Below, one piece after another: positions 1 to 64,000 of a DNA stretch of 64,000 nt. The DNA comes from Frigoribacterium faeni. Its GTDB lineage: Bacteria; Actinomycetota; Actinomycetes; Actinomycetales; Microbacteriaceae. Location: NCBI RefSeq assembly GCF_011761235.1, contig NZ_JAAOYW010000002.1, positions 1-64,000 of the forward strand. Reading direction: 5' to 3'. The translations under genes and the position numbers were made by a program. Under the pieces are notes generated by a model. It was not told the DNA's origin. It saw only the letters and a program-made list of their open reading frames with translations, and searched no databases. The first letter of the stretch is position 1; each line of letters begins with the position of its first letter.

Positions 1-49
1 GATGGTACTGCAAGGGGGACCTTGTGGGAGAGTAGGACACCGCCGGACT
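1..49 (+). rRNA. rrf: 5S ribosomal RNA, 3' end only
   Basis: The first ~49 bases read as the 3' third of an actinobacterial 5S rRNA (GTGGGAGAGTAGGACACCGCC near the end), cut by the window edge. A strong terminator follows within ten bases, as expected at the end of an rRNA operon. The exact 3' end is uncertain by one or two bases. Confidence 0.85.
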
Positions 50-57
50 TCCTTTAC

Positions 58-92
58 AGAAGAGCCCCTCCACGGAGGGGCTCTTCTCGTTT
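58..92 (+). terminator. Rho-independent terminator of the rRNA operon
   Basis: Perfect 13-bp stem (AGAAGAGCCCCTC / GAGGGGCTCTTCT) with a CACG loop, ending in CGTTT. It lies directly after the 5S 3' end. Confidence 0.9.
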
Positions 93-240
93 AACGGGTC
101 GCCCGCATGAGTCGGCGTGACCCCTTGGTAGTCTCGTACCTCGTCCGGATGCACGTCGAGTGCACCGGGCCCTGAACTCCTGGGCGTGAGCCCCACAACA
201 CAACAGCTGCCTGCACGACCGAACAACGAGGAGAACCTCC

Positions 241-1653
241 GTGAGCGACCGCGACGACGACCGAGCCGACCGACCCCGACGTGATCCTGCCGCCGGCCGT
301 GACGGCGGTGCCCGGAGTGACCGCCCCGCTCGTCGCGACGATGACCGGCGTCCGCCTCGTGCGTCGTCCTCAGGAGGGCCTCGGTCCTCAGGAGGGCCTC
401 GGTCGTCGACGGGCGGCTCCGGTCGTCCTGGTGCGTCGTCCTCGGGGGGTGCCCGCGATGCCGCCCGTGGTGGGCGGGGGGATGCAGGACGGGGCGACCG
501 TCCGACCTACGGCGACCGCGCGGGTCGGGGCGACCGCCCTCAGCGAGGCGACCGTCCTGCGTACGGGGACCGCGCCTCCTCGGGTCGCCCCCAGGGCGGA
601 GGCGACCGGCGTGGTCCGTCTGCCGGCCCTCGCGGTGCGGGCGGGCGACCGGCCTCGGGCGGCTACAAGGGGCGCGACCGGGAGACCCCCGAGGATCGTG
701 ACCCCTATGGCCTCAAATCGGTGCGTCCTGCGCAGGAGGTGGCGCACGTCCCCGACGACGTCGAGCCCCGCGACCTGGACAAGGTCGCGCGCGGCGAGCT
801 GAAGACGCTGAGCAAAGAGAACGCCGACTGGGTGGCCAAGCACCTGGTGATGGCCGGGCGCCTCATCGAGGAGGACCCGGAGGAGGCGCACAAGCACGCG
901 CTGTCCGCTGGGCGACGGGCCGGCCGCATCGGCGTCGTGCGCGAGACCATCGCCATCACGGCGTACACGGTCGGCGACTACGCCCTGACGCTGCGCGAGC
1001 TCCGCACGTACCGTCGCATCACCGGCCGCGACGACCAGCTGCCCCTCATGGTCGACAGCGAGCGCGGGCTGGGCCGCCCCGAGCGGGCGCTCGAGCTCGG
1101 GCGCTCGGTCGACGTCTCGACGCTGCCGGCGTCGGTGCGGGTGTCGCTCGCGATCGCCATGAGCGGGGCCCGTCTCGACCTCGGCCAGCCGGATGCGGCG
1201 CTCGGCGAGCTCGAGATCCCCCAGCTCGACCGCAAGCGCGCCTTCGACTACAGCCCCGCCCTCTTCGACGCCTACGCGACGGTGCTCGACGACCTCGGTC
1301 GTGAGCGGGACGCCGAGGAGTGGCGTGCCCTCGCCGAGCGCGCGGACGCCGCGCTCGAGGCGGCCCACGGCGACGACGACCGCGAGACGGTCGAGATCGT
1401 GGAAGAAGAGCTGGACGAGGACTTCGTGGTGGATCTCGACGACGTCGACGCGGTGGAGGAGACCGACGCGGTGGACGAGGCCGAGGCGGTCGACGAGAGC
1501 GTCGACGCCGAGGGCCGCGACGAGCCCGAGGCGACCGACGAGCCCGACCAGGCCGACACCGACACGCAGGCCGACACCGACACGCAGGCCGACACCGACA
1601 CGCAGGTCGACACCGACACGCAGGACGACCACGAGGACGCCGACCGTGGCTGA
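241..1653 (+). CDS. TPR-like protein with disordered R/G/D-rich N-terminus and acidic repeat tail
   Basis: 470 residues. Residues 1-150 are almost only R, D, G, P and S, with a GGPRSS duplication near the start, and should be disordered. Residues ~160-380 are a helical, TPR-like region containing the only ordinary globular-looking sequence. Residues ~390-470 are Asp/Glu rich and end in four ADTDTQ-type hexapeptides. The GTG start is set by GAGGAG seven bases upstream. It overlaps the HAD phosphatase gene by 8 bases, so the two are likely co-translated. I recognise the position (between the rRNA operon and the HAD/tlyA block) as usual for Microbacteriaceae but know no function. The opposite-charge ends suggest self-interaction or nucleic-acid contact, which is inference. 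Confidence 0.8.
   Translation: MSDRDDDRADRPRRDPAAGRDGGARSDRPARRDDDRRPPRASSSGGPRSSGGPRSSTGGSGRPGASSSGGARDAARGGRGDAGRGDRPTYGDRAGRGDRPQRGDRPAYGDRASSGRPQGGGDRRGPSAGPRGAGGRPASGGYKGRDRETPEDRDPYGLKSVRPAQEVAHVPDDVEPRDLDKVARGELKTLSKENADWVAKHLVMAGRLIEEDPEEAHKHALSAGRRAGRIGVVRETIAITAYTVGDYALTLRELRTYRRITGRDDQLPLMVDSERGLGRPERALELGRSVDVSTLPASVRVSLAIAMSGARLDLGQPDAALGELEIPQLDRKRAFDYSPALFDAYATVLDDLGRERDAEEWRALAERADAALEAAHGDDDRETVEIVEEELDEDFVVDLDDVDAVEETDAVDEAEAVDESVDAEGRDEPEATDEPDQADTDTQADTDTQADTDTQVDTDTQDDHEDADRG
1552..1623 (+). repeat. Four 18-bp tandem repeats coding ADTDTQ/VDTDTQ
   Basis: Four direct copies of the unit GCCGACACCGACACGCAG (last copy starts GTC) in the reading frame of the upstream gene, making the acidic C-terminal hexapeptide repeat. 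The near identity at nucleotide level means the array is young and could vary in length between strains. Confidence 0.9.
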
Positions 1654-2650
1654 CGGCCCCACGCCGCTGGACGGCGTCGACACGGTGCTCGCCGACCTCG
1701 ACGGGGTCGTGTACCGCGGGTCCCAGGCCATCGACCACGCCGTCGAGAGCCTGACCGACGCCGCCCGCACCCACCGGGTGGGCTACATCACCAACAACGC
1801 CTCGCGCACCGCCGACACCGTCGCGGCACAGCTGCGCGGCTACGGCCTGCAGGTGACGGGGGACGACGTGGTGACGTCCCCGCAGGCGGCCGTGCGCCTC
1901 CTCGCCGACGCCGTGCCCGCCGGCTCGACCGTCCTCGTCGTGGGGGGCGAGGGCCTGACCTCCGTGCTCGAGCAGGAGGGCTTCCGCGTCACGCGGTCCG
2001 CGGACGACTCTCCGGCCGCGGTGGTGCAGGGCTTCAGCCCCGAGGTCGGCTGGTCCGACCTCGCCGAGGCGTCGTTCGCCCTCGCGGTGGACATCCCGTG
2101 GATCGCCACGAACACCGACTGGACCATCCCCCAGGAGCGCGGCACGGCACCGGGCAACGGCACGCTCGTGAGCGCCGTGCACACGGCCGTCGGCCGCCTG
2201 CCCGTGACGGCGGGCAAGCCCGAGACGCCCATCTTCACCGCCGCCGTCGAGCGCTTCGGCGCCACCAAGGCCATGTTCATCGGCGACCGGCTCGACACGG
2301 ACATCCTCGGGGCCCGTCGCGCCGGGCTGGTCTCGGTGCTGGTGCTCACGGGCATCGACGGGGCGAAGCAGCTGCTGGCGGCCGAGAAGGGCTCGCGGCC
2401 CGACTTCGTCGTCGGCGACCTGCGCGAGCTGAGCCAGCCGTACCCGGAGATCGTCGAGCACGACGAGCAGGACGTCCACGTCGTCACAGTGCGCGGCGCC
2501 AGCGTCGCCGTGCGCGGGGGCGTCGTGCGCATCGTCACGGCGGGCGACGACCCCGTCGACCTGCTGCGCGCCGGCACGCACGCGGTCTGGGGCACGGGGC
2601 GGGCCATCTACGGCCTCGACATCGACCCCGGCCTGCACCCCGGTGAGTAG
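1646..2650 (+). CDS. HAD-IIA family sugar-phosphate-type phosphatase (NagD-like)
   Basis: 334 residues. HAD motif I is LADLDGVVYRG with Asp17 and Asp19 as nucleophile and acid/base. Motif II is the YITNN stretch typical of class IIA (NagD/PGP) enzymes. Motif III is the Lys of AGKPETPIF and motif IV is GDRLDTD. Together these define a cytosolic Mg-dependent phosphatase; the substrate cannot be read from sequence. The GTG start overlaps the upstream stop by 8 bases. The position matches the HAD gene next to tlyA in other actinobacteria. Confidence 0.9.
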   Translation: MADGPTPLDGVDTVLADLDGVVYRGSQAIDHAVESLTDAARTHRVGYITNNASRTADTVAAQLRGYGLQVTGDDVVTSPQAAVRLLADAVPAGSTVLVVGGEGLTSVLEQEGFRVTRSADDSPAAVVQGFSPEVGWSDLAEASFALAVDIPWIATNTDWTIPQERGTAPGNGTLVSAVHTAVGRLPVTAGKPETPIFTAAVERFGATKAMFIGDRLDTDILGARRAGLVSVLVLTGIDGAKQLLAAEKGSRPDFVVGDLRELSQPYPEIVEHDEQDVHVVTVRGASVAVRGGVVRIVTAGDDPVDLLRAGTHAVWGTGRAIYGLDIDPGLHPGE

Positions 2651-2663
2651 GGTGGGCGACACC

Positions 2664-2855
2664 ATGCAGCAGGAGTCCGAGACCGTCGAGCCGACGTCGC
2701 ACGAGGAGGCGGTGGCCGGTCTGGCGCCGCGCCTCCGGTCGGTCGAGGGCCTGCCCCTCGACCAGCGCGCCGCGGCCTTCGCCGAGGTGCACGACGAGCT
2801 CCGCGCCGCCCTCGAGGAGCCCGGCCGGATCGACGACCGACCCGGTGGTCGATGA
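2664..2855 (+). CDS. Small acidic helical protein between HAD phosphatase and tlyA
   Basis: 63 residues from ATG 2664; a GTG at 2643 would add seven residues. Glu/Ala/Leu-rich, reading as one or two amphipathic helices with no membrane segment. Its stop overlaps the tlyA start as ATGA, so it is translated in the operon. A comparable small ORF at this position is common in actinobacteria. No function is known to me. Confidence 0.7.
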   Translation: MQQESETVEPTSHEEAVAGLAPRLRSVEGLPLDQRAAAFAEVHDELRAALEEPGRIDDRPGGR

Positions 2856-3706
2856 CCGTCCGCATCGAGGACCCTGCCGACCCGGGACCGTCGCCGGACG
2901 ACCAGCCGGCCGGTGAGCGGCTCGACGCGGCGCTCGCGCGTCGGGGACTCGCGCGGTCCCGCACGCACGCGGCCCGCCTCCTCGCCGACGGCCTCGTCAC
3001 GGTGAACGGCTCGGGCGTCGTCAAGGCGTCGTCGCGGGTGGGGGAGTCGGACGTCGTGACGGTGGCGGGCCTCGACCACTACGTGAGCCGCGCCGCCCAC
3101 AAGCTCGTCGGCGCGCTGGACGCGTTCGGCGTCGATCCCCGGGGGCGCACGGCGCTCGACGTCGGGGCGTCGACCGGGGGCTTCACGCAGGTGCTGCTCG
3201 AGCGCGGGGCGGAGCACGTCGTCGCGCTCGACGTCGGCCACGGCCAGCTCTCGCCCTCGGTACGGAGCGACGCGCGGGTCACGGTCGTCGAGGGCGTCAA
3301 CGCGCGCTACCTCGACCGCGACCAGCTGCGCGGGCTCAGCCCTCGCGCGGACGCCGTCGACCTCGTCGTGGCCGACCTGTCGTTCATCTCGCTGACCATG
3401 GTGCTGCCCGCCCTCGTGGGGAGCGTCCCTGTGGAGAGCGACTTCGTCCTGTTGGTCAAGCCGCAGTTCGAGGTCGGCCGGCAGGGGATCCGCGAGGGCA
3501 TCGTCCACGACGCGGCACTGCGGAACGAGGCCGTCACGGGCGTGCTGTGGGCCGCCCACGACCTCGGCCTCGGCACGGCGGGGCTCATCCCCTCACCGAT
3601 CGTCGGCACGGCCGGCAACAAGGAGTACGTCGTCCGCCTGTCGGCTCTTCACGGGTCCAATCCGACAGAATGGCTGAGCAGGTCCGAGAGCACGACGGGA
3701 GCGTGA
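2852..3706 (+). CDS. tlyA: TlyA-family rRNA 2'-O-methyltransferase
   Basis: 284 residues. An N-terminal S4 RNA-binding domain (~residues 23-85: RLDAALARRGLARSRTHAARLL) is followed by an FtsJ/RrmJ-type methyltransferase fold. The SAM motif is LDVGASTGGFTQVLLERGA, with the later catalytic stretches VVADLSFISL and LVKPQFEVGR. TlyA methylates 16S and 23S rRNA cytidines and so sets susceptibility to capreomycin-type drugs in mycobacteria. Start ATG overlaps the preceding stop (ATGA). Confidence 0.93.
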   Translation: MTVRIEDPADPGPSPDDQPAGERLDAALARRGLARSRTHAARLLADGLVTVNGSGVVKASSRVGESDVVTVAGLDHYVSRAAHKLVGALDAFGVDPRGRTALDVGASTGGFTQVLLERGAEHVVALDVGHGQLSPSVRSDARVTVVEGVNARYLDRDQLRGLSPRADAVDLVVADLSFISLTMVLPALVGSVPVESDFVLLVKPQFEVGRQGIREGIVHDAALRNEAVTGVLWAAHDLGLGTAGLIPSPIVGTAGNKEYVVRLSALHGSNPTEWLSRSESTTGA

Positions 3707-4635
3707 GACAGATCGACACGACGACACGGCACATCCTCGTCGTCTCCCACACGGGCAGACGCGACTCGCTCGACGCGGCCCTCGAGGTGTGCGGGCTCCT
3801 GGTCGCCGCCGGCGTGCGACCGGTGCTCTCCCGCGACGAGTGGGACGACATCCGGGCCGCCGAGCCGGGCATCGGCCAGGTCGACATCCTCGGCGACGAC
3901 GTCTCGCTCGACGAGCTCGAGTGCGTCGTCGTCCTCGGCGGCGACGGCACCATCCTCCGCGCGGCCGAGCTGGTCCGCGGCACCCGGGCCCCGATCGTCG
4001 GGGTCAACCTCGGCCACGTCGGGTTCCTCGCCGAGAGCGAGCGCGACGAGATGGCCTCGGCCGTGTCGCGCGTCGTCGCCCGCGACTACGACGTCGAGGA
4101 GCGCTTCGCGCTCGACGTGAGCGTCGTCGAGGGCAGCGAGGTCGTCTGGCGCACCTGGGCCATGAACGAGGCCACGGTCGAGAAGGCCTCGCGTGAGCGC
4201 ATGCTCGAGGTCGTCATCGAGGTCGACGGGCGGCCCCTGTCGTCGTTCGGCTGCGACGGCGTCGTGATGTCGACCCCCACCGGCTCCACCGCCTACTCGT
4301 TCTCCGCCGGCGGGCCCGTGGTCTGGCCCGAGGTGCAGGCCCTGCTGCTCGTGCCGCTGAGCGCCCACGCGCTGTTCGCCCGTCCGCTCGTCGTCGGCCC
4401 CGACTCGACGCTCGCCGTCGAGGTCATGAGCCGCACCGACGGCCGCGGCATCCTCTGGTGCGACGGTCGCCGCGAGCACGACCTGCCGCCCGGCGCGCGG
4501 GTCGAGTGCACGCGCTCGACGCAGCCGGTGCTGCTCGCCCGCCTCCGGCAGGGCCCCTTCACCGACCGTCTCGTCGCGAAGTTCAAGCTGCCCGTCACCG
4601 GCTGGCGCGGCCCCGAGCAGGGAGACGCCTCGTGA
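3670..4635 (+). CDS. nadK: NAD kinase
   Basis: 321 residues from ATG 3670. A GTG at 3703, overlapping the tlyA stop as GTGA, is an equally possible start (310 residues); neither has a well-spaced SD. Signature GGDGTILRAAE (NTP/polyphosphate site), NLGHVGFLAE, and STPTGSTAYSFSAGGP (NAD site) are intact. The enzyme makes NADP from NAD. It sits between tlyA and recN in the conserved order and its stop overlaps the recN start by four bases. Confidence 0.93.
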   Translation: MAEQVREHDGSVRQIDTTTRHILVVSHTGRRDSLDAALEVCGLLVAAGVRPVLSRDEWDDIRAAEPGIGQVDILGDDVSLDELECVVVLGGDGTILRAAELVRGTRAPIVGVNLGHVGFLAESERDEMASAVSRVVARDYDVEERFALDVSVVEGSEVVWRTWAMNEATVEKASRERMLEVVIEVDGRPLSSFGCDGVVMSTPTGSTAYSFSAGGPVVWPEVQALLLVPLSAHALFARPLVVGPDSTLAVEVMSRTDGRGILWCDGRREHDLPPGARVECTRSTQPVLLARLRQGPFTDRLVAKFKLPVTGWRGPEQGDAS

Positions 4636-6341
4636 TCGAGGAGATCGCCATCCGCGACCTCGGCGTCATCGGTCGCGCCACCCTGCCGCTCGGGCCCGGC
4701 TTCACCGCCGTCACGGGCGAGACCGGCGCGGGCAAGACCATGGTCGTCACCGCCCTCGGCCTGCTGCTGGGCCAGCGGGCCGAGAGCGGCGTGGTGCGCT
4801 CCGGCAGCGCCCAGGCGGTCGTCGACGGCCGCTGGGTCGTGCCCGAGGGCGGCGCCGTCGTCGAGCGGGTCCGCGACGCCGGGGGAGACGTCGACGACGG
4901 CGAGCTGTTCCTCAGCCGCGTCGTCTCGGCCGAGGGCCGCAGCCGGGCGGTCGTCGGCGGGCGCTCCGCCCCGATCGGCGTGCTCGGCGACCTCGCCGAC
5001 CACCTCGTCGTCGTGCACGGGCAGTCCGAGCAGATCCGCCTCAAGTCGGCCCAGGCGCAGCGGGCGGCGGTGGACGCCCACGGAGGCGCGCCCCTGGCCG
5101 CGGCCGCCGCCTCCTACCGGGCCGCCTTCGACGCCTGGACGGCGGCTCGTGACGAGCTGGCCGAGATCACCCGCGACCGCGACGAGCGGCGTGCCGAGGC
5201 CGAGGCGCTGCGCGCAGCCATCGACGAGATCGAGGCCGCGTCGCCCGTGGCCGGCGAGCTCGACGAGCTCGACGCGACGGCCGACCGCCTCAGCAACTCG
5301 GAGGACCTGCGGCTCGCCGCGGGCCTCGCCCACGAGATCCTCTCGACCGACGCGGTCGACGGCACCCGCGACGTGCTCTCGCTCGTCGAGGAGGCCCGTC
5401 GCCAAGTCGAGCGCGTGGCGCCGCACGACCCCGAGCTGGCGCCCATCGCCGACCTGCTGGCCGAGGTCAGCGTGCAGGTGTCCGAGTCGTCCGCGCGGTT
5501 GTCGAGCTACCTCGGCGGCCTCGACGCCGACGCGGCGGGCGACCTGGAGGCCGTGCAGACCCGCCGGGCCGAGCTGACGGCCCTGATGCGCAAGCACGGC
5601 CCGGGCCTCGACGACGTGCTGCGCCTGCTCGACGAGGGCAGCCGCCGTCTCGTCGAGCTCGACGGCGACGACGACCGGCTCGCCTCGCTCGACGACGAGG
5701 TGGCGCAGTTCCGGGCCGAGGCGGAGTCCCGCGCGGCCGTTCTCAGCAACCTGCGCCGCGCCTCGGGCGCCGACCTGTCCGCCCGGGTCAGCGCCGAGCT
5801 GTCCGCCCTCGCCATGGCGGGGGCCGAGATCGTCGTCGAGGTCACCCCGCGCGACGACCTCGGCACGACCGGGGCCGACGTCGTCTCGCTGCTGCTGCGG
5901 CCGCACCCGGGCAGCGAGCCCCGCCCGCTCGGCAAGGGAGCGTCCGGAGGCGAGCTGTCGCGGGTCATGCTCGCCCTCGAGGTCGTCATGGCCGGCTCGA
6001 GCGACGTGCCGACCTTCGTCTTCGACGAGGTCGACGCCGGCGTCGGCGGATCCGCCGCGATCGAGATCGGGCGGCGGCTGGCGGCCCTGTCGGAACGCGC
6101 CCAGGTCATCGTCGTCACGCACCTGGCGCAGGTCGCCGCGTTCGCCACGAACCACCTGCGCGTCGTCAAGGACGCGTCGGGCGAGGTCACCGCGAGCAGC
6201 GTGCAGCAGCTCGAGGGCGACGAGCGCGTCGCCGAGATGGCCCGTCTGCTCTCGGGGCTGCCCGACAGCACCAGCGGCCTCGACCACGCCCGCGAGCTGC
6301 TCGAGCTCGCGTCCTCGGGCCGGGCGCGCGCCCGGGCCTGA
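4632..6341 (+). CDS. recN: DNA repair ATPase RecN
   Basis: 569 residues, GTG start in a GTGA overlap with nadK. SMC-like layout: Walker A GETGAGKT at residues 29-36, a long charged coiled-coil middle (~150-370), then the ABC-type signature [12 protein letters not shown] and Walker [14 protein letters not shown], ending with [10 protein letters not shown]. RecN is an SMC-related ATPase that helps hold broken ends during double-strand-break repair. Length is normal for the family. Confidence 0.94.
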
Positions 6342-6426
6342 GCACGCGCACCGGCGCGCGCTCCGTCACACACTCGTAACAGGCGGCGGTGGCCGAGGGC
6401 CTCCGCGTGACATAGGATGGAATCCC

Positions 6427-8286
<1,860 letters not shown>

Positions 8287-8288
8287 CC

Positions 8289-8861
8289 GTGGCCGACTCC
8301 GAGCTGCTGCACGACGAGCCCGCCGACCCGACCGTCACGTCGTCCGAGACGGTCTTCGAGGGCGCCGTCTGGAACGTCGTGCGCGACGTCGTCGACTACA
8401 ACGGCTCGCCGATGACCCGCGAGTACGTCGCGCACACCGGTGCCGTGGCGGTGCTCGCGGTCGACGAGCACGACCGTGTGCTCGTCATCAAGCAGTACCG
8501 GCACCCGATCCGCACCCGCGACTGGGAGCTGCCCGCCGGCCTGCTCGACGCCGAGGGCGAGTCGAAGCTCGACGCGGCCAAGCGCGAGCTGGCCGAGGAG
8601 GCCGACCTGCAGGCCGAGACGTGGGACGAGCTCGTGTCGTTCCACACGACCCCCGGCGGCAACGACGAGATGGTCACGGTCTACCGGGCGACCGGCGTGA
8701 GCGCGACCGAGGCGGCGTTCGACCGCACCGACGAGGAGGCCGACATCGAGAAGCGCTGGGTCGCCCTCGACGAGGTCGTCGACGGCGTGCTGGCCGGGCG
8801 CCTGCACAACTCCATCCTCAGCATCGCGGCGCTCGCCGCGACCGTCGCCGCCCGCCGCTGA
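8289..8861 (+). CDS. NUDIX hydrolase, ADP-ribose pyrophosphatase type
   Basis: 190 residues, starting two bases after the pyrG stop. The Nudix box reads [21 protein letters not shown], with the REL-x-EE core intact but one extra residue between the first Gly and Glu compared with the classic G-x5-E pattern; I recall the same spacing in other actinobacterial ADPRases. Upstream ELPAG and the [10 protein letters not shown] stretch fit ADP-ribose pyrophosphatases (Rv1700-like). It likely hydrolyses ADP-ribose to AMP and ribose-5-phosphate. Confidence 0.88.
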
Positions 8862-8895
8862 CGACGCGGCGGCCTGCGGTCGGGACGAGCGCACG

Positions 8896-9819
8896 ATGAC
8901 CTCGATCGAGGAGGCGGCGGCCCGCTACCTGAGGCACGTCACGGTCGAGCGCGGCCTGTCGCCGAACACCACGGCGGCGTACCGGCGCGACCTGGCGCTC
9001 TGGGCGGCGCACCTCGAGGAGGCGGGTCGCACCTCCGTCGACGAGGTGGAGCCCGCGGACGTGGCGGCGTTCCCGGCCGCCCTCGCGACGCGTGCCGAGG
9101 ACCCGCTCCGCGCCTCCAGCGTGGCCCGGGCGCTGTCGAGCGTCCGTGGCCTGCACCGGTTCCTGCACGAGGAGGGGCTGGTCGCCGTCGACGTCGCGGC
9201 CGGGGTGCGTCCGCCGAAGCTGCCGTCCCGCCTGCCCAAGGCCGTGTCGGTCGCCCAGGTCGAGGCCCTGCTCGCCGCCACGGACGGCGACGACCCTGCC
9301 CGCGTGCGCGACAAGGCCCTGCTCGAGCTGCTCTACGCGACGGGGGCGCGCGTCAGCGAGGCCGTGTCGCTGAACGTGGACGACGTCATCGACGGGGGAG
9401 ACGTCGTGCGCCTGTTCGGCAAGGGCGGCAAGCAGCGGATCGTGCCCGTGGGCAGCTTCGCCCGGCGGGCCCTCGACGCGTGGCTGGTGCGCGCGCGTCC
9501 CGAGTTCTCCGTGCGCGGCGACGCGACGCCGGCGCTGTTCCTCGGGGCCCGGGGCGCGCGCCTCTCGCGGCAGAGCGCCTGGTCGGTCATCCAGGCGGCG
9601 GCCGACCGCGCCGAGCTCGACGTCGACGTGTCGCCGCACACGCTGCGGCACTCGTTCGCGACCCACCTGCTCGAGGGCGGCGCCGACGTCCGCGTGGTGC
9701 AGGAGCTGCTCGGGCACTCGTCGGTCGCGACGACGCAGATCTACACGCTGGTGACGGCCGACGCCCTGCGCGACATGTACGTCACGGCGCACCCCCGGGC
9801 CCGTCGACCCGCCTCCTGA
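8896..9819 (+). CDS. xerD: Site-specific tyrosine recombinase XerD
   Basis: 307 residues with an N-terminal core-binding SAM-like domain (~10-95) and a catalytic domain. It has the full tyrosine recombinase set: Arg in GARVSEAV, Lys in [18 protein letters not shown] (His-x-x-Arg), the His of LLGHSSV, and the nucleophile Tyr in TTQIYT. Its chromosomal place after the NUDIX gene, as in mycobacteria, identifies it as the housekeeping dimer resolvase acting at dif, rather than a phage integrase. Confidence 0.92.
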
Positions 9820-9913
9820 CCAGGCACTACCTTCATCTGCCGCATGAGGCTTCCTGCCCCGCGGGCGGGCGCGCCAGCCCGGCGTGATCGGGGGTCGCCG
9901 TTACCATCGACCT

Positions 9914-10813
9914 GTGAGCACCAAGTCGACCTCGAGCACGCCCGCCCTCTTCGAGAGCGCCCCGGCGACCGTTCCCGCGAACGGCCCCACGGGTCGCCCG
10001 CGCACCGAGTTCGCCGTCCCGCCCGTGCTCGACGGCCACGGCCCCGCGCGCATCATCACCCTCTGCAACCAGAAGGGCGGCGTCGGCAAGACGACGACGA
10101 CCATCAACCTCGGCGCCTCGTTCGCCGAGTACGGCCGACGCGTGCTGGCGATCGACTTCGACCCGCAGGGCGCGCTCACGGCCGGCCTCGGGGTGCAGGC
10201 GCACGACCAGCCCACCATCTACGACCTCATGATCGGCTCCGTGAAGGACGCCCACGACGTCATCGTGCAGACCCGGGTGCACGACCTCGACGTCATGCCG
10301 GCGAACATCGACCTGTCCGCGGCCGAGGTGCACCTCGTCAACGAGGTCGCCCGCGAGCAGATCCTCGCGCGCATCATCCGCCAGGTCAGCGCCGAGTACG
10401 ACGTCATCCTCATCGACTGCCAGCCGTCGCTCGGCCTGCTCACGGTCAACGCGCTCACGGCGGCGCACGGCGTGCTCATCCCGCTCGAGTGCGAGTTCTT
10501 CGCGCTGCGCGGCGTCGCGCTGCTCGTCGAGACCATCGAGAAGGTCCGCGACCGGCTCAACCCCGCCATCACCCTCGACGGCATCCTGCCGACCATGTTC
10601 GACTCGCGCACCCTGCACAGCCGCGAGGTGCTTGAGCGCGTCGTCGAGGCCTTCGGCGACGAGGTGCTCGAGACCGTCATCGGCCGCACGGTGAAGTTCC
10701 CCGACGCCTCGGTCGCCGGCACCCCCATCACCCAGTTCGCCCCCGAGCACCCGGCGGCGCAGGCCTACCGCCAGCTGGCCCGAGAGCTGATCGCGCGTGG
10801 TGCCGCAGCCTGA
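9914..10813 (+). CDS. ParA/Soj-like ATPase of the scpAB cluster
   Basis: 299 residues with ~38 disordered residues before the deviant Walker A (KGGVGKTTT). Walker A' and B (LAIDFDPQGALTAGLG, VILIDCQPSLGLL) follow. It is an orphan ParA, not next to a parB gene but directly upstream of scpA, as Rv1708 is in M. tuberculosis. GTG 9914 is preferred: a -10-like TACCAT (9902-9907) lies six bases upstream, suggesting a leaderless message. An in-frame start at 9884 would add ten residues. Its end overlaps scpA. Confidence 0.9.
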   Translation: MSTKSTSSTPALFESAPATVPANGPTGRPRTEFAVPPVLDGHGPARIITLCNQKGGVGKTTTTINLGASFAEYGRRVLAIDFDPQGALTAGLGVQAHDQPTIYDLMIGSVKDAHDVIVQTRVHDLDVMPANIDLSAAEVHLVNEVAREQILARIIRQVSAEYDVILIDCQPSLGLLTVNALTAAHGVLIPLECEFFALRGVALLVETIEKVRDRLNPAITLDGILPTMFDSRTLHSREVLERVVEAFGDEVLETVIGRTVKFPDASVAGTPITQFAPEHPAAQAYRQLARELIARGAAA

Positions 10814-11693
10814 GGCCCCGGAGGCCACCGCGACGGCCCTGGCCGGCGACGCGGCCGTGAGCGAGGCGGCCCCGACCGACGTCGCCCCGGCCGACGTGGT
10901 CGCGGCGGGGCCGTCGCGCTTCGAGGTGGTGCTCGACAACTTCAGCGGACCGTTCGACCTGTTGCTCACGCTGATCGGCAAGCGCGAGATGGACGTCACC
11001 GAGGTGGCCCTCAGCGCCGTGACCGACGAGTTCCTCTCGTACCTGCGCACGGTCGACACCGACGAGAACCTCGACCAGGCGAGCGAGTTCATCGTCGTCG
11101 CCGCGACCCTGCTCGACCTCAAGGTCGCCGGCCTGCTGCCCCAGGGCGAGCTCGTCGACGCCGAGGACGTCGCCCTGCTCGAGGCGCGCGACCTGCTCTT
11201 CGCGCGGCTGCTGCAGTACCGGGCGTTCAAGCAGGCGGCGACGTGGTTCGCCGAGCGCGGCGCCGCCGAGGCCTCCCGGCACCCCCGGTCGGTCCGGCTC
11301 GAGCAGAAGTACCGCGTCACCACGCCCGAGCTGGTGTGGACGCTCACGCCCGAGGACTTCGCCGCCCTCGCGGCGTTCGCCCTCGAGCCCAAGGCCGTGC
11401 CCACCGTCGGCCTCGACCACCTGCACGCCCCGCTGGTGAGCATCCGCGAGCAGGCCGCCGTGGTCGTGGCCATGCTGCGCCGCGCCGGCGTCGCCACGTT
11501 CCGCGAGCTGGTGGCCGAGGTCGACCAGAAGGGCGTCGTCGTCGCGCGGTTCCTCGCCCTGCTCGAGCTCTACCGGCACGGGTCGCTGGCCTTCGAGCAG
11601 CTCGAGCCCCTCGGCGAGCTCAGCGTCCGCTGGGTGGCCGAGGACTGGACCGACGAGGCGCTCGCCGCCCTGGGAGCCGACTATGACGGCTGA
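10797..11693 (+). CDS. scpA: Segregation and condensation protein A
   Basis: 298 residues. After ~40 Ala/Pro-rich residues the kleisin N-terminus FEVVLDNFSGPFDLLLTLIG is clear, followed by helical regions and the C-terminal winged helix. ScpA is the kleisin that bridges the SMC heads. It overlaps both the ParA-like gene (17 bases) and scpB (11 bases), indicating one transcript. Confidence 0.93.
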   Translation: MVPQPEAPEATATALAGDAAVSEAAPTDVAPADVVAAGPSRFEVVLDNFSGPFDLLLTLIGKREMDVTEVALSAVTDEFLSYLRTVDTDENLDQASEFIVVAATLLDLKVAGLLPQGELVDAEDVALLEARDLLFARLLQYRAFKQAATWFAERGAAEASRHPRSVRLEQKYRVTTPELVWTLTPEDFAALAAFALEPKAVPTVGLDHLHAPLVSIREQAAVVVAMLRRAGVATFRELVAEVDQKGVVVARFLALLELYRHGSLAFEQLEPLGELSVRWVAEDWTDEALAALGADYDG

Positions 11694-12297
11694 CGCGACC
11701 CGCGCCTCCTCGGCCGTCGCTCCCTCGCCGGGGTCGGCCGACGACGGGCGGGCGACCGCGCGTGCCCTCGAGGCCGTGCTCATGGTCGCCGACGAGCCGC
11801 TCTCACTGCTCGCGCTCGCGGCCGCCGTCGGGCGGCCCACCGCCGAGGTGCGCCGTGCCGTCGCCGACCTGGTCGCCGACTTCGACGGCGTCCACGGCTC
11901 GCCGCGACGCGGTTTCGAGCTGCGCGAGGTGGGCGGCGGGTGGCGGTTCTACGTGCGCGAGGAGCTCGATCCGGTGGTGCGCGATTTCGTGCTGACGGAG
12001 AACCCGTCCAGACTGTCGCAGGCGGCTCTCGAGACGCTGGCGGTCATCGCCTACAAGCAGCCCGTCACCCGCAGCAGCATCGCGCAGATCCGTGCGGTGA
12101 ACGTCGACTCGGTCGTGCGCACGCTGCTCGGCCGCGGCCTGGTCACGGAGTCGTCCACCGATCCGGAGACGGGCGCCATCACCTACGAAACGACGGACCT
12201 CTTGTTGACCCACCTCGGCATCGCCTCGCTCGACGAGCTCCCGCTGATCTCCCCGCTCCTCTCCGACGGATCCGGAGGATTCGACGATGTCATCTGA
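11683..12297 (+). CDS. scpB: Segregation and condensation protein B
   Basis: 204 residues made of two winged-helix domains. LSQAALETLAVIAYKQPVTR and IRAVNVDSVVRTLLGRGLV are the strongest family stretches. It partners ScpA in the SMC-ScpAB condensin. The N-terminal ~25 residues are low-complexity. An exact copy of the window-wide 14-mer (CGACCCGCGCCTCC) falls in that poorly constrained part at 11696. Confidence 0.92.
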   Translation: MTADATRASSAVAPSPGSADDGRATARALEAVLMVADEPLSLLALAAAVGRPTAEVRRAVADLVADFDGVHGSPRRGFELREVGGGWRFYVREELDPVVRDFVLTENPSRLSQAALETLAVIAYKQPVTRSSIAQIRAVNVDSVVRTLLGRGLVTESSTDPETGAITYETTDLLLTHLGIASLDELPLISPLLSDGSGGFDDVI

Positions 12298-14440
12298 CCA
12301 CACCCCCACCCCCGACGACCTGCCCACGGGCGAGCGCCTGCAGAAGGTCATGGCCGCCGCCGGCGTCGCCTCGCGCCGCGTCTCCGAAGACCTCATCGCG
12401 GCCGGACGCGTCACGGTGAACGGGAAGGTGGTGACCGAGGCCGGTCGCCGCATCGACCCGGACACCGACAAGGTCGTCGTCGACGGCACCGCCGTGCAGC
12501 TCGACACGACGCGCCGGTACGTCATGCTCAACAAGCCCGTCGGCGTCGTCAGCACGCTGAGCGACGAGAACGGCCGCCCCGACCTCACGCAGTTCACCTC
12601 CGACTACGAGGAGCGCCTGTTCAACGTCGGCCGCCTCGACGTCGAGACCAGCGGCCTGCTGCTGCTCACGAACGACGGCGAGCTCGCGCACGTGCTCGCG
12701 CACCCGTCGTTCGGCGTCACGAAGACCTACATCGCGAAGGTGCGCGGCGTCGTCACGCCGGCCGTGCTGACGCAGCTGCTCTCGGGCGTCGACCTCGACG
12801 ACGGCCCCATCGCGGCCGACCGGGCGGCCCTGGTCGGCGGAGGCGCGGGGCTGTCGCGCTCCGCCGACTCGTCGCTCATCGAGATCACCCTGCACTCCGG
12901 CCGCAACCGCATCGTGCGCCGCATGCTCGAGGCCGTGGGCCACCCGGTCATCGACCTAGTCCGTCGGTCGTTCGGGCCGCTGCACCTCGGCACCCTCAAG
13001 GTGGGCCACATGCGCTCGCTGAACAAGGCCGAGCTCGGCGCGATCCTCACGATCTCGCGCGACGCCTCCCCGTCGCCCCGCGTCGACGCCGCCCCCACGA
13101 TCGAGAGCCCCGACGCCCCCGTCGACGAGGCCGACGTGGTCGAGGTCGCTCTCGACGAGGACGAGGTCGAGAAGGAGTACTACGACGAGGACGACCAGGA
13201 GTACGACCCCGAGACCGACGCCCGCGACGCGCGTCGCCAGGTGCCCGGTGCCGGCCCCCGCGCCGGTGTCGGCAAGGGCGAGGCGCCCACGTCGCGACGC
13301 GCGGAGGTGCGGCGCCAGCAGGCAGGACGGCGCGAGCAGCGGGACGACCGCGGCGGGCGCCCGGAGCGGGCCGCCCGTGACGACCGTGGCGACCGTGGGG
13401 ACCGTGGCGGCTATGCCGCACGCGAGGACCGCGGTGGCTACGCGCCTCGGGCCGACCGCCCCGGGTCCGGCGCTCGCGGTGGCTACCAGGGTCGTGACGA
13501 CCGTGGTGGCTACCAGGGGCGCGACGACCGTGGTGGTCGACCTGAGCGTGGCGGGTACCAGGGCCGCGACGACCGTGGTGGCTACCAGGGGCGCGACGAC
13601 CGTGGTGGTCGGCCTGAGCGTGGCGGGTACCAGGGTCGCGACGAGCGTGGCGGTCGACCGGAGCGCGGTGGGTACCAGGGTCGCGACGACCGTGGTGGTC
13701 GACCTGAGCGCGGCGGGTACCAGGGTCGCGACGACCGCGGCGCTCGACCGGAGCGCGGCGGCTTCGTGTCGCGGGACGACCGCGGTGCGCGTCCCGACCG
13801 CGGCGGCTACGTCTCGCGTGACGACCGTGGCGGACGCCCGGAGCGTGGCGGCTACCAGGGCCGTGACGACCGCGGCGGCCGACCGGAGCGCGGCGGCGAC
13901 CGCCCCCTGAGCCCCGGCGAGGAGCGCGCCGCCGGCTACCCCAACCGCGACCTGCCGAAGGACCCGCGCACGGGACGCCCCTCGGGCGTCCGCGCCGGCG
14001 GACCCGGCCGCGGCGGCCGCGAGGACCGCAGCGCCCGCGACCGTGACGACCGGGGCGGCTTCGTCGGCCGCGACGACCGTAGTGGACGCCCGGAGCGTGG
14101 CGGGTACCAGGGTCGTGACGACCGTGGTGGTCGTCCTGAGCGCGGCGGCTTCGTCGGTCGCGACGACCGTGGTGGACGCCCTGAGCGCGGCGGGTACCAG
14201 GGTCGCGACGACCGTGGTGGCCGTCCCGAGCGCGGTGGCTTCCAGGGTCGCGATGACCGTGGTGGCCGTCCCGACCGCGGTGGCTTCCAGGGTCGCGATG
14301 ACCGTGGTGGCCGTCCCGAGCGCGGTGGCTTCCAGGGTCGTGACGACCGTGGCGGCCGTCCCGAGCGCGGCGGCGACCGTCCGTTCCGCGGCCGCCCCGA
14401 CGACGGGGGACGTGGTCCCCGCGGGGGCGGCCGGTCGTGA
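12287..14440 (+). CDS. RluB/RsuA-type rRNA pseudouridine synthase with giant RGG-like repeat tail
   Basis: 717 residues, about three times the usual RluB length. Residues ~15-60 are an S4 domain. Residues ~75-250 are the pseudouridine synthase core with catalytic Asp118 in GRLDVETSGLLLLTNDG and the later HSGRNRIVRRMLEA. From ~residue 255 the protein becomes acidic (EKEYYDEDDQEYDPE), then turns into a disordered tail built of [YF][QV][GS]RDDRG-GRPERGG units (17 copies). The core modifies 23S rRNA in the large subunit. The tail resembles RNA-binding RGG/RDR regions of helicases and is expected to bind RNA or form condensates, which is inference. It overlaps scpB by 11 bases. Confidence 0.92.
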   Translation: MSSDHTPTPDDLPTGERLQKVMAAAGVASRRVSEDLIAAGRVTVNGKVVTEAGRRIDPDTDKVVVDGTAVQLDTTRRYVMLNKPVGVVSTLSDENGRPDLTQFTSDYEERLFNVGRLDVETSGLLLLTNDGELAHVLAHPSFGVTKTYIAKVRGVVTPAVLTQLLSGVDLDDGPIAADRAALVGGGAGLSRSADSSLIEITLHSGRNRIVRRMLEAVGHPVIDLVRRSFGPLHLGTLKVGHMRSLNKAELGAILTISRDASPSPRVDAAPTIESPDAPVDEADVVEVALDEDEVEKEYYDEDDQEYDPETDARDARRQVPGAGPRAGVGKGEAPTSRRAEVRRQQAGRREQRDDRGGRPERAARDDRGDRGDRGGYAAREDRGGYAPRADRPGSGARGGYQGRDDRGGYQGRDDRGGRPERGGYQGRDDRGGYQGRDDRGGRPERGGYQGRDERGGRPERGGYQGRDDRGGRPERGGYQGRDDRGARPERGGFVSRDDRGARPDRGGYVSRDDRGGRPERGGYQGRDDRGGRPERGGDRPLSPGEERAAGYPNRDLPKDPRTGRPSGVRAGGPGRGGREDRSARDRDDRGGFVGRDDRSGRPERGGYQGRDDRGGRPERGGFVGRDDRGGRPERGGYQGRDDRGGRPERGGFQGRDDRGGRPDRGGFQGRDDRGGRPERGGFQGRDDRGGRPERGGDRPFRGRPDDGGRGPRGGGRS
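13478..14376 (+). repeat. Degenerate ~45-bp coding repeats (17 RDDRG units)
   Basis: Tandem and near-tandem units coding Y/F-Q/V-G/S-RDDRG plus GRPERGG, arranged in two blocks (ten and seven units). They are separated by a non-repetitive ~45-residue spacer containing AGYPNRDLPKDPRTGRPSG. High nucleotide identity between units makes the array prone to length change. Confidence 0.9.
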
Positions 14441-15627
14441 CCGACCCGGCCACCGCCTCCTCGGCTGACGGCGTCGTGACCGGGGCCGTCGACGCGGCCC
14501 CGGCACGCCCGGGTGCCAGCGTCGGCGACCTGGTCGGCGGCACGCGCCGTCTCGACGGGCAGGTGCGCATCGTGGGCTCGGGCCTGCTGGGCACCAGCAT
14601 CGGGCTGAGGCTGCGCGAGCACGGCGTCGACGTGATCCTCGACGACGCGTCGCCCGCGGCCCGCAGCCTCGCCGTCGACTACGGCGCGGGGCGCGTCCCC
14701 GCCGACGGCGACGCCCCCGTGCTCGTCGTCGTGGCGGTGCCGCCCGACGTCACCGCCGAGATCGTGCACCGCGAGCTCGACGCGTTCCCGGAGGCGCTGG
14801 TCACCGACGTCGCGTCGGTCAAGGTCGCCCCCCTCGACGAGCTCCGTGCCCGCGGCGCGGACGTCTCGCGCTACATCGGGTCGCACCCCATGGCGGGTCG
14901 CGAGCGCGGCGGCGCCATCTCGGCCCGGGCCGACCTCTTCATCGGGCGGCCCTGGGTCATCGCGGGCCACGACGACATCACCTACCGCCGTGCCGCGGCC
15001 GTCGAGGACCTCGCCCTCGACCTCGGCGCCACCCCGATCGAGATGACGCCCGAGGAGCACGACGCCGGGGTCGCCCTCGTCAGCCACGTGCCGCAGGTCG
15101 TGGCGAGCCTCATGGCGACGCGCCTGCGGGAGGCGACCGACGCCTCCCTGGGGCTCGCCGGCGGGGGAGTGCGCGACGTGACGCGCATCGCGGCCAGCGA
15201 CCCTGCCCTGTGGGTGCAGATCCTCGGGGCGAACGCGTCGCGCGTCGTGGGGGTGCTGCGCGAGCTGCGCGGCGACCTCGACGGCGTCATCGACGCGCTC
15301 GCCGAGCCGACGGCCCCCGGCGCTCGCCGGACGGTGGCCGAGGCCATCGGCTCGGGCAACGTCGGCGTCGCCCGGCTGCCCGGCAAGCACGGGCGGTCGA
15401 CGCCCTTCAGCTCGGTGATCGTCATGGTCGACGACACGCCGGGCCAGCTCGCCCGCCTGCTCACCGAGATCGGTGAGATCGGCGTCAACCTGGAAGACCT
15501 GCGGCTGGAGCACTCGCCCGGCGCGCAGGTGGGACTCGCGGAGGTGGCCATCGTGCCCGAACAAGAAGAACGACTCGTGACCGAGCTGGAGGGCCGCGGC
15601 TGGACCGTGGCGGGGGCGTTCGCGTGA
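14437..15627 (+). CDS. tyrA: Prephenate dehydrogenase with C-terminal ACT-like domain
   Basis: 396 residues, GTGA overlap with the pseudouridine synthase gene. After ~40 low-complexity residues comes the Rossmann motif IVGSGLLGTSIGLRLREHG, then the catalytic SHPMAGRERGG stretch. A C-terminal ACT-like region follows (VIVMVDDTPGQLARLLTEIG, ~residues 325-396), probably for tyrosine feedback. The enzyme makes 4-hydroxyphenylpyruvate from prephenate. Its insertion between rluB and cmk is a known Microbacteriaceae variation of the conserved block (from memory). Confidence 0.9.
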   Translation: MTDPATASSADGVVTGAVDAAPARPGASVGDLVGGTRRLDGQVRIVGSGLLGTSIGLRLREHGVDVILDDASPAARSLAVDYGAGRVPADGDAPVLVVVAVPPDVTAEIVHRELDAFPEALVTDVASVKVAPLDELRARGADVSRYIGSHPMAGRERGGAISARADLFIGRPWVIAGHDDITYRRAAAVEDLALDLGATPIEMTPEEHDAGVALVSHVPQVVASLMATRLREATDASLGLAGGGVRDVTRIAASDPALWVQILGANASRVVGVLRELRGDLDGVIDALAEPTAPGARRTVAEAIGSGNVGVARLPGKHGRSTPFSSVIVMVDDTPGQLARLLTEIGEIGVNLEDLRLEHSPGAQVGLAEVAIVPEQEERLVTELEGRGWTVAGAFA

Positions 15628-16442
15628 GCGGCGCGGAGGGCACGGCCGGGACCGCCGGCGCGCCCGCCGAGGTCGACGTCGAGCGCACCCCCGGCGAGCA
15701 CGGCGTCGGCGGGCCGGCCGGCGAGGCGCACACCGCCGAGCTGCGCGACCAGACCGCGGAGGCGGTGCACCGGCACGTCGTCGTGGCGGTAGACGGACCG
15801 GCCGGCAGCGGCAAGTCCAGCGTGAGCCGCGCCTCCGCCGTGGCCCTCGGCTACGACTACCAGGACACGGGCGCGGCGTACCGGGCGTTCGCCCTGCACG
15901 CGCTCGACAGCGGCGTCGACCTCGAGGACGCGGACGCGGTCGTGGGCGCGCTGCCCTCGTTCCGGTACGCGATCGAGATCGACCCGGCCCTCGCCTCCTC
16001 GGTGACCGTCGCCGGGGCCGACGTCACCGACGAGATCCGCACGCCGCGGGTCACCGGCGCGGTCAGCCACGTCGCGAAGCTGCCCGAGGTGCGGCGCTTC
16101 ATGGTCGACCTGTTCCGGCGCGTCATCGCGTCGACCGACCGGCCGGGCATCGTCACCGAGGGGCGCGACATCACCACCGTGGTGGCCCCGGACGCCGAGG
16201 TGCGCATCCTGTTGACGGCGAGCGAAGAGGCTAGGATGGCCAGGCGTTCCGCCGAGGTCACCGGGCAGTCCGCCGAGGAGACCGCTCGGCAGCTGTCGAC
16301 CCGCGACCGGCTGGACAGCAAGGTCGTCGACTTCATGACCGCCGCCGAAGGCGTGTCGACCGTCGACTCCACCCATCTCGACTTCGACCAGACGGTGCAG
16401 GCCGTGGTCGAGCTCGTGCGAGCGAGCACCACCACACGCTAG
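15624..16442 (+). CDS. cmk: Cytidylate kinase
   Basis: 272 residues including a ~50-residue acidic N-terminal extension before [16 protein letters not shown] (P-loop). The core has the CMP-binding [34 protein letters not shown] and the [12 protein letters not shown] lid region. It phosphorylates CMP and dCMP. The chosen GTG overlaps the tyrA stop (GTGA). Since most Cmk proteins begin just before the P-loop, a later start (for example GTG 15764) is possible. Confidence 0.92.
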
Positions 16443-16450
16443 GAGCCTCC

Positions 16451-17959
16451 ATGGCAGACGACGACAAGTACCCCGAGCTCGACGACCAGATGGTCGACCG
16501 CATCCAGACGATGCCCGACGAGGACGCCGACCAGCGCGCCCGGGCCCTGCGCGCCGGCCTGGCCGACTACGAGCTCGACGACGAGGACGTCGACGTCCTC
16601 GAGGGCGGCGAGTGGGACCCCGACGCCCTCACCTACGCCCCGGCGCTGCCGGTGCTCGCCATCGTCGGCCGCCCGAACGTCGGCAAGAGCGCCATGGTCA
16701 ACCGCATCCTCGGGAGGCGCGAGGCCGTCGTCGAGGACAAGCCCGGGGTCACCCGTGACCGGGTCTCGTACAAGGCCGAGTGGGGCGGACGCCGCTTCAC
16801 GCTGGTCGACACCGGCGGGTGGGAGCCCGACGCCATCGGCATCGACAGGTCCGTCGCCATGCAGGCCGAGATCGCCGTCGACCTGGCCGACGCCGTCCTC
16901 TTCGTCGTCGACGTCAACGTCGGGGCCACGGCCACCGACGAGCACGTCGTGCGCATGCTCCGTGCCTCGCACAAGCCCGTCATCCTCGTCGCCAACAAGA
17001 GCGACGACGCCCGCAAGGACCTCGAGGCCGCGTCGCTGTGGTCGCTCGGCCTCGGCGAGCCGTTCCCCGCGTCGGCCCTGCACGGCCGCAACGTCGCCGA
17101 CCTGCTCGACATGGTGATGACGAAGCTGCCGGCCGTCTCGACGGTCGCGAAGGAGGAGATCGGCGGCCCCCGCCGCGTCGCCATCCTCGGCCGCCCGAAC
17201 GTGGGCAAGAGCTCGCTGCTGAACAAGGCCGCGGGCGAGGAGCGGGTCGTCGTCAACGAGCTCGCCGGCACCACCCGCGACCCCGTCGACGAGCAGGTCG
17301 AGATCGCGGGCCGCATCTGGACCTTCGTCGACACCGCGGGCATCCGCAAGCGGGTGCACCTGCAGCAGGGCGCCGACTTCTACGCGTCGCTGCGCACCTC
17401 GGCCGCGCTCGAGAAGGCGGAGGTCGCCGTCGTCGTCATCGACGTGACCGAGCAGATCTCGACGCAGGACCTGCGCATCATCGACCTCGTGCTCGAGTCG
17501 GGCCGCGCGCTCGTGCTCGCGTTCAACAAGTGGGACCTGCTCGACGACGACCGCCGCCGCTACCTCGAGCGCGAGATCGAGCAGGACCTCGACCACGTGT
17601 CGTGGGCGCCGCGGGTCAACATCTCCGCGCGCACGGGGCGCCACCTCGAGAAGCTCGTGCCCGCCCTCGAGCTGGCCCTCGAGTCGTGGGACACCCGCAT
17701 CCCCACCGGCAAGTTCAACGCCCTGCTGGCCGAGCTCGTCGCCGAGCACCCGCACCCGCTGCGCTCGGGCAAGCAGCCGCGCATCCTGTTCGGCACCCAG
17801 GCGGCGAACCGCCCGCCGACGTTCGTGCTCTTCACGACAGGGTTCCTCGACCCGCAGTACCGCCGCTTCATCACGCGTCGCCTGCGCGAGATCTTCGGCT
17901 TCGAGGGCACGCCCATCACGGTGAACATGCGCGTCCGCGAGAAGCGCAAGCGCCCCTAG
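16451..17959 (+). CDS. der: Ribosome-assembly GTPase Der (EngA)
   Basis: 502 residues with an AGGAG ribosome site just upstream of the ATG. Two tandem GTPase domains have P-loops GRPNVGKS at residues 73-80 and 247-254, DTGGWE and DTAGIRKR switch II motifs, and NKSD and NKWD G4 motifs. A C-terminal KH-like domain follows (~390-502). An acidic ~65-residue N-terminal extension precedes the first G domain. Der is essential for 50S subunit assembly. A hairpin follows the stop, marking the end of the housekeeping operon. Confidence 0.95.
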
Positions 17960-17983
17960 TCGTCTCTCCGACGCCCCCTGTGG

Positions 17984-18027
17984 GCAGGACGCCCGGTTGT
18001 GGATCGATTCCCGACCGGGCGTTCTGC
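17984..18027 (+). terminator. Hairpin terminator after der
   Basis: 14-bp stem (GCAGGACGCCCGGT / ACCGGGCGTTCTGC, with one G-T pair) around a 16-base loop, 25 bases after the der stop. It lacks a long T run, as is usual in high-GC actinobacteria. Confidence 0.7.
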
Positions 18028-18102
18028 ATTGCTAGTGTGATGACCACGTGCCGCATGCGACATATCGGGCGGCGTGGACGGGACACTGCGAAGGGCGGAC
18101 AG

Positions 18103-18414
18103 ATGACTGCGACGATCGACGTCGACCTCGAGGCGTTGGAGGGGATGGCGGCCGCCCTGGCGACGGCGAGCGAAGGCCTCCCGTTGTCGCACGCCCTGAC
18201 CGGCGACTGCACGTCGGTCCTCGGGTGCGGGGCGGTCGCGGCCGCCCTCAGCGAGGTCTCGCTGCACGTCGCTCGCCGAGCCGACCTCGTCGTCGAGCTG
18301 ATCGGACGGCTGGCGGCCCTGCCGGCGGAGTTCGCGGCGGGCCTGCGACTCGTCGACGAGTCCCTCGCCACGCAGGCCACGGGGGCGACGGCCGACGCCG
18401 GAGCCCGCCGGTGA
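18103..18414 (+). CDS. Small helical protein, partner of the downstream hydrolase
   Basis: 103 residues from ATG 18103 with AAGGGCGGA upstream. The protein is one long helix-rich segment (ATIDVDLEALEGMAAALATA...) with heptad-like Ala/Leu spacing and no signal peptide, about the size of WXG100/ESX-like small proteins but without a visible W-x-G. Its stop overlaps the start of the alpha/beta hydrolase (GTGA), a strong sign they work together. Function unknown; an ESX-like or chaperone role is inference from size and position. Confidence 0.75.
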   Translation: MTATIDVDLEALEGMAAALATASEGLPLSHALTGDCTSVLGCGAVAAALSEVSLHVARRADLVVELIGRLAALPAEFAAGLRLVDESLATQATGATADAGARR

Positions 18415-20213
18415 CGGTCGACGAGCTCGACCCCGGCAAGGGCGACGCGGTCGAGATCGCCCGGCTCGCACGGCTGCGCCGAGAGAAGCACGACGACCTC
18501 TGCCTCGGGCAGTTCCGGCTCGAGCAGTGCCTCGGGTGGGCCGAGACGGGGTGGCAGGCCGCCGCCGGCGAGGCGTTCCTCCGCACGGGCGGCGAGCTCG
18601 TCGCCGAGTTCGCCACCCTGCAGGACGCCATCGAGCAGCACGGCGTCGTTCTCGAGGGCTACGGCGCCGAGGTGTGCGACATCGGTGCGGTGCAGGGGCT
18701 GCTCGAGCGTCGTCGGGCCGAGATCGAGGAGGCGCTGCGCCGGTCGTCCGAGACGCTGCTGGTCATCGAGGCGGAGGCTGCCGCCCTCGGGGCGAGCTCT
18801 GCGTCGGGCGACGACGAGCACCGAGCTCACGAGCGCGAGGTGCTGCTGCGCGGCGAGGAGGCCGCCCGTGGCGAGCTCGCCCAGCTCGGGCGACAGTGGG
18901 CCGAGCTGGTCGCGCGGCGTGAGGCCGCCGACGGCGCGTGCCTGGCCGGACTCTTCGGTGCGGCGGCCCTCAGCGGGTACTCGGCGACGGCCGACGCCGC
19001 CCGCGACGTGACGACCGCCGACCAGGCGCTCCGGCTGCTCGACGGCCTCTCCGTCGTCGACGTGGCCCTGCTGTTCGAGGAGAACCCGCTGTTGTCCGAC
19101 GTCGTCCGCGAGGCCCCGCCGGAGCTCGTGCGCGAGTGGTGGGACTCGATGGCGCGGCTGCGGCCCCTCGACGGCGCCGGGCTGTCCGCCGCGCAGGAGT
19201 CGCTGGTGCTCGGGGTGCCGTGGCTGATCGGCAACCTCGACGGGGTGCCGCCGCTGGCCCGCGTCACGGCGAACGCGGTGACGGCGGCCCGGCAGGTGGT
19301 CGAGAACGAGCGGCTGATCGATCTCTTGGGGCAGCGTCCGGTCGACGACGCCCGTGGACGCGAGGCGATCGCCGACCTCGAGCGCGAGAACGTCTACCTG
19401 CGCGGTGCGACCGCGGTGCCGCCGACAGTGCAGCTCTACACGTACGACCGGGCGGCCGACCGCATCGTCGAGATGATCGGCGAGTGGGCCGGGGCTCCCG
19501 AGCGGGTGTACACGTACGTGCCGGGGACGTTCACGCAGATGAACGACTTCTACGCCGACGAAGACGCCGTGCAGGACTTCGCGCGTCGAGTGGTGACGGA
19601 CGACGGCCTGGACAGCGTGGCCTTCGTCTACAAGGACGGTCGGTTCCCTGGGGGCGGCGAGGACGTCTTCCCGGCCAGGCAGAAGAACTTCGTCGTGGGC
19701 ATGCTCGAAGCCAACTGCCCCGACACGGCCCGTGACTCGGGTGCCCGTCTCGCCTCCTTCCAGGAGGGGCTCGCCGCGGCGGGCGCCGTCCCCGGCGCCG
19801 AAGCCCCGAGGACGGTGGCCATCGGTCACAGCTGGGGCACTGCGAACGTGCTCGCGTCCGAGGTCGCGGGTGCGCGGTACGACCACGTGATCGCCCTCGC
19901 GGGAGCCGGTGCGCTCCAGGAGTGGGCGGGTGCCGAGGGCACGGAGTACGACTCGTTCCGATACGACGACGCGCTCGGTGTCGCTCAGACGACTGGGCTC
20001 GTGTACCGGCATCACAACCCGCAGTACCTCGAGGAGTTCCAGCAGTTCGAGTACGAGAGCGATGCAGACCGCGCACTGCGGTGGGACTCGCCGGGAACGG
20101 AGAGGGTGGACGCCTTGTTGACGAACCACTCCCTGGTGGCGTCTGACCATCTGGACAACCGACAGGTCTTCGCGGACCTGTTCAAAGAGCTGCGCACGGT
20201 GGACGGCCTGTGA
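18411..20213 (+). CDS. Alpha/beta hydrolase with N-terminal helical (ESX-like) domain, DUF1023 type
   Basis: 600 residues. The N-terminal ~190 residues are helical, with a GWAETGWQAAAGEAF stretch reminiscent of ESX/polymorphic-toxin N-termini. The C-terminal ~300 residues are an alpha/beta hydrolase with nucleophile elbow GHSWG (Ser ~474), preceded by FVYKDGRFPGGG and followed by ALAGAGAL. The fold and the long helical lead fit actinobacterial DUF1023 hydrolases. Substrate unknown (ester or lipid likely). No signal peptide, so export would need a specialised system. It is sandwiched between the 103-residue protein and two lipoproteins in overlapping genes. Confidence 0.8.
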   Translation: MTVDELDPGKGDAVEIARLARLRREKHDDLCLGQFRLEQCLGWAETGWQAAAGEAFLRTGGELVAEFATLQDAIEQHGVVLEGYGAEVCDIGAVQGLLERRRAEIEEALRRSSETLLVIEAEAAALGASSASGDDEHRAHEREVLLRGEEAARGELAQLGRQWAELVARREAADGACLAGLFGAAALSGYSATADAARDVTTADQALRLLDGLSVVDVALLFEENPLLSDVVREAPPELVREWWDSMARLRPLDGAGLSAAQESLVLGVPWLIGNLDGVPPLARVTANAVTAARQVVENERLIDLLGQRPVDDARGREAIADLERENVYLRGATAVPPTVQLYTYDRAADRIVEMIGEWAGAPERVYTYVPGTFTQMNDFYADEDAVQDFARRVVTDDGLDSVAFVYKDGRFPGGGEDVFPARQKNFVVGMLEANCPDTARDSGARLASFQEGLAAAGAVPGAEAPRTVAIGHSWGTANVLASEVAGARYDHVIALAGAGALQEWAGAEGTEYDSFRYDDALGVAQTTGLVYRHHNPQYLEEFQQFEYESDADRALRWDSPGTERVDALLTNHSLVASDHLDNRQVFADLFKELRTVDGL

Positions 20214-20755
20214 CCAGGGTCGTCGCCATACCCGTCGTGGCTGGCCTGCTCGTGTGTTCGTTGATCCTAGGAGGGTGTGTCGTGCGTGAACGACTGTTGG
20301 AGGAGGAGCCGGCGCATGCCGTCTCTCAGCAGACGCTGGTCGAGGTCCAGGCTGACGTGAAGGCCATCGAAGTGGAGATCGCCACGTTCGTGCCGGAGTC
20401 GCAGCGCATCGAGATCCGTGAGAAACCTGGCGGCGTCATCTCGAGCTGCGGAGCCGGAGGAACGAGCTGGGGCAGCTCGACGACGGTCGTAGCGCGTGTC
20501 GAGCCTGATCTCGCGCAGCTGAACTCAGACCTCGAGCGGTCCTGGACGCGCGCGGCTGACTTCTCGTTCGAGTTGACGACCGGTTCGACCGGTGAGCCTC
20601 GTCTGATCATCGACAGTGAGCGCCTCGGCACGTACATCGTCGAGGTGTACGCCGGCGAAGCTGACGGGGACGAACTGCGGATCCTGTCGTTCTCGACCTG
20701 CTTCGCCTACGACCCGGAACGGGACGGGCACCCCTGGGAGATCGCGGCCGAATGA
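20210..20755 (+). CDS. Lipoprotein of unknown function
   Basis: 181 residues starting GTG in a GTGA overlap with the hydrolase. The signal peptide has lipobox LILGGC (Cys ~23). The mature part is mixed alpha/beta with ISSCGAGGTSWGSSTT and no recognised domain. The coupling makes it part of the hydrolase cassette, perhaps an immunity or anchor protein if the hydrolase is an effector (inference). Confidence 0.75.
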   Translation: MTRVVAIPVVAGLLVCSLILGGCVVRERLLEEEPAHAVSQQTLVEVQADVKAIEVEIATFVPESQRIEIREKPGGVISSCGAGGTSWGSSTTVVARVEPDLAQLNSDLERSWTRAADFSFELTTGSTGEPRLIIDSERLGTYIVEVYAGEADGDELRILSFSTCFAYDPERDGHPWEIAAE

Positions 20756-20768
20756 GCAGGTCGGTCGC

Positions 20769-21293
20769 ATGATGTCCCTCGGGCCTCGAGTGTGTCGCCG
20801 TCGACGCGTCGTAGCGAGGACCGCGGCAGCTCTCGCCGCGGTCCTCCTCGCGAGCGGCTGCGCATCCGACGGGGCGGGCGCCGTGCAGCGGCGACTCGAC
20901 GACGAAACGGTCTTCCCCCTGACCAAGGAAGAGTCTCAACACCTGATCTGGGGAATCGAGAACGACGTGGTGGCGCTGCTCCCCGAGGGGACGGTCCTCG
21001 AGGTCGAGCAGGCCACGGACGACAACAGGCTGACGTGCGCGCCGGGCGCCGTCGTCTGGACCGGTCTCACGATCGCAGACACGGTCGCGCCGGCCGACGT
21101 CGACTCGTTGATCGAGGACATCCGGGCCCGCTGGGCCGATGGCACCGACCGCGCCGTCGAGGTCGAGGAGATGAGCGACGGCGATCGGGTCATCACCCTG
21201 TCCGGCGCACGCGGCGACAACTACTTCATCGAAGCATGGGGGTCGACCCTCGAGGTGCGGTCGTTCGGGCCGGGTGTCCGCAGCGACGCCTGA
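20769..21293 (+). CDS. Lipoprotein of unknown function
   Basis: 174 residues from ATG 20769 (ATG 20772 also possible). Arg-rich n-region, hydrophobic core and lipobox LLASGC. The mature domain has the same general plan as the preceding lipoprotein (acidic, GDNYFIEAWGS near the end; LTCAPGAVVWTG in the middle), so the two may be diverged duplicates. Confidence 0.75.
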   Translation: MMSLGPRVCRRRRVVARTAAALAAVLLASGCASDGAGAVQRRLDDETVFPLTKEESQHLIWGIENDVVALLPEGTVLEVEQATDDNRLTCAPGAVVWTGLTIADTVAPADVDSLIEDIRARWADGTDRAVEVEEMSDGDRVITLSGARGDNYFIEAWGSTLEVRSFGPGVRSDA

Positions 21294-21334
21294 TGATGAG
21301 CGGGGCGACGGCCGGGATGGGGCACGATGGGGGG

Positions 21335-21940
21335 GTGCGAGCAGGACGAGGCGGGGTGGTCGGGCCCCGAGGCGGTGCGGAGGCGACCGGGTCGCTGAGC
21401 GACTCCGCCGACCGGCTGTGGCGGCGCCTCCAGCTGGACCGGATCGCGGGAGGTCGTCAGGCCGGGCACGTCATCCACGAGGACATGCGGCAGCACCCGC
21501 GCACGGTGCGGGCCTTCATGGGCATCCGGTGGCTGCTGCTCGGCGAGACCGTCGTCGGGCTCACCGCCGTCTTCATCGCCGCCGTGCTCTGGAGCCGCGG
21601 CGAGCACGTGCCGTGGGCGGTCTGGTTCCGGTCGACGGTGGTGCTGTTCCTCACCGCCTCGCTCTACGTCTTCGCCTGGCGGGCCCAGCTCGGGTACTGG
21701 TGGGCGTACTCGCGCCTGCGCTTGTTCAGCCGGATCTTCCCGATCGTCACGCTGATCGTGGCGACCATCCCCGGGCTCTACCCCGGGTGGATGGTCGTCG
21801 AGCAGATCGTCTTCTCGCTGCTCATGATCGGCATCGGCGACCTGCTCACCACGGACCACATGCGGGCGGCGTTCCCCCGACCGGACAGGACGACGGGCGC
21901 AGACGGGGCCGGACCACGGCCCGGCGACGTTGACAGTTAG
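21335..21940 (+). CDS. Membrane protein with about four transmembrane helices
   Basis: 201 residues from GTG 21335. An in-frame ATG at 21293 overlapping the lipoprotein stop would add 14 residues. A soluble ~60-residue lead (DRLWRRLQLDRIAGGRQAGH) is followed by four hydrophobic segments, including LLLGETVVGLTAVFIAAVLW and FPIVTLIVATIPGLYPGW. The C-terminus is soluble. No family recognised. The stop lies inside the promoter of the next gene. Confidence 0.7.
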   Translation: MRAGRGGVVGPRGGAEATGSLSDSADRLWRRLQLDRIAGGRQAGHVIHEDMRQHPRTVRAFMGIRWLLLGETVVGLTAVFIAAVLWSRGEHVPWAVWFRSTVVLFLTASLYVFAWRAQLGYWWAYSRLRLFSRIFPIVTLIVATIPGLYPGWMVVEQIVFSLLMIGIGDLLTTDHMRAAFPRPDRTTGADGAGPRPGDVDS

Positions 21941-21966
21941 AGATCGAACAGTTAGTGTTTTGACTA
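21930..21966 (+). promoter_or_regulatory. Leaderless promoter and direct repeats upstream of marR-type gene
   Basis: Consensus -35 TTGACA (21930-21935), 17-bp spacer, -10 TAGTGT (21953-21958). The ATG at 21966 is where transcription should start, so the message is leaderless, which explains the missing SD. The octamer ACAGTTAG occurs twice (21933-21940 and 21948-21955), spanning the promoter core, and is a likely autoregulatory operator. Confidence 0.7.
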
Positions 21967-22409
21967 TGGAAGAACCCGAGGGCATGCGCACGACCCCGCT
22001 CGGACTCGTCCGCTGGATCGCCTGGGCCCAGCGCAAGGGCGGGGAGGACTGGGTGCGCAGCCGGGACCTCACTCCCGAGCAGGCCTTCGTGCTGGGGTAT
22101 CTCGTCCAGAGCCCGGGCGCGATCCAGCGGGACATCGCCGACGTGAGCCGGACGAGTCCGGCCAGCGTGTCGAGTCTCGTCAAGGGCCTCGAGCGACGCC
22201 TGCTCGTCGAGCGCCGCAGTGAGGACGGCGACGAGCGCCGCAAACGCGTCTACGCCACCCCCGAGGGGCAGCAGCTCGTCGCGGGCTTCACCGAGGCCAT
22301 GGCCGAGGTGGACGACGCGATCCTCGACCCCCTCGACGCGGACGAGCAGGCCCAGCTGCTCGCCCTGCTCACCAAGGTCACGTCCCAGCTGGCGCCCCCG
22401 CGCCGGTGA
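21966..22409 (+). CDS. MarR family transcriptional regulator
   Basis: 147 residues. Winged helix with LTPEQAFVLGYLVQSPGAIQ, IADVSRTSPASVSSLVKGLE (recognition helix) and the wing ERRSEDGDERRKRVYATPEG. C-terminal helix for dimerisation. It sits 190 bases upstream of a MATE exporter in the same direction, so it probably represses that gene and itself in response to a small ligand (inference). Confidence 0.9.
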   Translation: MEEPEGMRTTPLGLVRWIAWAQRKGGEDWVRSRDLTPEQAFVLGYLVQSPGAIQRDIADVSRTSPASVSSLVKGLERRLLVERRSEDGDERRKRVYATPEGQQLVAGFTEAMAEVDDAILDPLDADEQAQLLALLTKVTSQLAPPRR

Positions 22410-22601
22410 CCGGCGGCGGGGCGTCCTGACGGGCGCCGCGCCTCCTCTGCTCCTCTTCCTCGTCCCACGAGCCACCGCTCACGCCCGCACAGTCGGCGTG
22501 TCGATGACGCGCGGCCTCGCCGTGCCCCGACGCACCTCCACCCCCTCGCCGTGCCGGCGTCCGTCGGCGCGCGCTCCAGCCTGCCCCGGAGAGGAGCAGC
22601 C

Positions 22602-24059
22602 ATGACCTCCGCCGACCCTTCACCCACCACCAGAACCACCACCACCGAGCCCGTGCCCGGCAGCGACCGCTGGTACCTGTCGACCGCACCGATCGTGCGG
22701 GCCCTCGTCCACCTCTGCGTGCCGATGGCCGCGGCACTGATCGTGGGGGCGCTCTACAACGTCGTCAACGCGGGGTTCATCGGCTCCCAGCACGACACCG
22801 CCCTGCTCGCCGCCGTCACGCTCGGCACCCCGTTGCTCGGCCTCGTCATGGCCGTCGGCGGCGTCTTCGGCGTGGGCGGCGGGGCGCTCATCTCCCGCCT
22901 GCTCGGCGCCGCGGAGACCGACCCGGCGAAGGCCGCCGAGATCAAGCACGTCTCGGCCTTCGCGCTGTGGGGCGCGGTCGTGACGGGGGCCGTGCTGGGA
23001 GCCGTGGGGCTCCTCCTGCTGCCCCAGCTCGTCGGCCTGCTCGGCGCCGACCAGGCCGCCGCGGCGGAGACGTCCCGCTACGTCGGCGTGACGCTCGCGT
23101 TCGTCCCCGTGCTCGCCGCGGCCTTCTGCCTGGAGCAGATCGTGCGGGCCGGGGGAGCAGCCCGACAGGCCATGATCGGCCTGGTCGTCTCGACCGTCGC
23201 GAACGTGCTGCTCGACGTCGTGTTCGTCCTCGTGCTGCACTGGGGCGTCGCCGGCGCCGCCCTCGGGACGGGGCTCGCGAACGCCGTCACCGTCGCCTGG
23301 TTCGCCGTCTGGCTCAGCCGCCGCGGGGAGCACGTCAGCCTCCACCCACGGTGGGTCACGCTCGCCCGGCGCGTCACCGGGCCGGTGTTCTCGGTCGGCG
23401 CCAGCGAGCTGCTGCAGGCGTCGTTCCTCGTCGTGACCTCGCTCGTGCTGAACAACCTCGCCTCCGCGTACGGCGACCAGGCGCTCGCCGCCATGGGGGT
23501 CGCCGTGCGGATCGCGCAGGTGCCCGAGTTCCTCGTCATGGGCATCACCCTCGGCGTGCTGCCGCTGCTCGCGTACTCGTACGGCAAGGGCGACGGGGCC
23601 CGTCTGCGGGGCGCGCTCCGCGCCTCCTTCGTGGCCGTGGCGGTCGTGATCGGCGTGTTCGCCGGCGTCGTGCTCGTGTTCCGCGAGCCGGTCTTCGAGG
23701 CGTTCTCCGCCGACCCGTCGGTGCTCGCGATCGGCGTGACCGTCCTCGCGGCACAGCTCGTCGCGGCCGTGGCGAACGGGTTCACGGGGCTGCTGACCTC
23801 GGTGTTCCAGGCGACGGGACGGTCGGTGCCGGCCATCGTGCTGTCGATGGGCCAGGGGGTGCTGTTCGTCCCGATCGTGCTCGTGGGCAGCGCGCTCTCC
23901 GGGCTGAGCGGCATCGTCTGGTCGCTCACGGTCAGCGAGATGCTGGTGCTCGTGGCCGCCGTGGTGATGTGGCTCGCGGTGCGCGGCGGCATCGAGCGGG
24001 GCCTGGCGGCAGGCAGCAGCGAGCGGGCGGAGGAGGCGCTGGAGGCGGCGGGCGCGTGA
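22602..24059 (+). CDS. MATE family multidrug/sodium antiporter
   Basis: 485 residues with GAGGAG ahead of the ATG. Twelve hydrophobic segments in two pseudo-repeats (for example MAAALIVGALYNVVNAGFIG at ~35-55). The helix-1/2 region (NVVNAGFIG) and GGALISRLLG are typical of MATE proteins. It exports cationic drugs or metabolites using Na+ or H+. The gene ends before a large inverted repeat. Confidence 0.9.
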   Translation: MTSADPSPTTRTTTTEPVPGSDRWYLSTAPIVRALVHLCVPMAAALIVGALYNVVNAGFIGSQHDTALLAAVTLGTPLLGLVMAVGGVFGVGGGALISRLLGAAETDPAKAAEIKHVSAFALWGAVVTGAVLGAVGLLLLPQLVGLLGADQAAAAETSRYVGVTLAFVPVLAAAFCLEQIVRAGGAARQAMIGLVVSTVANVLLDVVFVLVLHWGVAGAALGTGLANAVTVAWFAVWLSRRGEHVSLHPRWVTLARRVTGPVFSVGASELLQASFLVVTSLVLNNLASAYGDQALAAMGVAVRIAQVPEFLVMGITLGVLPLLAYSYGKGDGARLRGALRASFVAVAVVIGVFAGVVLVFREPVFEAFSADPSVLAIGVTVLAAQLVAAVANGFTGLLTSVFQATGRSVPAIVLSMGQGVLFVPIVLVGSALSGLSGIVWSLTVSEMLVLVAAVVMWLAVRGGIERGLAAGSSERAEEALEAAGA

Positions 24060-24088
24060 GGGGCGTCGGGCGCGTCCCTCCCCTGAGA

Positions 24089-24146
24089 CACCCTGAAGTG
24101 GACGAGACACCCCGTCGTTCCGGGGTGTCTCGTCCACTTCGGGGTG
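24089..24146. terminator. Large near-perfect palindrome between convergent genes
   Basis: Two 26-base arms (24089-24114 and 24121-24146) differ at one position and surround the six-base loop TCGTTC. The core arm reads GAAGTGGACGAGACACCCCG. It lies between the MATE gene and the convergent ABC permease gene and should act as a bidirectional terminator, though without T runs. Confidence 0.8.
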
Positions 24147-24188
24147 CGGGAGGTGGGGGAGTTCAGGAGGTGCGGGGCGGGGAGTGCA

Positions 24189-24226
24189 GGAGGCGCGGGT
24201 CGGGCAAGCGAAGGAGGCGCGGGTCG
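24189..24226. repeat. Two copies of 14-mer GGAGGCGCGGGTCG
   Basis: Exact copies at 24189-24202 and 24213-24226, 24 bases apart, in the short space before the permease stop. The reverse complement CGACCCGCGCCTCC also occurs at 11696, 25015, 56028 and 63900, and the forward form at 52305. Confidence 0.8.
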
Positions 24227-24241
24227 CGCAGCGCGGGACGG

Positions 24242-25111
24242 CTACCGCCAGCGGCGGAGCAGCACCCGCTGCAGCAGGTTCAGCACCGCGTCGGTGAGGG
24301 TGCCGAGCAGGGCCAGCAGGATGATCGCGAGGAACATGCGGTCGACGCGCCCGTTGTACTGCGAGTCGGTGAGCAGGAACCCGAGCCCCATCGACGACGC
24401 GATGAGCTCGGCGGCGACGAGGAACAGCCACGCCTGGGCCAGCGCGAGGCGCAGCCCCGACACCAGGGAGGGGATCACGGCGGGCAGCTGGACCGTCGTG
24501 AAGAGGGAGACGGGGCCGAGTCCGTAGGCGCGGCCCGCCTCCACCAGCTGGGGGTCGACGTGACGGAGGCTGCCGGCGACGGTGGTGAAGACGGGGAACG
24601 CGGCGCCGATCGCGATGAGGGTGATCTTGGAGTCCTCGCCGATGCCGAGGTAGAGGATCAGCAGCGGCACCCACGCCAGCGACGGCACGGCCCGCACCGC
24701 GGCGATCGACGGGGCGAGCAGGGCCTCGCCGACCCGCGAGAGGCCGACGACGGCTCCGAGCACGACGCCGATGCCCGCTCCGAGCGCGAAGCCGATCAGG
24801 ACGCGCTGCACCGAGATCGCGACGTACTGCCCGAGCAGCCCGGCCTGCGCCAGCTGGACGCCGGCGAGCCAGACGTCCGACGGCGAGGGGAGGTTGTAGC
24901 TCGGCACGTCGACGACCTCGGTGGCGAGCACCCACGCGAGCAGGACGGCCGCGGGCAGGATGACTCCCAGCAGTGCCAGGCCGCGACGCGGACGCCGGGA
25001 GGTGGGGGTCGTGCCGACCCGCGCCTCCTGCGCTCGGCCGCGGCTGCGCTCGACGACCTGGCGGGCGTCGGCCTCCTTCTCGTTTCCGCTCAGCGGGTAC
25101 GCGTCGGTCAC
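24242..25111 (-). CDS. ABC transporter permease, nitrate/sulfonate/taurine type
   Basis: 289 residues, GTG start overlapping the stop of the binding-protein gene (GTGA). Six membrane helices after a ~50-residue Arg-rich lead. The EAA-type loop is EAGRAYGLGPVSLFTTVQLPAVIPSLVSG. The sequence LAWVPLLILYLGIGEDSKI is typical of SsuC/TauC/NrtB. It forms the channel of an importer with the binding protein and ATPase encoded upstream on the same strand. Confidence 0.9.
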   Translation of the reverse strand: MTDAYPLSGNEKEADARQVVERSRGRAQEARVGTTPTSRRPRRGLALLGVILPAAVLLAWVLATEVVDVPSYNLPSPSDVWLAGVQLAQAGLLGQYVAISVQRVLIGFALGAGIGVVLGAVVGLSRVGEALLAPSIAAVRAVPSLAWVPLLILYLGIGEDSKITLIAIGAAFPVFTTVAGSLRHVDPQLVEAGRAYGLGPVSLFTTVQLPAVIPSLVSGLRLALAQAWLFLVAAELIASSMGLGFLLTDSQYNGRVDRMFLAIILLALLGTLTDAVLNLLQRVLLRRWR

Positions 25112-26235
25112 GAGGCGTCGGCGTCCTTCGCGAAGGTGTCGTCGAAGAGGGTGTCGAGGGCGTCGTCGACGGCGTCCTGCGAGGCGACGTCGCCGGACTC
25201 GACGAGGATCGGGGCGACGACCTCGAGCACGGCCTGCTGGTCGGCTCCGGGCACGGGGTCGACGTCGAAGTGGGTGCGGTCGAGCACGCTGGTGGCGACG
25301 GCCGGGTCGATGCCGGCCGCGGTCGCGAGGATGGTCGCGGTCTCGTCGGGGTTCTCCTCGGCCCAGGCGCGGGCCTTCTCGTACGAGTCGACGACGACCT
25401 GGGCGACGTCGGGCGACTCGGTCAGGAACGACTCGGTCGCGTTGAGGAACCCGTAGGTGTTGAAGTCGACGTTGCGGTAGAGCAGCTTCGTGCCCGACTC
25501 GGCCTCGCTCGCGGCCATGATCGGGTCGAGCCCGGCCCAGGCGTCGACGCTGCCGTTCTCGAGGGCGGCGCGGCCGTCGGCGTGCTGCAGGTTCTCGATG
25601 GTGACGTCGCTCGCGCTGAGGCCGGCCTCGTCGAGCGCCTGGAGCAGGAAGAAGTAGGGGTCGGTGCCCTTCGTCGCCGCGATCGTCTTGCCCTTCAGGC
25701 CCTCGACGTCGGTGACGTCGCTGTCGCCGGGGACGACGAGCGCCGACCACTCGGGCTGCGAGTAGATGTCGATCGTGTGGATGGGGGAGCCGTTCGAGCG
25801 GGCGAGCAGCGCGGCCGAGCCGGCCGTCGAGCCGACGTCGACGGCTCCGGCGCGGAGCAGCTCGTTGGCCTTGTTCGAGCCGGCCGACTGGGTCCAGGTG
25901 ACGGTGACGTCGTCGCCGAGGGCGTCCTCGATGAAGCCCTGGTCTTTCACGATGAGGCTGAGCGGGTTGTAGGTCGCGAAGTCGATGTTAAGCGTGTCGG
26001 TGCTCCACTCGCCGCTGGACGCGCTCGCGCCGCCTGCCGCGTCGGCGGCGTCGGCGGGCTGGCCCTGGGCGTCCTCGCCGGCGACGCAGCCGGTGAGGGC
26101 GAGGGCTGCGGCCGCGCCCAGCGCCAGGGCGGCGAAGGAGGCGCGGGTGCGGCGGGCGGGGGAGGTGCGGGTCGTAGTGGTGGTGCGGGTGGTCGTGGTG
26201 GTGGTGCTGCCGGTCGTGTCGGTGTCGTGCGTCAT
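25108..26235 (-). CDS. ABC transporter substrate-binding lipoprotein (SsuA/NMT1-like)
   Basis: 375 residues with a GGAGAC site before the ATG. The N-terminus is almost pure Thr (two runs of Thr broken by Arg), then a TM segment and lipobox ALTGC. The mature part is an SsuA/TauA-type periplasmic-binding fold (INIDFATYNPLSLI-like strand, GSNKANELLRAGAVDVGSTAG, VEGLKGKTIAATKGT). The ligand is probably an aliphatic sulfonate or similar anion; sequence does not decide which. Confidence 0.88.
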   Translation of the reverse strand: MTHDTDTTGSTTTTTTRTTTTTRTSPARRTRASFAALALGAAAALALTGCVAGEDAQGQPADAADAAGGASASSGEWSTDTLNIDFATYNPLSLIVKDQGFIEDALGDDVTVTWTQSAGSNKANELLRAGAVDVGSTAGSAALLARSNGSPIHTIDIYSQPEWSALVVPGDSDVTDVEGLKGKTIAATKGTDPYFFLLQALDEAGLSASDVTIENLQHADGRAALENGSVDAWAGLDPIMAASEAESGTKLLYRNVDFNTYGFLNATESFLTESPDVAQVVVDSYEKARAWAEENPDETATILATAAGIDPAVATSVLDRTHFDVDPVPGADQQAVLEVVAPILVESGDVASQDAVDDALDTLFDDTFAKDADAS

Positions 26236-26305
26236 CTGGTCGTCTCCGGTGCTGTGTCGGGGATGGCGTGGTGCTCGAGGTGTGCGGTGCGGGGGAGGTG
26301 CGTCG

Positions 26306-26395
26306 GCTGTGGCTGTTGTGGTTGCTCCGTCACGGGACGGATCAGGCTCTGGTGTGGCTGCTGTGGCTGTTCCGTCACGGGACGGATCAGGCCCC
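26306..26395. repeat. 45-bp tandem duplication at the 3' end of the ABC ATPase gene
   Basis: Two direct copies (~26306-26350 and ~26351-26395) sharing TCCGTCACGGGACGGATC. Each holds a CCGTC-ACGG-GACGG hairpin. The second copy contains the ATPase stop codon, so the duplication added a second stop/hairpin between the ATPase and the binding-protein gene. Confidence 0.75.
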
Positions 26396-27277
26396 GCTGG
26401 TGAGGGTCGGTGTGACCGTGTTCCCCGCGTGGAGGCGGTGGACACCGAGGCCCTCGAGCAGCTCCTGGCGGAGGGCGGCGAGCTCGGGGTCGTCGCGGTC
26501 TCGACGGCGGGTGCCGGGGACCGTGACGATGCGCTGGATGCTGGTGGCGCCTCCTTCGCTGTCGGCGCTCGCCGGGTCGGGCTGCTGGCTGAGGTCGGCG
26601 AGGAGGACGATGCGGTCGGCGAGGTAGAGGGCCTCGTCGACGTCGTGGGTGACGAGGACGACCGTGGTGGGGAGGGCGTCGTGGACGTCGAGGAGCAGAT
26701 CCTGCATGCGGAGGCGGGTGAGGGCGTCGAGGGCGCCGAACGGCTCGTCGAGGAGGAGGACCGCGGGCTGGCGGGCGAGGGCCCGGGCGAGGCTGGCGCG
26801 CTGGGCCATGCCGCCGCTGACCTCGCGAGGGCGGCGGGCTCCGGCGGGGCCGAGGTGGACGAGGTCGAGCAGCTCGGTGAGGCGGGCGGTGCGCTCGGGC
26901 TTCGTGAGCTTGGGGGAGGTAGCCGTGCTGGTCTTGGAGTCCTGCCTGCTCGGCTTCGGGAGGCCGAGGGCGACGTTGTCGCGGAGGGTGCGCCAGGGGA
27001 GGAGGCGCGGCTCCTGGAAGGCGACGGCGCAGCGCTGGTCGGCGTGGCGGGCGGGTTCGTCGCCGATCCGGACGGTGCCGGTGTCGGGCTGGTCGAGTCC
27101 GCCGAGCTGGCGGAGCAGCGTCGACTTGCCGCACCCGCTCGGCCCGAGCACGGCGACGATCTCGCCGGCGGCCACGTCGAGGTCCACCCCGTGCAGCACA
27201 GGCCGGTCGAACCGCCGGCCCACACCGCGCAGGGTCAACGGCAGAGCGCGGGAGGCGGTCGTCGAGGAGGCGGGCAT
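26387..27277 (-). CDS. ABC transporter ATP-binding protein, nitrate/sulfonate/taurine type
   Basis: 296 residues from the ATG. Walker A GPSGCGKST, Q-loop FQEPRLLPWRTL, signature VSGGMAQRASLARAL, Walker B AVLLLDEPFGALDALTR and H-loop VTHDVDEAL. FQEPRLLPW is characteristic of SsuB/TauB/NrtD. It has a ~20-residue insert (PSRQDSKTSTATSPKLTKPE) and an extended C-terminus. It is first gene of the ABC operon on the minus strand; the 189 bases up to the tRNA should hold its promoter. Confidence 0.92.
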   Translation of the reverse strand: MPASSTTASRALPLTLRGVGRRFDRPVLHGVDLDVAAGEIVAVLGPSGCGKSTLLRQLGGLDQPDTGTVRIGDEPARHADQRCAVAFQEPRLLPWRTLRDNVALGLPKPSRQDSKTSTATSPKLTKPERTARLTELLDLVHLGPAGARRPREVSGGMAQRASLARALARQPAVLLLDEPFGALDALTRLRMQDLLLDVHDALPTTVVLVTHDVDEALYLADRIVLLADLSQQPDPASADSEGGATSIQRIVTVPGTRRRDRDDPELAALRQELLEGLGVHRLHAGNTVTPTLTSGA

Positions 27278-27466
27278 GTCCCGACGGTAGGGCGGGGTGG
27301 CAGGTGCTGTCGCGTGAGGTGTAACCCGGCGCAACAGAGGTGGGTCAGGCTCTCCGTGTGTCCGATCGGCACGGGTGTACGCCGAGGCGTCACGCGTCCG
27401 CTATGCTTTTCGAGTTGCCTCGGTCGGGGCAACACCAAGAGGTCGGTTGCCCAGCAACGGATTTCT

Positions 27467-27543
<77 letters not shown>

Positions 27544-27545
27544 TC

Positions 27546-27576
27546 TGGGTGTCCTAAGAACTGTCTTAGGAACCCA
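27546..27576. repeat. Imperfect palindrome directly after tRNA-Pro
   Basis: TCCTAAG-aactgt-CTTAGGA with outer TGGGT/ACCCA extension (one unpaired base), three bases past the tRNA CCA. It could be a tRNA processing/terminator hairpin or the core of an attachment or recombination site at the island edge. Confidence 0.55.
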
Positions 27577-27589
27577 ACAACGAAGTGAA

Positions 27590-27613
27590 GCCCGCAGCCA
27601 TTCTGCTGCGGGC
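27590..27613 (+). terminator. Terminator of tRNA-Pro
   Basis: 9-bp stem GCCCGCAGC/GCTGCGGGC around a CATTCT loop, 47 bases after the tRNA. Confidence 0.7.
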
Positions 27614-27641
27614 CTCACCTCGTCGGTCACGGCCCCCGGGC

Positions 27642-28058
27642 TCATGCGACCTTGGTTGCCGCCTTCCCTCGCTTCGGTCGACTGGTCTTCGCGGCGGCCG
27701 CTCTCTCGGCGGCTACCTGCGACGCCCTCTCCCGTCGCGCTTTGGCACGCTCCTGACGAACCTCCAGGTCCGCCACTCCACCCGGAAGCGTGCCCGTGTA
27801 CTCGTTAAAGAACTCGCGGTCTCGACGACGCAGGATTGGCGACTTGCGCGGGGGACGGTTCTCGGCTGCTCGGCGGTCTTCGACTTCCTCTGCCTTCAGG
27901 AAGTCGCAGATTTGTTTGATGTTGAGAGCGACGATCAGGAACGTCAGGAACACGTAACCGGATGCGAAGCCGCGAGACTGTCGGTTGAGATGGTCGTGCA
28001 GCGACCCGTACTTCGGAGCCTTCAGCATCGAGTTCCCACGCGGGACGGTGCTCGTCTG
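27642..28058 (-). pseudogene. C-terminal fragment of a possible transposase/replication protein
   Basis: An open stretch of ~139 residues without its own credible start. It reads VPRGNSMLKAPKYGSLHDHLN then a hydrophobic ALNIKQICDFL helix and a Lys/Arg-rich end. It looks like the C-terminal end of a larger protein, with its 5' part replaced by an IS3-type fragment in another frame. I cannot name the parent family. Confidence 0.5.
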
Positions 28059-28095
28059 TCAGGCAAGACAGCTTGATCCTCAGCCGGGCAGCGGC

Positions 28096-28209
28096 CAGGC
28101 AGGACTCGGAGACACCGAAGTCCTTCGCGACCTGCCGCCCCGACGTCTCGGCCTTCCGAGCGACCGCGATCACGTTACGGCGGAACTCTTCCGGGTACGC
28201 CTTCTTCAT
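28096..28209 (-). mobile_element. IS3-family transposase OrfA remnant (5' end)
   Basis: MKKAYPEEFRRNVIAVARKA followed by VAKDFGVSESCL is the helix-turn-helix N-terminus of an IS3-family OrfA (transposase_8 type). After the Cys-Leu the sequence no longer matches the family and runs into the fragment described next to it. Only ~38 residues remain, with no OrfB, so this is a dead element. Confidence 0.75.
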
Positions 28210-28392
28210 GGCGCGCACCCGTTTAACAGGAGCCCTTGCTCCTACCCGTCAGGAGTCAACCAAACCTGCAGCAGTCCCGAGCGATGTCGTACGACTCTCC
28301 CTGCGATGGAACCCTTAGGCTGCTAGCTGAGGATAGGTCCGGTGTGGCCGGGCTGCGCTCGAGACACGCTTTCTCGACACGGAGGTCATTCG

Positions 28393-31140
28393 ATGCCAAC
28401 GATTGAAGGACAGGTGCGTGCCGCCAGCGAGGGCATCGAGCGCAACATCTCATTGATCAGCTCGGATCGCGGATTCCTGTCGAAGAACGTGCTGCAGTAC
28501 CTCCGCGACCTCGTCGAGGCGTTGACTGTATGGGCGCACACCGGCGATCCTGCACAACCCTTCATTTACCAGACGCAGTTCGAGCCAGCTCGCGACTTCG
28601 CGAAGTCGCAAGCGAACTACCGGCCACTGACACGGTTCCACGCCATGCTGCAGGTCAGTGTGTCGCACTTCACACTCGACGAGGATCCGTCCGAGCGCCT
28701 GATGCTGAAGTACTACGAGTTCCTGCTCCGTATTCGCCAAATCGCTAAGGACAGCCTGGGCATCGAGGTCCTGCGAAACCTCGAGAGCTTCCCCCTCGAC
28801 CTCGATCCGCTGCTGCGCGAGTACCACGCAAAAATCGCGACCCGGATCGAGGAGCCGGGTCATATTTCGCCGGGCAGCCCACGTCGCGACCGGTACTACG
28901 TCATCAGCTCCCGACCGTTCTACGCGAACGGGCGGATCTACTACGAGGTCACTTTCGCTCCAGCGCACAACCGAACGAGCAAATTCGACCGCATCATCGG
29001 CTTCACCAGCATCGACGTGTCGGACTCCTACGCCGCGAACATGGAACTGCAGAGCAGTTCGATCGACGTCTTCGGCCAGCCGATGCCCATCGTCCTGATC
29101 CGGTCGTGGGAGGTGTCGATCCGTCCCTGCGAGTTCAACAACTTCGCCCGCTTGTTTGGCCAGCAGACCAAGGTGAGCGCCGGGCAGCTCGAGTACCGAA
29201 ACCTGATGCTCTACCTCACGACAATGAAGTACAATTTGCTCGACCTCATCGACATGCCCGACGCAGAGTTCACGCACATTCGGACGAGGGCTACGGACGG
29301 CATCAAGCGAACCGACGAGATCTTCACCATGCTCCAGGGCTCGCGCGACATCATTCGCCGGGACTTGCCAGGCTCACGGATTTTGCGCTACCTGCTGCTC
29401 ACCATGAACAACAACGTGGTGCGGGCGCAGTACCAGCGCGACCGCTGCGGATGGCTGTCAAACCTAAACATCACGCCAATGTCCAGGCCATTCGACACCA
29501 TGCCCTTCTGCACGTACCCGCGGCGCCACACTCCGCGCTTCTTCGACCTGGCGACGGCGATCGGCAGCAATGGGCGCGAGCATGAGTTCCTGGCGCGGCG
29601 CGTCATGAACAACGTTGAGCAGCACGGAGTCATCTACACACCCGACGCGGAACTCGAGGACCTGGGCGACCTGGACCAGCTGGTTGCGACCTACAACCGG
29701 CTACTGCCGCCCACGGACAAGCACAAGCCGCGCATCATGGCTCACGACAAGGGACACGTCTTTATCACCGGGTACGAGAACGACTCGGTCACGATCATCA
29801 ACGATCTTCAGGCCATCGCCGCAAGCGGCCTCGGCGACCACGAGACGGACGCGAAGGCATGGCTCGATGCCAACCAATTCGCGATCGATGACGATCTGAA
29901 AGCCCATGCCCTCACCCGGCTGTTCGCCGAGTCCAAAGTCGCCCTCATCTACGGCGCCGCCGGCACCGGCAAGACTCGAATGGTCGAGCACATCGCGTCG
30001 TACTCCGATGGATCTCGCCAACTCTTCCTCGCCAAGACGAACACCGCCGTTGACAACCTTCGGAGCCGAATCGCGACCAGCGACGCCAACTTCAGCACCA
30101 TCGACAGCCACCTCGGGTCGGGGTCGACAGGCGCGCTGCACTACGACCTGCTCGTTATCGACGAGTGCAGCACTGTCGGCAACAATGAACTGCTCAAGGT
30201 GCTCGACCAGACATCGTTCGACCTTTTGGTGCTGGTCGGAGACGTTTACCAGATTGAATCCATCGAGTTCGGCAACTGGTTCCGAACCATCCGCGCCTAC
30301 ATCCCGCCGGGCTCGGTATTCGAGCTCACCGAGCCGTACCGCACGAAGGACAACGCGCTCCTGACGCTCTGGAACCGCGTCCGCACCCTTGACGACAAGA
30401 TCGAGGAGTCCATCTCCGGGAGCGACTACGCTGGTCCACTCGACGCGTCTCTCTTCACTCGTGCTGACCCGGACGAGATCGTGCTGTGCCTGAACTACGA
30501 CGGCCTTTACGGCATCAACAACGTCAACCGCTTCATGCAGACGAGCAACCCGGCGCCCGCCGTGGCGTGGGGCGACTCGACCTTCAAAGTCGGCGACCCA
30601 GTGCTCTTCAACGAGACGGACCGCTTCCGTCCGGTCATCTTCAACAACATGAAGGGCGCGATCGCCAAGATCGACCGCACACCGGGCCAGATCACCTTCG
30701 ACGTCGACATCAAGCGCGCCGTCACGCAGGCTGACCTGTGGGGAACCGACCTGCGATGGGTGTCGGACAGCGTCGTCCAGTTCGATGTTTTCGAGCGCGC
30801 GAACACCGACGACGATGATGACTCCGCGACGACCGTGCTTCCGCTCCAGATCGCGTACGCGGTCTCGATCCACCGCGCGCAGGGATTGGAGTTCTCTAGC
30901 GTCAAGGTCGTCATCACCGACGCCAACGAGAAGCGCATCTCGCACAGCACCTTCTACACAGCCATCACGCGCGCCCGTAAGCATCTCAAGATTTACTGGA
31001 CCCCCGAGACGCAAAAACGAATCCTCAGCCGCCTGAGCGTTGATGAGAACACGAAGGACGAAATGCTGCTGCGTGCGAGGCGGGGTGTGGCGCCTATCAC
31101 TAAAAGGCCGCCGATGCGTAACTCACGACAAGCGCCATAA
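28393..31140 (+). CDS. RecD-like SF1 helicase with ~500-residue uncharacterised N-terminus
   Basis: 915 residues, GGAGGT six bases before the ATG. The last ~400 residues are an SF1B (RecD/Pif1-like) helicase: Walker A GAAGTGKT (521-528), motif Ia FLAKTNTAVDNLR, Walker B LLVIDECS (Asp590, Glu591), motif III LVLVGDVYQIESI, LTEPYRT, and the C-terminal VSIHRAQGLEFSSVKVVITD and FYTAITRAR. The first ~500 residues match no domain I know; they contain YYVISSRPFYANGRIYYEVT and a Cys/His-poor alpha/beta region. Stand-alone helicases of this kind are frequent in anti-phage islands. It is convergent with the following large gene. Confidence 0.85.
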   Translation: MPTIEGQVRAASEGIERNISLISSDRGFLSKNVLQYLRDLVEALTVWAHTGDPAQPFIYQTQFEPARDFAKSQANYRPLTRFHAMLQVSVSHFTLDEDPSERLMLKYYEFLLRIRQIAKDSLGIEVLRNLESFPLDLDPLLREYHAKIATRIEEPGHISPGSPRRDRYYVISSRPFYANGRIYYEVTFAPAHNRTSKFDRIIGFTSIDVSDSYAANMELQSSSIDVFGQPMPIVLIRSWEVSIRPCEFNNFARLFGQQTKVSAGQLEYRNLMLYLTTMKYNLLDLIDMPDAEFTHIRTRATDGIKRTDEIFTMLQGSRDIIRRDLPGSRILRYLLLTMNNNVVRAQYQRDRCGWLSNLNITPMSRPFDTMPFCTYPRRHTPRFFDLATAIGSNGREHEFLARRVMNNVEQHGVIYTPDAELEDLGDLDQLVATYNRLLPPTDKHKPRIMAHDKGHVFITGYENDSVTIINDLQAIAASGLGDHETDAKAWLDANQFAIDDDLKAHALTRLFAESKVALIYGAAGTGKTRMVEHIASYSDGSRQLFLAKTNTAVDNLRSRIATSDANFSTIDSHLGSGSTGALHYDLLVIDECSTVGNNELLKVLDQTSFDLLVLVGDVYQIESIEFGNWFRTIRAYIPPGSVFELTEPYRTKDNALLTLWNRVRTLDDKIEESISGSDYAGPLDASLFTRADPDEIVLCLNYDGLYGINNVNRFMQTSNPAPAVAWGDSTFKVGDPVLFNETDRFRPVIFNNMKGAIAKIDRTPGQITFDVDIKRAVTQADLWGTDLRWVSDSVVQFDVFERANTDDDDDSATTVLPLQIAYAVSIHRAQGLEFSSVKVVITDANEKRISHSTFYTAITRARKHLKIYWTPETQKRILSRLSVDENTKDEMLLRARRGVAPITKRPPMRNSRQAP

Positions 31141-31178
31141 CGTGCACTCGCCGCAACATGTAATTTTGCCAACGGTTC

Positions 31179-34100
31179 TCAGTCTCTATCAGCGTCGAGA
31201 TCGGCCTGCAGGTCGTGGTAGCGAGCATCGCGTTCGTAAGACTCCGCGATAGCGCGAAGTACGCGGGCCGTGCGAGGCCATCGCGCCCGAACCACCGCGC
31301 TCCACGACAAGTACCGGCCGGCGAGGTCTCGCTCTTGGCTGCCTCCGTCGTAGGGGCCTCTGCTGGTGACGCCACGCGCCTTCGTCCGACCCATGGCAAG
31401 CCCGTTCTCCAAGTCCCGGCTACCAATCGATTCGATGACCTGCCGTACCAGTTCTGCGGGCCAAACACCGTCGTCGCCGAGGGGTGTGTGGGCCAGCGCG
31501 TGCCCGATGGCCTCGTCGCCGATGTCGCCTCGATCGCTGGCGGATAGTTGTAGCCGCGCCTCCTCGATCCATCTCTCCATAACAGCACCATTGATGCTGC
31601 CGTCGTTTCGGCGGCCGGGAAAACCCGTCCAGCTTTGCAGTACCCACCACGCTTGCGAGGCTGCGTCTTGCTTGGCTTTGTCCGAGGCCTGAAGCTCTTG
31701 GCTTTTACCTCGATACGCTTGTTGCACGAGCGTGACAAAGGTTGCTGGATCGTTGGCGAGGAAATGGTTAAGGGCGGTGGGCTCGCGAGTGTGCTCGAGC
31801 AGACGGAAGAATGCGTACTCCAGCCGCGCGACGTCAGCCTGAGCGCCAGCGAGGAAGTCAAGCAGCTCCCCGACGTAATAGCTGTCCATGTCCGACAGCT
31901 GGTCGATTGACTGCGATTGCTGCAGAGCCTCGTCGAGAACGTTAAGGATGTTCTTTGTTTCGAGCACGGGCTGGACTGAGTCCTGGTCTCGGGGGCGATT
32001 GAGGGCATGGGCCGCAACGGGGATTGCATCCCACGCGCGACCGTGGCTGATGAGCTGGTCAAGGGCAAGTGGGGTGTCCTTGCGCTCGACCACGACGACT
32101 GCCGCGTTCGTCCAGTACTCGACCTCATCGTTGATATCGGCACTCTCGTGAAGTACGTCCCAGAAAGCCTTACGGGCGGGAGCCTGTCGGACGAGGAGCG
32201 CTCGAGCCTGACCGACAATTTCGTCGCGAGCCAGGACGGAGCGAAGCCAGGTCGCATCCTGGTCAAGCATCGTCTTGTGCGCCCAGCTCGCTGCCGCTTC
32301 GCGCAGCGCCTGATCGTCAGACCCGAGCCAAGGGAGTATTTCGGTGAGCCCGACTTGCGGTTGCGAGGCCAGAGCCCACCCAAGGTGACGCGGGACCGGG
32401 GCGCGACGAGCGAGGCGTGTGAGCTGAGCGGCAGCGTCGTCCCGTTCCAAAATGCCGCTGAGCGCCTCCTTACGCCGCTGCTCAACCGCTACCTCGTGGC
32501 GCTCGAAGTCCCGCTTGTCAACGCCGGGGAGGTCGGGGTGCCAGTCGAAGAGAAAGCTGAAACGAAGTGGGTCCGAAGCTGGTTCGAAGACTGCTGCAAC
32601 GGCCTTGAGCTGAGCCAAGGTGCTGGGCGGCATAGCCCACTCGCTCGCGGCGTAGCGCTCGTGCCGAGTCGTTTCTGCGTGAAGCTTTTCCCAAACCTGC
32701 AGCCGCCCCTCTGAAGTGAGGTCTTCGATCGCCTGGCTTTCCAAGAAAGTGACGATTCGAGCTCGATCGTCCTCTGGAACTGTCGAGATGTTACCGACCA
32801 GCTCTGCAAGGCGGGCGGGCGAGCCTGCGGCAAGCCTGATGGCAGAGTCCACAAGCCGCCTCACCGTGGCGATCCAATCGGCCATCGACACTGACCGAGA
32901 ACTTGGACTCCAGTCATCACGGAAGCGGGGCGACGCCGGAGGAATGACGACTCTGTGCCTAGAAGGCCAGAGTTCGAGGAGGAGCTGCCATCCCACAGCA
33001 TGCGAGATACGTTCGACAGCGGCGATCGCCTCCAGACGCACCTCGAGCGAGGCTGCGGTGTTCTGTACCCAGCCACAGAGGACAGTAGCCAGGCTTGCGC
33101 GCGGGCGGTTGGCAGTCCTGCCCCCCGGATCAAGGACCGCGAGGTGTGCCAGCACTTGCGCGCCTTGGACGAGATGCGAGGGCGACCAGCACACCGTTTC
33201 GATTGCCCACAGCAAAGAAGGATGTGGCGACGAAGGGCCGAAGCCAGCCAGGCCGTCCTCTTCCTGAAACAGCCTCAGTACCACTGCGGACTCACTCGTG
33301 AGATCGTCCTCGAGGGCGGTCAAGAAAGCGTCTGGAGCAGCCTCGGCGAGCAGGGGGAGGACCTCAGCAAGCACCTGCCAGGTGCGGCCTGAGGCATCGG
33401 CGTTAGCGGTCTCCAGCAGGCGGCTGACAAGCGCAGCCGCGAGATCCGCCAACGAGCGGCTGCCGTCCGCGAACGTATCGACACCCATTGACCCCATGAG
33501 AGCAAACCCTCGAGCTAATCCTCGGCGCAAGACCCCGGAATGTGGGCGGCCTTCTCCATTCATCCTCGCGAGTAGACGCGCGCTCCCGTCCAGCTCGAGT
33601 ATCGAGTCCTCCAGCAGCATCACGTTGCTCACCTGCTCACCCCAGCGCTCGAACGTCGACGGAGAGATCGAGTCGCGAAGTAACAGGAATGCTTCCTCGG
33701 GTGAGACGAAGCTCCATTGAGACCCAATCTTGCGCAGGAGAGGGTCTCCTGACATGGATACTCGTTGGACGGTCTGCTCCACTTCCTGCCAGGAGCGCCC
33801 GGTCACCTGCTCGATCACGGCGAGGTCTGCGGCATTCTCGGTCCAGCTACAGATGATGGCGAGGGGCGCGAGGATCGAGGCGTCCGGCTGCTCGGCCCAG
33901 TGAGGGCGACGAATCCTTGGGTCGCGTGAGAGGTATCGCACGAGGGCTGGCATGCTTCGTCGACCGAGGACGGCGAGCCGATCCGCCCTGTCGAATGGGA
34001 CTATCGCCTCCCGGAACGCTTCGGCAGCCGCGAGCCGTTCGAGGCGAGGCAGTGGGAGGTCGACTGCCCGCCGAGTCACGGTGGATCCTTCGACGACGAT

Positions 34101-35165
34101 GATTACGTGGTGGCCGCGGTTGATGGCGGTGTCGAGACTGGGACCCTCGAAGAGAGGAACCAGAACCGACCGGCCGGGCTGCTCGACGACACGGTCCCAT
34201 ACCTCTGCTGACCGGATGATCAAGAGCGCCGGTGCGAGTTCCCCCGCCGAGCCAAACTGAGTTTGCAGGGCTGCGTGGACGAAGCCAATCACGTCCTGAT
34301 CCCACTCGGACTGGACCACCGTTAGCTGCGCCGGGGCCGACAATCGCTGCTTCAGCTTCTCGGCTTCGGTGAGTCGGCCAGCCAGGAAGAGCGTGATTGG
34401 TAACGCGGGATCAGTTGACGCCTTGAGACTGCCCCACCATGCGTCGACCGTTTGCGCGTCGCGCGGCCGCAACCCGAGATGCTCCGAAATCCAGTGGTGG
34501 GCGGCCGGGGACGCCTGCAGCCAGCCCTCTAGATCGTCCGCGTCGATCACGCGGACGTCGGCGAAGTAACCCTCCGCCCGACGTTCTACAGCCCAGGCAG
34601 CGCCTTCGGCCCATCGCCGGGGAGTCACGAACACGAAGGTGCTGTCCGACGTACTCTGTTCCGAGCGCTTTGCGTAATCTTCTGACGCCTTCCCCTTCGG
34701 ACTCTTGTCGACGCCGAACTCAAGTGCGAGGACACCTGACGGGATGAACGCAGAGCCGGACGACTCAGCCCTCCCGTCCCATCCGGGAAGTGCCACACCG
34801 TCGCCGGCTCGGACGGATATGTTGGAGACGCCGGGCGTCTCCGCGAGCAGGCGACGAACGAGTTCTGGGAAATGCTCCTGCGCGTCGCGTTGGCGCGCGG
34901 TTGCCCATTGACTGAGCTGACTCGCGGTGACCAACTCCGGGTTAAACATGCGACGTTCGGTCTGCAGGGAAGGTGTCGTTACTGCGCCTCGAGCTGCGAT
35001 GAGTCGTTCGACGTCCGCGAGGCGAAAGCGGTGGAAGCGAGAGCCAGGCAGGCGAGCCTCGGGGAGCTGTCCCGCCTTGACCCAGTTGCGCACGGTGTTC
35101 TCGTGCACACCAAGTCGCTTCGCCGTCTCGCGAACGTTGAGAAAGTCGTCGGAACTACCGCCCAT
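31179..35165 (-). CDS. Very large HTH protein of unknown type, candidate defence protein
   Basis: 1328 residues from ATG 35165. Residues 8-60 form an excisionase/MerR-like helix-turn-helix (LNVRETAKRLGVHENTVRNW). Residues ~95-230 carry GDGVALPGWDG, GVLALEFGVDKSPKGKA and FVFVTPRRWAEG. The order Asp130...Glu149...Lys154 could be a nuclease-like centre but spacing is not a classic PD-(D/E)XK. Residues ~250-520 look like a STAND-type regulatory core, yet no Walker A is visible. The rest (~800 residues) is helical repeat. The start is set by a -10 box six bases upstream; the frame is open ~280 bases further but without an SD. I recognise the N-terminal nuclease-like region only loosely from large defence proteins. 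Confidence 0.75.
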   Translation of the reverse strand: MGGSSDDFLNVRETAKRLGVHENTVRNWVKAGQLPEARLPGSRFHRFRLADVERLIAARGAVTTPSLQTERRMFNPELVTASQLSQWATARQRDAQEHFPELVRRLLAETPGVSNISVRAGDGVALPGWDGRAESSGSAFIPSGVLALEFGVDKSPKGKASEDYAKRSEQSTSDSTFVFVTPRRWAEGAAWAVERRAEGYFADVRVIDADDLEGWLQASPAAHHWISEHLGLRPRDAQTVDAWWGSLKASTDPALPITLFLAGRLTEAEKLKQRLSAPAQLTVVQSEWDQDVIGFVHAALQTQFGSAGELAPALLIIRSAEVWDRVVEQPGRSVLVPLFEGPSLDTAINRGHHVIIVVEGSTVTRRAVDLPLPRLERLAAAEAFREAIVPFDRADRLAVLGRRSMPALVRYLSRDPRIRRPHWAEQPDASILAPLAIICSWTENAADLAVIEQVTGRSWQEVEQTVQRVSMSGDPLLRKIGSQWSFVSPEEAFLLLRDSISPSTFERWGEQVSNVMLLEDSILELDGSARLLARMNGEGRPHSGVLRRGLARGFALMGSMGVDTFADGSRSLADLAAALVSRLLETANADASGRTWQVLAEVLPLLAEAAPDAFLTALEDDLTSESAVVLRLFQEEDGLAGFGPSSPHPSLLWAIETVCWSPSHLVQGAQVLAHLAVLDPGGRTANRPRASLATVLCGWVQNTAASLEVRLEAIAAVERISHAVGWQLLLELWPSRHRVVIPPASPRFRDDWSPSSRSVSMADWIATVRRLVDSAIRLAAGSPARLAELVGNISTVPEDDRARIVTFLESQAIEDLTSEGRLQVWEKLHAETTRHERYAASEWAMPPSTLAQLKAVAAVFEPASDPLRFSFLFDWHPDLPGVDKRDFERHEVAVEQRRKEALSGILERDDAAAQLTRLARRAPVPRHLGWALASQPQVGLTEILPWLGSDDQALREAAASWAHKTMLDQDATWLRSVLARDEIVGQARALLVRQAPARKAFWDVLHESADINDEVEYWTNAAVVVVERKDTPLALDQLISHGRAWDAIPVAAHALNRPRDQDSVQPVLETKNILNVLDEALQQSQSIDQLSDMDSYYVGELLDFLAGAQADVARLEYAFFRLLEHTREPTALNHFLANDPATFVTLVQQAYRGKSQELQASDKAKQDAASQAWWVLQSWTGFPGRRNDGSINGAVMERWIEEARLQLSASDRGDIGDEAIGHALAHTPLGDDGVWPAELVRQVIESIGSRDLENGLAMGRTKARGVTSRGPYDGGSQERDLAGRYLSWSAVVRARWPRTARVLRAIAESYERDARYHDLQADLDADRD

Positions 35166-35199
35166 GACGCGACAGTACCAGTTTGTGGACTTTGTGGAC
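35166..35199 (-). promoter_or_regulatory. Leaderless promoter with tandem 9-bp operator
   Basis: Read on the minus strand, TACTGT lies six bases before the ATG at 35165, giving a leaderless message. On the plus strand TTTGTGGAC is repeated exactly head to tail at 35182-35190 and 35191-35199, covering the -35/spacer region. Direct repeats are the usual target of excisionase-type HTH domains, so the encoded protein may repress itself. Confidence 0.55.
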
Positions 35200-35709
35200 T
35201 CCCGAAGTGGCCCCTTTCCACGACCACTGAGCAGAACCACCAGCTGCCGTTGGCCCGGAGTCATCTCGGCGCGGGCAGCTTTGTTGCGTCTGATGCTGAG
35301 TGGAAGGGGGTAGTTGTCGCAAGCCTTGCCCCGTCGGGTGGCGCTAGTCGGGTCTGACACCTGTCCTTCGCGGAGGTGCTCCACTTCCGATGCCTGACGC
35401 CGATGGTAGGCGTCGCGGAAGACCTCGCCGGAGAAACGCCTGATCAAGAGGTGATGCTCGAGGGGGCGCCACCGTCAGGGGATAGGCGACGGCTCGTCGG
35501 AGAATAGGGCGCGCTGCGGCAGCGCCGCGATCCTCGCCACTGCGGGCTTTGGGGAGTTCTTGAGACAGCCCACCATCTGCCTCGCCGGATCAATCCATTC
35601 GGCGAGGCTCATTCTCTCTGAACGAGCACTCTCTCGTCGCCTCCGTCAGGACAGAACGGCGAGGTGTTGCTGTCGGCTGATGTGGTGTGCCTACCCAAGC
35701 TTGCATCAG
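35200..35709. other. Intergenic stretch without a recognisable gene
   Basis: About 510 bases between the promoter of the 1328-residue gene and the stop of the SRA-like nuclease gene. Two hairpins are visible: GCGCTG-cgg-CAGCGC at 35511-35525, and a 9-bp stem GCCTCGCCG/CGGCGAGGC at 35579-35608. The second lies ~100 bases past the nuclease stop and may terminate it. No coding sequence with a sensible start and composition was found. Confidence 0.6.
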
Positions 35710-36657
35710 CTACGAGGCCTCGATGAGCCATCGAAATCCAGTGCCAGCCCCCACTACGCAGCCGAAGCCGATGCTCCTGAGCATGTCGACCAGATCCGGA
35801 GCCGGTTCATCCGGGAGGAGCAGTGCACATCGCAGGCTGACGACGCCGAGGTTGTGTCTGTAGTCGTGCAGCTGACCGATCGCCATCCTCACGTCGTTCC
35901 GACTTGCTGAAGCTTTGGCCTCGAAGAGGGTGTTGTCATCGTCCGTGTAGTAGTCCGTGAGCAGGGCCGCCCCGCTGTCGATGGGTATGGCCCACCTGTT
36001 GGCTGACCTGCCCTGCATCGCAAGCCAGGAATTGAACATGCTGGTCAGTTCTGCCTCGCGTCGGCGCGTAGTTGCGGCTTCCGAGGCGCGCCGTGCGGAG
36101 ACGTACGTGCGATCCACTTCGAGGGGGACCTGAAATGGCGCTTTGGGCTCGGTTGCTGGCTGGGAACGAGGAACACGGACCGGAGCCGTCCCGGAGCTGA
36201 GTCGCTCGAGGTGAAAGACGATGACCGTCCTGTCCTGACCTCGGCTGTCAACTGCCCGGGCATAGTGGAACGGCCCACGATCATCCTGCCGGACTCGATA
36301 TTCCCCAACGTATTCCTGTTGTTTCCTGCCCGACCCGGGGAGAGTGCCTGCGGCGACGAACAGCTGCAGTCGCTTGTTTTCCTCAGCATGGTTGACGAGA
36401 GTCCGATTGCCGCGGAGAAATTCTTGATCCCCCACTTGGCCCGCGCCGGTGTAGTCGAAGCCTTCGCCTGCGTCTGTGACCCCGTCATGTTGGGCGTAAC
36501 CGAAATGCGCACCTTCTGTAATGTCGGACAACACCATGACGTAATCGCTCGTCCTCGACGGCACTATTCCGCCCGTATAAACGCTTCCGCCATACCGGGC
36601 GGATAACGCGGCACGTGTGGTCATGTCACCAGGTTGCAGATCCCACGAAGTCTCCAT
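35710..36657 (-). CDS. Modification-dependent (type IV-like) restriction endonuclease: SRA-like + PD-(D/E)XK
   Basis: 315 residues from ATG 36657 (a TTG four codons earlier is possible). Residues ~15-150 resemble the SRA-like base-flipping domain of ScoMcrA-type enzymes: RYGGSVYTGGI, FGYAQHDG, GQVGDQEFLRGNRTLVNH, YVGEYRV. The C-terminal ~110 residues hold TDDDNTLFEAKAS, with Asp239-241, Glu246 and Lys248 as a PD-(D/E)XK centre, followed by IGQLHDYRHNL. Such enzymes recognise modified cytosine in foreign DNA and cut nearby. Transcribed away from the MazG operon across a 152-base gap. Confidence 0.78.
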   Translation of the reverse strand: METSWDLQPGDMTTRAALSARYGGSVYTGGIVPSRTSDYVMVLSDITEGAHFGYAQHDGVTDAGEGFDYTGAGQVGDQEFLRGNRTLVNHAEENKRLQLFVAAGTLPGSGRKQQEYVGEYRVRQDDRGPFHYARAVDSRGQDRTVIVFHLERLSSGTAPVRVPRSQPATEPKAPFQVPLEVDRTYVSARRASEAATTRRREAELTSMFNSWLAMQGRSANRWAIPIDSGAALLTDYYTDDDNTLFEAKASASRNDVRMAIGQLHDYRHNLGVVSLRCALLLPDEPAPDLVDMLRSIGFGCVVGAGTGFRWLIEAS

Positions 36658-36809
36658 GAAGCGATGCAAGTGCTCGCCGAACGTAAAGGTGTTGCGCGAA
36701 ACGGGTGGTTCGAGGGTGTCATTGGGGTGTAAGAGACTAAGGCAAGGGTGTGTCGGCGACTTACCGCCAGCATCGATTGCGCTTTCGCTGCGCTGATACA
36801 GTCGTCGGC

Positions 36810-37130
36810 ATGACCAAGGGTTCGCCGGTGGATGCGGTCAAGGGCGTCGTTGCAGACCGCGAGTGGGGGCAGTTCCATTCGGAGGAGAACTTGGCGAAGA
36901 GCGTCGCCATCGAGGCCGGCGAGTTGCTGCAGTGCTTCCAGTGGGGAACCGACTTCGATCCCTCCAAGGTCCAAGATGAGCTCGCCGATGTACTGACCTA
37001 CTGTCTCCTCTTGGCTGACAAGCTTGGTGTGGACCCGGAGCAAATAGTCCTGCAGAAGCTCGCCGTCACTCGTGAGAAATATCCCGTGGACAAGGCCCGC
37101 GGCCGGAGCGAGAGATACGATGCCCTCTGA
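36810..37130 (+). CDS. MazG-like nucleotide pyrophosphohydrolase
   Basis: 106 residues. The all-alpha NTP pyrophosphatase fold is clear from FHSEENLAKSVAIEAGELLQ (Glu35, Glu38 of the metal site) and VQDELADVLTYCLLLADKLG (Glu57, Asp60). It should hydrolyse (d)NTPs or alarmone-like nucleotides to monophosphates. An extended -10 (TGATACAGT, 36794-36802) lies seven bases before the ATG, so the message appears leaderless. The end overlaps the GIY-YIG/DUF2075 gene by 11 bases, so both are made together. Confidence 0.88.
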   Translation: MTKGSPVDAVKGVVADREWGQFHSEENLAKSVAIEAGELLQCFQWGTDFDPSKVQDELADVLTYCLLLADKLGVDPEQIVLQKLAVTREKYPVDKARGRSERYDAL

Positions 37131-38895
37131 CATCGTCAGGGTTCCCTTCGAGCGGGATGCGCTGGACGTCTGGGCACTCACCGATGCGCGTAACGTCGAT
37201 TGGCCAGTTGTCTACGTTCTCGATCAGTCCAAACCTGAGGGCACGGGCGAGCCACGGCATGGACGTCCCAGGGATGTCTACGTTGGGGAAACCCGCAATG
37301 CTGCGGGCCGAATGCGCCAGCATCTCGCCAACCCCGATAAGGGCCAACTCGACACAGTTCGGGTCGTCGTCAATGAGACCTTCAACAAGTCGGCGTGTCT
37401 AGATCTCGAGTCGCGGCTCATCCAACTGCTGTCAGCAGATGGGGCTTACAGCGTTCTCAACCGCAACGACGGCATCACCTCGGCCAACTACTACGACCGT
37501 GAGCGATACCGGGACGTGTTCGCGGATGTCGTGCAGCAGCTCCTCGCCGAGGGCGTGTTCACGCGTCCGATCCCCGAGATCGAGAACAGCGACCTCTTCA
37601 AACTGTCGCCGTTCAAGGCGCTGACGCAAGACCAGGCCGCGGCTCTCGAGGACATCTTGGAAGGGCTGTTCGCCGACCTACGTGACGAGCGTGGCGACAC
37701 CATCGTCATTCAGGGACACCCGGGCACCGGCAAGACCGTCGTCGCCATCTACCTGCTCAAGCTGCTCGTCGATATCGGCTCCGCGCCTCCTTCGGACGAC
37801 TTCGACAGGGACTCGCTCTTCGCGGACTTCTTCCTTGGGGAGCACCCGGCTCTGCTCGCAGACCTGCGAGTCGGCATCGTCGTGCCTCAGCAATCGCTCC
37901 GTGAGTCCATCAAGCGAGTGTTCCGCAAGACGCCTGGGCTCGACGCGGCCATGGTGTTGACGCCGTTCGAGGTAGGGCAGGCGGATGGTGAATGGGACTT
38001 GCTTCTCGTCGATGAGGCGCATCGGCTAAACCAACGGGCGAACCAGTCGACGGGCGTGCTGAACGCGAAGTTCCCGATCATCAACAGGCGCCTCTTCGGG
38101 ACCGACGACCTCGCGAAGACGCAGCTCGACTGGATTCGCGCGAAGAGCCGCCACCAGATCCTCTTGCTCGACGAGGCACAGAGCGTGAGGCCGGCCGATC
38201 TGTCAAAGGAGTCAGTCGTCGAACTCCTCGAGGCTGCTCAGGCCCGTGACCGGCGATACCGGCTCTCGACGCAGATGCGGGTCCAGGCAGGGGCTGACTA
38301 TGTCGCCTACGTCCGAGACGTTTTACGCGTGCCTCGTGCGGGCCGTGTCGCAGGCAGCGTTCTGCCGCAGAGGTTCAAGGGCTACGACCTTCGGGTCTTC
38401 ACCGATCTATCGGAGATGCACGCGGAAATCCGAGCGCGGGATGCTGAGCACGGTCTTGCCCGACTTGTCGCCGGTTACGCCTGGAAGTGGGCTTCACGCA
38501 AAGATTCCGGAGCGGCCGACATCGAGCTCGATGGTGTCGCGCTTCAGTGGAACAGGGCCTCGAAGGACTGGATCGCGTCGCAGGGAGCCTTGGAGCAAGT
38601 CGGCTCGATCCATACGGTGCAGGGATACGACCTCAACTACGCGGGTGTAGTCATCGGCGGGGATCTGCGCTACGACGTTGATCGTGACGAGCTCTTCGTC
38701 GATCGTGCCTCGTACTTCGACACCAAGGGTGCCGAGAACAACAAGCAGCTGGGGCGGTCGTACTCCGACACCGAGCTGCGCGAGTTCATCAGCAACATCT
38801 ACGGGGTGCTGCTGACTCGGGGCATCCGTGGGACGTACATCTATGCAGTGGACCCCGGCATGCGGGCCTACATCGAGAGGTACTTCTCGGCATGA
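37120..38895 (+). CDS. GIY-YIG nuclease fused to DUF2075 SF1-type helicase
   Basis: 591 residues. Residues ~28-118 are a GIY-YIG nuclease: VYVL (31-34), DVYVGETRNAAGRMRQHL (Tyr54, Arg64), Glu97 in DLESRL and Asn114 in VLNRND. Residues ~185-591 are a DUF2075-type helicase: Walker A GHPGTGKT (199-206), Walker B LLLVDEAHRL (Asp298, Glu299), a second LLLDEAQSVRP, RLSTQMR and GSIHTVQGYDLNYAGVVIG. The combination suggests an ATP-driven DNA nuclease. It overlaps the MazG-like gene upstream (11 bases) and a GIY-YIG gene downstream (ATGA), forming a tight three-gene operon. Confidence 0.88.
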   Translation: MPSDIVRVPFERDALDVWALTDARNVDWPVVYVLDQSKPEGTGEPRHGRPRDVYVGETRNAAGRMRQHLANPDKGQLDTVRVVVNETFNKSACLDLESRLIQLLSADGAYSVLNRNDGITSANYYDRERYRDVFADVVQQLLAEGVFTRPIPEIENSDLFKLSPFKALTQDQAAALEDILEGLFADLRDERGDTIVIQGHPGTGKTVVAIYLLKLLVDIGSAPPSDDFDRDSLFADFFLGEHPALLADLRVGIVVPQQSLRESIKRVFRKTPGLDAAMVLTPFEVGQADGEWDLLLVDEAHRLNQRANQSTGVLNAKFPIINRRLFGTDDLAKTQLDWIRAKSRHQILLLDEAQSVRPADLSKESVVELLEAAQARDRRYRLSTQMRVQAGADYVAYVRDVLRVPRAGRVAGSVLPQRFKGYDLRVFTDLSEMHAEIRARDAEHGLARLVAGYAWKWASRKDSGAADIELDGVALQWNRASKDWIASQGALEQVGSIHTVQGYDLNYAGVVIGGDLRYDVDRDELFVDRASYFDTKGAENNKQLGRSYSDTELREFISNIYGVLLTRGIRGTYIYAVDPGMRAYIERYFSA

Positions 38896-39530
38896 CGTCC
38901 ACGTTGGTGACACCGCAGGAACTCGCCGTCCCCGGGCGGGCAATGTGCAAGTACGTTCGGACACCCCACGCTGGCGGGCATGTCGACTACGAGCGATGGC
39001 GGCTCGACGACGTGCGAGCAGACTCCGCCCGTTCGTATTTCGCGTCCGGTTCGGTCTCCCCTCCGATGGACGGTCTCGCGGAGTTGCCGTCCTGGTCACA
39101 CTCTTTCGACGTCGCGACAATGGCCCCGACCGTGCCAGGCGCGTACATGTTCCGCTCGCGGGCGACGAGCAAGGTCGTCTATGTCGGCATGGCAGGCGAA
39201 CATAGTGGCGCAGGTCTGCGGGGAAAGACTTGACATCTACCTGCGCGGTCGGGGAGCCGTGTCCTGCTTCGCAGAGGCTGCACTCGGTCGTGCTCTGTCG
39301 GACGTGACGCGGGTGACTAGTCGGTTAGGGCTGCTCACGAACTTGGAAGGCACCAAAACGAGAGAGTGTGCGAAGGCTGCCATAGAGCGGCAGACGTCGA
39401 GGTCCGGTGGGCAACGACAGTCGATGCGGTCTCGGCCCGAGCGCAGGAGGCACGCGTGCTGAGGTCTTTTTACGGCTCGCAATTGTGGAACAGGCAGCGA
39501 CCCAAGAACACGGACTCCGGAAAGTCGTGA
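38892..39530 (+). pseudogene. GIY-YIG domain protein with two compensating frameshifts
   Basis: ATG in an ATGA overlap with the DUF2075 gene. Frame 1 gives 113 residues with GAYMF (83-87) and VVYVGMAG (95-102), then stops at 39231-39233 just after AGLRGK. The homologous continuation (ERLDIYLRGRGAVSCFAEAALGR...) lies in the next frame, consistent with one extra G in the GGGG run at ~39220. Near 39388 the coding sense returns to the first frame (ADVEVRWATTVDAVSARAQE...) and ends at TGA 39528-39530. A full protein would be ~212 residues. The gene is either broken, carries two sequencing errors, or is recoded. Confidence 0.7.
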
Positions 39531-39564
39531 TCTGGTCGTTGTTTCACCTGAACGGAGAAGCTTT

Positions 39565-40239
39565 GTGATCCCACGTCGGATGAAGGATCCCCATTATCGA
39601 CAGAGTCAGCTTCAGGCCGTTGATGACGAGCACATGGCCCCGGTCTCGGACTTGGTCAGGCGCCTCAGCGCCGAGCGCCCTGAGCTAGAAGGCGTGCCCT
39701 GGGTCGCTCCGCACTACGATCCACGCGTTGCACGCATTCTGTCGTTGTCCTCCAACCCAGGTCCAGGTGCTGGCGGGAGCACAGGGAGCGGGATGCTGTC
39801 GGCGGAGAACGACGACGCGTCTGCCGAACGGATGTTGAAGGTCTACACAGCCGCCGGGATAGATTCCGAGAACGTCGTGCCGTGGAACGCCTTTCCCTGG
39901 TTCGTGCACGCTCAGCTTCCCGATGGCCTGACCCGCGACCACCTCGAGCAAGGTGTGCTCGTCCTCCGACGATTTTTGGAGCTCTGCCCAAACGTCGTGT
40001 CGATCGTCGCCCACGGTAGTGACGCTCACCGTTCTGCGCAGTTACTTCGATCGATCCGCTTGGTAGGGCCTTTCGTTCGTGAGCGCGGTATCCACACCTG
40101 GGATGCGCGGCATACGAGCAACCGTGCTTTCATCCTGCCTCGCCAGCAGCGGGAGGACGCATTCGACGACACGGTGGAGACGTACCGCCAGGCGATGGTG
40201 CATGCGGGGCTGAAACCGAACGAGCCTTCCGCGACCTGA
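39565..40239 (+). CDS. Uracil-DNA glycosylase superfamily protein
   Basis: 224 residues; GTG start with GGAGAAG upstream. The UDG fold motifs are present in divergent form: LSSNPGPGAGGSTGSG (Asn64-Pro67, replacing the water-activating loop), VVPWNAFPW (107-112) and HTSNR (183-187), the counterpart of the HPS leucine-loop motif. It probably recognises a damaged or modified base in DNA. No iron-sulfur cysteine set is visible. Low-GC codon use and position place it in the island. Confidence 0.75.
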   Translation: MIPRRMKDPHYRQSQLQAVDDEHMAPVSDLVRRLSAERPELEGVPWVAPHYDPRVARILSLSSNPGPGAGGSTGSGMLSAENDDASAERMLKVYTAAGIDSENVVPWNAFPWFVHAQLPDGLTRDHLEQGVLVLRRFLELCPNVVSIVAHGSDAHRSAQLLRSIRLVGPFVRERGIHTWDARHTSNRAFILPRQQREDAFDDTVETYRQAMVHAGLKPNEPSAT

Positions 40240-40348
40240 GCGCAACGATGCAGTGAGACGCTGCTCGAAAGGGGGGTGGCAGGTGCACCTGTGGTCGATG
40301 AGGATCACTCGCGGGCCGAAATGCGGCTGAGGGTGCAGGGGGCCACGA

Positions 40349-40966
40349 ATGAACGAGGAACGACGCTCGACCGCCACGGCAAAGTTGACAAGGGGAGCGG
40401 TCGCGATCTCGGTATCGGTCGTCCTTGCTTTCAGCCTGTCTGCTTGCGGTGCCTCATCCGAGAACACCGCCGCACCCGCCGGCCTCGCTGCCATCGAGCC
40501 ATCCGCGGCACCGACACCGGTCATTTCGATCAAACGAGAGGACGTCACTGAGGTGCTTCCCTTCGATGCCGTGACTGTCGACGACCCGACCAGGGATATC
40601 GGCCAAGACGCGATCAGCGTGACGGGACAGGACGGGTCCAAGGTGCTCACGTATGAGGTCACCTATACGGACGGAGTCGAGAGCGGGCGGGTCGTCGTGG
40701 CTGAGAACGTCGTGGCCGCCCCCGTCCAACAAGTCACCAGCATCGGCACGCGTCAGCCCTACGTGGCCCCGGCGCCTGTCGCCGCCTCGGCGGTCGGCGG
40801 GTGCGACTCCAACTACGCAGGTGCATGCGTCCCCGTGGCCTCGGACGTGGACTGCGCCGGCGGCAGCGGCAACGGGCCCGCGTACGTCCAGGGTCCCGTC
40901 ACCATCGTCGGCAGTGATGTCTACGATCTCGACCGCGACGGGGACGGCGTCGCTTGCGATCGGTGA
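40349..40966 (+). CDS. Lipoprotein with G5 and excalibur calcium-binding domains
   Basis: 205 residues, AGGGGG upstream of ATG. Signal peptide with lipobox SLSAC (Cys 33). Residues ~60-125 fit a G5 domain (VTEVLPFDAVTVDDPT, LTYEVTYTDGVESGRVV). The C-terminus is an excalibur motif: DCAGGSG...VYDLDRDGDGVACD, a Ca-binding D-x-D-x-D-G loop with two Cys. Extracellular, probably binding cell-wall polymers. Codon use is closer to the core genome than the island. Confidence 0.85.
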   Translation: MNEERRSTATAKLTRGAVAISVSVVLAFSLSACGASSENTAAPAGLAAIEPSAAPTPVISIKREDVTEVLPFDAVTVDDPTRDIGQDAISVTGQDGSKVLTYEVTYTDGVESGRVVVAENVVAAPVQQVTSIGTRQPYVAPAPVAASAVGGCDSNYAGACVPVASDVDCAGGSGNGPAYVQGPVTIVGSDVYDLDRDGDGVACDR

Positions 40967-41156
40967 GGCCGGCTCCGGATCAGCCCACGGTGCCGCCCTG
41001 GACTCCAATTCTTGCTCGCATGCGGCGTGAGCATCGACGCTGACGCGCTGCAATTAGACGTGCCTGGCGTGCTCGATGGGCCCGGCCGTATCGCCCCAAA
41101 CGGGGGCTCGAATCCGCGTCGTGACTCCTCATAGCGTGACAACGAGGGGGAACGAC

Positions 41157-41999
41157 ATGAGCGACACCGTGCCACGCGGCAGCGCGGCCTTGACCCTGCG
41201 GGCGCGTCGACCCGCCTACTCGGTCATGCAGGAATGCCTCCGACTCCAGGCCGCGGCACCCGGCCTGACCCGTCGCCAGCGTCTCCTCGGCCGCTCGCCC
41301 CTGAGGCCCGACGCCGTCAGCTGGTACAAGGGCGCCCTGGGCGAGATAGAGGTGGCCCGCGTACTCAGCGACCTCGGACCAGACTGGACCGTCCTGCACT
41401 CCGTACCGGTCGGATCGGGCGCGTCCGACATCGACCACGTGCTCATCGGCCCGACCGGCGTGTTCACCATCAACACCAAGAACCACGCCGAGGCGAAGGT
41501 CTGGGTCGGCGGCGGGACCATCATGGTCAACGGTCACCGCACTTCCTACGCTCGCGCCTCGGTCTTCGAAGCGCAGCGCGCCTCTCGTCTCGTGTCCGCA
41601 GCCGCGGGGGCTGAGGTGGCCGTCGTGCCGGTGATCGTCGTCGTCGGTGCGGCGTCGCTGCGCTTCGGCGACAAGACGCCGACGGTCCGCGTCGTCACGG
41701 CCTCACAACTGCGACGGTGGCTCTTCTCCCTGCCCCGCATGCATTCCGAAGAAGCCCTGGCTTACCTGACGCTGGTCGCCGAAGAGCGAGCCACCTGGCA
41801 CACCCAAGCGCTGGTGCTGACCGACACCCTCCGCCATGAACACCGCTTTGAGCGCCTGCGCCGCGACATCGACGACGCCGCGCGGCGTCGCCGGCAGTGG
41901 CGGGTCGGTACGGCCCTCGGTGCAGTGGCGGCATCCGGGGGTGTCTTGCTCGCGGTCCTCGCAGGCGTCGCCAGCGCCGTCTTGGCATCCATCGGCTGA
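41157..41999 (+). CDS. NERD domain protein with C-terminal membrane anchor
   Basis: 280 residues with GAGGGGG before the ATG. The NERD (nuclease-related) domain is at ~50-160: GALGEIEVARVLSDLGPDW, then SDIDHVLIGPTGVFTINTKNH, where Asp and Lys match the nuclease-like pattern. One C-terminal TM helix (~250-278). NERD proteins are suspected DNA-processing enzymes of unknown role. It flanks the island and could belong to it or to the core. Confidence 0.85.
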   Translation: MSDTVPRGSAALTLRARRPAYSVMQECLRLQAAAPGLTRRQRLLGRSPLRPDAVSWYKGALGEIEVARVLSDLGPDWTVLHSVPVGSGASDIDHVLIGPTGVFTINTKNHAEAKVWVGGGTIMVNGHRTSYARASVFEAQRASRLVSAAAGAEVAVVPVIVVVGAASLRFGDKTPTVRVVTASQLRRWLFSLPRMHSEEALAYLTLVAEERATWHTQALVLTDTLRHEHRFERLRRDIDDAARRRRQWRVGTALGAVAASGGVLLAVLAGVASAVLASIG

Positions 42000-42011
42000 C
42001 CCGCCCCCGCC

Positions 42012-43322
42012 TCACTCGTACCGCAGCGACGCCACCGGGTCCGCCTTGGCCGCGCGGGCCGCGGGCAGCGTGCCCGCCACGAACGCCACCGCCATCACCA
42101 CGACGACGATCAGCGCGATCGCGGCCGGGTCGAACGCGATCAGGGTCAGCCCGGGCAGGCCCGACAGCAGCGACCCGGCCAGCGAGGCGCTCACCACGCT
42201 GCCCACGCCGATCGCCAGCCCCGCCCCGATCGCACTGCCGAGGAACCCGATGAACGCCGCCTCGAGGCTGAACAGCGCGAACACCCGACCGCTGCCCATG
42301 CCCATCGCCTTCATCAGGCCGATCTCGCGCGTCCGCTCCTGCACCGACATGAGCAGCGTGTTCACGATGCCGAAGCTCGCGGCCAGCAGCGCGATCACCG
42401 CGAACGCGTTCAGCACCAGCACGATGCCGTCGATCACCGTCTTGATCGTGCCCAGCTGATCGGCCACGGTCGTCCCCGTGAAGCCGGCGGCCGTGAGCCG
42501 ATCCTTCAGCTCGTCGACCTGCACGTCGCTCGCGTCGTCGGCGAACCGCACGCTCGCCTCCGCGTACCGGTCGACCTGGTCGGCCGGCACCCCGACGTTC
42601 TGCGTGTCGAACAGGGTCGTGCTCAGCGCCGCGTTCGGCACGATCGCCGCACCGGCGGGCGACGCGAGGCTCTCCTCGGCGACCCCGACCACCGTCGCGG
42701 TCACGGTGTGCTGCGCCCGCGTCGCGTCGGTCACCGCGATGGTGACGGGCTGGCCGACCGCGTCGGCGTCGTCCGCGAAGCCCAGGGGCGCCACGTAGGA
42801 GGTGGGGATCACCACTTCGAGACCGGTCGCGTCGTCGTCCGGCTGCGCCCCCTCCGTCACGGCCACCTGCTGCCCGGACACCAGGCCGCCGACGGTCGCC
42901 ACGTACTTCGTGCCGCTCGCGCCCTCGACGTAGTCCGGCGTGATCGACTCGACGGGCTGGACGGCGAGGACTCCCTCGATCGTGCCCAGCGCCTCCAGGT
43001 CCTCGGGGGTGAGCGCGACGACCGTCGCGCCGGGCGCACCGGGGCCGGTCGACGCGATGCGGTCGGGGTCGTACTCGGCGGGCCCCGAGTCGGCGGCGCC
43101 GAGCCCGGTCGAGTCCTCGACGGTCTTCGACACGGTCATCGTGTCCGTCGAGCCGACCGCGGCGACCGTGTCGTCGAGGTACTGGTTGATGCCGGTGCCC
43201 AGCCCGCTCGTCAGGGTGAGCGTGAACGCCCCCACGACGATGGCCAGGACGGTGAGGACCGAGCGCGTCCTCGACCGGAAGGTGTTCGCCACCGCGGTCG
43301 TCAGCAGGTCGACGGTCGTCAT
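42012..43322 (-). CDS. ABC transporter permease, MacB/FtsX type
   Basis: 436 residues. First TM helix at ~20-42 (VLTVLAIVVGAFTLTLTSGL), a ~260-residue extracytoplasmic domain, then three TM helices (from ~305) with SVQERTREIGLMKAMGMGSG between them, the FtsX/MacB hallmark. It couples ATP hydrolysis to extrusion or mechanotransmission. Start overlaps the ATPase stop (ATGA). Confidence 0.9.
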   Translation of the reverse strand: MTTVDLLTTAVANTFRSRTRSVLTVLAIVVGAFTLTLTSGLGTGINQYLDDTVAAVGSTDTMTVSKTVEDSTGLGAADSGPAEYDPDRIASTGPGAPGATVVALTPEDLEALGTIEGVLAVQPVESITPDYVEGASGTKYVATVGGLVSGQQVAVTEGAQPDDDATGLEVVIPTSYVAPLGFADDADAVGQPVTIAVTDATRAQHTVTATVVGVAEESLASPAGAAIVPNAALSTTLFDTQNVGVPADQVDRYAEASVRFADDASDVQVDELKDRLTAAGFTGTTVADQLGTIKTVIDGIVLVLNAFAVIALLAASFGIVNTLLMSVQERTREIGLMKAMGMGSGRVFALFSLEAAFIGFLGSAIGAGLAIGVGSVVSASLAGSLLSGLPGLTLIAFDPAAIALIVVVVMAVAFVAGTLPAARAAKADPVASLRYE

Positions 43323-44014
43323 GCGGCCACCTCGTTCCGCTCGTCGACGATCAGGCCGTCACGGACGACGATGCGGCGGTCGCAGCGGGCCGCCAGCTCT
43401 TCGTCGTGGGTGACGACGATCAGCGTGATGCCGTGCTCGCGCTGCAGCGAGAAGAGGATGTCCTCGACGACGGCCCCGGTGGCGGTGTCGAGGTTGCCGG
43501 TGGGCTCGTCGGCGAAGATGACGCGCGGGTCGTTCACCAGCGCCCGGGCGATCACCGTGCGCTGCTTCTGCCCGCCCGACAGGTCGCGCGCCTTGCTCGC
43601 CGCCTTGTCGCCCAGCTCGAGCTGCTCGAGGGCGGCCAGGCCACGCCGACGGCGCTCGCCGCGGGACACCCCCGCGATCGTCATCGGCAGCACGACGTTC
43701 TCGAGCACCGACGCGTTCGCGGTGAGGAAGAACTGCTGGAACACGAAGCCGAACGTCTTGTTGCGGGTGCGGTTCAGGCGCCCGCCGGCCAGCGTGCCGG
43801 TGTCGACGCCCTCGAGCTCGACCGTGCCCGACGTCGGGGCGTCGAGCAGGGCCAGCACGTGCATCAGCGTCGACTTGCCCGAGCCGCTCTTGCCGACGAT
43901 GGCGACGCTCTCGCCCTCGGCGATGTCGAGGCTGACGCCCTTCAGGGCGTCGAACCGGTTCGCGCCGCGGCCGTACGACCGGCGGACGTCTCGGACCGAG
44001 ATGATCGGTGTCAT
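43319..44014 (-). CDS. ABC transporter ATP-binding protein, MacB/LolD type
   Basis: 231 residues. Walker A GKSGSGKST, signature LSGGQKQRTVIARALVNDP, Walker B VIFADEPTGNLD and H-loop VVTHDEELA. The family usually works with the FtsX-like permease encoded directly downstream. Divergent from a two-component system 183 bases away, which may control it in response to envelope stress or antimicrobial peptides (inference). Confidence 0.92.
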   Translation of the reverse strand: MTPIISVRDVRRSYGRGANRFDALKGVSLDIAEGESVAIVGKSGSGKSTLMHVLALLDAPTSGTVELEGVDTGTLAGGRLNRTRNKTFGFVFQQFFLTANASVLENVVLPMTIAGVSRGERRRRGLAALEQLELGDKAASKARDLSGGQKQRTVIARALVNDPRVIFADEPTGNLDTATGAVVEDILFSLQREHGITLIVVTHDEELAARCDRRIVVRDGLIVDERNEVAA

Positions 44015-44196
44015 GGTGCTCCTGTCGCTCGGGCCGACGGCGTCTCCGGTGGCCCGTCACCACTCTCGCGAACGGCCTCGACGGGCACGTCACCCCGGCG
44101 CGGACACCTGCCGTACCGCGTCCGCGGTACGCGGCTCGGCGCGACCTGACGCGGCAGGGTGACTCGGCGGCCCGGGTTCCAGGGCACGATGGGCTC

Positions 44197-45480
44197 ATGA
44201 CCACGACGGACGACCGGAGGCGCGAGCCGGCCTGGCCACACAGCCGCGTCCCCGGGTGGGTCGCCGACACGGTCGCCGTGGTGCTCGTCGCCGCCGCCGC
44301 GTTCGTGCCCTTCCCCCTGCCGGAGTTCCGGCCGACGTCCGGGCTCGTCGTCGCGATCGTCGTCGCGCCCGCCGCGCTGCTGCTGCTCCGACGGCGCCGG
44401 CCGGTCGCGGTGCTCGCCGCCGTGCTCGCGCTCTTCGGCGCCGCGGCGCTGCTCGGCACGCTGTCGCCGGGGACGGTGCTCGCCGTCGCGATCGTCGTCT
44501 TCGGCATCGCGTCCCGGTCGAACCGGCGCCGGGCCCTCGTCGTCGCGGCCGTCGCGGCGGCAGTCGTCGTCGGCCTCAGCTACCTGGCCACGCTGACCGG
44601 GGTGTCCGACCCGCGCGTCGTGCAGTTCGCCCTGCTCATCGCCCTCGCCGCCGCCGCCGGCGACGCGAACCGGTCGCGCCGCGAGTTCGTCGAGGCCGTC
44701 ACCGAGCGCGCCGAGCGGGCCGAGCGCACCCGCGAGGCCGAGGCCCGTCGCCGGGTCGCCGAGGAGCGGCTCCGCATCGCCCGCGACCTGCACGACACCG
44801 TCGCCCACCAGATCTCCGTCATCAGCCTCAACGCCGGGGTCGCCTCGTCCGCGATCGAGACGCGACCCGAGAAGGCGGTGACCGCCCTCGCGACCATCCG
44901 CCGCGCCTCCCGCACCGTGCTCGGCGAGATCGGGGACCTGCTCGAGGTGCTCCGGACCGACGACGCGGCGGGGCCGGCCGCGCCGCAGCCCGGGCTCGAC
45001 CGGCTCGACGAGCTCGTGGCGGCCTTCGGCGACGCCGGGCTCGCCGTCACGACCCGCGTCGAGGGCGCCCTGGGCCGGGTCGCCGGCGCCGTCGACCTCG
45101 TCGCCTACCGCGTGGTGCAGGAGGGGCTCACCAACGCGCTCAAGCACGGCAGCGGCGGCCGGGCGCACGTGCTGGTGGCGGTCGACGACGACCAGGTGTC
45201 GGTGGTGGTGACGAACCCGGTAGGGGAGCAGGGCGGCGGCGACGGCTCTCGCGGCGGCGACCCGCGCGGCGTCGACCCTCGCGGCGTCGACCCGCGCGGC
45301 GAGGACGGCGTGGGCGGCGCGGACGACCGCGACGCCGACCGTCGTGGCGGCTACGGGCTGCTCGGCCTGCGCGAGCGGGTGGCGGCCGTGCGCGGCTCCC
45401 TCGAGACCGGCGTCGGGGTCGGCGGCCACCGCCTCGCGGCGCAGCTGCCCTTGCCCGTCGACCGGGGCGGCGCCTCGTGA
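44197..45480 (+). CDS. Two-component sensor histidine kinase (HisKA_3/NarX-DesK type)
   Basis: 427 residues. About four to five membrane helices up to ~150, a coiled linker, phospho-acceptor His199 in RIARDLHDTVAHQISVISL, and a HATPase region (VVQEGLTNALKHG ... GYGLLGLRERV). Between the N-box and the G-box there is a ~45-residue Gly/Asp insertion with DPRGV repeats, unusual for this position in the ATP lid. Followed by its regulator with a GTGA overlap. Confidence 0.92.
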   Translation: MTTTDDRRREPAWPHSRVPGWVADTVAVVLVAAAAFVPFPLPEFRPTSGLVVAIVVAPAALLLLRRRRPVAVLAAVLALFGAAALLGTLSPGTVLAVAIVVFGIASRSNRRRALVVAAVAAAVVVGLSYLATLTGVSDPRVVQFALLIALAAAAGDANRSRREFVEAVTERAERAERTREAEARRRVAEERLRIARDLHDTVAHQISVISLNAGVASSAIETRPEKAVTALATIRRASRTVLGEIGDLLEVLRTDDAAGPAAPQPGLDRLDELVAAFGDAGLAVTTRVEGALGRVAGAVDLVAYRVVQEGLTNALKHGSGGRAHVLVAVDDDQVSVVVTNPVGEQGGGDGSRGGDPRGVDPRGVDPRGEDGVGGADDRDADRRGGYGLLGLRERVAAVRGSLETGVGVGGHRLAAQLPLPVDRGGAS

Positions 45481-46193
45481 CGCGCGTGCTGGTCGTCGAC
45501 GACCAGTCGCTGATCCGCCAGGCCGTGGTCGACATCCTCGAGGCGACCGACGACCTCGAGGTGGTGGGCGAGGCGGTGACCGGTCGCGACGCGGTCACCC
45601 GCGCGGCGGAGCTGCGCCCGGACGTCGTCGTCATGGACATCCGCATGCCCGTGCTCGACGGCATCGGCGCCACGGCCGAGATCTGCGCCGACCCGGAGCT
45701 CGCCGACACGAAGGTGCTCGTCCTCACCACGTTCGAGGAGGACGAGAACGTCGTCGCCGCCCTGCGCGCCGGAGCGAGCGGCTTCATCGGCAAGGGCGCG
45801 GAGCCGGACGAGATCGTCCGCGCCGTCCAGTCCGTCCACGCCGGCGAGGCACTGCTGTCGCCGGCGGCCACCCGCGCGCTCATCGCGCGGTACGTGCTGC
45901 CGCCTCCTCGTGCTCTCGACCCCGTGTCGGGCGGGCCGGTCGAGGGCGGGGGAGGTGCGGGTCACCGGGCCGTGCCGCCGCGCCTCGCGCACCTCACCGA
46001 CCGTGAGCGAGAGGTGCTGCTGCTCGTGGCCCGCGGCCGCACCAACGCCGACATCGCGTCCGACCTCGTCATCTCGCCGCACACGGCGAAGACCCACGTC
46101 AACCGCGTCATGACCAAGCTCGACGCCCACGACCGGGCCCAGCTCGTCATCGTGGCGTACGAGACGGGGCTGGTGGCGCCCTCGGCGGAGTGA
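45477..46193 (+). CDS. Two-component response regulator, NarL/LuxR type
   Basis: 238 residues. Receiver domain with phospho-acceptor Asp54 (VVVMDIRMPVLDG), conserved LTTFEEDENV and Lys in GKGAEPDEI. C-terminal GerE/LuxR HTH (LTDREREVLLLVARGRTNAD). A ~25-residue Pro/Gly linker separates them. Cognate of the kinase in the overlapping upstream gene; likely target is the divergent ABC exporter. Confidence 0.93.
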   Translation: MTRVLVVDDQSLIRQAVVDILEATDDLEVVGEAVTGRDAVTRAAELRPDVVVMDIRMPVLDGIGATAEICADPELADTKVLVLTTFEEDENVVAALRAGASGFIGKGAEPDEIVRAVQSVHAGEALLSPAATRALIARYVLPPPRALDPVSGGPVEGGGGAGHRAVPPRLAHLTDREREVLLLVARGRTNADIASDLVISPHTAKTHVNRVMTKLDAHDRAQLVIVAYETGLVAPSAE

Positions 46194-46350
46194 GCGTGCC
46201 GGTCGAGCCGGCCCCCGCCTCCTCGGGTCTGTCGATCGGTCGGTTCCGGTGCCTCGGGGGCCTTCGAGGGACCGATTCTGACCACTCGACGACGCCTCCT
46301 CGGGTGTGCGTGCTGACCGGGGGAGGCCGACGGCGACCGGTGCGGGGTCG

Positions 46351-46827
46351 TCAGGGGCGCCTCCTGTGCTCACGCCGGGTGTGCCACGACGCGACGAGTG
46401 CGGTCGCGAGGGCGGTCACGATGCCGACGACGGCGACCTCGACCGCGTGTGGCAGGGGAGTGACGCCGTCGAAGGGGCTCGTCAGGGCGGAGTAGGGGCC
46501 CGTCACCAGCGTGGTCAGGAGGGCGACCGCGAGCAGCTCGCCGACCAGCGGCGGGAGGCGGCCGCGGATGAGGTGGTCCGGGAGGGCCGCCAGGGCGCCC
46601 AGCACGAAGCCGACGACGGCCAGCGCGAGGGCGACCGCGACCGCGGGCGACATCGCCTCGAGCAGGTCGAGGGGGCGCCGCCACCCCGGGGAGGGCGAGG
46701 TGGCGACGAGGCCGATCGCGAAGACGAAGGAGGCGAGGAGGACGAGTGCGGCAGCCCCGGCCGCGCTCGTCCAGGGCAGCACGGACAGCAGGGACCGGGG
46801 CCTCGCGGCGAGCGGGGAGGTCGTCAC
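46351..46827 (-). CDS. Small membrane protein, four transmembrane helices
   Basis: 158 residues from GTG 46827, which overlaps the stop of a possible 24-residue upstream ORF (GTGA). Four hydrophobic segments (AAGAAALVLLASFVFAIGLV, VAVALALAVVGFVLGALAAL, LLAVALLTTLVTGPYSA, VEVAVVGIVTALATALVASW), short loops and a basic C-terminus. No family recognised. Confidence 0.65.
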   Translation of the reverse strand: MTTSPLAARPRSLLSVLPWTSAAGAAALVLLASFVFAIGLVATSPSPGWRRPLDLLEAMSPAVAVALALAVVGFVLGALAALPDHLIRGRLPPLVGELLAVALLTTLVTGPYSALTSPFDGVTPLPHAVEVAVVGIVTALATALVASWHTRREHRRRP

Positions 46828-46898
46828 GCGCCGACGAGCCCGTCGTCAGGGCGCCCAGCGACTCGACCGTCGGCGCGGCCGGAATGAGGAATTGACAT
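46824..46898 (-). CDS. Possible 24-residue leader ORF coupled to the membrane protein gene
   Basis: ATG 46898 opens MSIPHSGRADGRVAGRPDDG and four more residues before a TGA overlapping the next GTG. A -10-like TAGGGT (46905-46910, minus strand) sits six bases before the ATG, so translation could be leaderless and then couple to the membrane protein, which lacks its own SD. Supported only by position and spacing. Confidence 0.35.
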   Translation of the reverse strand: MSIPHSGRADGRVAGRPDDGLVGA

Positions 46899-46957
46899 GC
46901 CGCCACCCTATGAGAGATCCGCCAGTGGCAGGGATGCCCTTCACCGGCACGGGGAAA

Positions 46958-47003
46958 GGCCCCGAACCGTTCTCCCTAGGGGAGGGAAGGACGGTTCGGG
47001 GCC
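46958..47003. terminator. Long hairpin downstream of the phosphatase gene
   Basis: 13-bp outer arms (GGCCCCGAACCGT / ACGGTTCGGGGCC) with an inner TCTCCCT/GAGGGAAG stem. It lies 69 bases past the phosphatase stop on the minus strand and probably terminates that transcript. Confidence 0.7.
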
Positions 47004-47071
47004 TCTCGACGGGGAAGGGCGCCGGGGCTCCGCTGGGGTGCGGTGCTCCGGCGCCCCTCGGGCGGCGCGGG

Positions 47072-49582
47072 CTAGGCGCGGCGGCGGCGGGCCCGCACGA
47101 CGAGCGCGAGCCCGGCGAGCAGCACCAGCAGGGCGCCCGCGGCGAGCGGGAGCGCCTCCGCGCCCGTGAAGGCCAGCGCTCCGCCCGGGCGGACGCCGTC
47201 ACCCGCGCCGGGGCCGGTCGCAGCCGGGCCGGTCGCGCCGGGGCCGGTCGCGCCCGGGTCGACCACGACCGGGTCGGAGATCGCCGTCAGCTCGAAGGTG
47301 CCCCACGTCTCGGCGCCCGTGGCGTCGGTCTGGCCGACGAGCGTGTGGGTGCCGGCGCCGAGGCCCTCGGGCAGGCGCAGCGTGACCACGCCGTCGTCGT
47401 CACTGGGGTCGTCGCCGAGGTAGACGGGCTCCGAGTGCACGAACCAGTCGAGCGCGGCGCCCGCGAGACGGCGCGGCACGGTCGCGGTGAGGGTGCCCTC
47501 GGCCTCGTCGACCGCGGTCACGACCAGCGTGTGGGTCGCCTCCGTCAGCTCCGACAGCGGCACGGCCGTGGGCTCGTCGTCGCCGGTGCCGGGCTGCTCG
47601 CCGCCGTCGCCCGGGTCGGTCGGCGTGGTGCCGGGGTCGGTCGGGTCCGTCGGCGGCGTGCCGGGCTCGGTCGGGTCGACCGGGGGCTCGGTCGGGTCGG
47701 CCGGCCGCGACAGGGTGACCTGGTCGACGACCGTCATGTCCGCGGTGCGGTACGTCGTCATCGCGATGGCGTCGTCGGACACCTCGACGTTCGTGAAGTT
47801 CGGCGTGTACTCCTGGTTCTGCACGGCGCTGAAGTCGAAGTCCTGCGACTGGATGTCGTAGTACTTGCTGCCGCTCGACGAGTTCGCCGTCACGTAGAGC
47901 ACCTCGTCGCCCTCGGGCGACACGGTGCCGTCGACCGGCTCGTCGGCGTGCACGGGAGTCGTGCCGCTCATCAGGTAGCTGCGCACGTACACGTGGTCGT
48001 GGCCCATCAGCACCAGGTCGACGTCGAGCTCGCTCATCACGGGCGGCAGCTCGGCACGACGGGTGACGATGTCGCCGTCGGTCGCGTGCGACGCGACGCT
48101 GTAGACCGAGTGGTGGAACGTCACGATGCGCCAGCGCGCCTCGTCGCCGTGCTCGGCGATGACCTCGCGCGCGAAGGCCGCGTGGCCGGCGTCGTCGCGG
48201 TCGTTCGAGTTGAACGAGATGTAGAGGGTGTCCTGGTAGATGAACCAGTAGTCGCCGCCGGCCCGGGCGGCGTCGGGCTTGCCCGCCGTCGCGCTGACGT
48301 TCGGCATGGCGAAGTGCTGCTCGTAGGCGAGGCTCGCCACGTCGTGGTTGCCGATGTTCGTCGCGAACGGCAGCGACTTCGTCTGCGGCGGCGCGAGGAA
48401 CCCGTCGTACTGCAGCTCGTTCGACGCCGTGTTGACCTGGTCGCCCGCGCTCAGCACGAAGCTCGTGTCGGGGAACGCGGTCGCGGCCGTGTCCATGGTC
48501 TCGACCCAGCCCGCGGTGTCGCGCGCGGTCTCGCCGGCGCCGATCTGCGCGTCGCCGATGAACAGGAACCCGTAGTCGCCCTCGGCCTGCGTCTCGAAGG
48601 TCCACGTCTCCGACCAGCCGTCGGTCTCGCTGCCCACACGGTAGCTGTACGACGTTCCGGGCACGAGGCCCGTCACCGTCGCGTGGTGCCAGTTCTGGCC
48701 GTCGGTGGCGACGCCCGTGGTGGAGGGGAACGAGGAGGCGGCGGCCGGGAAGGCGCCGTCCGTCACGTCCTCCGCGGGCGCGAGCTGCGCCTCCTCGGGG
48801 CTGGTCGAGTCGGAGTACCACGACACCGCACGCTGCGACTCGTCGGCCCCGACGTTCAGGAACACGTCGCTGATCGTGGCCTCGGCGCTCGCCGAGACGG
48901 GCGTGAGCGAGAGGAAGTCGAAGTAGATGTCAGAGCTGGTCGAGCGGTCCTGGTAGAGCGCCACCGAGACGGTGTTCTCGCCGGCGCGCAGCAGTGAGCT
49001 GTCGACCGAGAACGTCGAGCGGTCGGGGTCGCCGCCGCCGTCGCCCGCGTAGCCGACGTTGCCGGTGTGCTCGGCGACGCGCGCATCCTCGTAGCCGACG
49101 ACCTTCTCGCCGTTCACGTAGACGACGAGCGCGTCGTCGTGGACGACGTCGGCGGTGAGCGACTTCCAGCCCGCGATCTGGTCGGCGGTGAGGTCGACCG
49201 AGGTGCGGAAGAAGTAGGTCGGCACGTCGGTGCCGTCGGGCAGGTACTGCTGCAGCAGCGTGTCGACGGCGTAGCCGCCGCCCATGCCTGTGGCCTTGCC
49301 GCCCTTGGCGCCGAAGCTGCCCTCGGCCGTCCGCCACGACGAGTCGTCGTAGGAGGCGTCGGTCCAGCTGAGCGGGTCGGTGCTGCCGGCAGCCGGGTCG
49401 GCTCCGGTCTCGAGGTAGCTCCACGCCGTCGACTCGGTGGTCAGCAGCGGGACGGCGTCGTCGGCGGAGGCCGAGGTGACGGTGCTCGTGGCTCCGACGG
49501 CGGTGGCCGTCACGAGCAGGAGCGCGGCGGCGACGCGGGCGCGGTGGCCCGAGCGTCGGGGGGCCGTGGGGGTGGTGGTCAT
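47072..49582 (-). CDS. Secreted purple-acid-phosphatase-like phosphoesterase with LAXTG wall anchor
   Basis: 836 residues; the ATG has GAAGGA at correct spacing. Signal peptide (RVAAALLLVTATAVG) then an N-terminal domain of ~180 residues, a purple-acid-phosphatase N-terminal (Fn3-like) domain (ISDVFLNVGADES, YSYRVGSETDGWSETWTFET), and a calcineurin-like core. The metal motifs are FIGDAQIG, LSAGDQVN, NIGNHD and LMGHDHVYVRSY. After a Pro/Thr/Gly spacer and another small domain comes LAFTG (803-807), a TM helix and RARRRRA, i.e. a class E sortase-type anchor. It should release phosphate from organic phosphates outside the cell. Confidence 0.9.
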   Translation of the reverse strand: MTTTPTAPRRSGHRARVAAALLLVTATAVGATSTVTSASADDAVPLLTTESTAWSYLETGADPAAGSTDPLSWTDASYDDSSWRTAEGSFGAKGGKATGMGGGYAVDTLLQQYLPDGTDVPTYFFRTSVDLTADQIAGWKSLTADVVHDDALVVYVNGEKVVGYEDARVAEHTGNVGYAGDGGGDPDRSTFSVDSSLLRAGENTVSVALYQDRSTSSDIYFDFLSLTPVSASAEATISDVFLNVGADESQRAVSWYSDSTSPEEAQLAPAEDVTDGAFPAAASSFPSTTGVATDGQNWHHATVTGLVPGTSYSYRVGSETDGWSETWTFETQAEGDYGFLFIGDAQIGAGETARDTAGWVETMDTAATAFPDTSFVLSAGDQVNTASNELQYDGFLAPPQTKSLPFATNIGNHDVASLAYEQHFAMPNVSATAGKPDAARAGGDYWFIYQDTLYISFNSNDRDDAGHAAFAREVIAEHGDEARWRIVTFHHSVYSVASHATDGDIVTRRAELPPVMSELDVDLVLMGHDHVYVRSYLMSGTTPVHADEPVDGTVSPEGDEVLYVTANSSSGSKYYDIQSQDFDFSAVQNQEYTPNFTNVEVSDDAIAMTTYRTADMTVVDQVTLSRPADPTEPPVDPTEPGTPPTDPTDPGTTPTDPGDGGEQPGTGDDEPTAVPLSELTEATHTLVVTAVDEAEGTLTATVPRRLAGAALDWFVHSEPVYLGDDPSDDDGVVTLRLPEGLGAGTHTLVGQTDATGAETWGTFELTAISDPVVVDPGATGPGATGPAATGPGAGDGVRPGGALAFTGAEALPLAAGALLVLLAGLALVVRARRRRA

Positions 49583-49689
49583 GCCTGTCCTTCGTGATCG
49601 TGGAGGCACCTCCCCGCGTTCGGGGGTGGGCCTCGGCGATCAGACCAGGGAGATGTGGACGACAGGTGTAGCGGGGGTGACGGCTCGGT

Positions 49690-49825
49690 TCACCGGCGGG
49701 GGTAAACCGTCAGGAATGGCTCTTCCTGGGCGTCCCGACAGCCGTTCGCGTCGGTTCACCGGAGGTGAGGGGCCTGGATCCGACCCCAGGAGGCGGTGGG
49801 AGGTCGATCTGGGGACTCTCGAGGG
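49690..49825. repeat. Structured intergenic repeat, copy A (degenerate)
   Basis: Shares colinear blocks with 61255-61395: AACCGTCAG + AA + GGCTCTT, then CGGTTCACC, then GGTGAG.GGCC..GATC.GACC, then AGGTCGATC.GGGG.CTCTCG. The inner stem seen in copy B is decayed here. Confidence 0.65.
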
Positions 49826-49859
49826 GCGCGGCGAGAGGGGCGGCGAGGCCGGGCTGTGT

Positions 49860-49874
49860 TTTCCGGCGTGGAAA
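49860..49874. promoter_or_regulatory. Putative ROK operator upstream of pdxA
   Basis: Perfect palindrome TTTCC-GGCGT-GGAAA, 45 bases before the pdxA start. Related sequences lie in the ROK/alpha-galactosidase divergent region at 53625 and 53711. Confidence 0.5.
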
Positions 49875-49919
49875 GCATAGGCTGGCGGCGACTGCTGCTC
49901 CCGAACGGAAGAACCGACG

Positions 49920-50954
49920 ATGACGTCCACCTCACTCGACCAGCTCGACACCCTCGCCGCCCGCGCTGACCGCCCGCGCATCGCCCTCACGGCGGGCGAC
50001 CCGGCCGGCATCGGCCCCGAGCTCGTCGCCCGCCTGCTCACCGAGCTCGCCGCCGACGACGCGCACGACGTGGTCGTCTTCACGACCGCCGCCGAGCTCG
50101 ACCGCGGGTTCGCGCACGCCGGCGACGGCGCCGACCGCGCGGCCGTCGAGCAGGCCGGCCACATCGCCGTCGTCGACACCGGGCTCGACCTGACGGAGGT
50201 GCCGGTCGCCGCCGCCTCCGAGGCCGGCGGCCGCTGGGCGCTCGCCCACCTCGAGCGGGCGCTCGCCGCCCACGACCGGGGCGAGGTCGACGCGCTCGTG
50301 TTCGCGCCGCTCAACAAGTCGTCGCTGCACCTCGCGGGCATGACCGAGCAGGACGAGATGCGCTGGTTCGAGAACCGGCTCGACGTCGCCGGCACCGTGA
50401 CCGAGCTCAACGCGATGGCCGGGCTGTGGACCTCGCGCGTCACGTCGCACGTGGCGCACCGGGACGCGCCCGACCTCGTCACCGCGACCTCCGTGCTCGC
50501 GGCCACGCGCCTCCTGCACGACGCCCTCGTGGGCACCGGGGTCGCCGCTCCGCGCCTCGCGGTGTGCGCCCTCAACCCTCACGCCGGCGAGAACGGGTCG
50601 TTCGGCCGGGAGGAGATCGACGAGATCGCCCCCGGCGTCGCGCTCGCCCGCGAGGCGGGGATCGACGCGACGGGGCCGTTCCCGGCCGACACCCTGTTCC
50701 TCCGCGCCCGCGACGGCCAGTTCGACGGCGTGGTGACGATGTACCACGACCAGGGCCAGATCGCCATGAAGATGATCGGCTTCGAGGGCGGCGTCACCAT
50801 CGAGGGCGGCCTGCCGCTGCCCGTCTGCACCCCCGCCCACGGCACCGCGTTCGACCGCGTCGGCACCGGTACGGCGGCCCTCGCCTCGACGCGCAACGCG
50901 TACGACCTCGCACGCAGCCTGGCCGTCGCGGCCCACGCCCGGTCGCGTGGCTGA
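49920..50954 (+). CDS. 4-phospho-sugar-acid dehydrogenase, PdxA2-like
   Basis: 344 residues. PdxA family motifs: LTAGDPAGIGPELVAR, VFAPLNKSSLHLAGM, CALNPHAGENGSFGREE, TMYHDQGQI and PVCTPAHGTAFDRVG. The metal-binding His residues are within these. True PdxA makes B6 precursors, but the overlapping downstream DUF1537 kinase indicates PdxA2, which oxidises and decarboxylates D-threonate/erythronate 4-phosphate to dihydroxyacetone phosphate. Start follows a possible operator. Confidence 0.88.
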   Translation: MTSTSLDQLDTLAARADRPRIALTAGDPAGIGPELVARLLTELAADDAHDVVVFTTAAELDRGFAHAGDGADRAAVEQAGHIAVVDTGLDLTEVPVAAASEAGGRWALAHLERALAAHDRGEVDALVFAPLNKSSLHLAGMTEQDEMRWFENRLDVAGTVTELNAMAGLWTSRVTSHVAHRDAPDLVTATSVLAATRLLHDALVGTGVAAPRLAVCALNPHAGENGSFGREEIDEIAPGVALAREAGIDATGPFPADTLFLRARDGQFDGVVTMYHDQGQIAMKMIGFEGGVTIEGGLPLPVCTPAHGTAFDRVGTGTAALASTRNAYDLARSLAVAAHARSRG

Positions 50955-52443
50955 GCAGGTCGCGGCCGCGCGCGGGTCGGCTGACGGCCGAGGCGGCGGA
51001 GCGTCGGCCGACCCGGCTGACGACCCGGCCGCCGCCCCGACGGCGACTCGTCGGCCCGGCCGGGTCGTCGTCCTCGACGACGACCCCACCGGCACGCAGA
51101 CCGTCGCCGACCTGCCGATCATCACGCGGTGGGAGCCCGGCGACGTGCGCTGGGCGCTCGACCGGCCCGGGCCGGGCTTCGCGGTGCTCACGAACACCCG
51201 CAGCCTCGACCGTGCCGAGGCCCGGGCGCGGACGGCCGAGGTCGTCCGTGCGGTGCTGGCCGCGGCGGGCGACGAGGCCGCAGGCCTGCGCTTCGTCAGC
51301 CGGGGCGACTCGACCCTGCGCGGCCACCACGTCGACGAGGTCGAGGTGATCGTCGCCGAGCTGGCCGACGTCGCGCCCGTCGACGCCGTGGTCATGGTGC
51401 CCGCGTTCCCGTCGGCCGGCCGGACGACCGTCGACGGCGTGCACCTCGTCCGCGAGGGCGGCGAGGTCGTGCCCGCAGGGCGGTCGAGCTTCGCCGACGA
51501 CCCCACCTTCGGCTACTCGTCGTCGCACCTCGCCGACTGGCTCGAGGAGCGCTCTGACGGACGCGTCGCCGCGGCCGACGTCGTCCTGCTCGACCTCGGG
51601 CTCGTCCGCGGACCCGCCGCCGCCCTCGCGGCAGCCCTCGGCGCCGTGCGCGGCGGGCGCCACGTTGTCGTCGACGCCGAGACCGACGACGACCTCGCCC
51701 GGATCGTCGACGCCGCGACGCTCGCCGAGCAGACCGGTCGGCACCTGCTCTGGCGCATCGGCCCCGGCCTCGTGCGCCCGCTCGTGGGCCAGGGGGCACG
51801 GCCCGCGCTGACCGCCGACGAGCTCGCTGGCCACGTCGCCGCCGCCGACCCCGCGACGCGGCACGGCCTCGTCGTCGTCGGCTCGCACGTGCCGCTGACG
51901 ACCCGGCAGGTCGAGCACCTGCGCGGGCAGGCCGGGCCGTCGCTCGCCACGATCGTCGTCGACGTGCCGACGCTGCTGCAGGCCGACCGCCGCGACGCCG
52001 AGGTCGACCGCGTGGCGGCGGAGGCGGTCGCCGCCCTGGCCGACCGCGACGTGCTCGTGACGACGTCGCGGGTGCGCGTCGACGGGCACGACGGCGACGA
52101 CAGCCTCCGCATCGCCCGCGAGGTCTCGCGCGCCCTCGTCGACCTCACCCGCGACGTCGTGGCCCGTGCCCGGCCGTCGTTCGTCGTCGGCAAGGGCGGC
52201 ATCACGTCGAGCGACCTCGCGACCGAGGCCCTGGGGCTGCGCCGCGCGGTCGTGCTCGGCACGCTGCTGCCCGGCGCCGTCTCCGTCTGGCGGTCGGCCG
52301 ACGAGGAGGCGCGGGTCGCGCCCGGCGGGCAGCCTGCGTCGGCGACGCCCTACGCGGTGTTCCCGGGCAACGTCGGCACGGACGACTCGCTCGGCGCGGC
52401 GCTCTCGGCGTTCCGCGCGGCCGCCGTGAAGGCGACCGGGTAG
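50947..52443 (+). CDS. DUF1537 four-carbon acid sugar kinase (DtnK/OtnK-like)
   Basis: 498 residues, overlapping pdxA2 by 8 bases. The N-terminal substrate domain has VVLDDDPTGTQTVADLPI and FVSRGDSTLRGHHVDE; the C-terminal nucleotide domain has VVGKGGITSSDLATEALGL and PGNVGTDDSLGAAL. It phosphorylates D-threonate or related acids at C4, feeding the dehydrogenase before it. Its last 94 bases overlap the convergent ROK gene. Confidence 0.9.
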   Translation: MAEQVAAARGSADGRGGGASADPADDPAAAPTATRRPGRVVVLDDDPTGTQTVADLPIITRWEPGDVRWALDRPGPGFAVLTNTRSLDRAEARARTAEVVRAVLAAAGDEAAGLRFVSRGDSTLRGHHVDEVEVIVAELADVAPVDAVVMVPAFPSAGRTTVDGVHLVREGGEVVPAGRSSFADDPTFGYSSSHLADWLEERSDGRVAAADVVLLDLGLVRGPAAALAAALGAVRGGRHVVVDAETDDDLARIVDAATLAEQTGRHLLWRIGPGLVRPLVGQGARPALTADELAGHVAAADPATRHGLVVVGSHVPLTTRQVEHLRGQAGPSLATIVVDVPTLLQADRRDAEVDRVAAEAVAALADRDVLVTTSRVRVDGHDGDDSLRIAREVSRALVDLTRDVVARARPSFVVGKGGITSSDLATEALGLRRAVVLGTLLPGAVSVWRSADEEARVAPGGQPASATPYAVFPGNVGTDDSLGAALSAFRAAAVKATG

Positions 52444-53579
52444 CGGTCGAGCCAGGACTGCAGGGCGACCACCGCGCCTCCTCGGGCCCACTCGTCGAAG
52501 CTCATCGGCTGGATGGTCGTCGTCAGCGGGCGGGCCCACGCCGGGCGGTCGACGGCGATGCCGGCCTCGACGGCGTCGGGGGCGACGGAGGCCAGCCCGA
52601 TGCCCTCGCCCGACAGCTGCACGTTCTGGATGCCGGTCAGCGTCGACACGGCCGAGATGAGGCGGCCGAGGGCCTCGGCCGACTCGCGGACGACGCGGCT
52701 CGCCACGACGTCGCCGTCCGCGGCGAGCTGCAGCACCTCGTCGTAGCCGACCGGGCGGCCGAGGCCGAGCGAGACGGCGGAGCACATCGTCGGCGACGAG
52801 AGGTAGGCGATCGCGCAGCCGCGGTGCCCGTCGGGGCAGACCGGGCCGCTGCGGTCGATGACGTAGTGGCCGACGGTGGGGGTGTCCGGGTCCTCACGGC
52901 GCACGACCTGGTCGGCGATGACGAGCGAACAGCCGACGCCCACGCCCACCGTGACGAGCGCGAAGTCGCGCAGGCCCCGCGCCGTGCCGAACCAGTGCTG
53001 CGCCTGCGTCAGGGCGAGCACGTCGTTCTCGACCACGGTCGGCAGCCCGGTCGCCCGCTCGAGGTCGTCGCCGAGCGGGACGCCGTGCCAGTCGAGGGAG
53101 CGCGAGACGTCGACGACGCGGCCGTCGCTCGAGTGGCCGCCGAGGGCCACGCCGACCGCGACGACCCGGGGCTCGCGGGCCAGCAGGAGGCGGACGACGT
53201 CGGCGACCGCCTCGGTGACCGTCGCCGGGTCGGTCGCGTCGAGGGGCGCCTCCAGGCGCTCGGTCACCACGGCGCGGGCGGTCGTGACGACGCCGTGGAC
53301 CGCGTCGAGGGTGACCTTGACGCCGATGAACCGGAGGTCGGCCGAGACGTCGATCGGCCGGGTGATGCGGCCGTGCTGGGGGTCGGCGCGGTCCTCGCCC
53401 TCGATGAGGAGGCCGGTCTCGACGAGCGGCTTGGTCAGGCGGGTCAGGCTGGCGGGGGAGAGGTCGAGTCGCCGGGCCGTCTCGCTGCGCGACAGCGGGC
53501 CGTTCTTGACGACCTCGCGGGCCACGCTGCGGGCCGACTCGACGGCGATCGTGGACGGCGTCGTCTCGCGTGTCCCCAT
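52350..53579 (-). CDS. ROK family transcriptional regulator
   Basis: 409 residues with AGAGGAG before the ATG. N-terminal winged helix (LSRSETARRLDLSPASLTRLTKPLVETGLL) followed by the ROK sugar-kinase-like domain (AVGVALGGHSSDGRV, VENDVLALTQAQHWFG, VTVGVGVGCSLVI). The zinc motif reads CPDGHRGCAIAYLSS, with fewer Cys than the classic GCGxxGCxE. It lies between sugar genes and is divergent from the alpha-galactosidase, so it is the likely sugar-responsive repressor. Confidence 0.9.
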   Translation of the reverse strand: MGTRETTPSTIAVESARSVAREVVKNGPLSRSETARRLDLSPASLTRLTKPLVETGLLIEGEDRADPQHGRITRPIDVSADLRFIGVKVTLDAVHGVVTTARAVVTERLEAPLDATDPATVTEAVADVVRLLLAREPRVVAVGVALGGHSSDGRVVDVSRSLDWHGVPLGDDLERATGLPTVVENDVLALTQAQHWFGTARGLRDFALVTVGVGVGCSLVIADQVVRREDPDTPTVGHYVIDRSGPVCPDGHRGCAIAYLSSPTMCSAVSLGLGRPVGYDEVLQLAADGDVVASRVVRESAEALGRLISAVSTLTGIQNVQLSGEGIGLASVAPDAVEAGIAVDRPAWARPLTTTIQPMSFDEWARGGAVVALQSWLDRYPVAFTAAARNAESAAPSESSVPTLPGNTA

Positions 53580-53624
53580 GGTGGTGCTCCTCTGTGCAGA
53601 CCCGTCACGCTGGGACGGATGTCG

Positions 53625-53639
53625 TTTCCCTGCCGGTAA
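53625..53639. promoter_or_regulatory. Putative ROK operator near the ROK start
   Basis: TTTCC-CTGCC-GGTAA, an imperfect match to TTTCC-N5-GGAAA, 46 bases upstream of the ROK ATG. Confidence 0.4.
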
Positions 53640-53696
53640 CCATAGCGGCCCGGAGGTGCCGAGACTGCAGTGATCCGGACCGGTCGACACGGCGGG

Positions 53697-53726
53697 TTGA
53701 CGCCGAGTGTTTTCCGTAGCAATAAT
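53697..53726 (+). promoter_or_regulatory. Promoter of the alpha-galactosidase operon with overlapping operator-like site
   Basis: -35 TTGACG (53697-53702), 18-bp spacer, -10 AATAAT (53721-53726). TTTCC-GTAGC-AATAA (53711-53725) overlaps the spacer and -10, where a repressor would block RNA polymerase. GTGTTTTCCG here is identical to the sequence before pdxA. Confidence 0.55.
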
Positions 53727-53781
53727 GACCAACGCCGATCATCGTCGATCACCCGCTCGGGTCCGAGGCAAGGAAGCCACC

Positions 53782-55959
53782 GTGACACACACCAGCCGTC
53801 TGTTCCACCTCCGATCGGGAGGTGTCAGCGTCGTCCTCGACGCCGCCGGCGACACCGTGCCCCGCATCGTGCACTGGGGCCGCGACCTCGGCGCCCTGAG
53901 CGACGCCGAGCTCGCCGAGCTCGTCCGCACCTCGGTGCCGCAGATCGTCTCGAACAGCATCGACGTGCCCGTGCCGCTCGGGCTGCTGCCCGACCAGACG
54001 ACGGGCTGGAACGGCACGCCCGGCCTCAGCGGGCACCGCGACGGACGCCACTTCTCGGCCGCCTTCGCCGGTGCGCGGGTCTCGACCCCCGCCTCCCCTG
54101 ACCCGCGCGTCGGCGACCGCCGCGTCGTCGTCGAACTCGCCGACGAGGCCGTGGAGCTGCGGCTCGCGATCGAGGTCGAGCTCGCCGAGGGCGGCGTGCT
54201 GCGCACCCGGGCGACGCTCACCAGCACGGGTGACGACGTCTACACGCTCGACGGCCTCGTGCTCGCGCTGCCGGTGCCGGCCGAGGCGCAGGAGGTGCTC
54301 GACTTCACCGGGCGCCACATGCGCGAGATGAGCCCGCAGCGACACGACTTCACCGTCGGCACCCACGCCTCGGAGGGCCGCCACGGCCGCACCGGCCACG
54401 ACGCGTCGCTGCTCTACGCCGTCGGCCGCGCCGGGTTCGGGTTCCGCTCGGGGGAGGTCTGGGGCGTGCAGGTCGCGTGGAGCGGCAACCACCGCAGCTA
54501 CGCCGAGCGCCTGCCGACCGGCCGCGCCGTCGTCGGCGGCGGCGAGCTGCTGCTGCCCGGCGAGGTGCGCCTCGCCCGCGACGAGTCGTACACGACGCCC
54601 TGGCTCTACGCCTCGTGGGGCGACGGCCTCGACGACCTCGGCGCCCGCCTGCACGGGTTCGTCCGCGGCCGGGAGGGGTACCCGACCGCTCCCCGGCCCG
54701 TCGTGCTCAACACCTGGGAGGCGGTGTACTTCGACCAGCGCGTCGACACGCTGCTGGCCCTCGCCGACCGCGCGGCGGAGGTCGGCGTCGAGCGCTTCGT
54801 GCTCGACGACGGCTGGTTCAAGGGCCGCCGCGACAAGTCGGCCGGGCTCGGCGACTGGACCGTCGACGAGTCGGTCTGGCCCGACGGCCTCGACCCGCTC
54901 GTCGAGCGCGTCCGCGGCCACGGCATGCAGTTCGGTCTCTGGTTCGAGCCCGAGATGATCAACCCCGACTCGGACGCCGCCCGCGCCCACCCCGACTGGG
55001 TCATGTCGCCCGGCCACCGCCAGCCGCCGACCCAGCGGTTCCAGCAGGTGCTCGACCTGACCGCGCCCGGCGCCTACGAGCACGTGCTCGAGAGCATGAG
55101 CGAGCTGATCGGCCGCCACGCCGTGGACTTCGTCAAATGGGACCACAACCGCGACCTCGTCGACGCCGGCCACTCCGCCTCCGGCCGGGCCGGCGTGCAC
55201 GACCAGACCCTCGCCTTCTACCGGCTGGTCGACGAGCTGCGCCGCCGGTTCCCCGCGCTCGAGATCGAGGCCTGCTCGTCGGGCGGCGCCCGCGCCGACC
55301 TCGAGGTGCTCGGCCGCAGCGACCGCATCTGGGCCAGCGACTGCATCGACGCCCTCGAGCGTCAGCGCATCGAGCGCTGGACCGGCGTCGTCGTGCCGCC
55401 CGAGATGATCGGCTCGCACGTCGGCTCGTCGCCCGCGCACTCGACCGACCGACGCCACGAGATGGCGTTCCGGGCCGGCACCGCGCTCTTCGGCCACTTC
55501 GGGCTCGAGCTCGACCTCACCGCCGTCGACCCCGACGAGCTCGCCGAGCTCACCCGCTGGATCGAGCTCTACAAGGCCGAGCGCGCCTGGATGCACCGCG
55601 GCACCGTCGTGCGCGGCGACCACCCCGACCCGGCCTACTGGGTGCGCGGCGTCGTGTCGGCCGACGCCGCGACCGCCCTGTTCTCGTTCGTCGCCGTCGC
55701 GACCACCGTCCAGAACCCGCCCGGCGCCGTGCGGCTGCCCGGCCTCGACCCCGACCGGCGCTACCGGGTCGAGGTCGTCGAGCCCGGCCACCGCATCAAG
55801 GCCTACAACCACCACGCGGGCCCCGCCTGGTGGACCACCGGCGCCGAGCTCGGCGGCCGCACGCTCGGCACCGTCGGGCTGCAGGCGCCCGGCCTCGCCC
55901 CCGAGCACCTCGTCGTCGTGCGCGCCACGGCGATCGACACGGAAGGAACGGCACGATGA
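53782..55959 (+). CDS. GH36 alpha-galactosidase
   Basis: 725 residues from GTG 53782 (AAGGAAG upstream); an in-frame ATG at 53707 overlaps the promoter and is unlikely. N-terminal beta-supersandwich, then a TIM barrel with VLDDGWFKGRRDK, nucleophile Asp454 in FVKWDHNRD and acid/base Asp520 in IWASDCIDALER, with the substrate-binding ACSSGGARAD. No signal peptide, so it cleaves imported melibiose/raffinose-type sugars in the cytosol. ATGA overlap with the permease gene. Confidence 0.94.
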   Translation: MTHTSRLFHLRSGGVSVVLDAAGDTVPRIVHWGRDLGALSDAELAELVRTSVPQIVSNSIDVPVPLGLLPDQTTGWNGTPGLSGHRDGRHFSAAFAGARVSTPASPDPRVGDRRVVVELADEAVELRLAIEVELAEGGVLRTRATLTSTGDDVYTLDGLVLALPVPAEAQEVLDFTGRHMREMSPQRHDFTVGTHASEGRHGRTGHDASLLYAVGRAGFGFRSGEVWGVQVAWSGNHRSYAERLPTGRAVVGGGELLLPGEVRLARDESYTTPWLYASWGDGLDDLGARLHGFVRGREGYPTAPRPVVLNTWEAVYFDQRVDTLLALADRAAEVGVERFVLDDGWFKGRRDKSAGLGDWTVDESVWPDGLDPLVERVRGHGMQFGLWFEPEMINPDSDAARAHPDWVMSPGHRQPPTQRFQQVLDLTAPGAYEHVLESMSELIGRHAVDFVKWDHNRDLVDAGHSASGRAGVHDQTLAFYRLVDELRRRFPALEIEACSSGGARADLEVLGRSDRIWASDCIDALERQRIERWTGVVVPPEMIGSHVGSSPAHSTDRRHEMAFRAGTALFGHFGLELDLTAVDPDELAELTRWIELYKAERAWMHRGTVVRGDHPDPAYWVRGVVSADAATALFSFVAVATTVQNPPGAVRLPGLDPDRRYRVEVVEPGHRIKAYNHHAGPAWWTTGAELGGRTLGTVGLQAPGLAPEHLVVVRATAIDTEGTAR

Positions 55960-56966
55960 CCGCACCGACCACCACGCGCGGGGCCTCGGGAGCCGGGGGA
56001 CCGGGGACGGGCGCCGGACGCGGCACGCGACCCGCGCCTCCTCGGCGTCGACCCGCCGCCCCCGGGCCGGGCCGGTTCGGACCGGGCCGCTTCGGCATGA
56101 AGAAACAGGAGGCGATCGCCGGCTGGGTCTTCGTCGCACCGGCGCTGATCGGGTTCCTGGCGTTCTTCGTCTGGCCCGCCGTCAGCGGCCTCGCCTACAG
56201 CTTCACCGACTTCGACCTGCTCACGCCGCCCGAGTTCATCGGCCTCGACAACTACGTGCGCCTGGTGCAGGACCCGTTGTTTTGGAACGCCCTGGGCACG
56301 ACGACCTGGTACGTGGCCATCAACATCGGGCTGCAGACCGTGCTCGCCCTCGGCATCGCCGTGCTGATGCACCGGCTGACGCAGTCGATGGTCGTGCGCG
56401 GCATCGTGATCTTGCCGTACCTCATCGCCAACGTCGTCGCCGCGCTCGTCTGGTTCTACATGTTCGACTTCCAGCTCGGCATCGTGAACGAGATCATCGA
56501 CTGGACCGGCCTCGACCGCGTCGCCTTCTTCGGCGAGAGCGCCTGGGCGATCCCCACCGTCGCGCTCATCAACGTGTGGCGCCACATGGGCTACACGGCC
56601 CTGCTCATCTTCGCCGGGCTGCAGACCATCCCGAAGGAGGTGTACGAGGCCGGCGTCATCGACGGCGGCTCGGAGGCGCGGATGTTCCGCAGCATCACGC
56701 TGCCGCTGCTGCGGCCCGTGCTCGCCATGGTGCTCGTCGTCACCGTCACCGGGTCGTTCCAGATCTTCGACACCATCGCGGTGACCACGCAGGGCGGGCC
56801 GGTCAACTCCACCCGCGTCATCAACTACTACATCTTCGACATCGCCTTCAACCGCTTCGACTTCGGCTACGGCTCGGCCATGGCGCTCGCGTTGTTCCTG
56901 CTGCTCGCCGTGTTCACCTTCGTCCAGCTGCGCCTGACCCGCGCCGACAAGTCCGACCTGGGATGA
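55956..56966 (+). CDS. ABC sugar transporter permease (MalF/MsmF type)
   Basis: 336 residues. A ~47-residue disordered Pro/Gly/Arg lead carries one copy of the window-wide 14-mer at DNA level (56028). Six TM helices follow, with EAA loop EVYEAGVIDGGSEARMFRSI. Belongs to the CUT1 carbohydrate importers. Start overlaps the alpha-galactosidase stop. Confidence 0.92.
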   Translation: MTAPTTTRGASGAGGPGTGAGRGTRPAPPRRRPAAPGPGRFGPGRFGMKKQEAIAGWVFVAPALIGFLAFFVWPAVSGLAYSFTDFDLLTPPEFIGLDNYVRLVQDPLFWNALGTTTWYVAINIGLQTVLALGIAVLMHRLTQSMVVRGIVILPYLIANVVAALVWFYMFDFQLGIVNEIIDWTGLDRVAFFGESAWAIPTVALINVWRHMGYTALLIFAGLQTIPKEVYEAGVIDGGSEARMFRSITLPLLRPVLAMVLVVTVTGSFQIFDTIAVTTQGGPVNSTRVINYYIFDIAFNRFDFGYGSAMALALFLLLAVFTFVQLRLTRADKSDLG

Positions 56967-56973
56967 CCCGACC

Positions 56974-57963
56974 ATGACGACCATGACACCGCCCCCCGGA
57001 CAGCTCGCCGCGGTCGAGCCCGCCACCAGCACCCGCGCCGGACGCACGCCCCGGCCGCCCCGCGACCGCCGCCCCGGCCGCGGCCACCGCGGCGGACGGG
57101 CCCGCAAGGCCCTCGGCTGGGCCGTGCTCGGCCTGGTCATGCTGGTGACGCTGTTCCCCTTCTACTGGATGCTGCGCACCTCCTTCTCGACCACCGTCTC
57201 GCTCGGCAGCGACCCCGGCTCGCTTCTGCCCGTCGACTTCACCCTCGGCGCCTACCAGCGAGTGCTCGGCCTGGCGACGACGCAGGAGGCGCTCGCCGAG
57301 GGCGGCTCGGGGGCCTCGATCAACTTCTGGTCGTACCTGCGCAACTCGCTGATCGTCGCCACGGTCACCACCGTCGGTCAGGTGCTGTTCTGCGCCATGG
57401 CGGCCTACGCCTTCGCCCGCCTGCGCTGGCGCGGCCGGAACCTCGTGTTCTCGGCCTTCATCAGCGCGCTGATGGTGCCGCCGATATTCACGACCATCCC
57501 CAACTTCGTCACCATCCGCGAGCTGGGCCTGCTCAACACCTACGCCGGCATCATCCTGCCGACGCTGCTCATGACGCCGTTCGCCGTGTTCTTCCTGCGG
57601 CAGTTCTTCCTCGGCATCAGCAGGGAGGTGGAGGAGGCGGCCGTCATCGACGGCGCCGGGCCGTTCCGGCGCTTCTTCCAGGTGATCCTGCCGCTCGGCG
57701 CCGCGCCGATCACGACGCTGGCGATCCTCACCTACATCACCGCCTGGAACGAGTACTTCTGGCCGCAGCTGGTCGGCAGGACCGAGGAGGTGCGGGTGCT
57801 GACGGTCGCGCTCGGCGTGTTCCGCTCGCAGACGCCCCAGGGCGGGCCCGACTGGGCGGGCCTCATGGCCGCGACGCTCATCGCCGCGCTGCCCATCCTC
57901 GTGCTCTTCGCCGTGCTGGGCCGCCGCGTCATCAACAACATCGGCTACTCGGGCACGAAGTAG
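56974..57963 (+). CDS. ABC sugar transporter permease (MalG/MsmG type)
   Basis: 329 residues. Six TM helices, with EAA loop EVEEAAVIDGAGPFRRFFQV and the usual GYSGTK C-terminus of CUT1 inner-membrane subunits. Seven bases after the first permease. No ATPase gene is in the operon, so a shared MsmK-like ATPase elsewhere is expected. Confidence 0.92.
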   Translation: MTTMTPPPGQLAAVEPATSTRAGRTPRPPRDRRPGRGHRGGRARKALGWAVLGLVMLVTLFPFYWMLRTSFSTTVSLGSDPGSLLPVDFTLGAYQRVLGLATTQEALAEGGSGASINFWSYLRNSLIVATVTTVGQVLFCAMAAYAFARLRWRGRNLVFSAFISALMVPPIFTTIPNFVTIRELGLLNTYAGIILPTLLMTPFAVFFLRQFFLGISREVEEAAVIDGAGPFRRFFQVILPLGAAPITTLAILTYITAWNEYFWPQLVGRTEEVRVLTVALGVFRSQTPQGGPDWAGLMAATLIAALPILVLFAVLGRRVINNIGYSGTK

Positions 57964-58028
57964 CCGCCGCCCCCGACCCCACCCGACCACCGACACGACT
58001 GATCCACATCAACGACGAAGGGACAGCA

Positions 58029-59393
58029 ATGAAGACCACGAAGAAGAGGAGCCTCGCCGCCGCGATCGCGGTGCTCCCGATGCTCGCCGTGACCGCCTGC
58101 GCCGGCGGCAGCGGCGGAGGCGACTCCGCCTCGGGCGAGATCACCTACTGGCTGTGGGACTCGAACCAGCAGCCCGCCTACGAGCAGTGCGCGACCGACT
58201 TCGCCGCCGCGAACCCCGGCAGCACGGTGAGCATCCAGCAGTTCGGCTGGGACGACTACTTCCAGACCCTGACGACGAGCCTCGTCGGCGGCGACGCCCC
58301 CGACGTCATCACGAACCACGCGTCGTTCTTCCCGCAGCTCGCGAGCACCGGCCAGCTGCTGCCGCTCGACGACGTCGTCGAGAGCGAGGGCATCGACTTC
58401 GACGACTACCAGGCCGGCATCCCCGAGCTCTGGGTCGGCGAGGACGGCGAGCGCTACGGCCTGCCCAAGGACTGGGACACCGTCGCCACCATCTACAACG
58501 CGCAGTACCTCGCCGACGCGGGCCTCACGCCCGAGTCGCTGCAGGACCTCAGCTGGAACCCGGAGGACGGCGGCACCTGGGAGCAGACCATCGCGCACCT
58601 GTCGGTCGACGCGAACGGCGTCCGCGGCGACGAGCCCGGCTTCGACGCGTCGAACGTCGCCGTCTACGGCCTCGGCCTCAAGTCGAAGTCGGGCATCGGC
58701 GCCTTCGGCCAGACGCAGTGGAGCCCCTACGCGCTGAGCAACGACTGGACCTACGCCGACAAGAACCCCTTCGGCACCGACTTCAACTACGACGACGAGA
58801 AGTTCGTCGAGTCGATCGAGTGGTGGCAGGGCCTGATCGAGAAGGGCTACATGCCGAGCTACCAGGCCGCGTCGTCGGGCGTCGGAATCCAGGAGGCGTT
58901 CGGAGCGGGCCGCTACGCGCTCGCCACCGACGGCAGCTGGAACGCCAAGACGTACTTCAGCTTCGAGGGCGTCGAGGCCGGCATCGCGCCGCTGCCCAAG
59001 GGCCCGGACGGCGAGCGCGCCGGCGTGCTGAACGGCCTGGCCGACTCGGTGCTGTCGACGACCGACCAGCCCGAGCTGTCGAAGAAGTGGGTCGGCTACC
59101 TCTCGTCGGCCGCCTGCCAGGACGTGGTGGCCGAGGCCGCCGTCGTGTTCCCCGCCCTGAACAGCTCGAGCGAGAAGGCCGCGACCGCCTTCGCCGACGC
59201 CGGCATCGACGTCTCGACCTACTACGACGCCGTCGCCGCGGGCGAGACCGAGCTGGCGCCGATCGCCAACCACTGGCTCGACGTGCTCGCCGTCATGGAG
59301 CCCGCGATGGAGTCGGTGCTGATCGGCCAGTCCGACCCCGAGTCGCTCGCGGACGCGTCGGGGGAGGTCGACCAGCTCTTCGCGAACGACTGA
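58029..59393 (+). CDS. ABC sugar transporter substrate-binding lipoprotein
   Basis: 454 residues with AAGGGA before the ATG. Signal peptide with lipobox AVTAC (Cys ~21). Type-1 sugar-binding fold: ITYWLWDSNQQPAYEQC, GGDAPDVITNHASFFPQLAS, YGLPKDWDTVATIYN, and a C-terminal helix. It delivers galactosides to the two permeases encoded upstream. A perfect terminator hairpin follows. Confidence 0.92.
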   Translation: MKTTKKRSLAAAIAVLPMLAVTACAGGSGGGDSASGEITYWLWDSNQQPAYEQCATDFAAANPGSTVSIQQFGWDDYFQTLTTSLVGGDAPDVITNHASFFPQLASTGQLLPLDDVVESEGIDFDDYQAGIPELWVGEDGERYGLPKDWDTVATIYNAQYLADAGLTPESLQDLSWNPEDGGTWEQTIAHLSVDANGVRGDEPGFDASNVAVYGLGLKSKSGIGAFGQTQWSPYALSNDWTYADKNPFGTDFNYDDEKFVESIEWWQGLIEKGYMPSYQAASSGVGIQEAFGAGRYALATDGSWNAKTYFSFEGVEAGIAPLPKGPDGERAGVLNGLADSVLSTTDQPELSKKWVGYLSSAACQDVVAEAAVVFPALNSSSEKAATAFADAGIDVSTYYDAVAAGETELAPIANHWLDVLAVMEPAMESVLIGQSDPESLADASGEVDQLFAND

Positions 59394-59420
59394 GCCGAGG
59401 GGCCCGGCCGGGTGCCCTCG

Positions 59421-59456
59421 GGAGGCGCGGTGCAGCAGGTGCTGCACCGCGCCTCC
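59421..59456 (+). terminator. Terminator of the alpha-galactoside operon
   Basis: Perfect 16-bp stem GGAGGCGCGGTGCAGC/GCTGCACCGCGCCTCC with AGGT loop, 27 bases after the binding-protein stop. Confidence 0.85.
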
Positions 59457-59571
59457 GTCGTTGTGGCCCCGCCCGAGGGAGCGAGTGGTCGGGAACGGCC
59501 CCTCCCGTGCGGCGGGAGGACCGGTGCCGACCGCTCGGCAAGTCGCTGTCGGACCTTCTCGGCGACGGAGC

Positions 59572-59602
59572 TTGACCGTGCCCCAGGGGCAGGGTCTCTA
59601 CT
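59572..59602 (+). promoter_or_regulatory. MerR-type promoter with 19-bp spacer and dyad operator
   Basis: -35 TTGACC (59572-59577), 19-bp spacer, -10 TCTACT (59597-59602). Between them lies a near-perfect dyad, GACC.TGCCCC-A-GGGGCA.GGTC (59574-59596). Overlong spacers filled by a dyad are diagnostic of MerR-activated promoters, and the next gene is a MerR regulator. Confidence 0.75.
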
Positions 59603-59656
59603 CGTAGTCGACGGCGACACCCGCCGTCGGACCAGACACCGACGAGGAGGCGCCCC

Positions 59657-60466
59657 GTGGCCTGGAGCACCCGCCAGCTGGCCGAGATGGCCGGCACCAC
59701 CGTCAAGAGCGTCCGCTACTACCACCAGCTCGGGCTGCTCGACGAGCCCGAGCGGCTCAGCAACGGCTACAAGCAGTACGAGGTGCGGCACCTGGTCCGG
59801 CTGTTGCAGATCACGCGGCTGACCGACCTCGGGGTCCCGCTGTCGCAGATCGAGGCCGTCGGGCACGCCGGGGACGACCCCGACGCCGCGCTCCGGGTGC
59901 TCGACTCGGAACTGGCGGCCACGATCGAACGGCTGCAGCGCATCCGCGGCGAGCTCGCCCTGATCCTGCAGCACCGCGCGGCGGCCGAGCTGCCCGCCGG
60001 CTTCAGCGACGTCGGCAGCGGCCTCAGCGAGGCCGACCGGTCGCTCGTCATGATCTGGTCGCGCGTCTTCGACGAGTCGGCGATGGACGACCTCCGGACG
60101 ATCCTGCGGGACGAGCACCGCACCTCCGACGACGACGCGTTCGACGCCCTGCCCGCCGACGCGGACCGCGAGACGCGCCGACGTCTCGGCGCCGCGCTCG
60201 GCCCCGCCATGGGCCGGCTGTTCGACGAGTACCCGTGGCTCGCCGAACCGGGCACGCAGGCGGTGCACGGGGCGGCGTCGGCCACCGCCACCGTCGGCGC
60301 AGCCGTCACGCAGCTCTACAACCAGGCGCAGCTCGAGGTGCCGTACCGCGCCTACCTGGTCTCGGCCGGGAAGGACGCCGAGCTCGCGGCGCTCGACGCC
60401 GCCCTGGACGCGGCCGACGCAGCAGGACCGGCCGAGCCTGGACCCGACCCGACGGCACGACCATGA
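59657..60466 (+). CDS. MerR family transcriptional regulator
   Basis: 269 residues, GTG start with GAGGAGG upstream. MerR winged helix at 1-70 (TRQLAEMAGTTVKSVRYYHQLGLLDEPERLSNGYKQY), then a dimerisation helix and a ~150-residue C-terminal domain (VMIWSRVFDESAMDDLRTIL) of a kind that may bind a ligand. No Cys for metal binding. It should activate its own dyad promoter and the coupled downstream genes. Confidence 0.9.
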   Translation: MAWSTRQLAEMAGTTVKSVRYYHQLGLLDEPERLSNGYKQYEVRHLVRLLQITRLTDLGVPLSQIEAVGHAGDDPDAALRVLDSELAATIERLQRIRGELALILQHRAAAELPAGFSDVGSGLSEADRSLVMIWSRVFDESAMDDLRTILRDEHRTSDDDAFDALPADADRETRRRLGAALGPAMGRLFDEYPWLAEPGTQAVHGAASATATVGAAVTQLYNQAQLEVPYRAYLVSAGKDAELAALDAALDAADAAGPAEPGPDPTARP

Positions 60467-60582
60467 CCGAGATCGGCCGCGGGGAGCGGGGGGCCGCCAC
60501 CCGCGAGGCCGTCGCGGTCGCCGCCTCCGTGCTCTCGAACACACTCCCTGTCGACGTCGTGCTGCCGTCCCGGCGCGACTGA
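60463..60582 (+). CDS. 39-residue ORF translationally coupled to the MerR gene
   Basis: ATG in an ATGA overlap with the MerR stop. The sequence MTEIGRGERGAATREAVAVA continues into a short hydrophobic SVLSNTLPVDVVLPS. No domain. Placement between regulator and exporter suggests a real small protein, but only the overlap supports it. Confidence 0.45.
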   Translation: MTEIGRGERGAATREAVAVAASVLSNTLPVDVVLPSRRD

Positions 60583-60646
60583 GCCGCTGCTCGGTCGCGC
60601 GGCATCCCCCCTCCGCCCTGTTCTTCCCCCCTCTCTGGAGACCACC

Positions 60647-61237
60647 ATGTCCCGCATCGTCCTCACCGCCTCCTCGGCTGCCACCGACCCCGACGGACCC
60701 TTCGCCTGGTTCCGAGGACTCGTCGACCAGGTGCCCGAGGCGGTCCAGCCGCTCCTGATCGCGCTCGCCGCGGCCGTCCCCTTCGTCGAGGGCGAGCTGG
60801 GGTCGGTGCTCGGCATCCTCGGCGGGCTGCACCCCGCGGTCGCGGCCCTGGCCGCCTTCACCGGCAACCTGCTCTGCGTCGTCGGCGTGGTGCTGCTCGG
60901 GTCGCGGATCAGGGAGGCGTTGGTGCGTCGGCGCGCGGCTCGCGGTCTGCAGACCGCTGGGTCGGCCGAGTCCGCCGGTGCCGGGTCGGCCGACACCACC
61001 GCGGCCGTGTCCGAGAAGAAGGGCAAGGCCAGGCTGCGTCGCTGGCTGGTGAGGTTCGGCGTGCCCGGGGCCAGCCTCCTGGCCCCGCTCGCCCTGCCCA
61101 CCATGGTCACGGCGGCGACGTTCGTGGCGTCCGGGGTGCCGAGGACGTGGGTGATCCTCTGGCAGGCCGTGGCCATCGCCGTCTGGACGACGCTGACCAC
61201 CCTGATCGCCACCGGGGTGCTCTCCGCCGTCGGCTAG
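60647..61237 (+). CDS. Small multidrug export protein (Sm_multidrug_ex type)
   Basis: 196 residues, with GGAG upstream of ATG. A conserved PFVEGELGSVLGILGGL re-entrant-like segment, AAFTGNLLCVVGVVLLGSRI, a charged ~45-residue loop, then two more helices (PLALPTMVTAATFVASG, WQAVAIAVWTTLTTLIATGV). Matches my memory of the putative small multi-drug export family. Probably under MerR control. Confidence 0.78.
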   Translation: MSRIVLTASSAATDPDGPFAWFRGLVDQVPEAVQPLLIALAAAVPFVEGELGSVLGILGGLHPAVAALAAFTGNLLCVVGVVLLGSRIREALVRRRAARGLQTAGSAESAGAGSADTTAAVSEKKGKARLRRWLVRFGVPGASLLAPLALPTMVTAATFVASGVPRTWVILWQAVAIAVWTTLTTLIATGVLSAVG

Positions 61238-61254
61238 CCCGGCAACTCCGCCGA

Positions 61255-61395
61255 CGGTCGGTGAACCGTCAGAAAAGGCTCTTGCCGCCCCCGGGAAGAG
61301 CCATCTCTGACGGTTCACCTCGTCCTGGAGGGGGTGAGAGGCCACAGATCGACCTGCCGGCGGACCTGGAAGGTCGATCCGGGGGCTCTCGGCGG
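61255..61395. repeat. Structured intergenic repeat, copy B (intact)
   Basis: Contains the hairpin at 61260-61319, followed by GGTGAGAGGCC and a second inverted repeat AGATCGACCT/AGGTCGATCC, ending GGGGGCTCTCGG. Copy A is at 49690-49825. Confidence 0.65.
61260..61319. terminator. Double-stem hairpin between convergent genes
   Basis: Outer 13-bp stem GGTGAACCGTCAG/CTGACGGTTCACC and inner 7-bp stem GGCTCTT/AAGAGCC. Lies 22 bases after the exporter stop and before the end of the convergent dehydrogenase gene. Confidence 0.75.
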
Positions 61396-62352
61396 CTAGC
61401 GGGGGAGGAGGACCCGCCGCAGGTGGTCGGCGGCCTCGTGTCCGACGCGGGACATCGCCTCGTGGGTCTGCCCGCCGACGTGCGGGGTGAGCACGACGTC
61501 GGGGCGGTGCCGCAGGGGGTGGTCGGCGGGCAGCGGCTCGACCGTCGTGACGTCGAGGCCCGCCCCCGCGAGGTGGCCGGACTCGAGCGAGGCGAGCAGC
61601 GCCTCCTCGTCGACGACGCCGCCGCGCGAGGTGTTGACGACGACGGCTCCGGCCGGGAGCAGGGCCAGCTCGCGGGTCGAGACCAGGCCGCGGGTCGCGT
61701 CGGTCAGGGGCACGTGGACGCTGAGGGCGTCGGAGGCGCGGAGCAGGTCGTCGAGACCGGCCGGCTCGGCGCCCGCGGCCCGGATCGCGGCGTCGTCGAG
61801 GTGCGGGTCGTGCGCGACGACGCGCATGCCGAGGCCGTCGCGCGCGACGCCGGCGACGAGCTGCGCGATGCGGCCGTGGCCGAGCAGGCCGAGGGTGGCG
61901 CCGGCCAGCTCGCGTCCCGTCATCCCGGAGCGGTCGGTCGACGAGGATGCGGAGGTGCCGCCACCGGCACCCGTGAGCGCCGGGCCGAGACCGCGGCGCG
62001 TGACCATCAGCAGCGCGACCGCGAGCTCGGCGACCGAGCGGCTGTTCGCGGCAGGGGTCGTCGTCACCTCGACGCCGAGCTCGGCCGCCGCGGCCACGTC
62101 GACCGTGTCGAGCCCGACGCCGTGCCGGGCCACGATGCGCAGGCGCGGGGCCTCGCGCATCATCGCCCCGTCGACGCGGGCGGTGCGCAGCAGGACGCCC
62201 TGCACCTCCGGGGCGACGTCGGCCCAGGAGGCGGCGGTCGCGCCCCAGCCGAGGCGCACGTCGGCCCACTCCGCCAGGGAGACGACGACCGCGTCGTCGA
62301 TCCGCCCCGGCACCCAGACGACGGGGCGGGTGCCCGCGCCGTCGTCAGCCAC
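61396..62352 (-). CDS. D-isomer-specific 2-hydroxyacid dehydrogenase
   Basis: 318 residues, GTG start overlapping the RraA-like gene by 8 bases. NAD site LGLLGHGRIAQLVAGVARDGLGMRVVAHDPH, catalytic Arg in NTSRGGVVDEEALL, and His in LTPHVGGQTHEA. Resembles phosphoglycerate/glyoxylate dehydrogenases. With the RraA-like partner it may reduce a 2-oxoacid made by that enzyme (inference). Confidence 0.9.
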   Translation of the reverse strand: MADDGAGTRPVVWVPGRIDDAVVVSLAEWADVRLGWGATAASWADVAPEVQGVLLRTARVDGAMMREAPRLRIVARHGVGLDTVDVAAAAELGVEVTTTPAANSRSVAELAVALLMVTRRGLGPALTGAGGGTSASSSTDRSGMTGRELAGATLGLLGHGRIAQLVAGVARDGLGMRVVAHDPHLDDAAIRAAGAEPAGLDDLLRASDALSVHVPLTDATRGLVSTRELALLPAGAVVVNTSRGGVVDEEALLASLESGHLAGAGLDVTTVEPLPADHPLRHRPDVVLTPHVGGQTHEAMSRVGHEAADHLRRVLLPR

Positions 62353-63010
62353 GCGGGACCAGCCGCCGGTTCGCCTCGCGCCGCTCGCCCTCGCCGCGCA
62401 GCAGCTCGTGCGTGGCCGCGACGACCTCGTCGACGCGCGCGGCGGGCACGATCGCCACGCCGTCGTCGTCGCCCACCACCCAGTCGCCGGGCGCGACCGC
62501 GACCCCGCCGACGGCCACGGTCTCGCCGAGGCGGAACGGGCCCGTCTTCCACGGGCCGGCGGGCGTCACGGCCCGGGCGAAGACGGGCACGCCGACCCGC
62601 TCGAGCTCGACGACGTCGCGCGCCGCCGCGTCGAGGACGATGCCCGCGACGCCGAGCGCGAGGGCCTTCTCGGCCACGAGCTCGCCGATCAGCGCCCGGG
62701 TCTCGTCGCCGCCGCCGGAGACGACGAGCACCTCGCCCCGGCGGATCCGCTCGAACGCGGCGTGCAGGCCGGCGTTGTCGCCGGGCCGCGTCCACACGGT
62801 GAAGGCCGGGCCCGAGACGGCGGCCCCGCGCCACAGGGGGCGGATGCCGTCGGCGACGCCGAAGCGCTCCATCGCGTCGGAGATCGTCGCGACGGGCAGC
62901 TCGCCGGCGGCAGGCCGGGCCGGGGCCACCTCGTCGGGTCGTCCGCGGTCGGGCTGCTGGGGGTCGGGCTGCTGCTGGTCGGGCTGCTGGGAGTGGTCGG
63001 GCTGGGGCAT
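62345..63010 (-). CDS. RraA-like aldolase/decarboxylase family protein
   Basis: 221 residues, AGGAG upstream of ATG. A Gln/Pro/Asp-rich ~30-residue lead, then LPVATISDAMERFGV, GLHAAFERIRRGEVLVVSGG, GELVAEKALALGVAGIVLDA and ARDVVELERVGVPVFARAV, where the Arg-Asp pair is the catalytic RD of the RraA/HMG-aldolase family. Such proteins cleave 4-hydroxy-2-oxoacids or decarboxylate oxaloacetate; true RNase E inhibition is unlikely here. Confidence 0.87.
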   Translation of the reverse strand: MPQPDHSQQPDQQQPDPQQPDRGRPDEVAPARPAAGELPVATISDAMERFGVADGIRPLWRGAAVSGPAFTVWTRPGDNAGLHAAFERIRRGEVLVVSGGGDETRALIGELVAEKALALGVAGIVLDAAARDVVELERVGVPVFARAVTPAGPWKTGPFRLGETVAVGGVAVAPGDWVVGDDDGVAIVPAARVDEVVAATHELLRGEGERREANRRLVPRG

Positions 63011-63069
63011 CGTCGCTCCTGTCGATCGGGGTGGCAGCCCGCGGCGACGTCGCCCGGGCCGGGGCGGTG

Positions 63070-63882
63070 TCAGTCGAGGGCGGGCGGCAGCCCGGTGCGG
63101 GCGACGTCCGAGGAGGCGGCCTGCAGCGCCCCGAGGAACCTCGCGGTCGCCTCGTCGGTGAACCGGCTGGTGGGCCCGCCGAGCGCGAGCGCCACGGGCT
63201 GCCCGCCGTCGCGACCGGGGACCGGGACCGCCATGCCGCTGTTGCCGGGCTCGCGGACCCCGTGCGACAGCGACCAGCCGTCGGCCCGGGCCTGCTCGAC
63301 GCGCGCGAGCACCGCCTCCTCGTCGACCGGCGCCGGCGGGGGCACGGCTGCCGCGGCGGCGCCCGCCGAGGTGCGGGCCGCCGCGACGGAGGCGGCGACG
63401 GCCGCCAGCTCGTCGGGCAGCGCGTGCGGCTCGACGGCGGCGAGCAGCACCATGCCGGCCGCGCCCATCCACAGCGGCAGCTCGTCGCCGACCTGCACGA
63501 CGTGCCGCAGCGAGTGCGGGCTGGGCGACTGGGCGACGACGACGCGGGTCGTGCCGCTGCGCACGTAGAGGCTGACGGTCTCGCCCGTCTCCGCCGCGAG
63601 CGCGGCCATGCGGGACGCGGTGGCGGTCGGGACGGTCCAGGCGGCGGCGGCGAAGGCGCCCCACCGGATGAGGCGCGTTCCGACGGCGACCCGGCCGTCG
63701 CCGACGTGCTGCAGCATCCGCTCGGCGACGAGCGTGTCGACGAGGCGCAGCACGGTCGTGCGCGGCAGGGCGACGGCCCGGACGAGGTCGCTGACCGTCA
63801 GGGTGCTGCGCTCGGGCGTGAACGCCTGCAGCACGTCGAGCGCGCGGCTGACGGCGCGCACCCCGCTCGCTTCCGTGGCCAT
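63070..63882 (-). CDS. IclR family transcriptional regulator
   Basis: 270 residues. N-terminal winged helix (VSRALDVLQAFTPERSTLTVSDLVRAVALPRTTVLRLVDTL) and C-terminal GAF-like effector domain (AALAAETGETVSLYVRSG ... VGDELPLWMGAAGMVLLAA), with a ~25-residue Ala/Pro insertion. AGAGAGGT lies upstream of ATG. First gene before the RraA/dehydrogenase pair on the same strand, so it is their likely local regulator. Confidence 0.92.
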   Translation of the reverse strand: MATEASGVRAVSRALDVLQAFTPERSTLTVSDLVRAVALPRTTVLRLVDTLVAERMLQHVGDGRVAVGTRLIRWGAFAAAAWTVPTATASRMAALAAETGETVSLYVRSGTTRVVVAQSPSPHSLRHVVQVGDELPLWMGAAGMVLLAAVEPHALPDELAAVAASVAAARTSAGAAAAAVPPPAPVDEEAVLARVEQARADGWSLSHGVREPGNSGMAVPVPGRDGGQPVALALGGPTSRFTDEATARFLGALQAASSDVARTGLPPALD

Positions 63883-64000
63883 CGCCGACCTCTCTCTCGC
63901 GACCCGCGCCTCCGGCGTGGTGGACCGCCGCCTTGCACGATGTCTCGACGCGAAGCTACCATCAGGCGGACACCGGCATCCACCTAGTGGGCGCCCGTCC
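63883..64000. other. Upstream region of the IclR gene, cut by window end
   Basis: Contains an exact copy of the 14-mer CGACCCGCGCCTCC at 63900-63913. No gene visible before the window ends. Confidence 0.5.

Follow-up and report, generated by a model that had tools for sequence, protein, structure and literature searches.

A mazG-like gene and a gene encoding a GIY-YIG nuclease fused to a Schlafen-type helicase form a conserved module, found here in a 64,000-nucleotide stretch of the Frigoribacterium faeni genome (contig NZ_JAAOYW010000002.1), hereafter the window. The pair is probably an undescribed defence system. Tentatively, and with somewhat less than an even chance, it can be read as a two-gene, horizontally spreading defence module whose nuclease-helicase would cut modified foreign DNA, while MazG would guard the host nucleotide pool. 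A sequence-only reading of the same DNA had proposed a candidate undescribed defence system of three genes; a mazG/GIY-YIG-helicase defence unit outside the named models was retained, and the third gene was not.

Gene make-up and conservation of the pair

Three consecutive reading frames were considered:
36810..37130, + strand: MazG-like gene, 106 aa, predicted all-alpha dNTP pyrophosphatase of the DCTPP1/RS21-C6 type, module core (PF12643 above the Pfam cut-off in a profile search, E 5.7e-19)
37120..38895, + strand: fusion of GIY-YIG and Schlafen-group-3 SF1 helicase, 591 aa, module core (PF09848, E 4.4e-67)
38892..39233, + strand: truncated GIY-YIG-like frame, 113 aa, likeness judged by eye, probably a decayed passenger outside the module

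The mazG frame runs from an ATG at 36810 to a stop at 37130 and overlaps by 11 bases the nuclease-helicase frame, which extends from an ATG at 37120 to 38895; the third frame opens with an ATG at 38892 and overlaps the helicase stop by 4 bases. Both overlaps agree with those initially read along the three frames. An upstream GTG at 37072 is a possible alternative start for the nuclease-helicase.

The unit is nevertheless two genes, mazG-like and GIY-YIG-helicase, and not the three-gene operon first envisaged, of which only the pair was upheld. The product of the third frame, taken at first for a second working GIY-YIG-type protein, had no match in Pfam, PADLOC, NCBIfam or PHROGs (E <= 0.01). 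Coding-like sequence, as judged by eye, goes on in other frames, and a relative (E <= 1e-5) was detected in 1 of 118 other genomes, as part of a 208-aa frame. It was rejected as a module member on the basis of these frames and of this single occurrence.

A MazG was found within 1.5 kb of 61 of the 69 GIY-YIG-helicases with enough flanking sequence, in several phyla, and the eight exceptions were L057, L069, L071, L072, L083, L087, L102 and L112. By the same distance, MazG accompanied 8/14 helicases with another long N-terminus and 1/14 without a long N-terminus. In L106, the single positive of this last group, a GIY-YIG gene has been interrupted upstream. The GIY class (74 loci) was defined by Y32, Y54, G56, R64 and E97, and loci with fewer than 400 bases of flank on either side were set aside, namely five GIY (two with MazG), one long-N (with MazG) and five short forms (three with MazG). 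Among 199 genomes of the order, 34 of the 36 strong helicase relatives (E <= 6e-43) and 3 of the 10 weaker ones have mazG within 1.5 kb, and the MazG matches adjoining such a helicase were 32/33 for strong and 5/12 for weak matches, all these counts being non-independent since the compared sequences share descent. The co-occurrence of the two genes across genomes, which the sequence-only reading had proposed to check, is supported. The pairing is more than chance, because gene order and overlap recur; the two genes often overlap or abut across loci, and adjacency is retained where their order varies. The pair spans phyla, reaches an archaeal plasmid and is also found on other plasmids. The module looks mainly cellular, and a phage origin is disfavoured by the few viral relatives (two in one viral-contig scan and four in phage records).

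Genomic site and neighbouring genes

The module occurs in 5 of the 16 genomes of the genus, at a variable site with many unshared genes and a low GC content. In the window, its surroundings include the following features:
26387..27334, - strand: gene judged by eye to encode an ABC ATPase, present in 16/16 genus genomes and forming a conserved flank of the variable site
28342..31140, + strand: RecD-like helicase, matched to the PADLOC candidate defence protein PDC-S53 with 1246.6 bits (E 0) over positions 1-896 of 900
31179..35447, - strand: frame of 1422 aa with an HTH of excisionase type close to the N-terminus (HTH_17, E 6.6e-12; weak mad1-like match in the same stretch), remainder without assignment
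35710..36669, - strand: SRA-PD-(D/E)XK neighbour protein, SRA called from sequence profiles
39565..40239, + strand: possible uracil-DNA-glycosylase-superfamily protein (UDG, E 8e-4, below cut-off), with one relative, in L050

The ABC ATPase gene clusters with 43319-44014. The N-terminal half of the SRA-PD-(D/E)XK protein is poorly modelled (mean pLDDT 50.4, three sequences), and a Foldseek search with its model returned no match at E <= 0.001, MspJI appearing at E 0.05. Genes of this kind, counted as type IV neighbours, lie no more than 5 kb from the helicase in six sources, including the window, with no relative among 284 control genes.

An enrichment of the neighbourhood in defence models was observed: 180 PADLOC families were matched from 121 neighbour proteins (N1) and 83 from 113 (N2), as compared with 13 from 133 controls. 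These figures count families and not proteins, and several models can match one protein. Scanned proteins were drawn at random (121/236 for N1, 113/146 for N2 and 133/282 for controls), control places were arbitrarily chosen offsets in the same or related genomes, and genes were called by a purpose-written script that misses short ones. In 10 of the 11 module-free genomes of the genus (G006, at a contig edge, being left out), this site yielded 176 families from 87 proteins, which are all those called within 13 kb and include some shared genes that are not cargo. Neighbours of the module often match restriction and methyltransferase models. A conserved housekeeping context, the opposite outcome raised by the sequence-only reading, was not seen, each neighbour family other than MazG recurring in 17 of the 109 sources at most.

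These features bear on the possibility of a mobile DNA-repair cassette, in which the GIY-YIG nuclease and helicase would act in excision repair, MazG would clean the pool, and the LexA-like domain of certain relatives (see below) would be damage-responsive. The patchy presence within the genus, the defence-rich neighbours, the occurrence on plasmids and a site that is low in GC and has many unshared genes argue against such a cassette, which we regard as quite unlikely.

As initially suspected, no named system was found to have the same make-up. PADLOC v2.0.0 has no match for MazG and only partial ones for the helicase (best E 7.2e-11, positions 428-622 of 657), and no PADLOC or NCBIfam model covers the pair. 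The candidates PDC-S41 and PDC-S14 match the window protein weakly and in part, at the helicase end and in the GIY-YIG domain, but neither covers the fusion. A literature search retrieved no paper joining DUF2075 to MazG and defence, or to GIY-YIG, and none on COG3410 or DUF2075 concerned defence by its title; an older description may exist. The pair was not found in the portions of PMC9519451 and PMC12839542 that were covered, and the main text of PMC10482375, devoted to actinobacterial defence, has no MazG, GIY-YIG, helicase, pyrophospho or Schlafen. According to the DefensePredictor study (PMC13092281), MazG is a domain, not yet tested, in a predicted defence system.

The two proteins and their relatives

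The MazG-like protein is the sole PF12643 match in the whole genome, and its closest solved relatives are human and mouse RS21-C6/dCTP pyrophosphatase 1 (DCTPP1; E 1.9e-15). Its metal ligands E35, E38, E57 and D60 are present and conserved, so that its identification as a MazG-like protein with intact catalytic residues is substantiated; the MazG, GIY-YIG and helicase residues listed here are those generally regarded as catalytic. Eight residues are listed for the DCTPP1 pocket accommodating 5-methyl-dCTP, and plain dCTP is also hydrolysed by this enzyme (PMC4491611, section 9). Among 78 module MazGs, including two distant from the helicase (4.8 kb in L121 and 6.3 kb in L100), counterparts of DCTPP1 W47, E63, E66, E95 and D98 occur in 78/78, that of W73 in 77/78, that of Y102 in 70/78 and that of H38 in 0/78. 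The window protein shares seven of the eight pocket residues with DCTPP1, from which it differs by the replacement of H38 and by being the product of a bacterial gene tied to a nuclease-helicase. With module MazGs only in the comparison, the two conserved pocket tryptophans may be a family-wide rather than a module-specific feature. Having the metal ligands and, H38 apart, the cytosine pocket, the protein is predicted to be a DCTPP1-like dNTP pyrophosphatase.

Defences based on dCTP deaminase or dGTPase act by nucleotide depletion, and on this model the nuclease-helicase would sense or damage phage DNA, upon which MazG would deplete dCTP and halt phage replication. Such starvation is consistent with the activity of DCTPP1 on plain dCTP, with overlapping or abutting genes whose products are probably co-made, and with the defence-rich neighbourhood. 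However, no sensor or switch for MazG was visible by Pfam, a constantly active dCTPase at equal dose would be expected to be costly for the host, and the Nudix partner of SauUSI-type proteins (see below) fits house-cleaning better; we consider starvation unlikely. The initial proposal that nucleotide hydrolysis limits phage is possible, with a house-cleaning role fitting the data at least equally well. MazG might also destroy phage-made modified dCTPs, leaving less modified progeny open to restriction, the nuclease-helicase cutting the remainder. The conserved pocket suits this proposal as it does a guarding MazG, and restriction and methyltransferase models are indeed frequent nearby, yet the pairing with a nuclease fused to this particular helicase would be left unexplained, and such precursor attack seems distinctly improbable.

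In the nuclease-helicase, the helicase half matches PF09848 (now named SLFN-g3_helicase) with 227.3 bits for a cut-off of 24, over positions 3-354 of 354, and the GIY-YIG domain reaches 21.3 bits in Pfam, just below the cut-off of 22.6. Residues Y32, Y54, G56, R64, H68, E97 and N114, comprising the tyrosines, arginine, catalytic glutamate and asparagine of a GIY-YIG nuclease, are present and conserved, as are the helicase Walker A motif GHPGTGKT, the DEAH box and R567. The initial description of a GIY-YIG domain fused to a DUF2075 SF1 helicase, with intact catalytic residues, was confirmed. The predicted structure (pLDDT 86.6) has human SLFN11 as its best Foldseek match (E 7.7e-11), with SLFN14 also matched, and the helicase half is common to these Schlafen group 3 helicases both by PF09848 and by structure. 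In contrast to Schlafen proteins, the window protein combines a GIY-YIG nuclease with a MazG partner, and no Schlafen-core (AlbA-like) RNase domain was found in its 591 aa (Pfam, E <= 0.01). Dna2-like and AddAB/RecBCD nuclease-helicases, which are among its structural matches, share the coupling of an SF1 helicase to a nuclease; they differ in having other nuclease folds and housekeeping roles, and are not known to have a MazG partner. Most of the Bacteroidota and Pseudomonadota forms encountered end in a LexA/UmuD-like self-cleaving domain, which is absent from the window protein; this S24 domain, with Ser, Lys and an A-G or C-G site, was identified in 18 proteins.

Proposed mechanism and the parallel with SauUSI-type enzymes

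In the reading that we tentatively favour, the helicase would load on or move along invading DNA, which its nuclease domain would cut. Foreign DNA would be told apart by a modified base. The likeliest candidate is a modified cytosine that is not plain 5mC, for example one of the hypermodified cytosines found in some phages. Carriers devoid of cytosine-5 methyltransferases (PF00145) were expected if plain 5mC were the target. Plain 5mC is disfavoured and unlikely as a trigger, because these enzymes are equally common in carriers, with 17/36 against 77/163 (Fisher p = 1.0) and, within the family, 15/31 against 39/89 in other genomes (p = 0.68). Within the genus, numbers too small to weigh lean the other way (1/5 carriers and 7/11 others), and seven loci have a PF00145 gene 5 kb or less from the helicase.

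The absence of exclusion between the module and cytosine methyltransferases would also suit a general DNA-degrading defence devoid of modification specificity, with MazG otherwise used, for instance in removing or recycling the products of degraded DNA. No modified-base reader was recognised in the nuclease-helicase by Pfam, or among the fold matches of the protein model, and the Pfam result points the same way. Self/non-self discrimination would then need another mark, none of which was found, and we give this general activity a slim chance.

Returning to modification-directed cutting, MazG would be a guard and not a weapon. When modified phage DNA is degraded and its nucleotides salvaged, 5-modified dCTPs would arise; by hydrolysing them to monophosphates, MazG would keep them out of host DNA, and the nuclease would not be turned on the host. 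The pairing itself, the defence-rich context, the DCTPP1-type pocket and the type IV neighbours speak for this reading; the replaced H38, the eight GIY-YIG loci without a nearby MazG and the failure to recognise a modified-base reader speak against it. In most Bacteroidota and Pseudomonadota forms, the LexA/UmuD-like domain would link nuclease activity to RecA and DNA damage.

An analogy may be drawn with SauUSI-type type IV enzymes: here too, the immediate neighbour of a nuclease-helicase gene encodes a small dNTP pyrophosphatase. Their partner has a Nudix fold instead of the all-alpha MazG fold, and they carry a PLD nuclease and a different helicase, as opposed to GIY-YIG and an SLFN helicase. 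An upstream Nudix dNTP pyrophosphatase was found in 10 of the 11 SauUSI-type loci examined. The loci compared were taken from 10 of 20 plasmid records, from the record of L070 and from the 30 of 34 matches of a further search that had a locus. Nudix genes occur in only 5/25 loci and 0/5 plasmid loci of the related DUF3427-type proteins, and in only 1/13 of the SRA-PD-(D/E)XK set. The Nudix and MazG partner families both include members active on 5-methyl-dCTP, according to passages of PMC10742078 and PMC5389931, and a figure legend in Bell et al. 2020 (PMC7641849) refers to MutT homologues beside SauUSI homologues.

A broader and rather doubtful generalization would be "pool-guarded restriction", whereby modification-reading defence nucleases would be encoded with a dedicated dNTP pyrophosphatase that prevents the marking nucleotide from entering host DNA. 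At least two independent origins would be implied, one joining an all-alpha MazG to GIY-YIG or other nuclease-SLFN helicases and one joining a Nudix enzyme to SauUSI-type enzymes; in one branch the nuclease would also have a LexA-like self-cleaving domain as a built-in, RecA-controlled switch for restriction alleviation or activation. If the proposed mechanism is right, a widespread two-gene defence system would be added, along with a second layer of self/non-self discrimination in which the nucleotide pool of the cell is protected from the very mark attacked by its own nuclease. This would explain why a Nudix gene sits next to SauUSI-type enzymes and why nucleotide-hydrolysing genes, listed as unvalidated by DefensePredictor (PMC13092281), occur in defence islands, and would link bacterial Schlafen-type helicases to DNA-targeting immunity. 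The LexA-like fusion opens RecA control to direct testing.

Large neighbours of the module in L058, L060, L063, L064, L073 and L121 were considered as SauUSI but proved to be DUF3427-type: identity to the L060 protein is 45-47% (L058, L063, L073) or 39-40% (L064, L121), and about 30-34% to the SauUSI-type protein of L070. Among these large neighbours only that of L070 is of the SauUSI type, and that of L118 fits neither type well. One locus carries a Nudix gene, a SauUSI-type gene and a MazG gene in a row.

Pairing of the MazG-like gene with the nuclease-helicase

The two genes considered here form a conserved module, which in the window reads:

36810-37130 (+), MazG-like gene (PF12643, DCTPP1 type)
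37120-38895 (+), GIY-YIG nuclease fused to an SLFN-type helicase (DUF2075, PF09848), overlapping the former by 11 bases

Among 199 genomes of the order, 36 carriers of strong relatives of the fusion gene (E <= 6e-43) were identified, and 34 of these 36 relatives had a MazG gene within 1.5 kb; MazG also stood beside 3 of the 10 weaker helicases. Seen from the MazG side, such a helicase adjoined 32/33 strong and 5/12 weak MazG matches in the order genomes. A wider set comprised 35 order relatives, 8 plasmid or phage records, and 65 loci that a scan of named genomes had yielded; its helicases were sorted by N-terminus, and those with a flank of 400 bases or more were counted. Under the same 1.5 kb limit, MazG accompanied 61 of the 69 GIY-YIG helicases, 8 of the 14 whose N-terminus is longer and of another kind, and 1 of the 14 devoid of such a domain, this single case being an interrupted GIY-YIG gene (locus L106). 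MazG lies upstream of the helicase in most loci and downstream in some (e.g. L076 and L110), so that adjacency outlasts gene order, and a profile built from the module MazGs matched nothing in 20 control regions, each 20 kb long. Carriers of both genes were found in Actinomycetota, Bacteroidota, Pseudomonadota, Saccharibacteria, Parcubacteria, Bacillota and Mycoplasmatota, as well as on one haloarchaeal plasmid.

Variation at the helicase termini

By eye, the longer non-GIY N-terminus is PD-(D/E)XK-like, with an E-x-K motif (e.g. in L074), and Pfam returned no match for it in the six proteins scanned. Helicases of this type paired with MazG occur in loci L074, L113, L115-L117, L119, L120, L127 and L133. 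Judging from these sequences, they possibly represent the same module with its nuclease swapped.

A long C-terminal extension was present in 18 helicase proteins of the set:

S24-type C-terminus fused to the SLFN-type helicase: loci L084, L085, L089-L092, L094, L096-L099, L101, L104, L107, L114, L117, L122, L133

Pfam called it Peptidase_S24 in 4 of the 10 proteins scanned, and one extension compared with solved structures matched LexA and UmuD. Inspection by eye found the serine and lysine retained in 18/18, together with an A-G (16) or C-G (2) pair at the position where LexA and UmuD are cut. GIY-YIG forms bearing this domain belong to Bacteroidota and Gammaproteobacteria, and some Bacteroidota forms are devoid of it (e.g. 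L086). It is also found on L117 and L133, two forms with the other N-terminus, on two frames whose N-termini are incomplete (L104, L114), and in L122 on a helicase having neither an N-terminal nuclease nor a nearby MazG. From these features we infer that the S24-bearing nuclease-helicases may be under RecA control.

Predicted nucleotide hydrolysis and the SauUSI parallel

The nearest solved relatives of the window MazG are mouse and human DCTPP1/RS21-C6, whose pocket is listed for 5-methyl-dCTP. Counterparts of W47, E63, E66, E95 and D98 (DCTPP1 numbering) were kept in 78/78 MazGs of module loci, window included; in these MazGs the counterpart of W73 was kept in 77/78, that of Y102 in 70/78 and that of H38 in 0/78.

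A SauUSI-type protein adjoins the module in Lactiplantibacillus (L070). The gene immediately upstream of the SauUSI-type gene encodes a Nudix dNTP pyrophosphatase in 10 of 11 loci (L070, L200-L203, L251-L255; the sole exception is L204), including L201 of S. aureus, presumably SauUSI itself. In L202, the order is Nudix, SauUSI-type gene, then a MazG-like gene. The L070 Nudix protein matched MutT best, followed by a putative CTP pyrophosphohydrolase, MutT2 and E. coli NudG chains. Related DUF3427-type proteins had a Nudix gene in 5/25 loci and 0/5 plasmid loci, and the SRA-PD-(D/E)XK set in 1/13, indicating that this rule does not hold for type IV enzymes at large. The literature cites SauUSI as a modification-dependent enzyme of type IV (PMC9146914) and lists NudG among the 5-methyl-dCTP pyrophosphatases (PMC5389931). 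MutT homologues beside SauUSI were noted earlier by Bell et al. in a legend, and the accessible part of that paper offers no functional explanation for them (PMC7641849).

A nuclease attacking modified DNA would require the host nucleotide pool to stay free of the modified nucleotide. By analogy, we tentatively suggest, as the favoured reading, that the two arrangements share this principle, MazG taking a role comparable to that of the Nudix neighbour upstream of the SauUSI-type nuclease-helicase. Rival explanations would have the module act through dCTP starvation, precursor attack or unspecific DNA degradation, or serve in DNA repair. No modified-base reader domain was found in the nuclease-helicase. 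Against the shared principle, cytosine-5 methyltransferases were as frequent in carriers as in non-carriers (17/36 vs 77/163 in the order; 15/31 vs 39/89 within the family), which makes plain 5mC an unlikely target; they were less frequent in carriers at the genus level only (1/5 vs 7/11), and seven loci have one no more than 5 kb from the helicase. Hypermodified cytosine is a possible target.

Defence context and genomic site

PADLOC and NCBIfam searches returned no model covering the pair, in agreement with the earlier remark that no named system is known to have this make-up. Likewise, a literature search, with subscription papers and preprints mostly outside its reach, retrieved no paper in which DUF2075 is joined with GIY-YIG, and none joining it with both MazG and defense. 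MazG appears as an unvalidated defence domain in the DefensePredictor list, and the pair may be among the predictions of that study (PMC13092281, as far as accessible). The module would belong to a known kind of system, nuclease-helicase defence, and its underlying principle is possibly new.

At E <= 1e-15, neighbours in the order relatives matched 180 PADLOC families (121 proteins) and those of other, mostly more distant loci 83 (113 proteins), vs 13 (133 proteins) at arbitrarily chosen positions of the same genomes or of related ones; since several models can match one protein, these counts demonstrate enrichment and not its exact size. The same genus site in 10 module-free genomes yielded 176 families from 87 proteins. 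Within the genus, the module occurs in 5/16 genomes, each time no more than 11 kb from one gene found in all 16 and always to the same side of it. The site and its neighbours in the window are as follows:

26387-42000, variable site flanked by an ABC ATPase gene present in 16/16 genus genomes
28342-31140 (+), RecD-like helicase matching the PADLOC candidate PDC-S53
31179-35447, 1422-aa frame, excisionase-type HTH close to the start
35710-36669 (-), SRA-like + PD-(D/E)XK protein, divergent from the MazG gene
39565-40239, weak uracil-DNA-glycosylase-superfamily match

Many genes at the site have no relative there in other genus genomes and some are common to them; GC content is 60-64% across genes 28342-40239 vs 73-74% in the flanks. 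The 1422-aa frame had no further family match, and none of the other compared loci has a relative of it. The only relative of the 39565-40239 protein in the set is in L050, a locus that also has the module and an SRA-PD-(D/E)XK gene.
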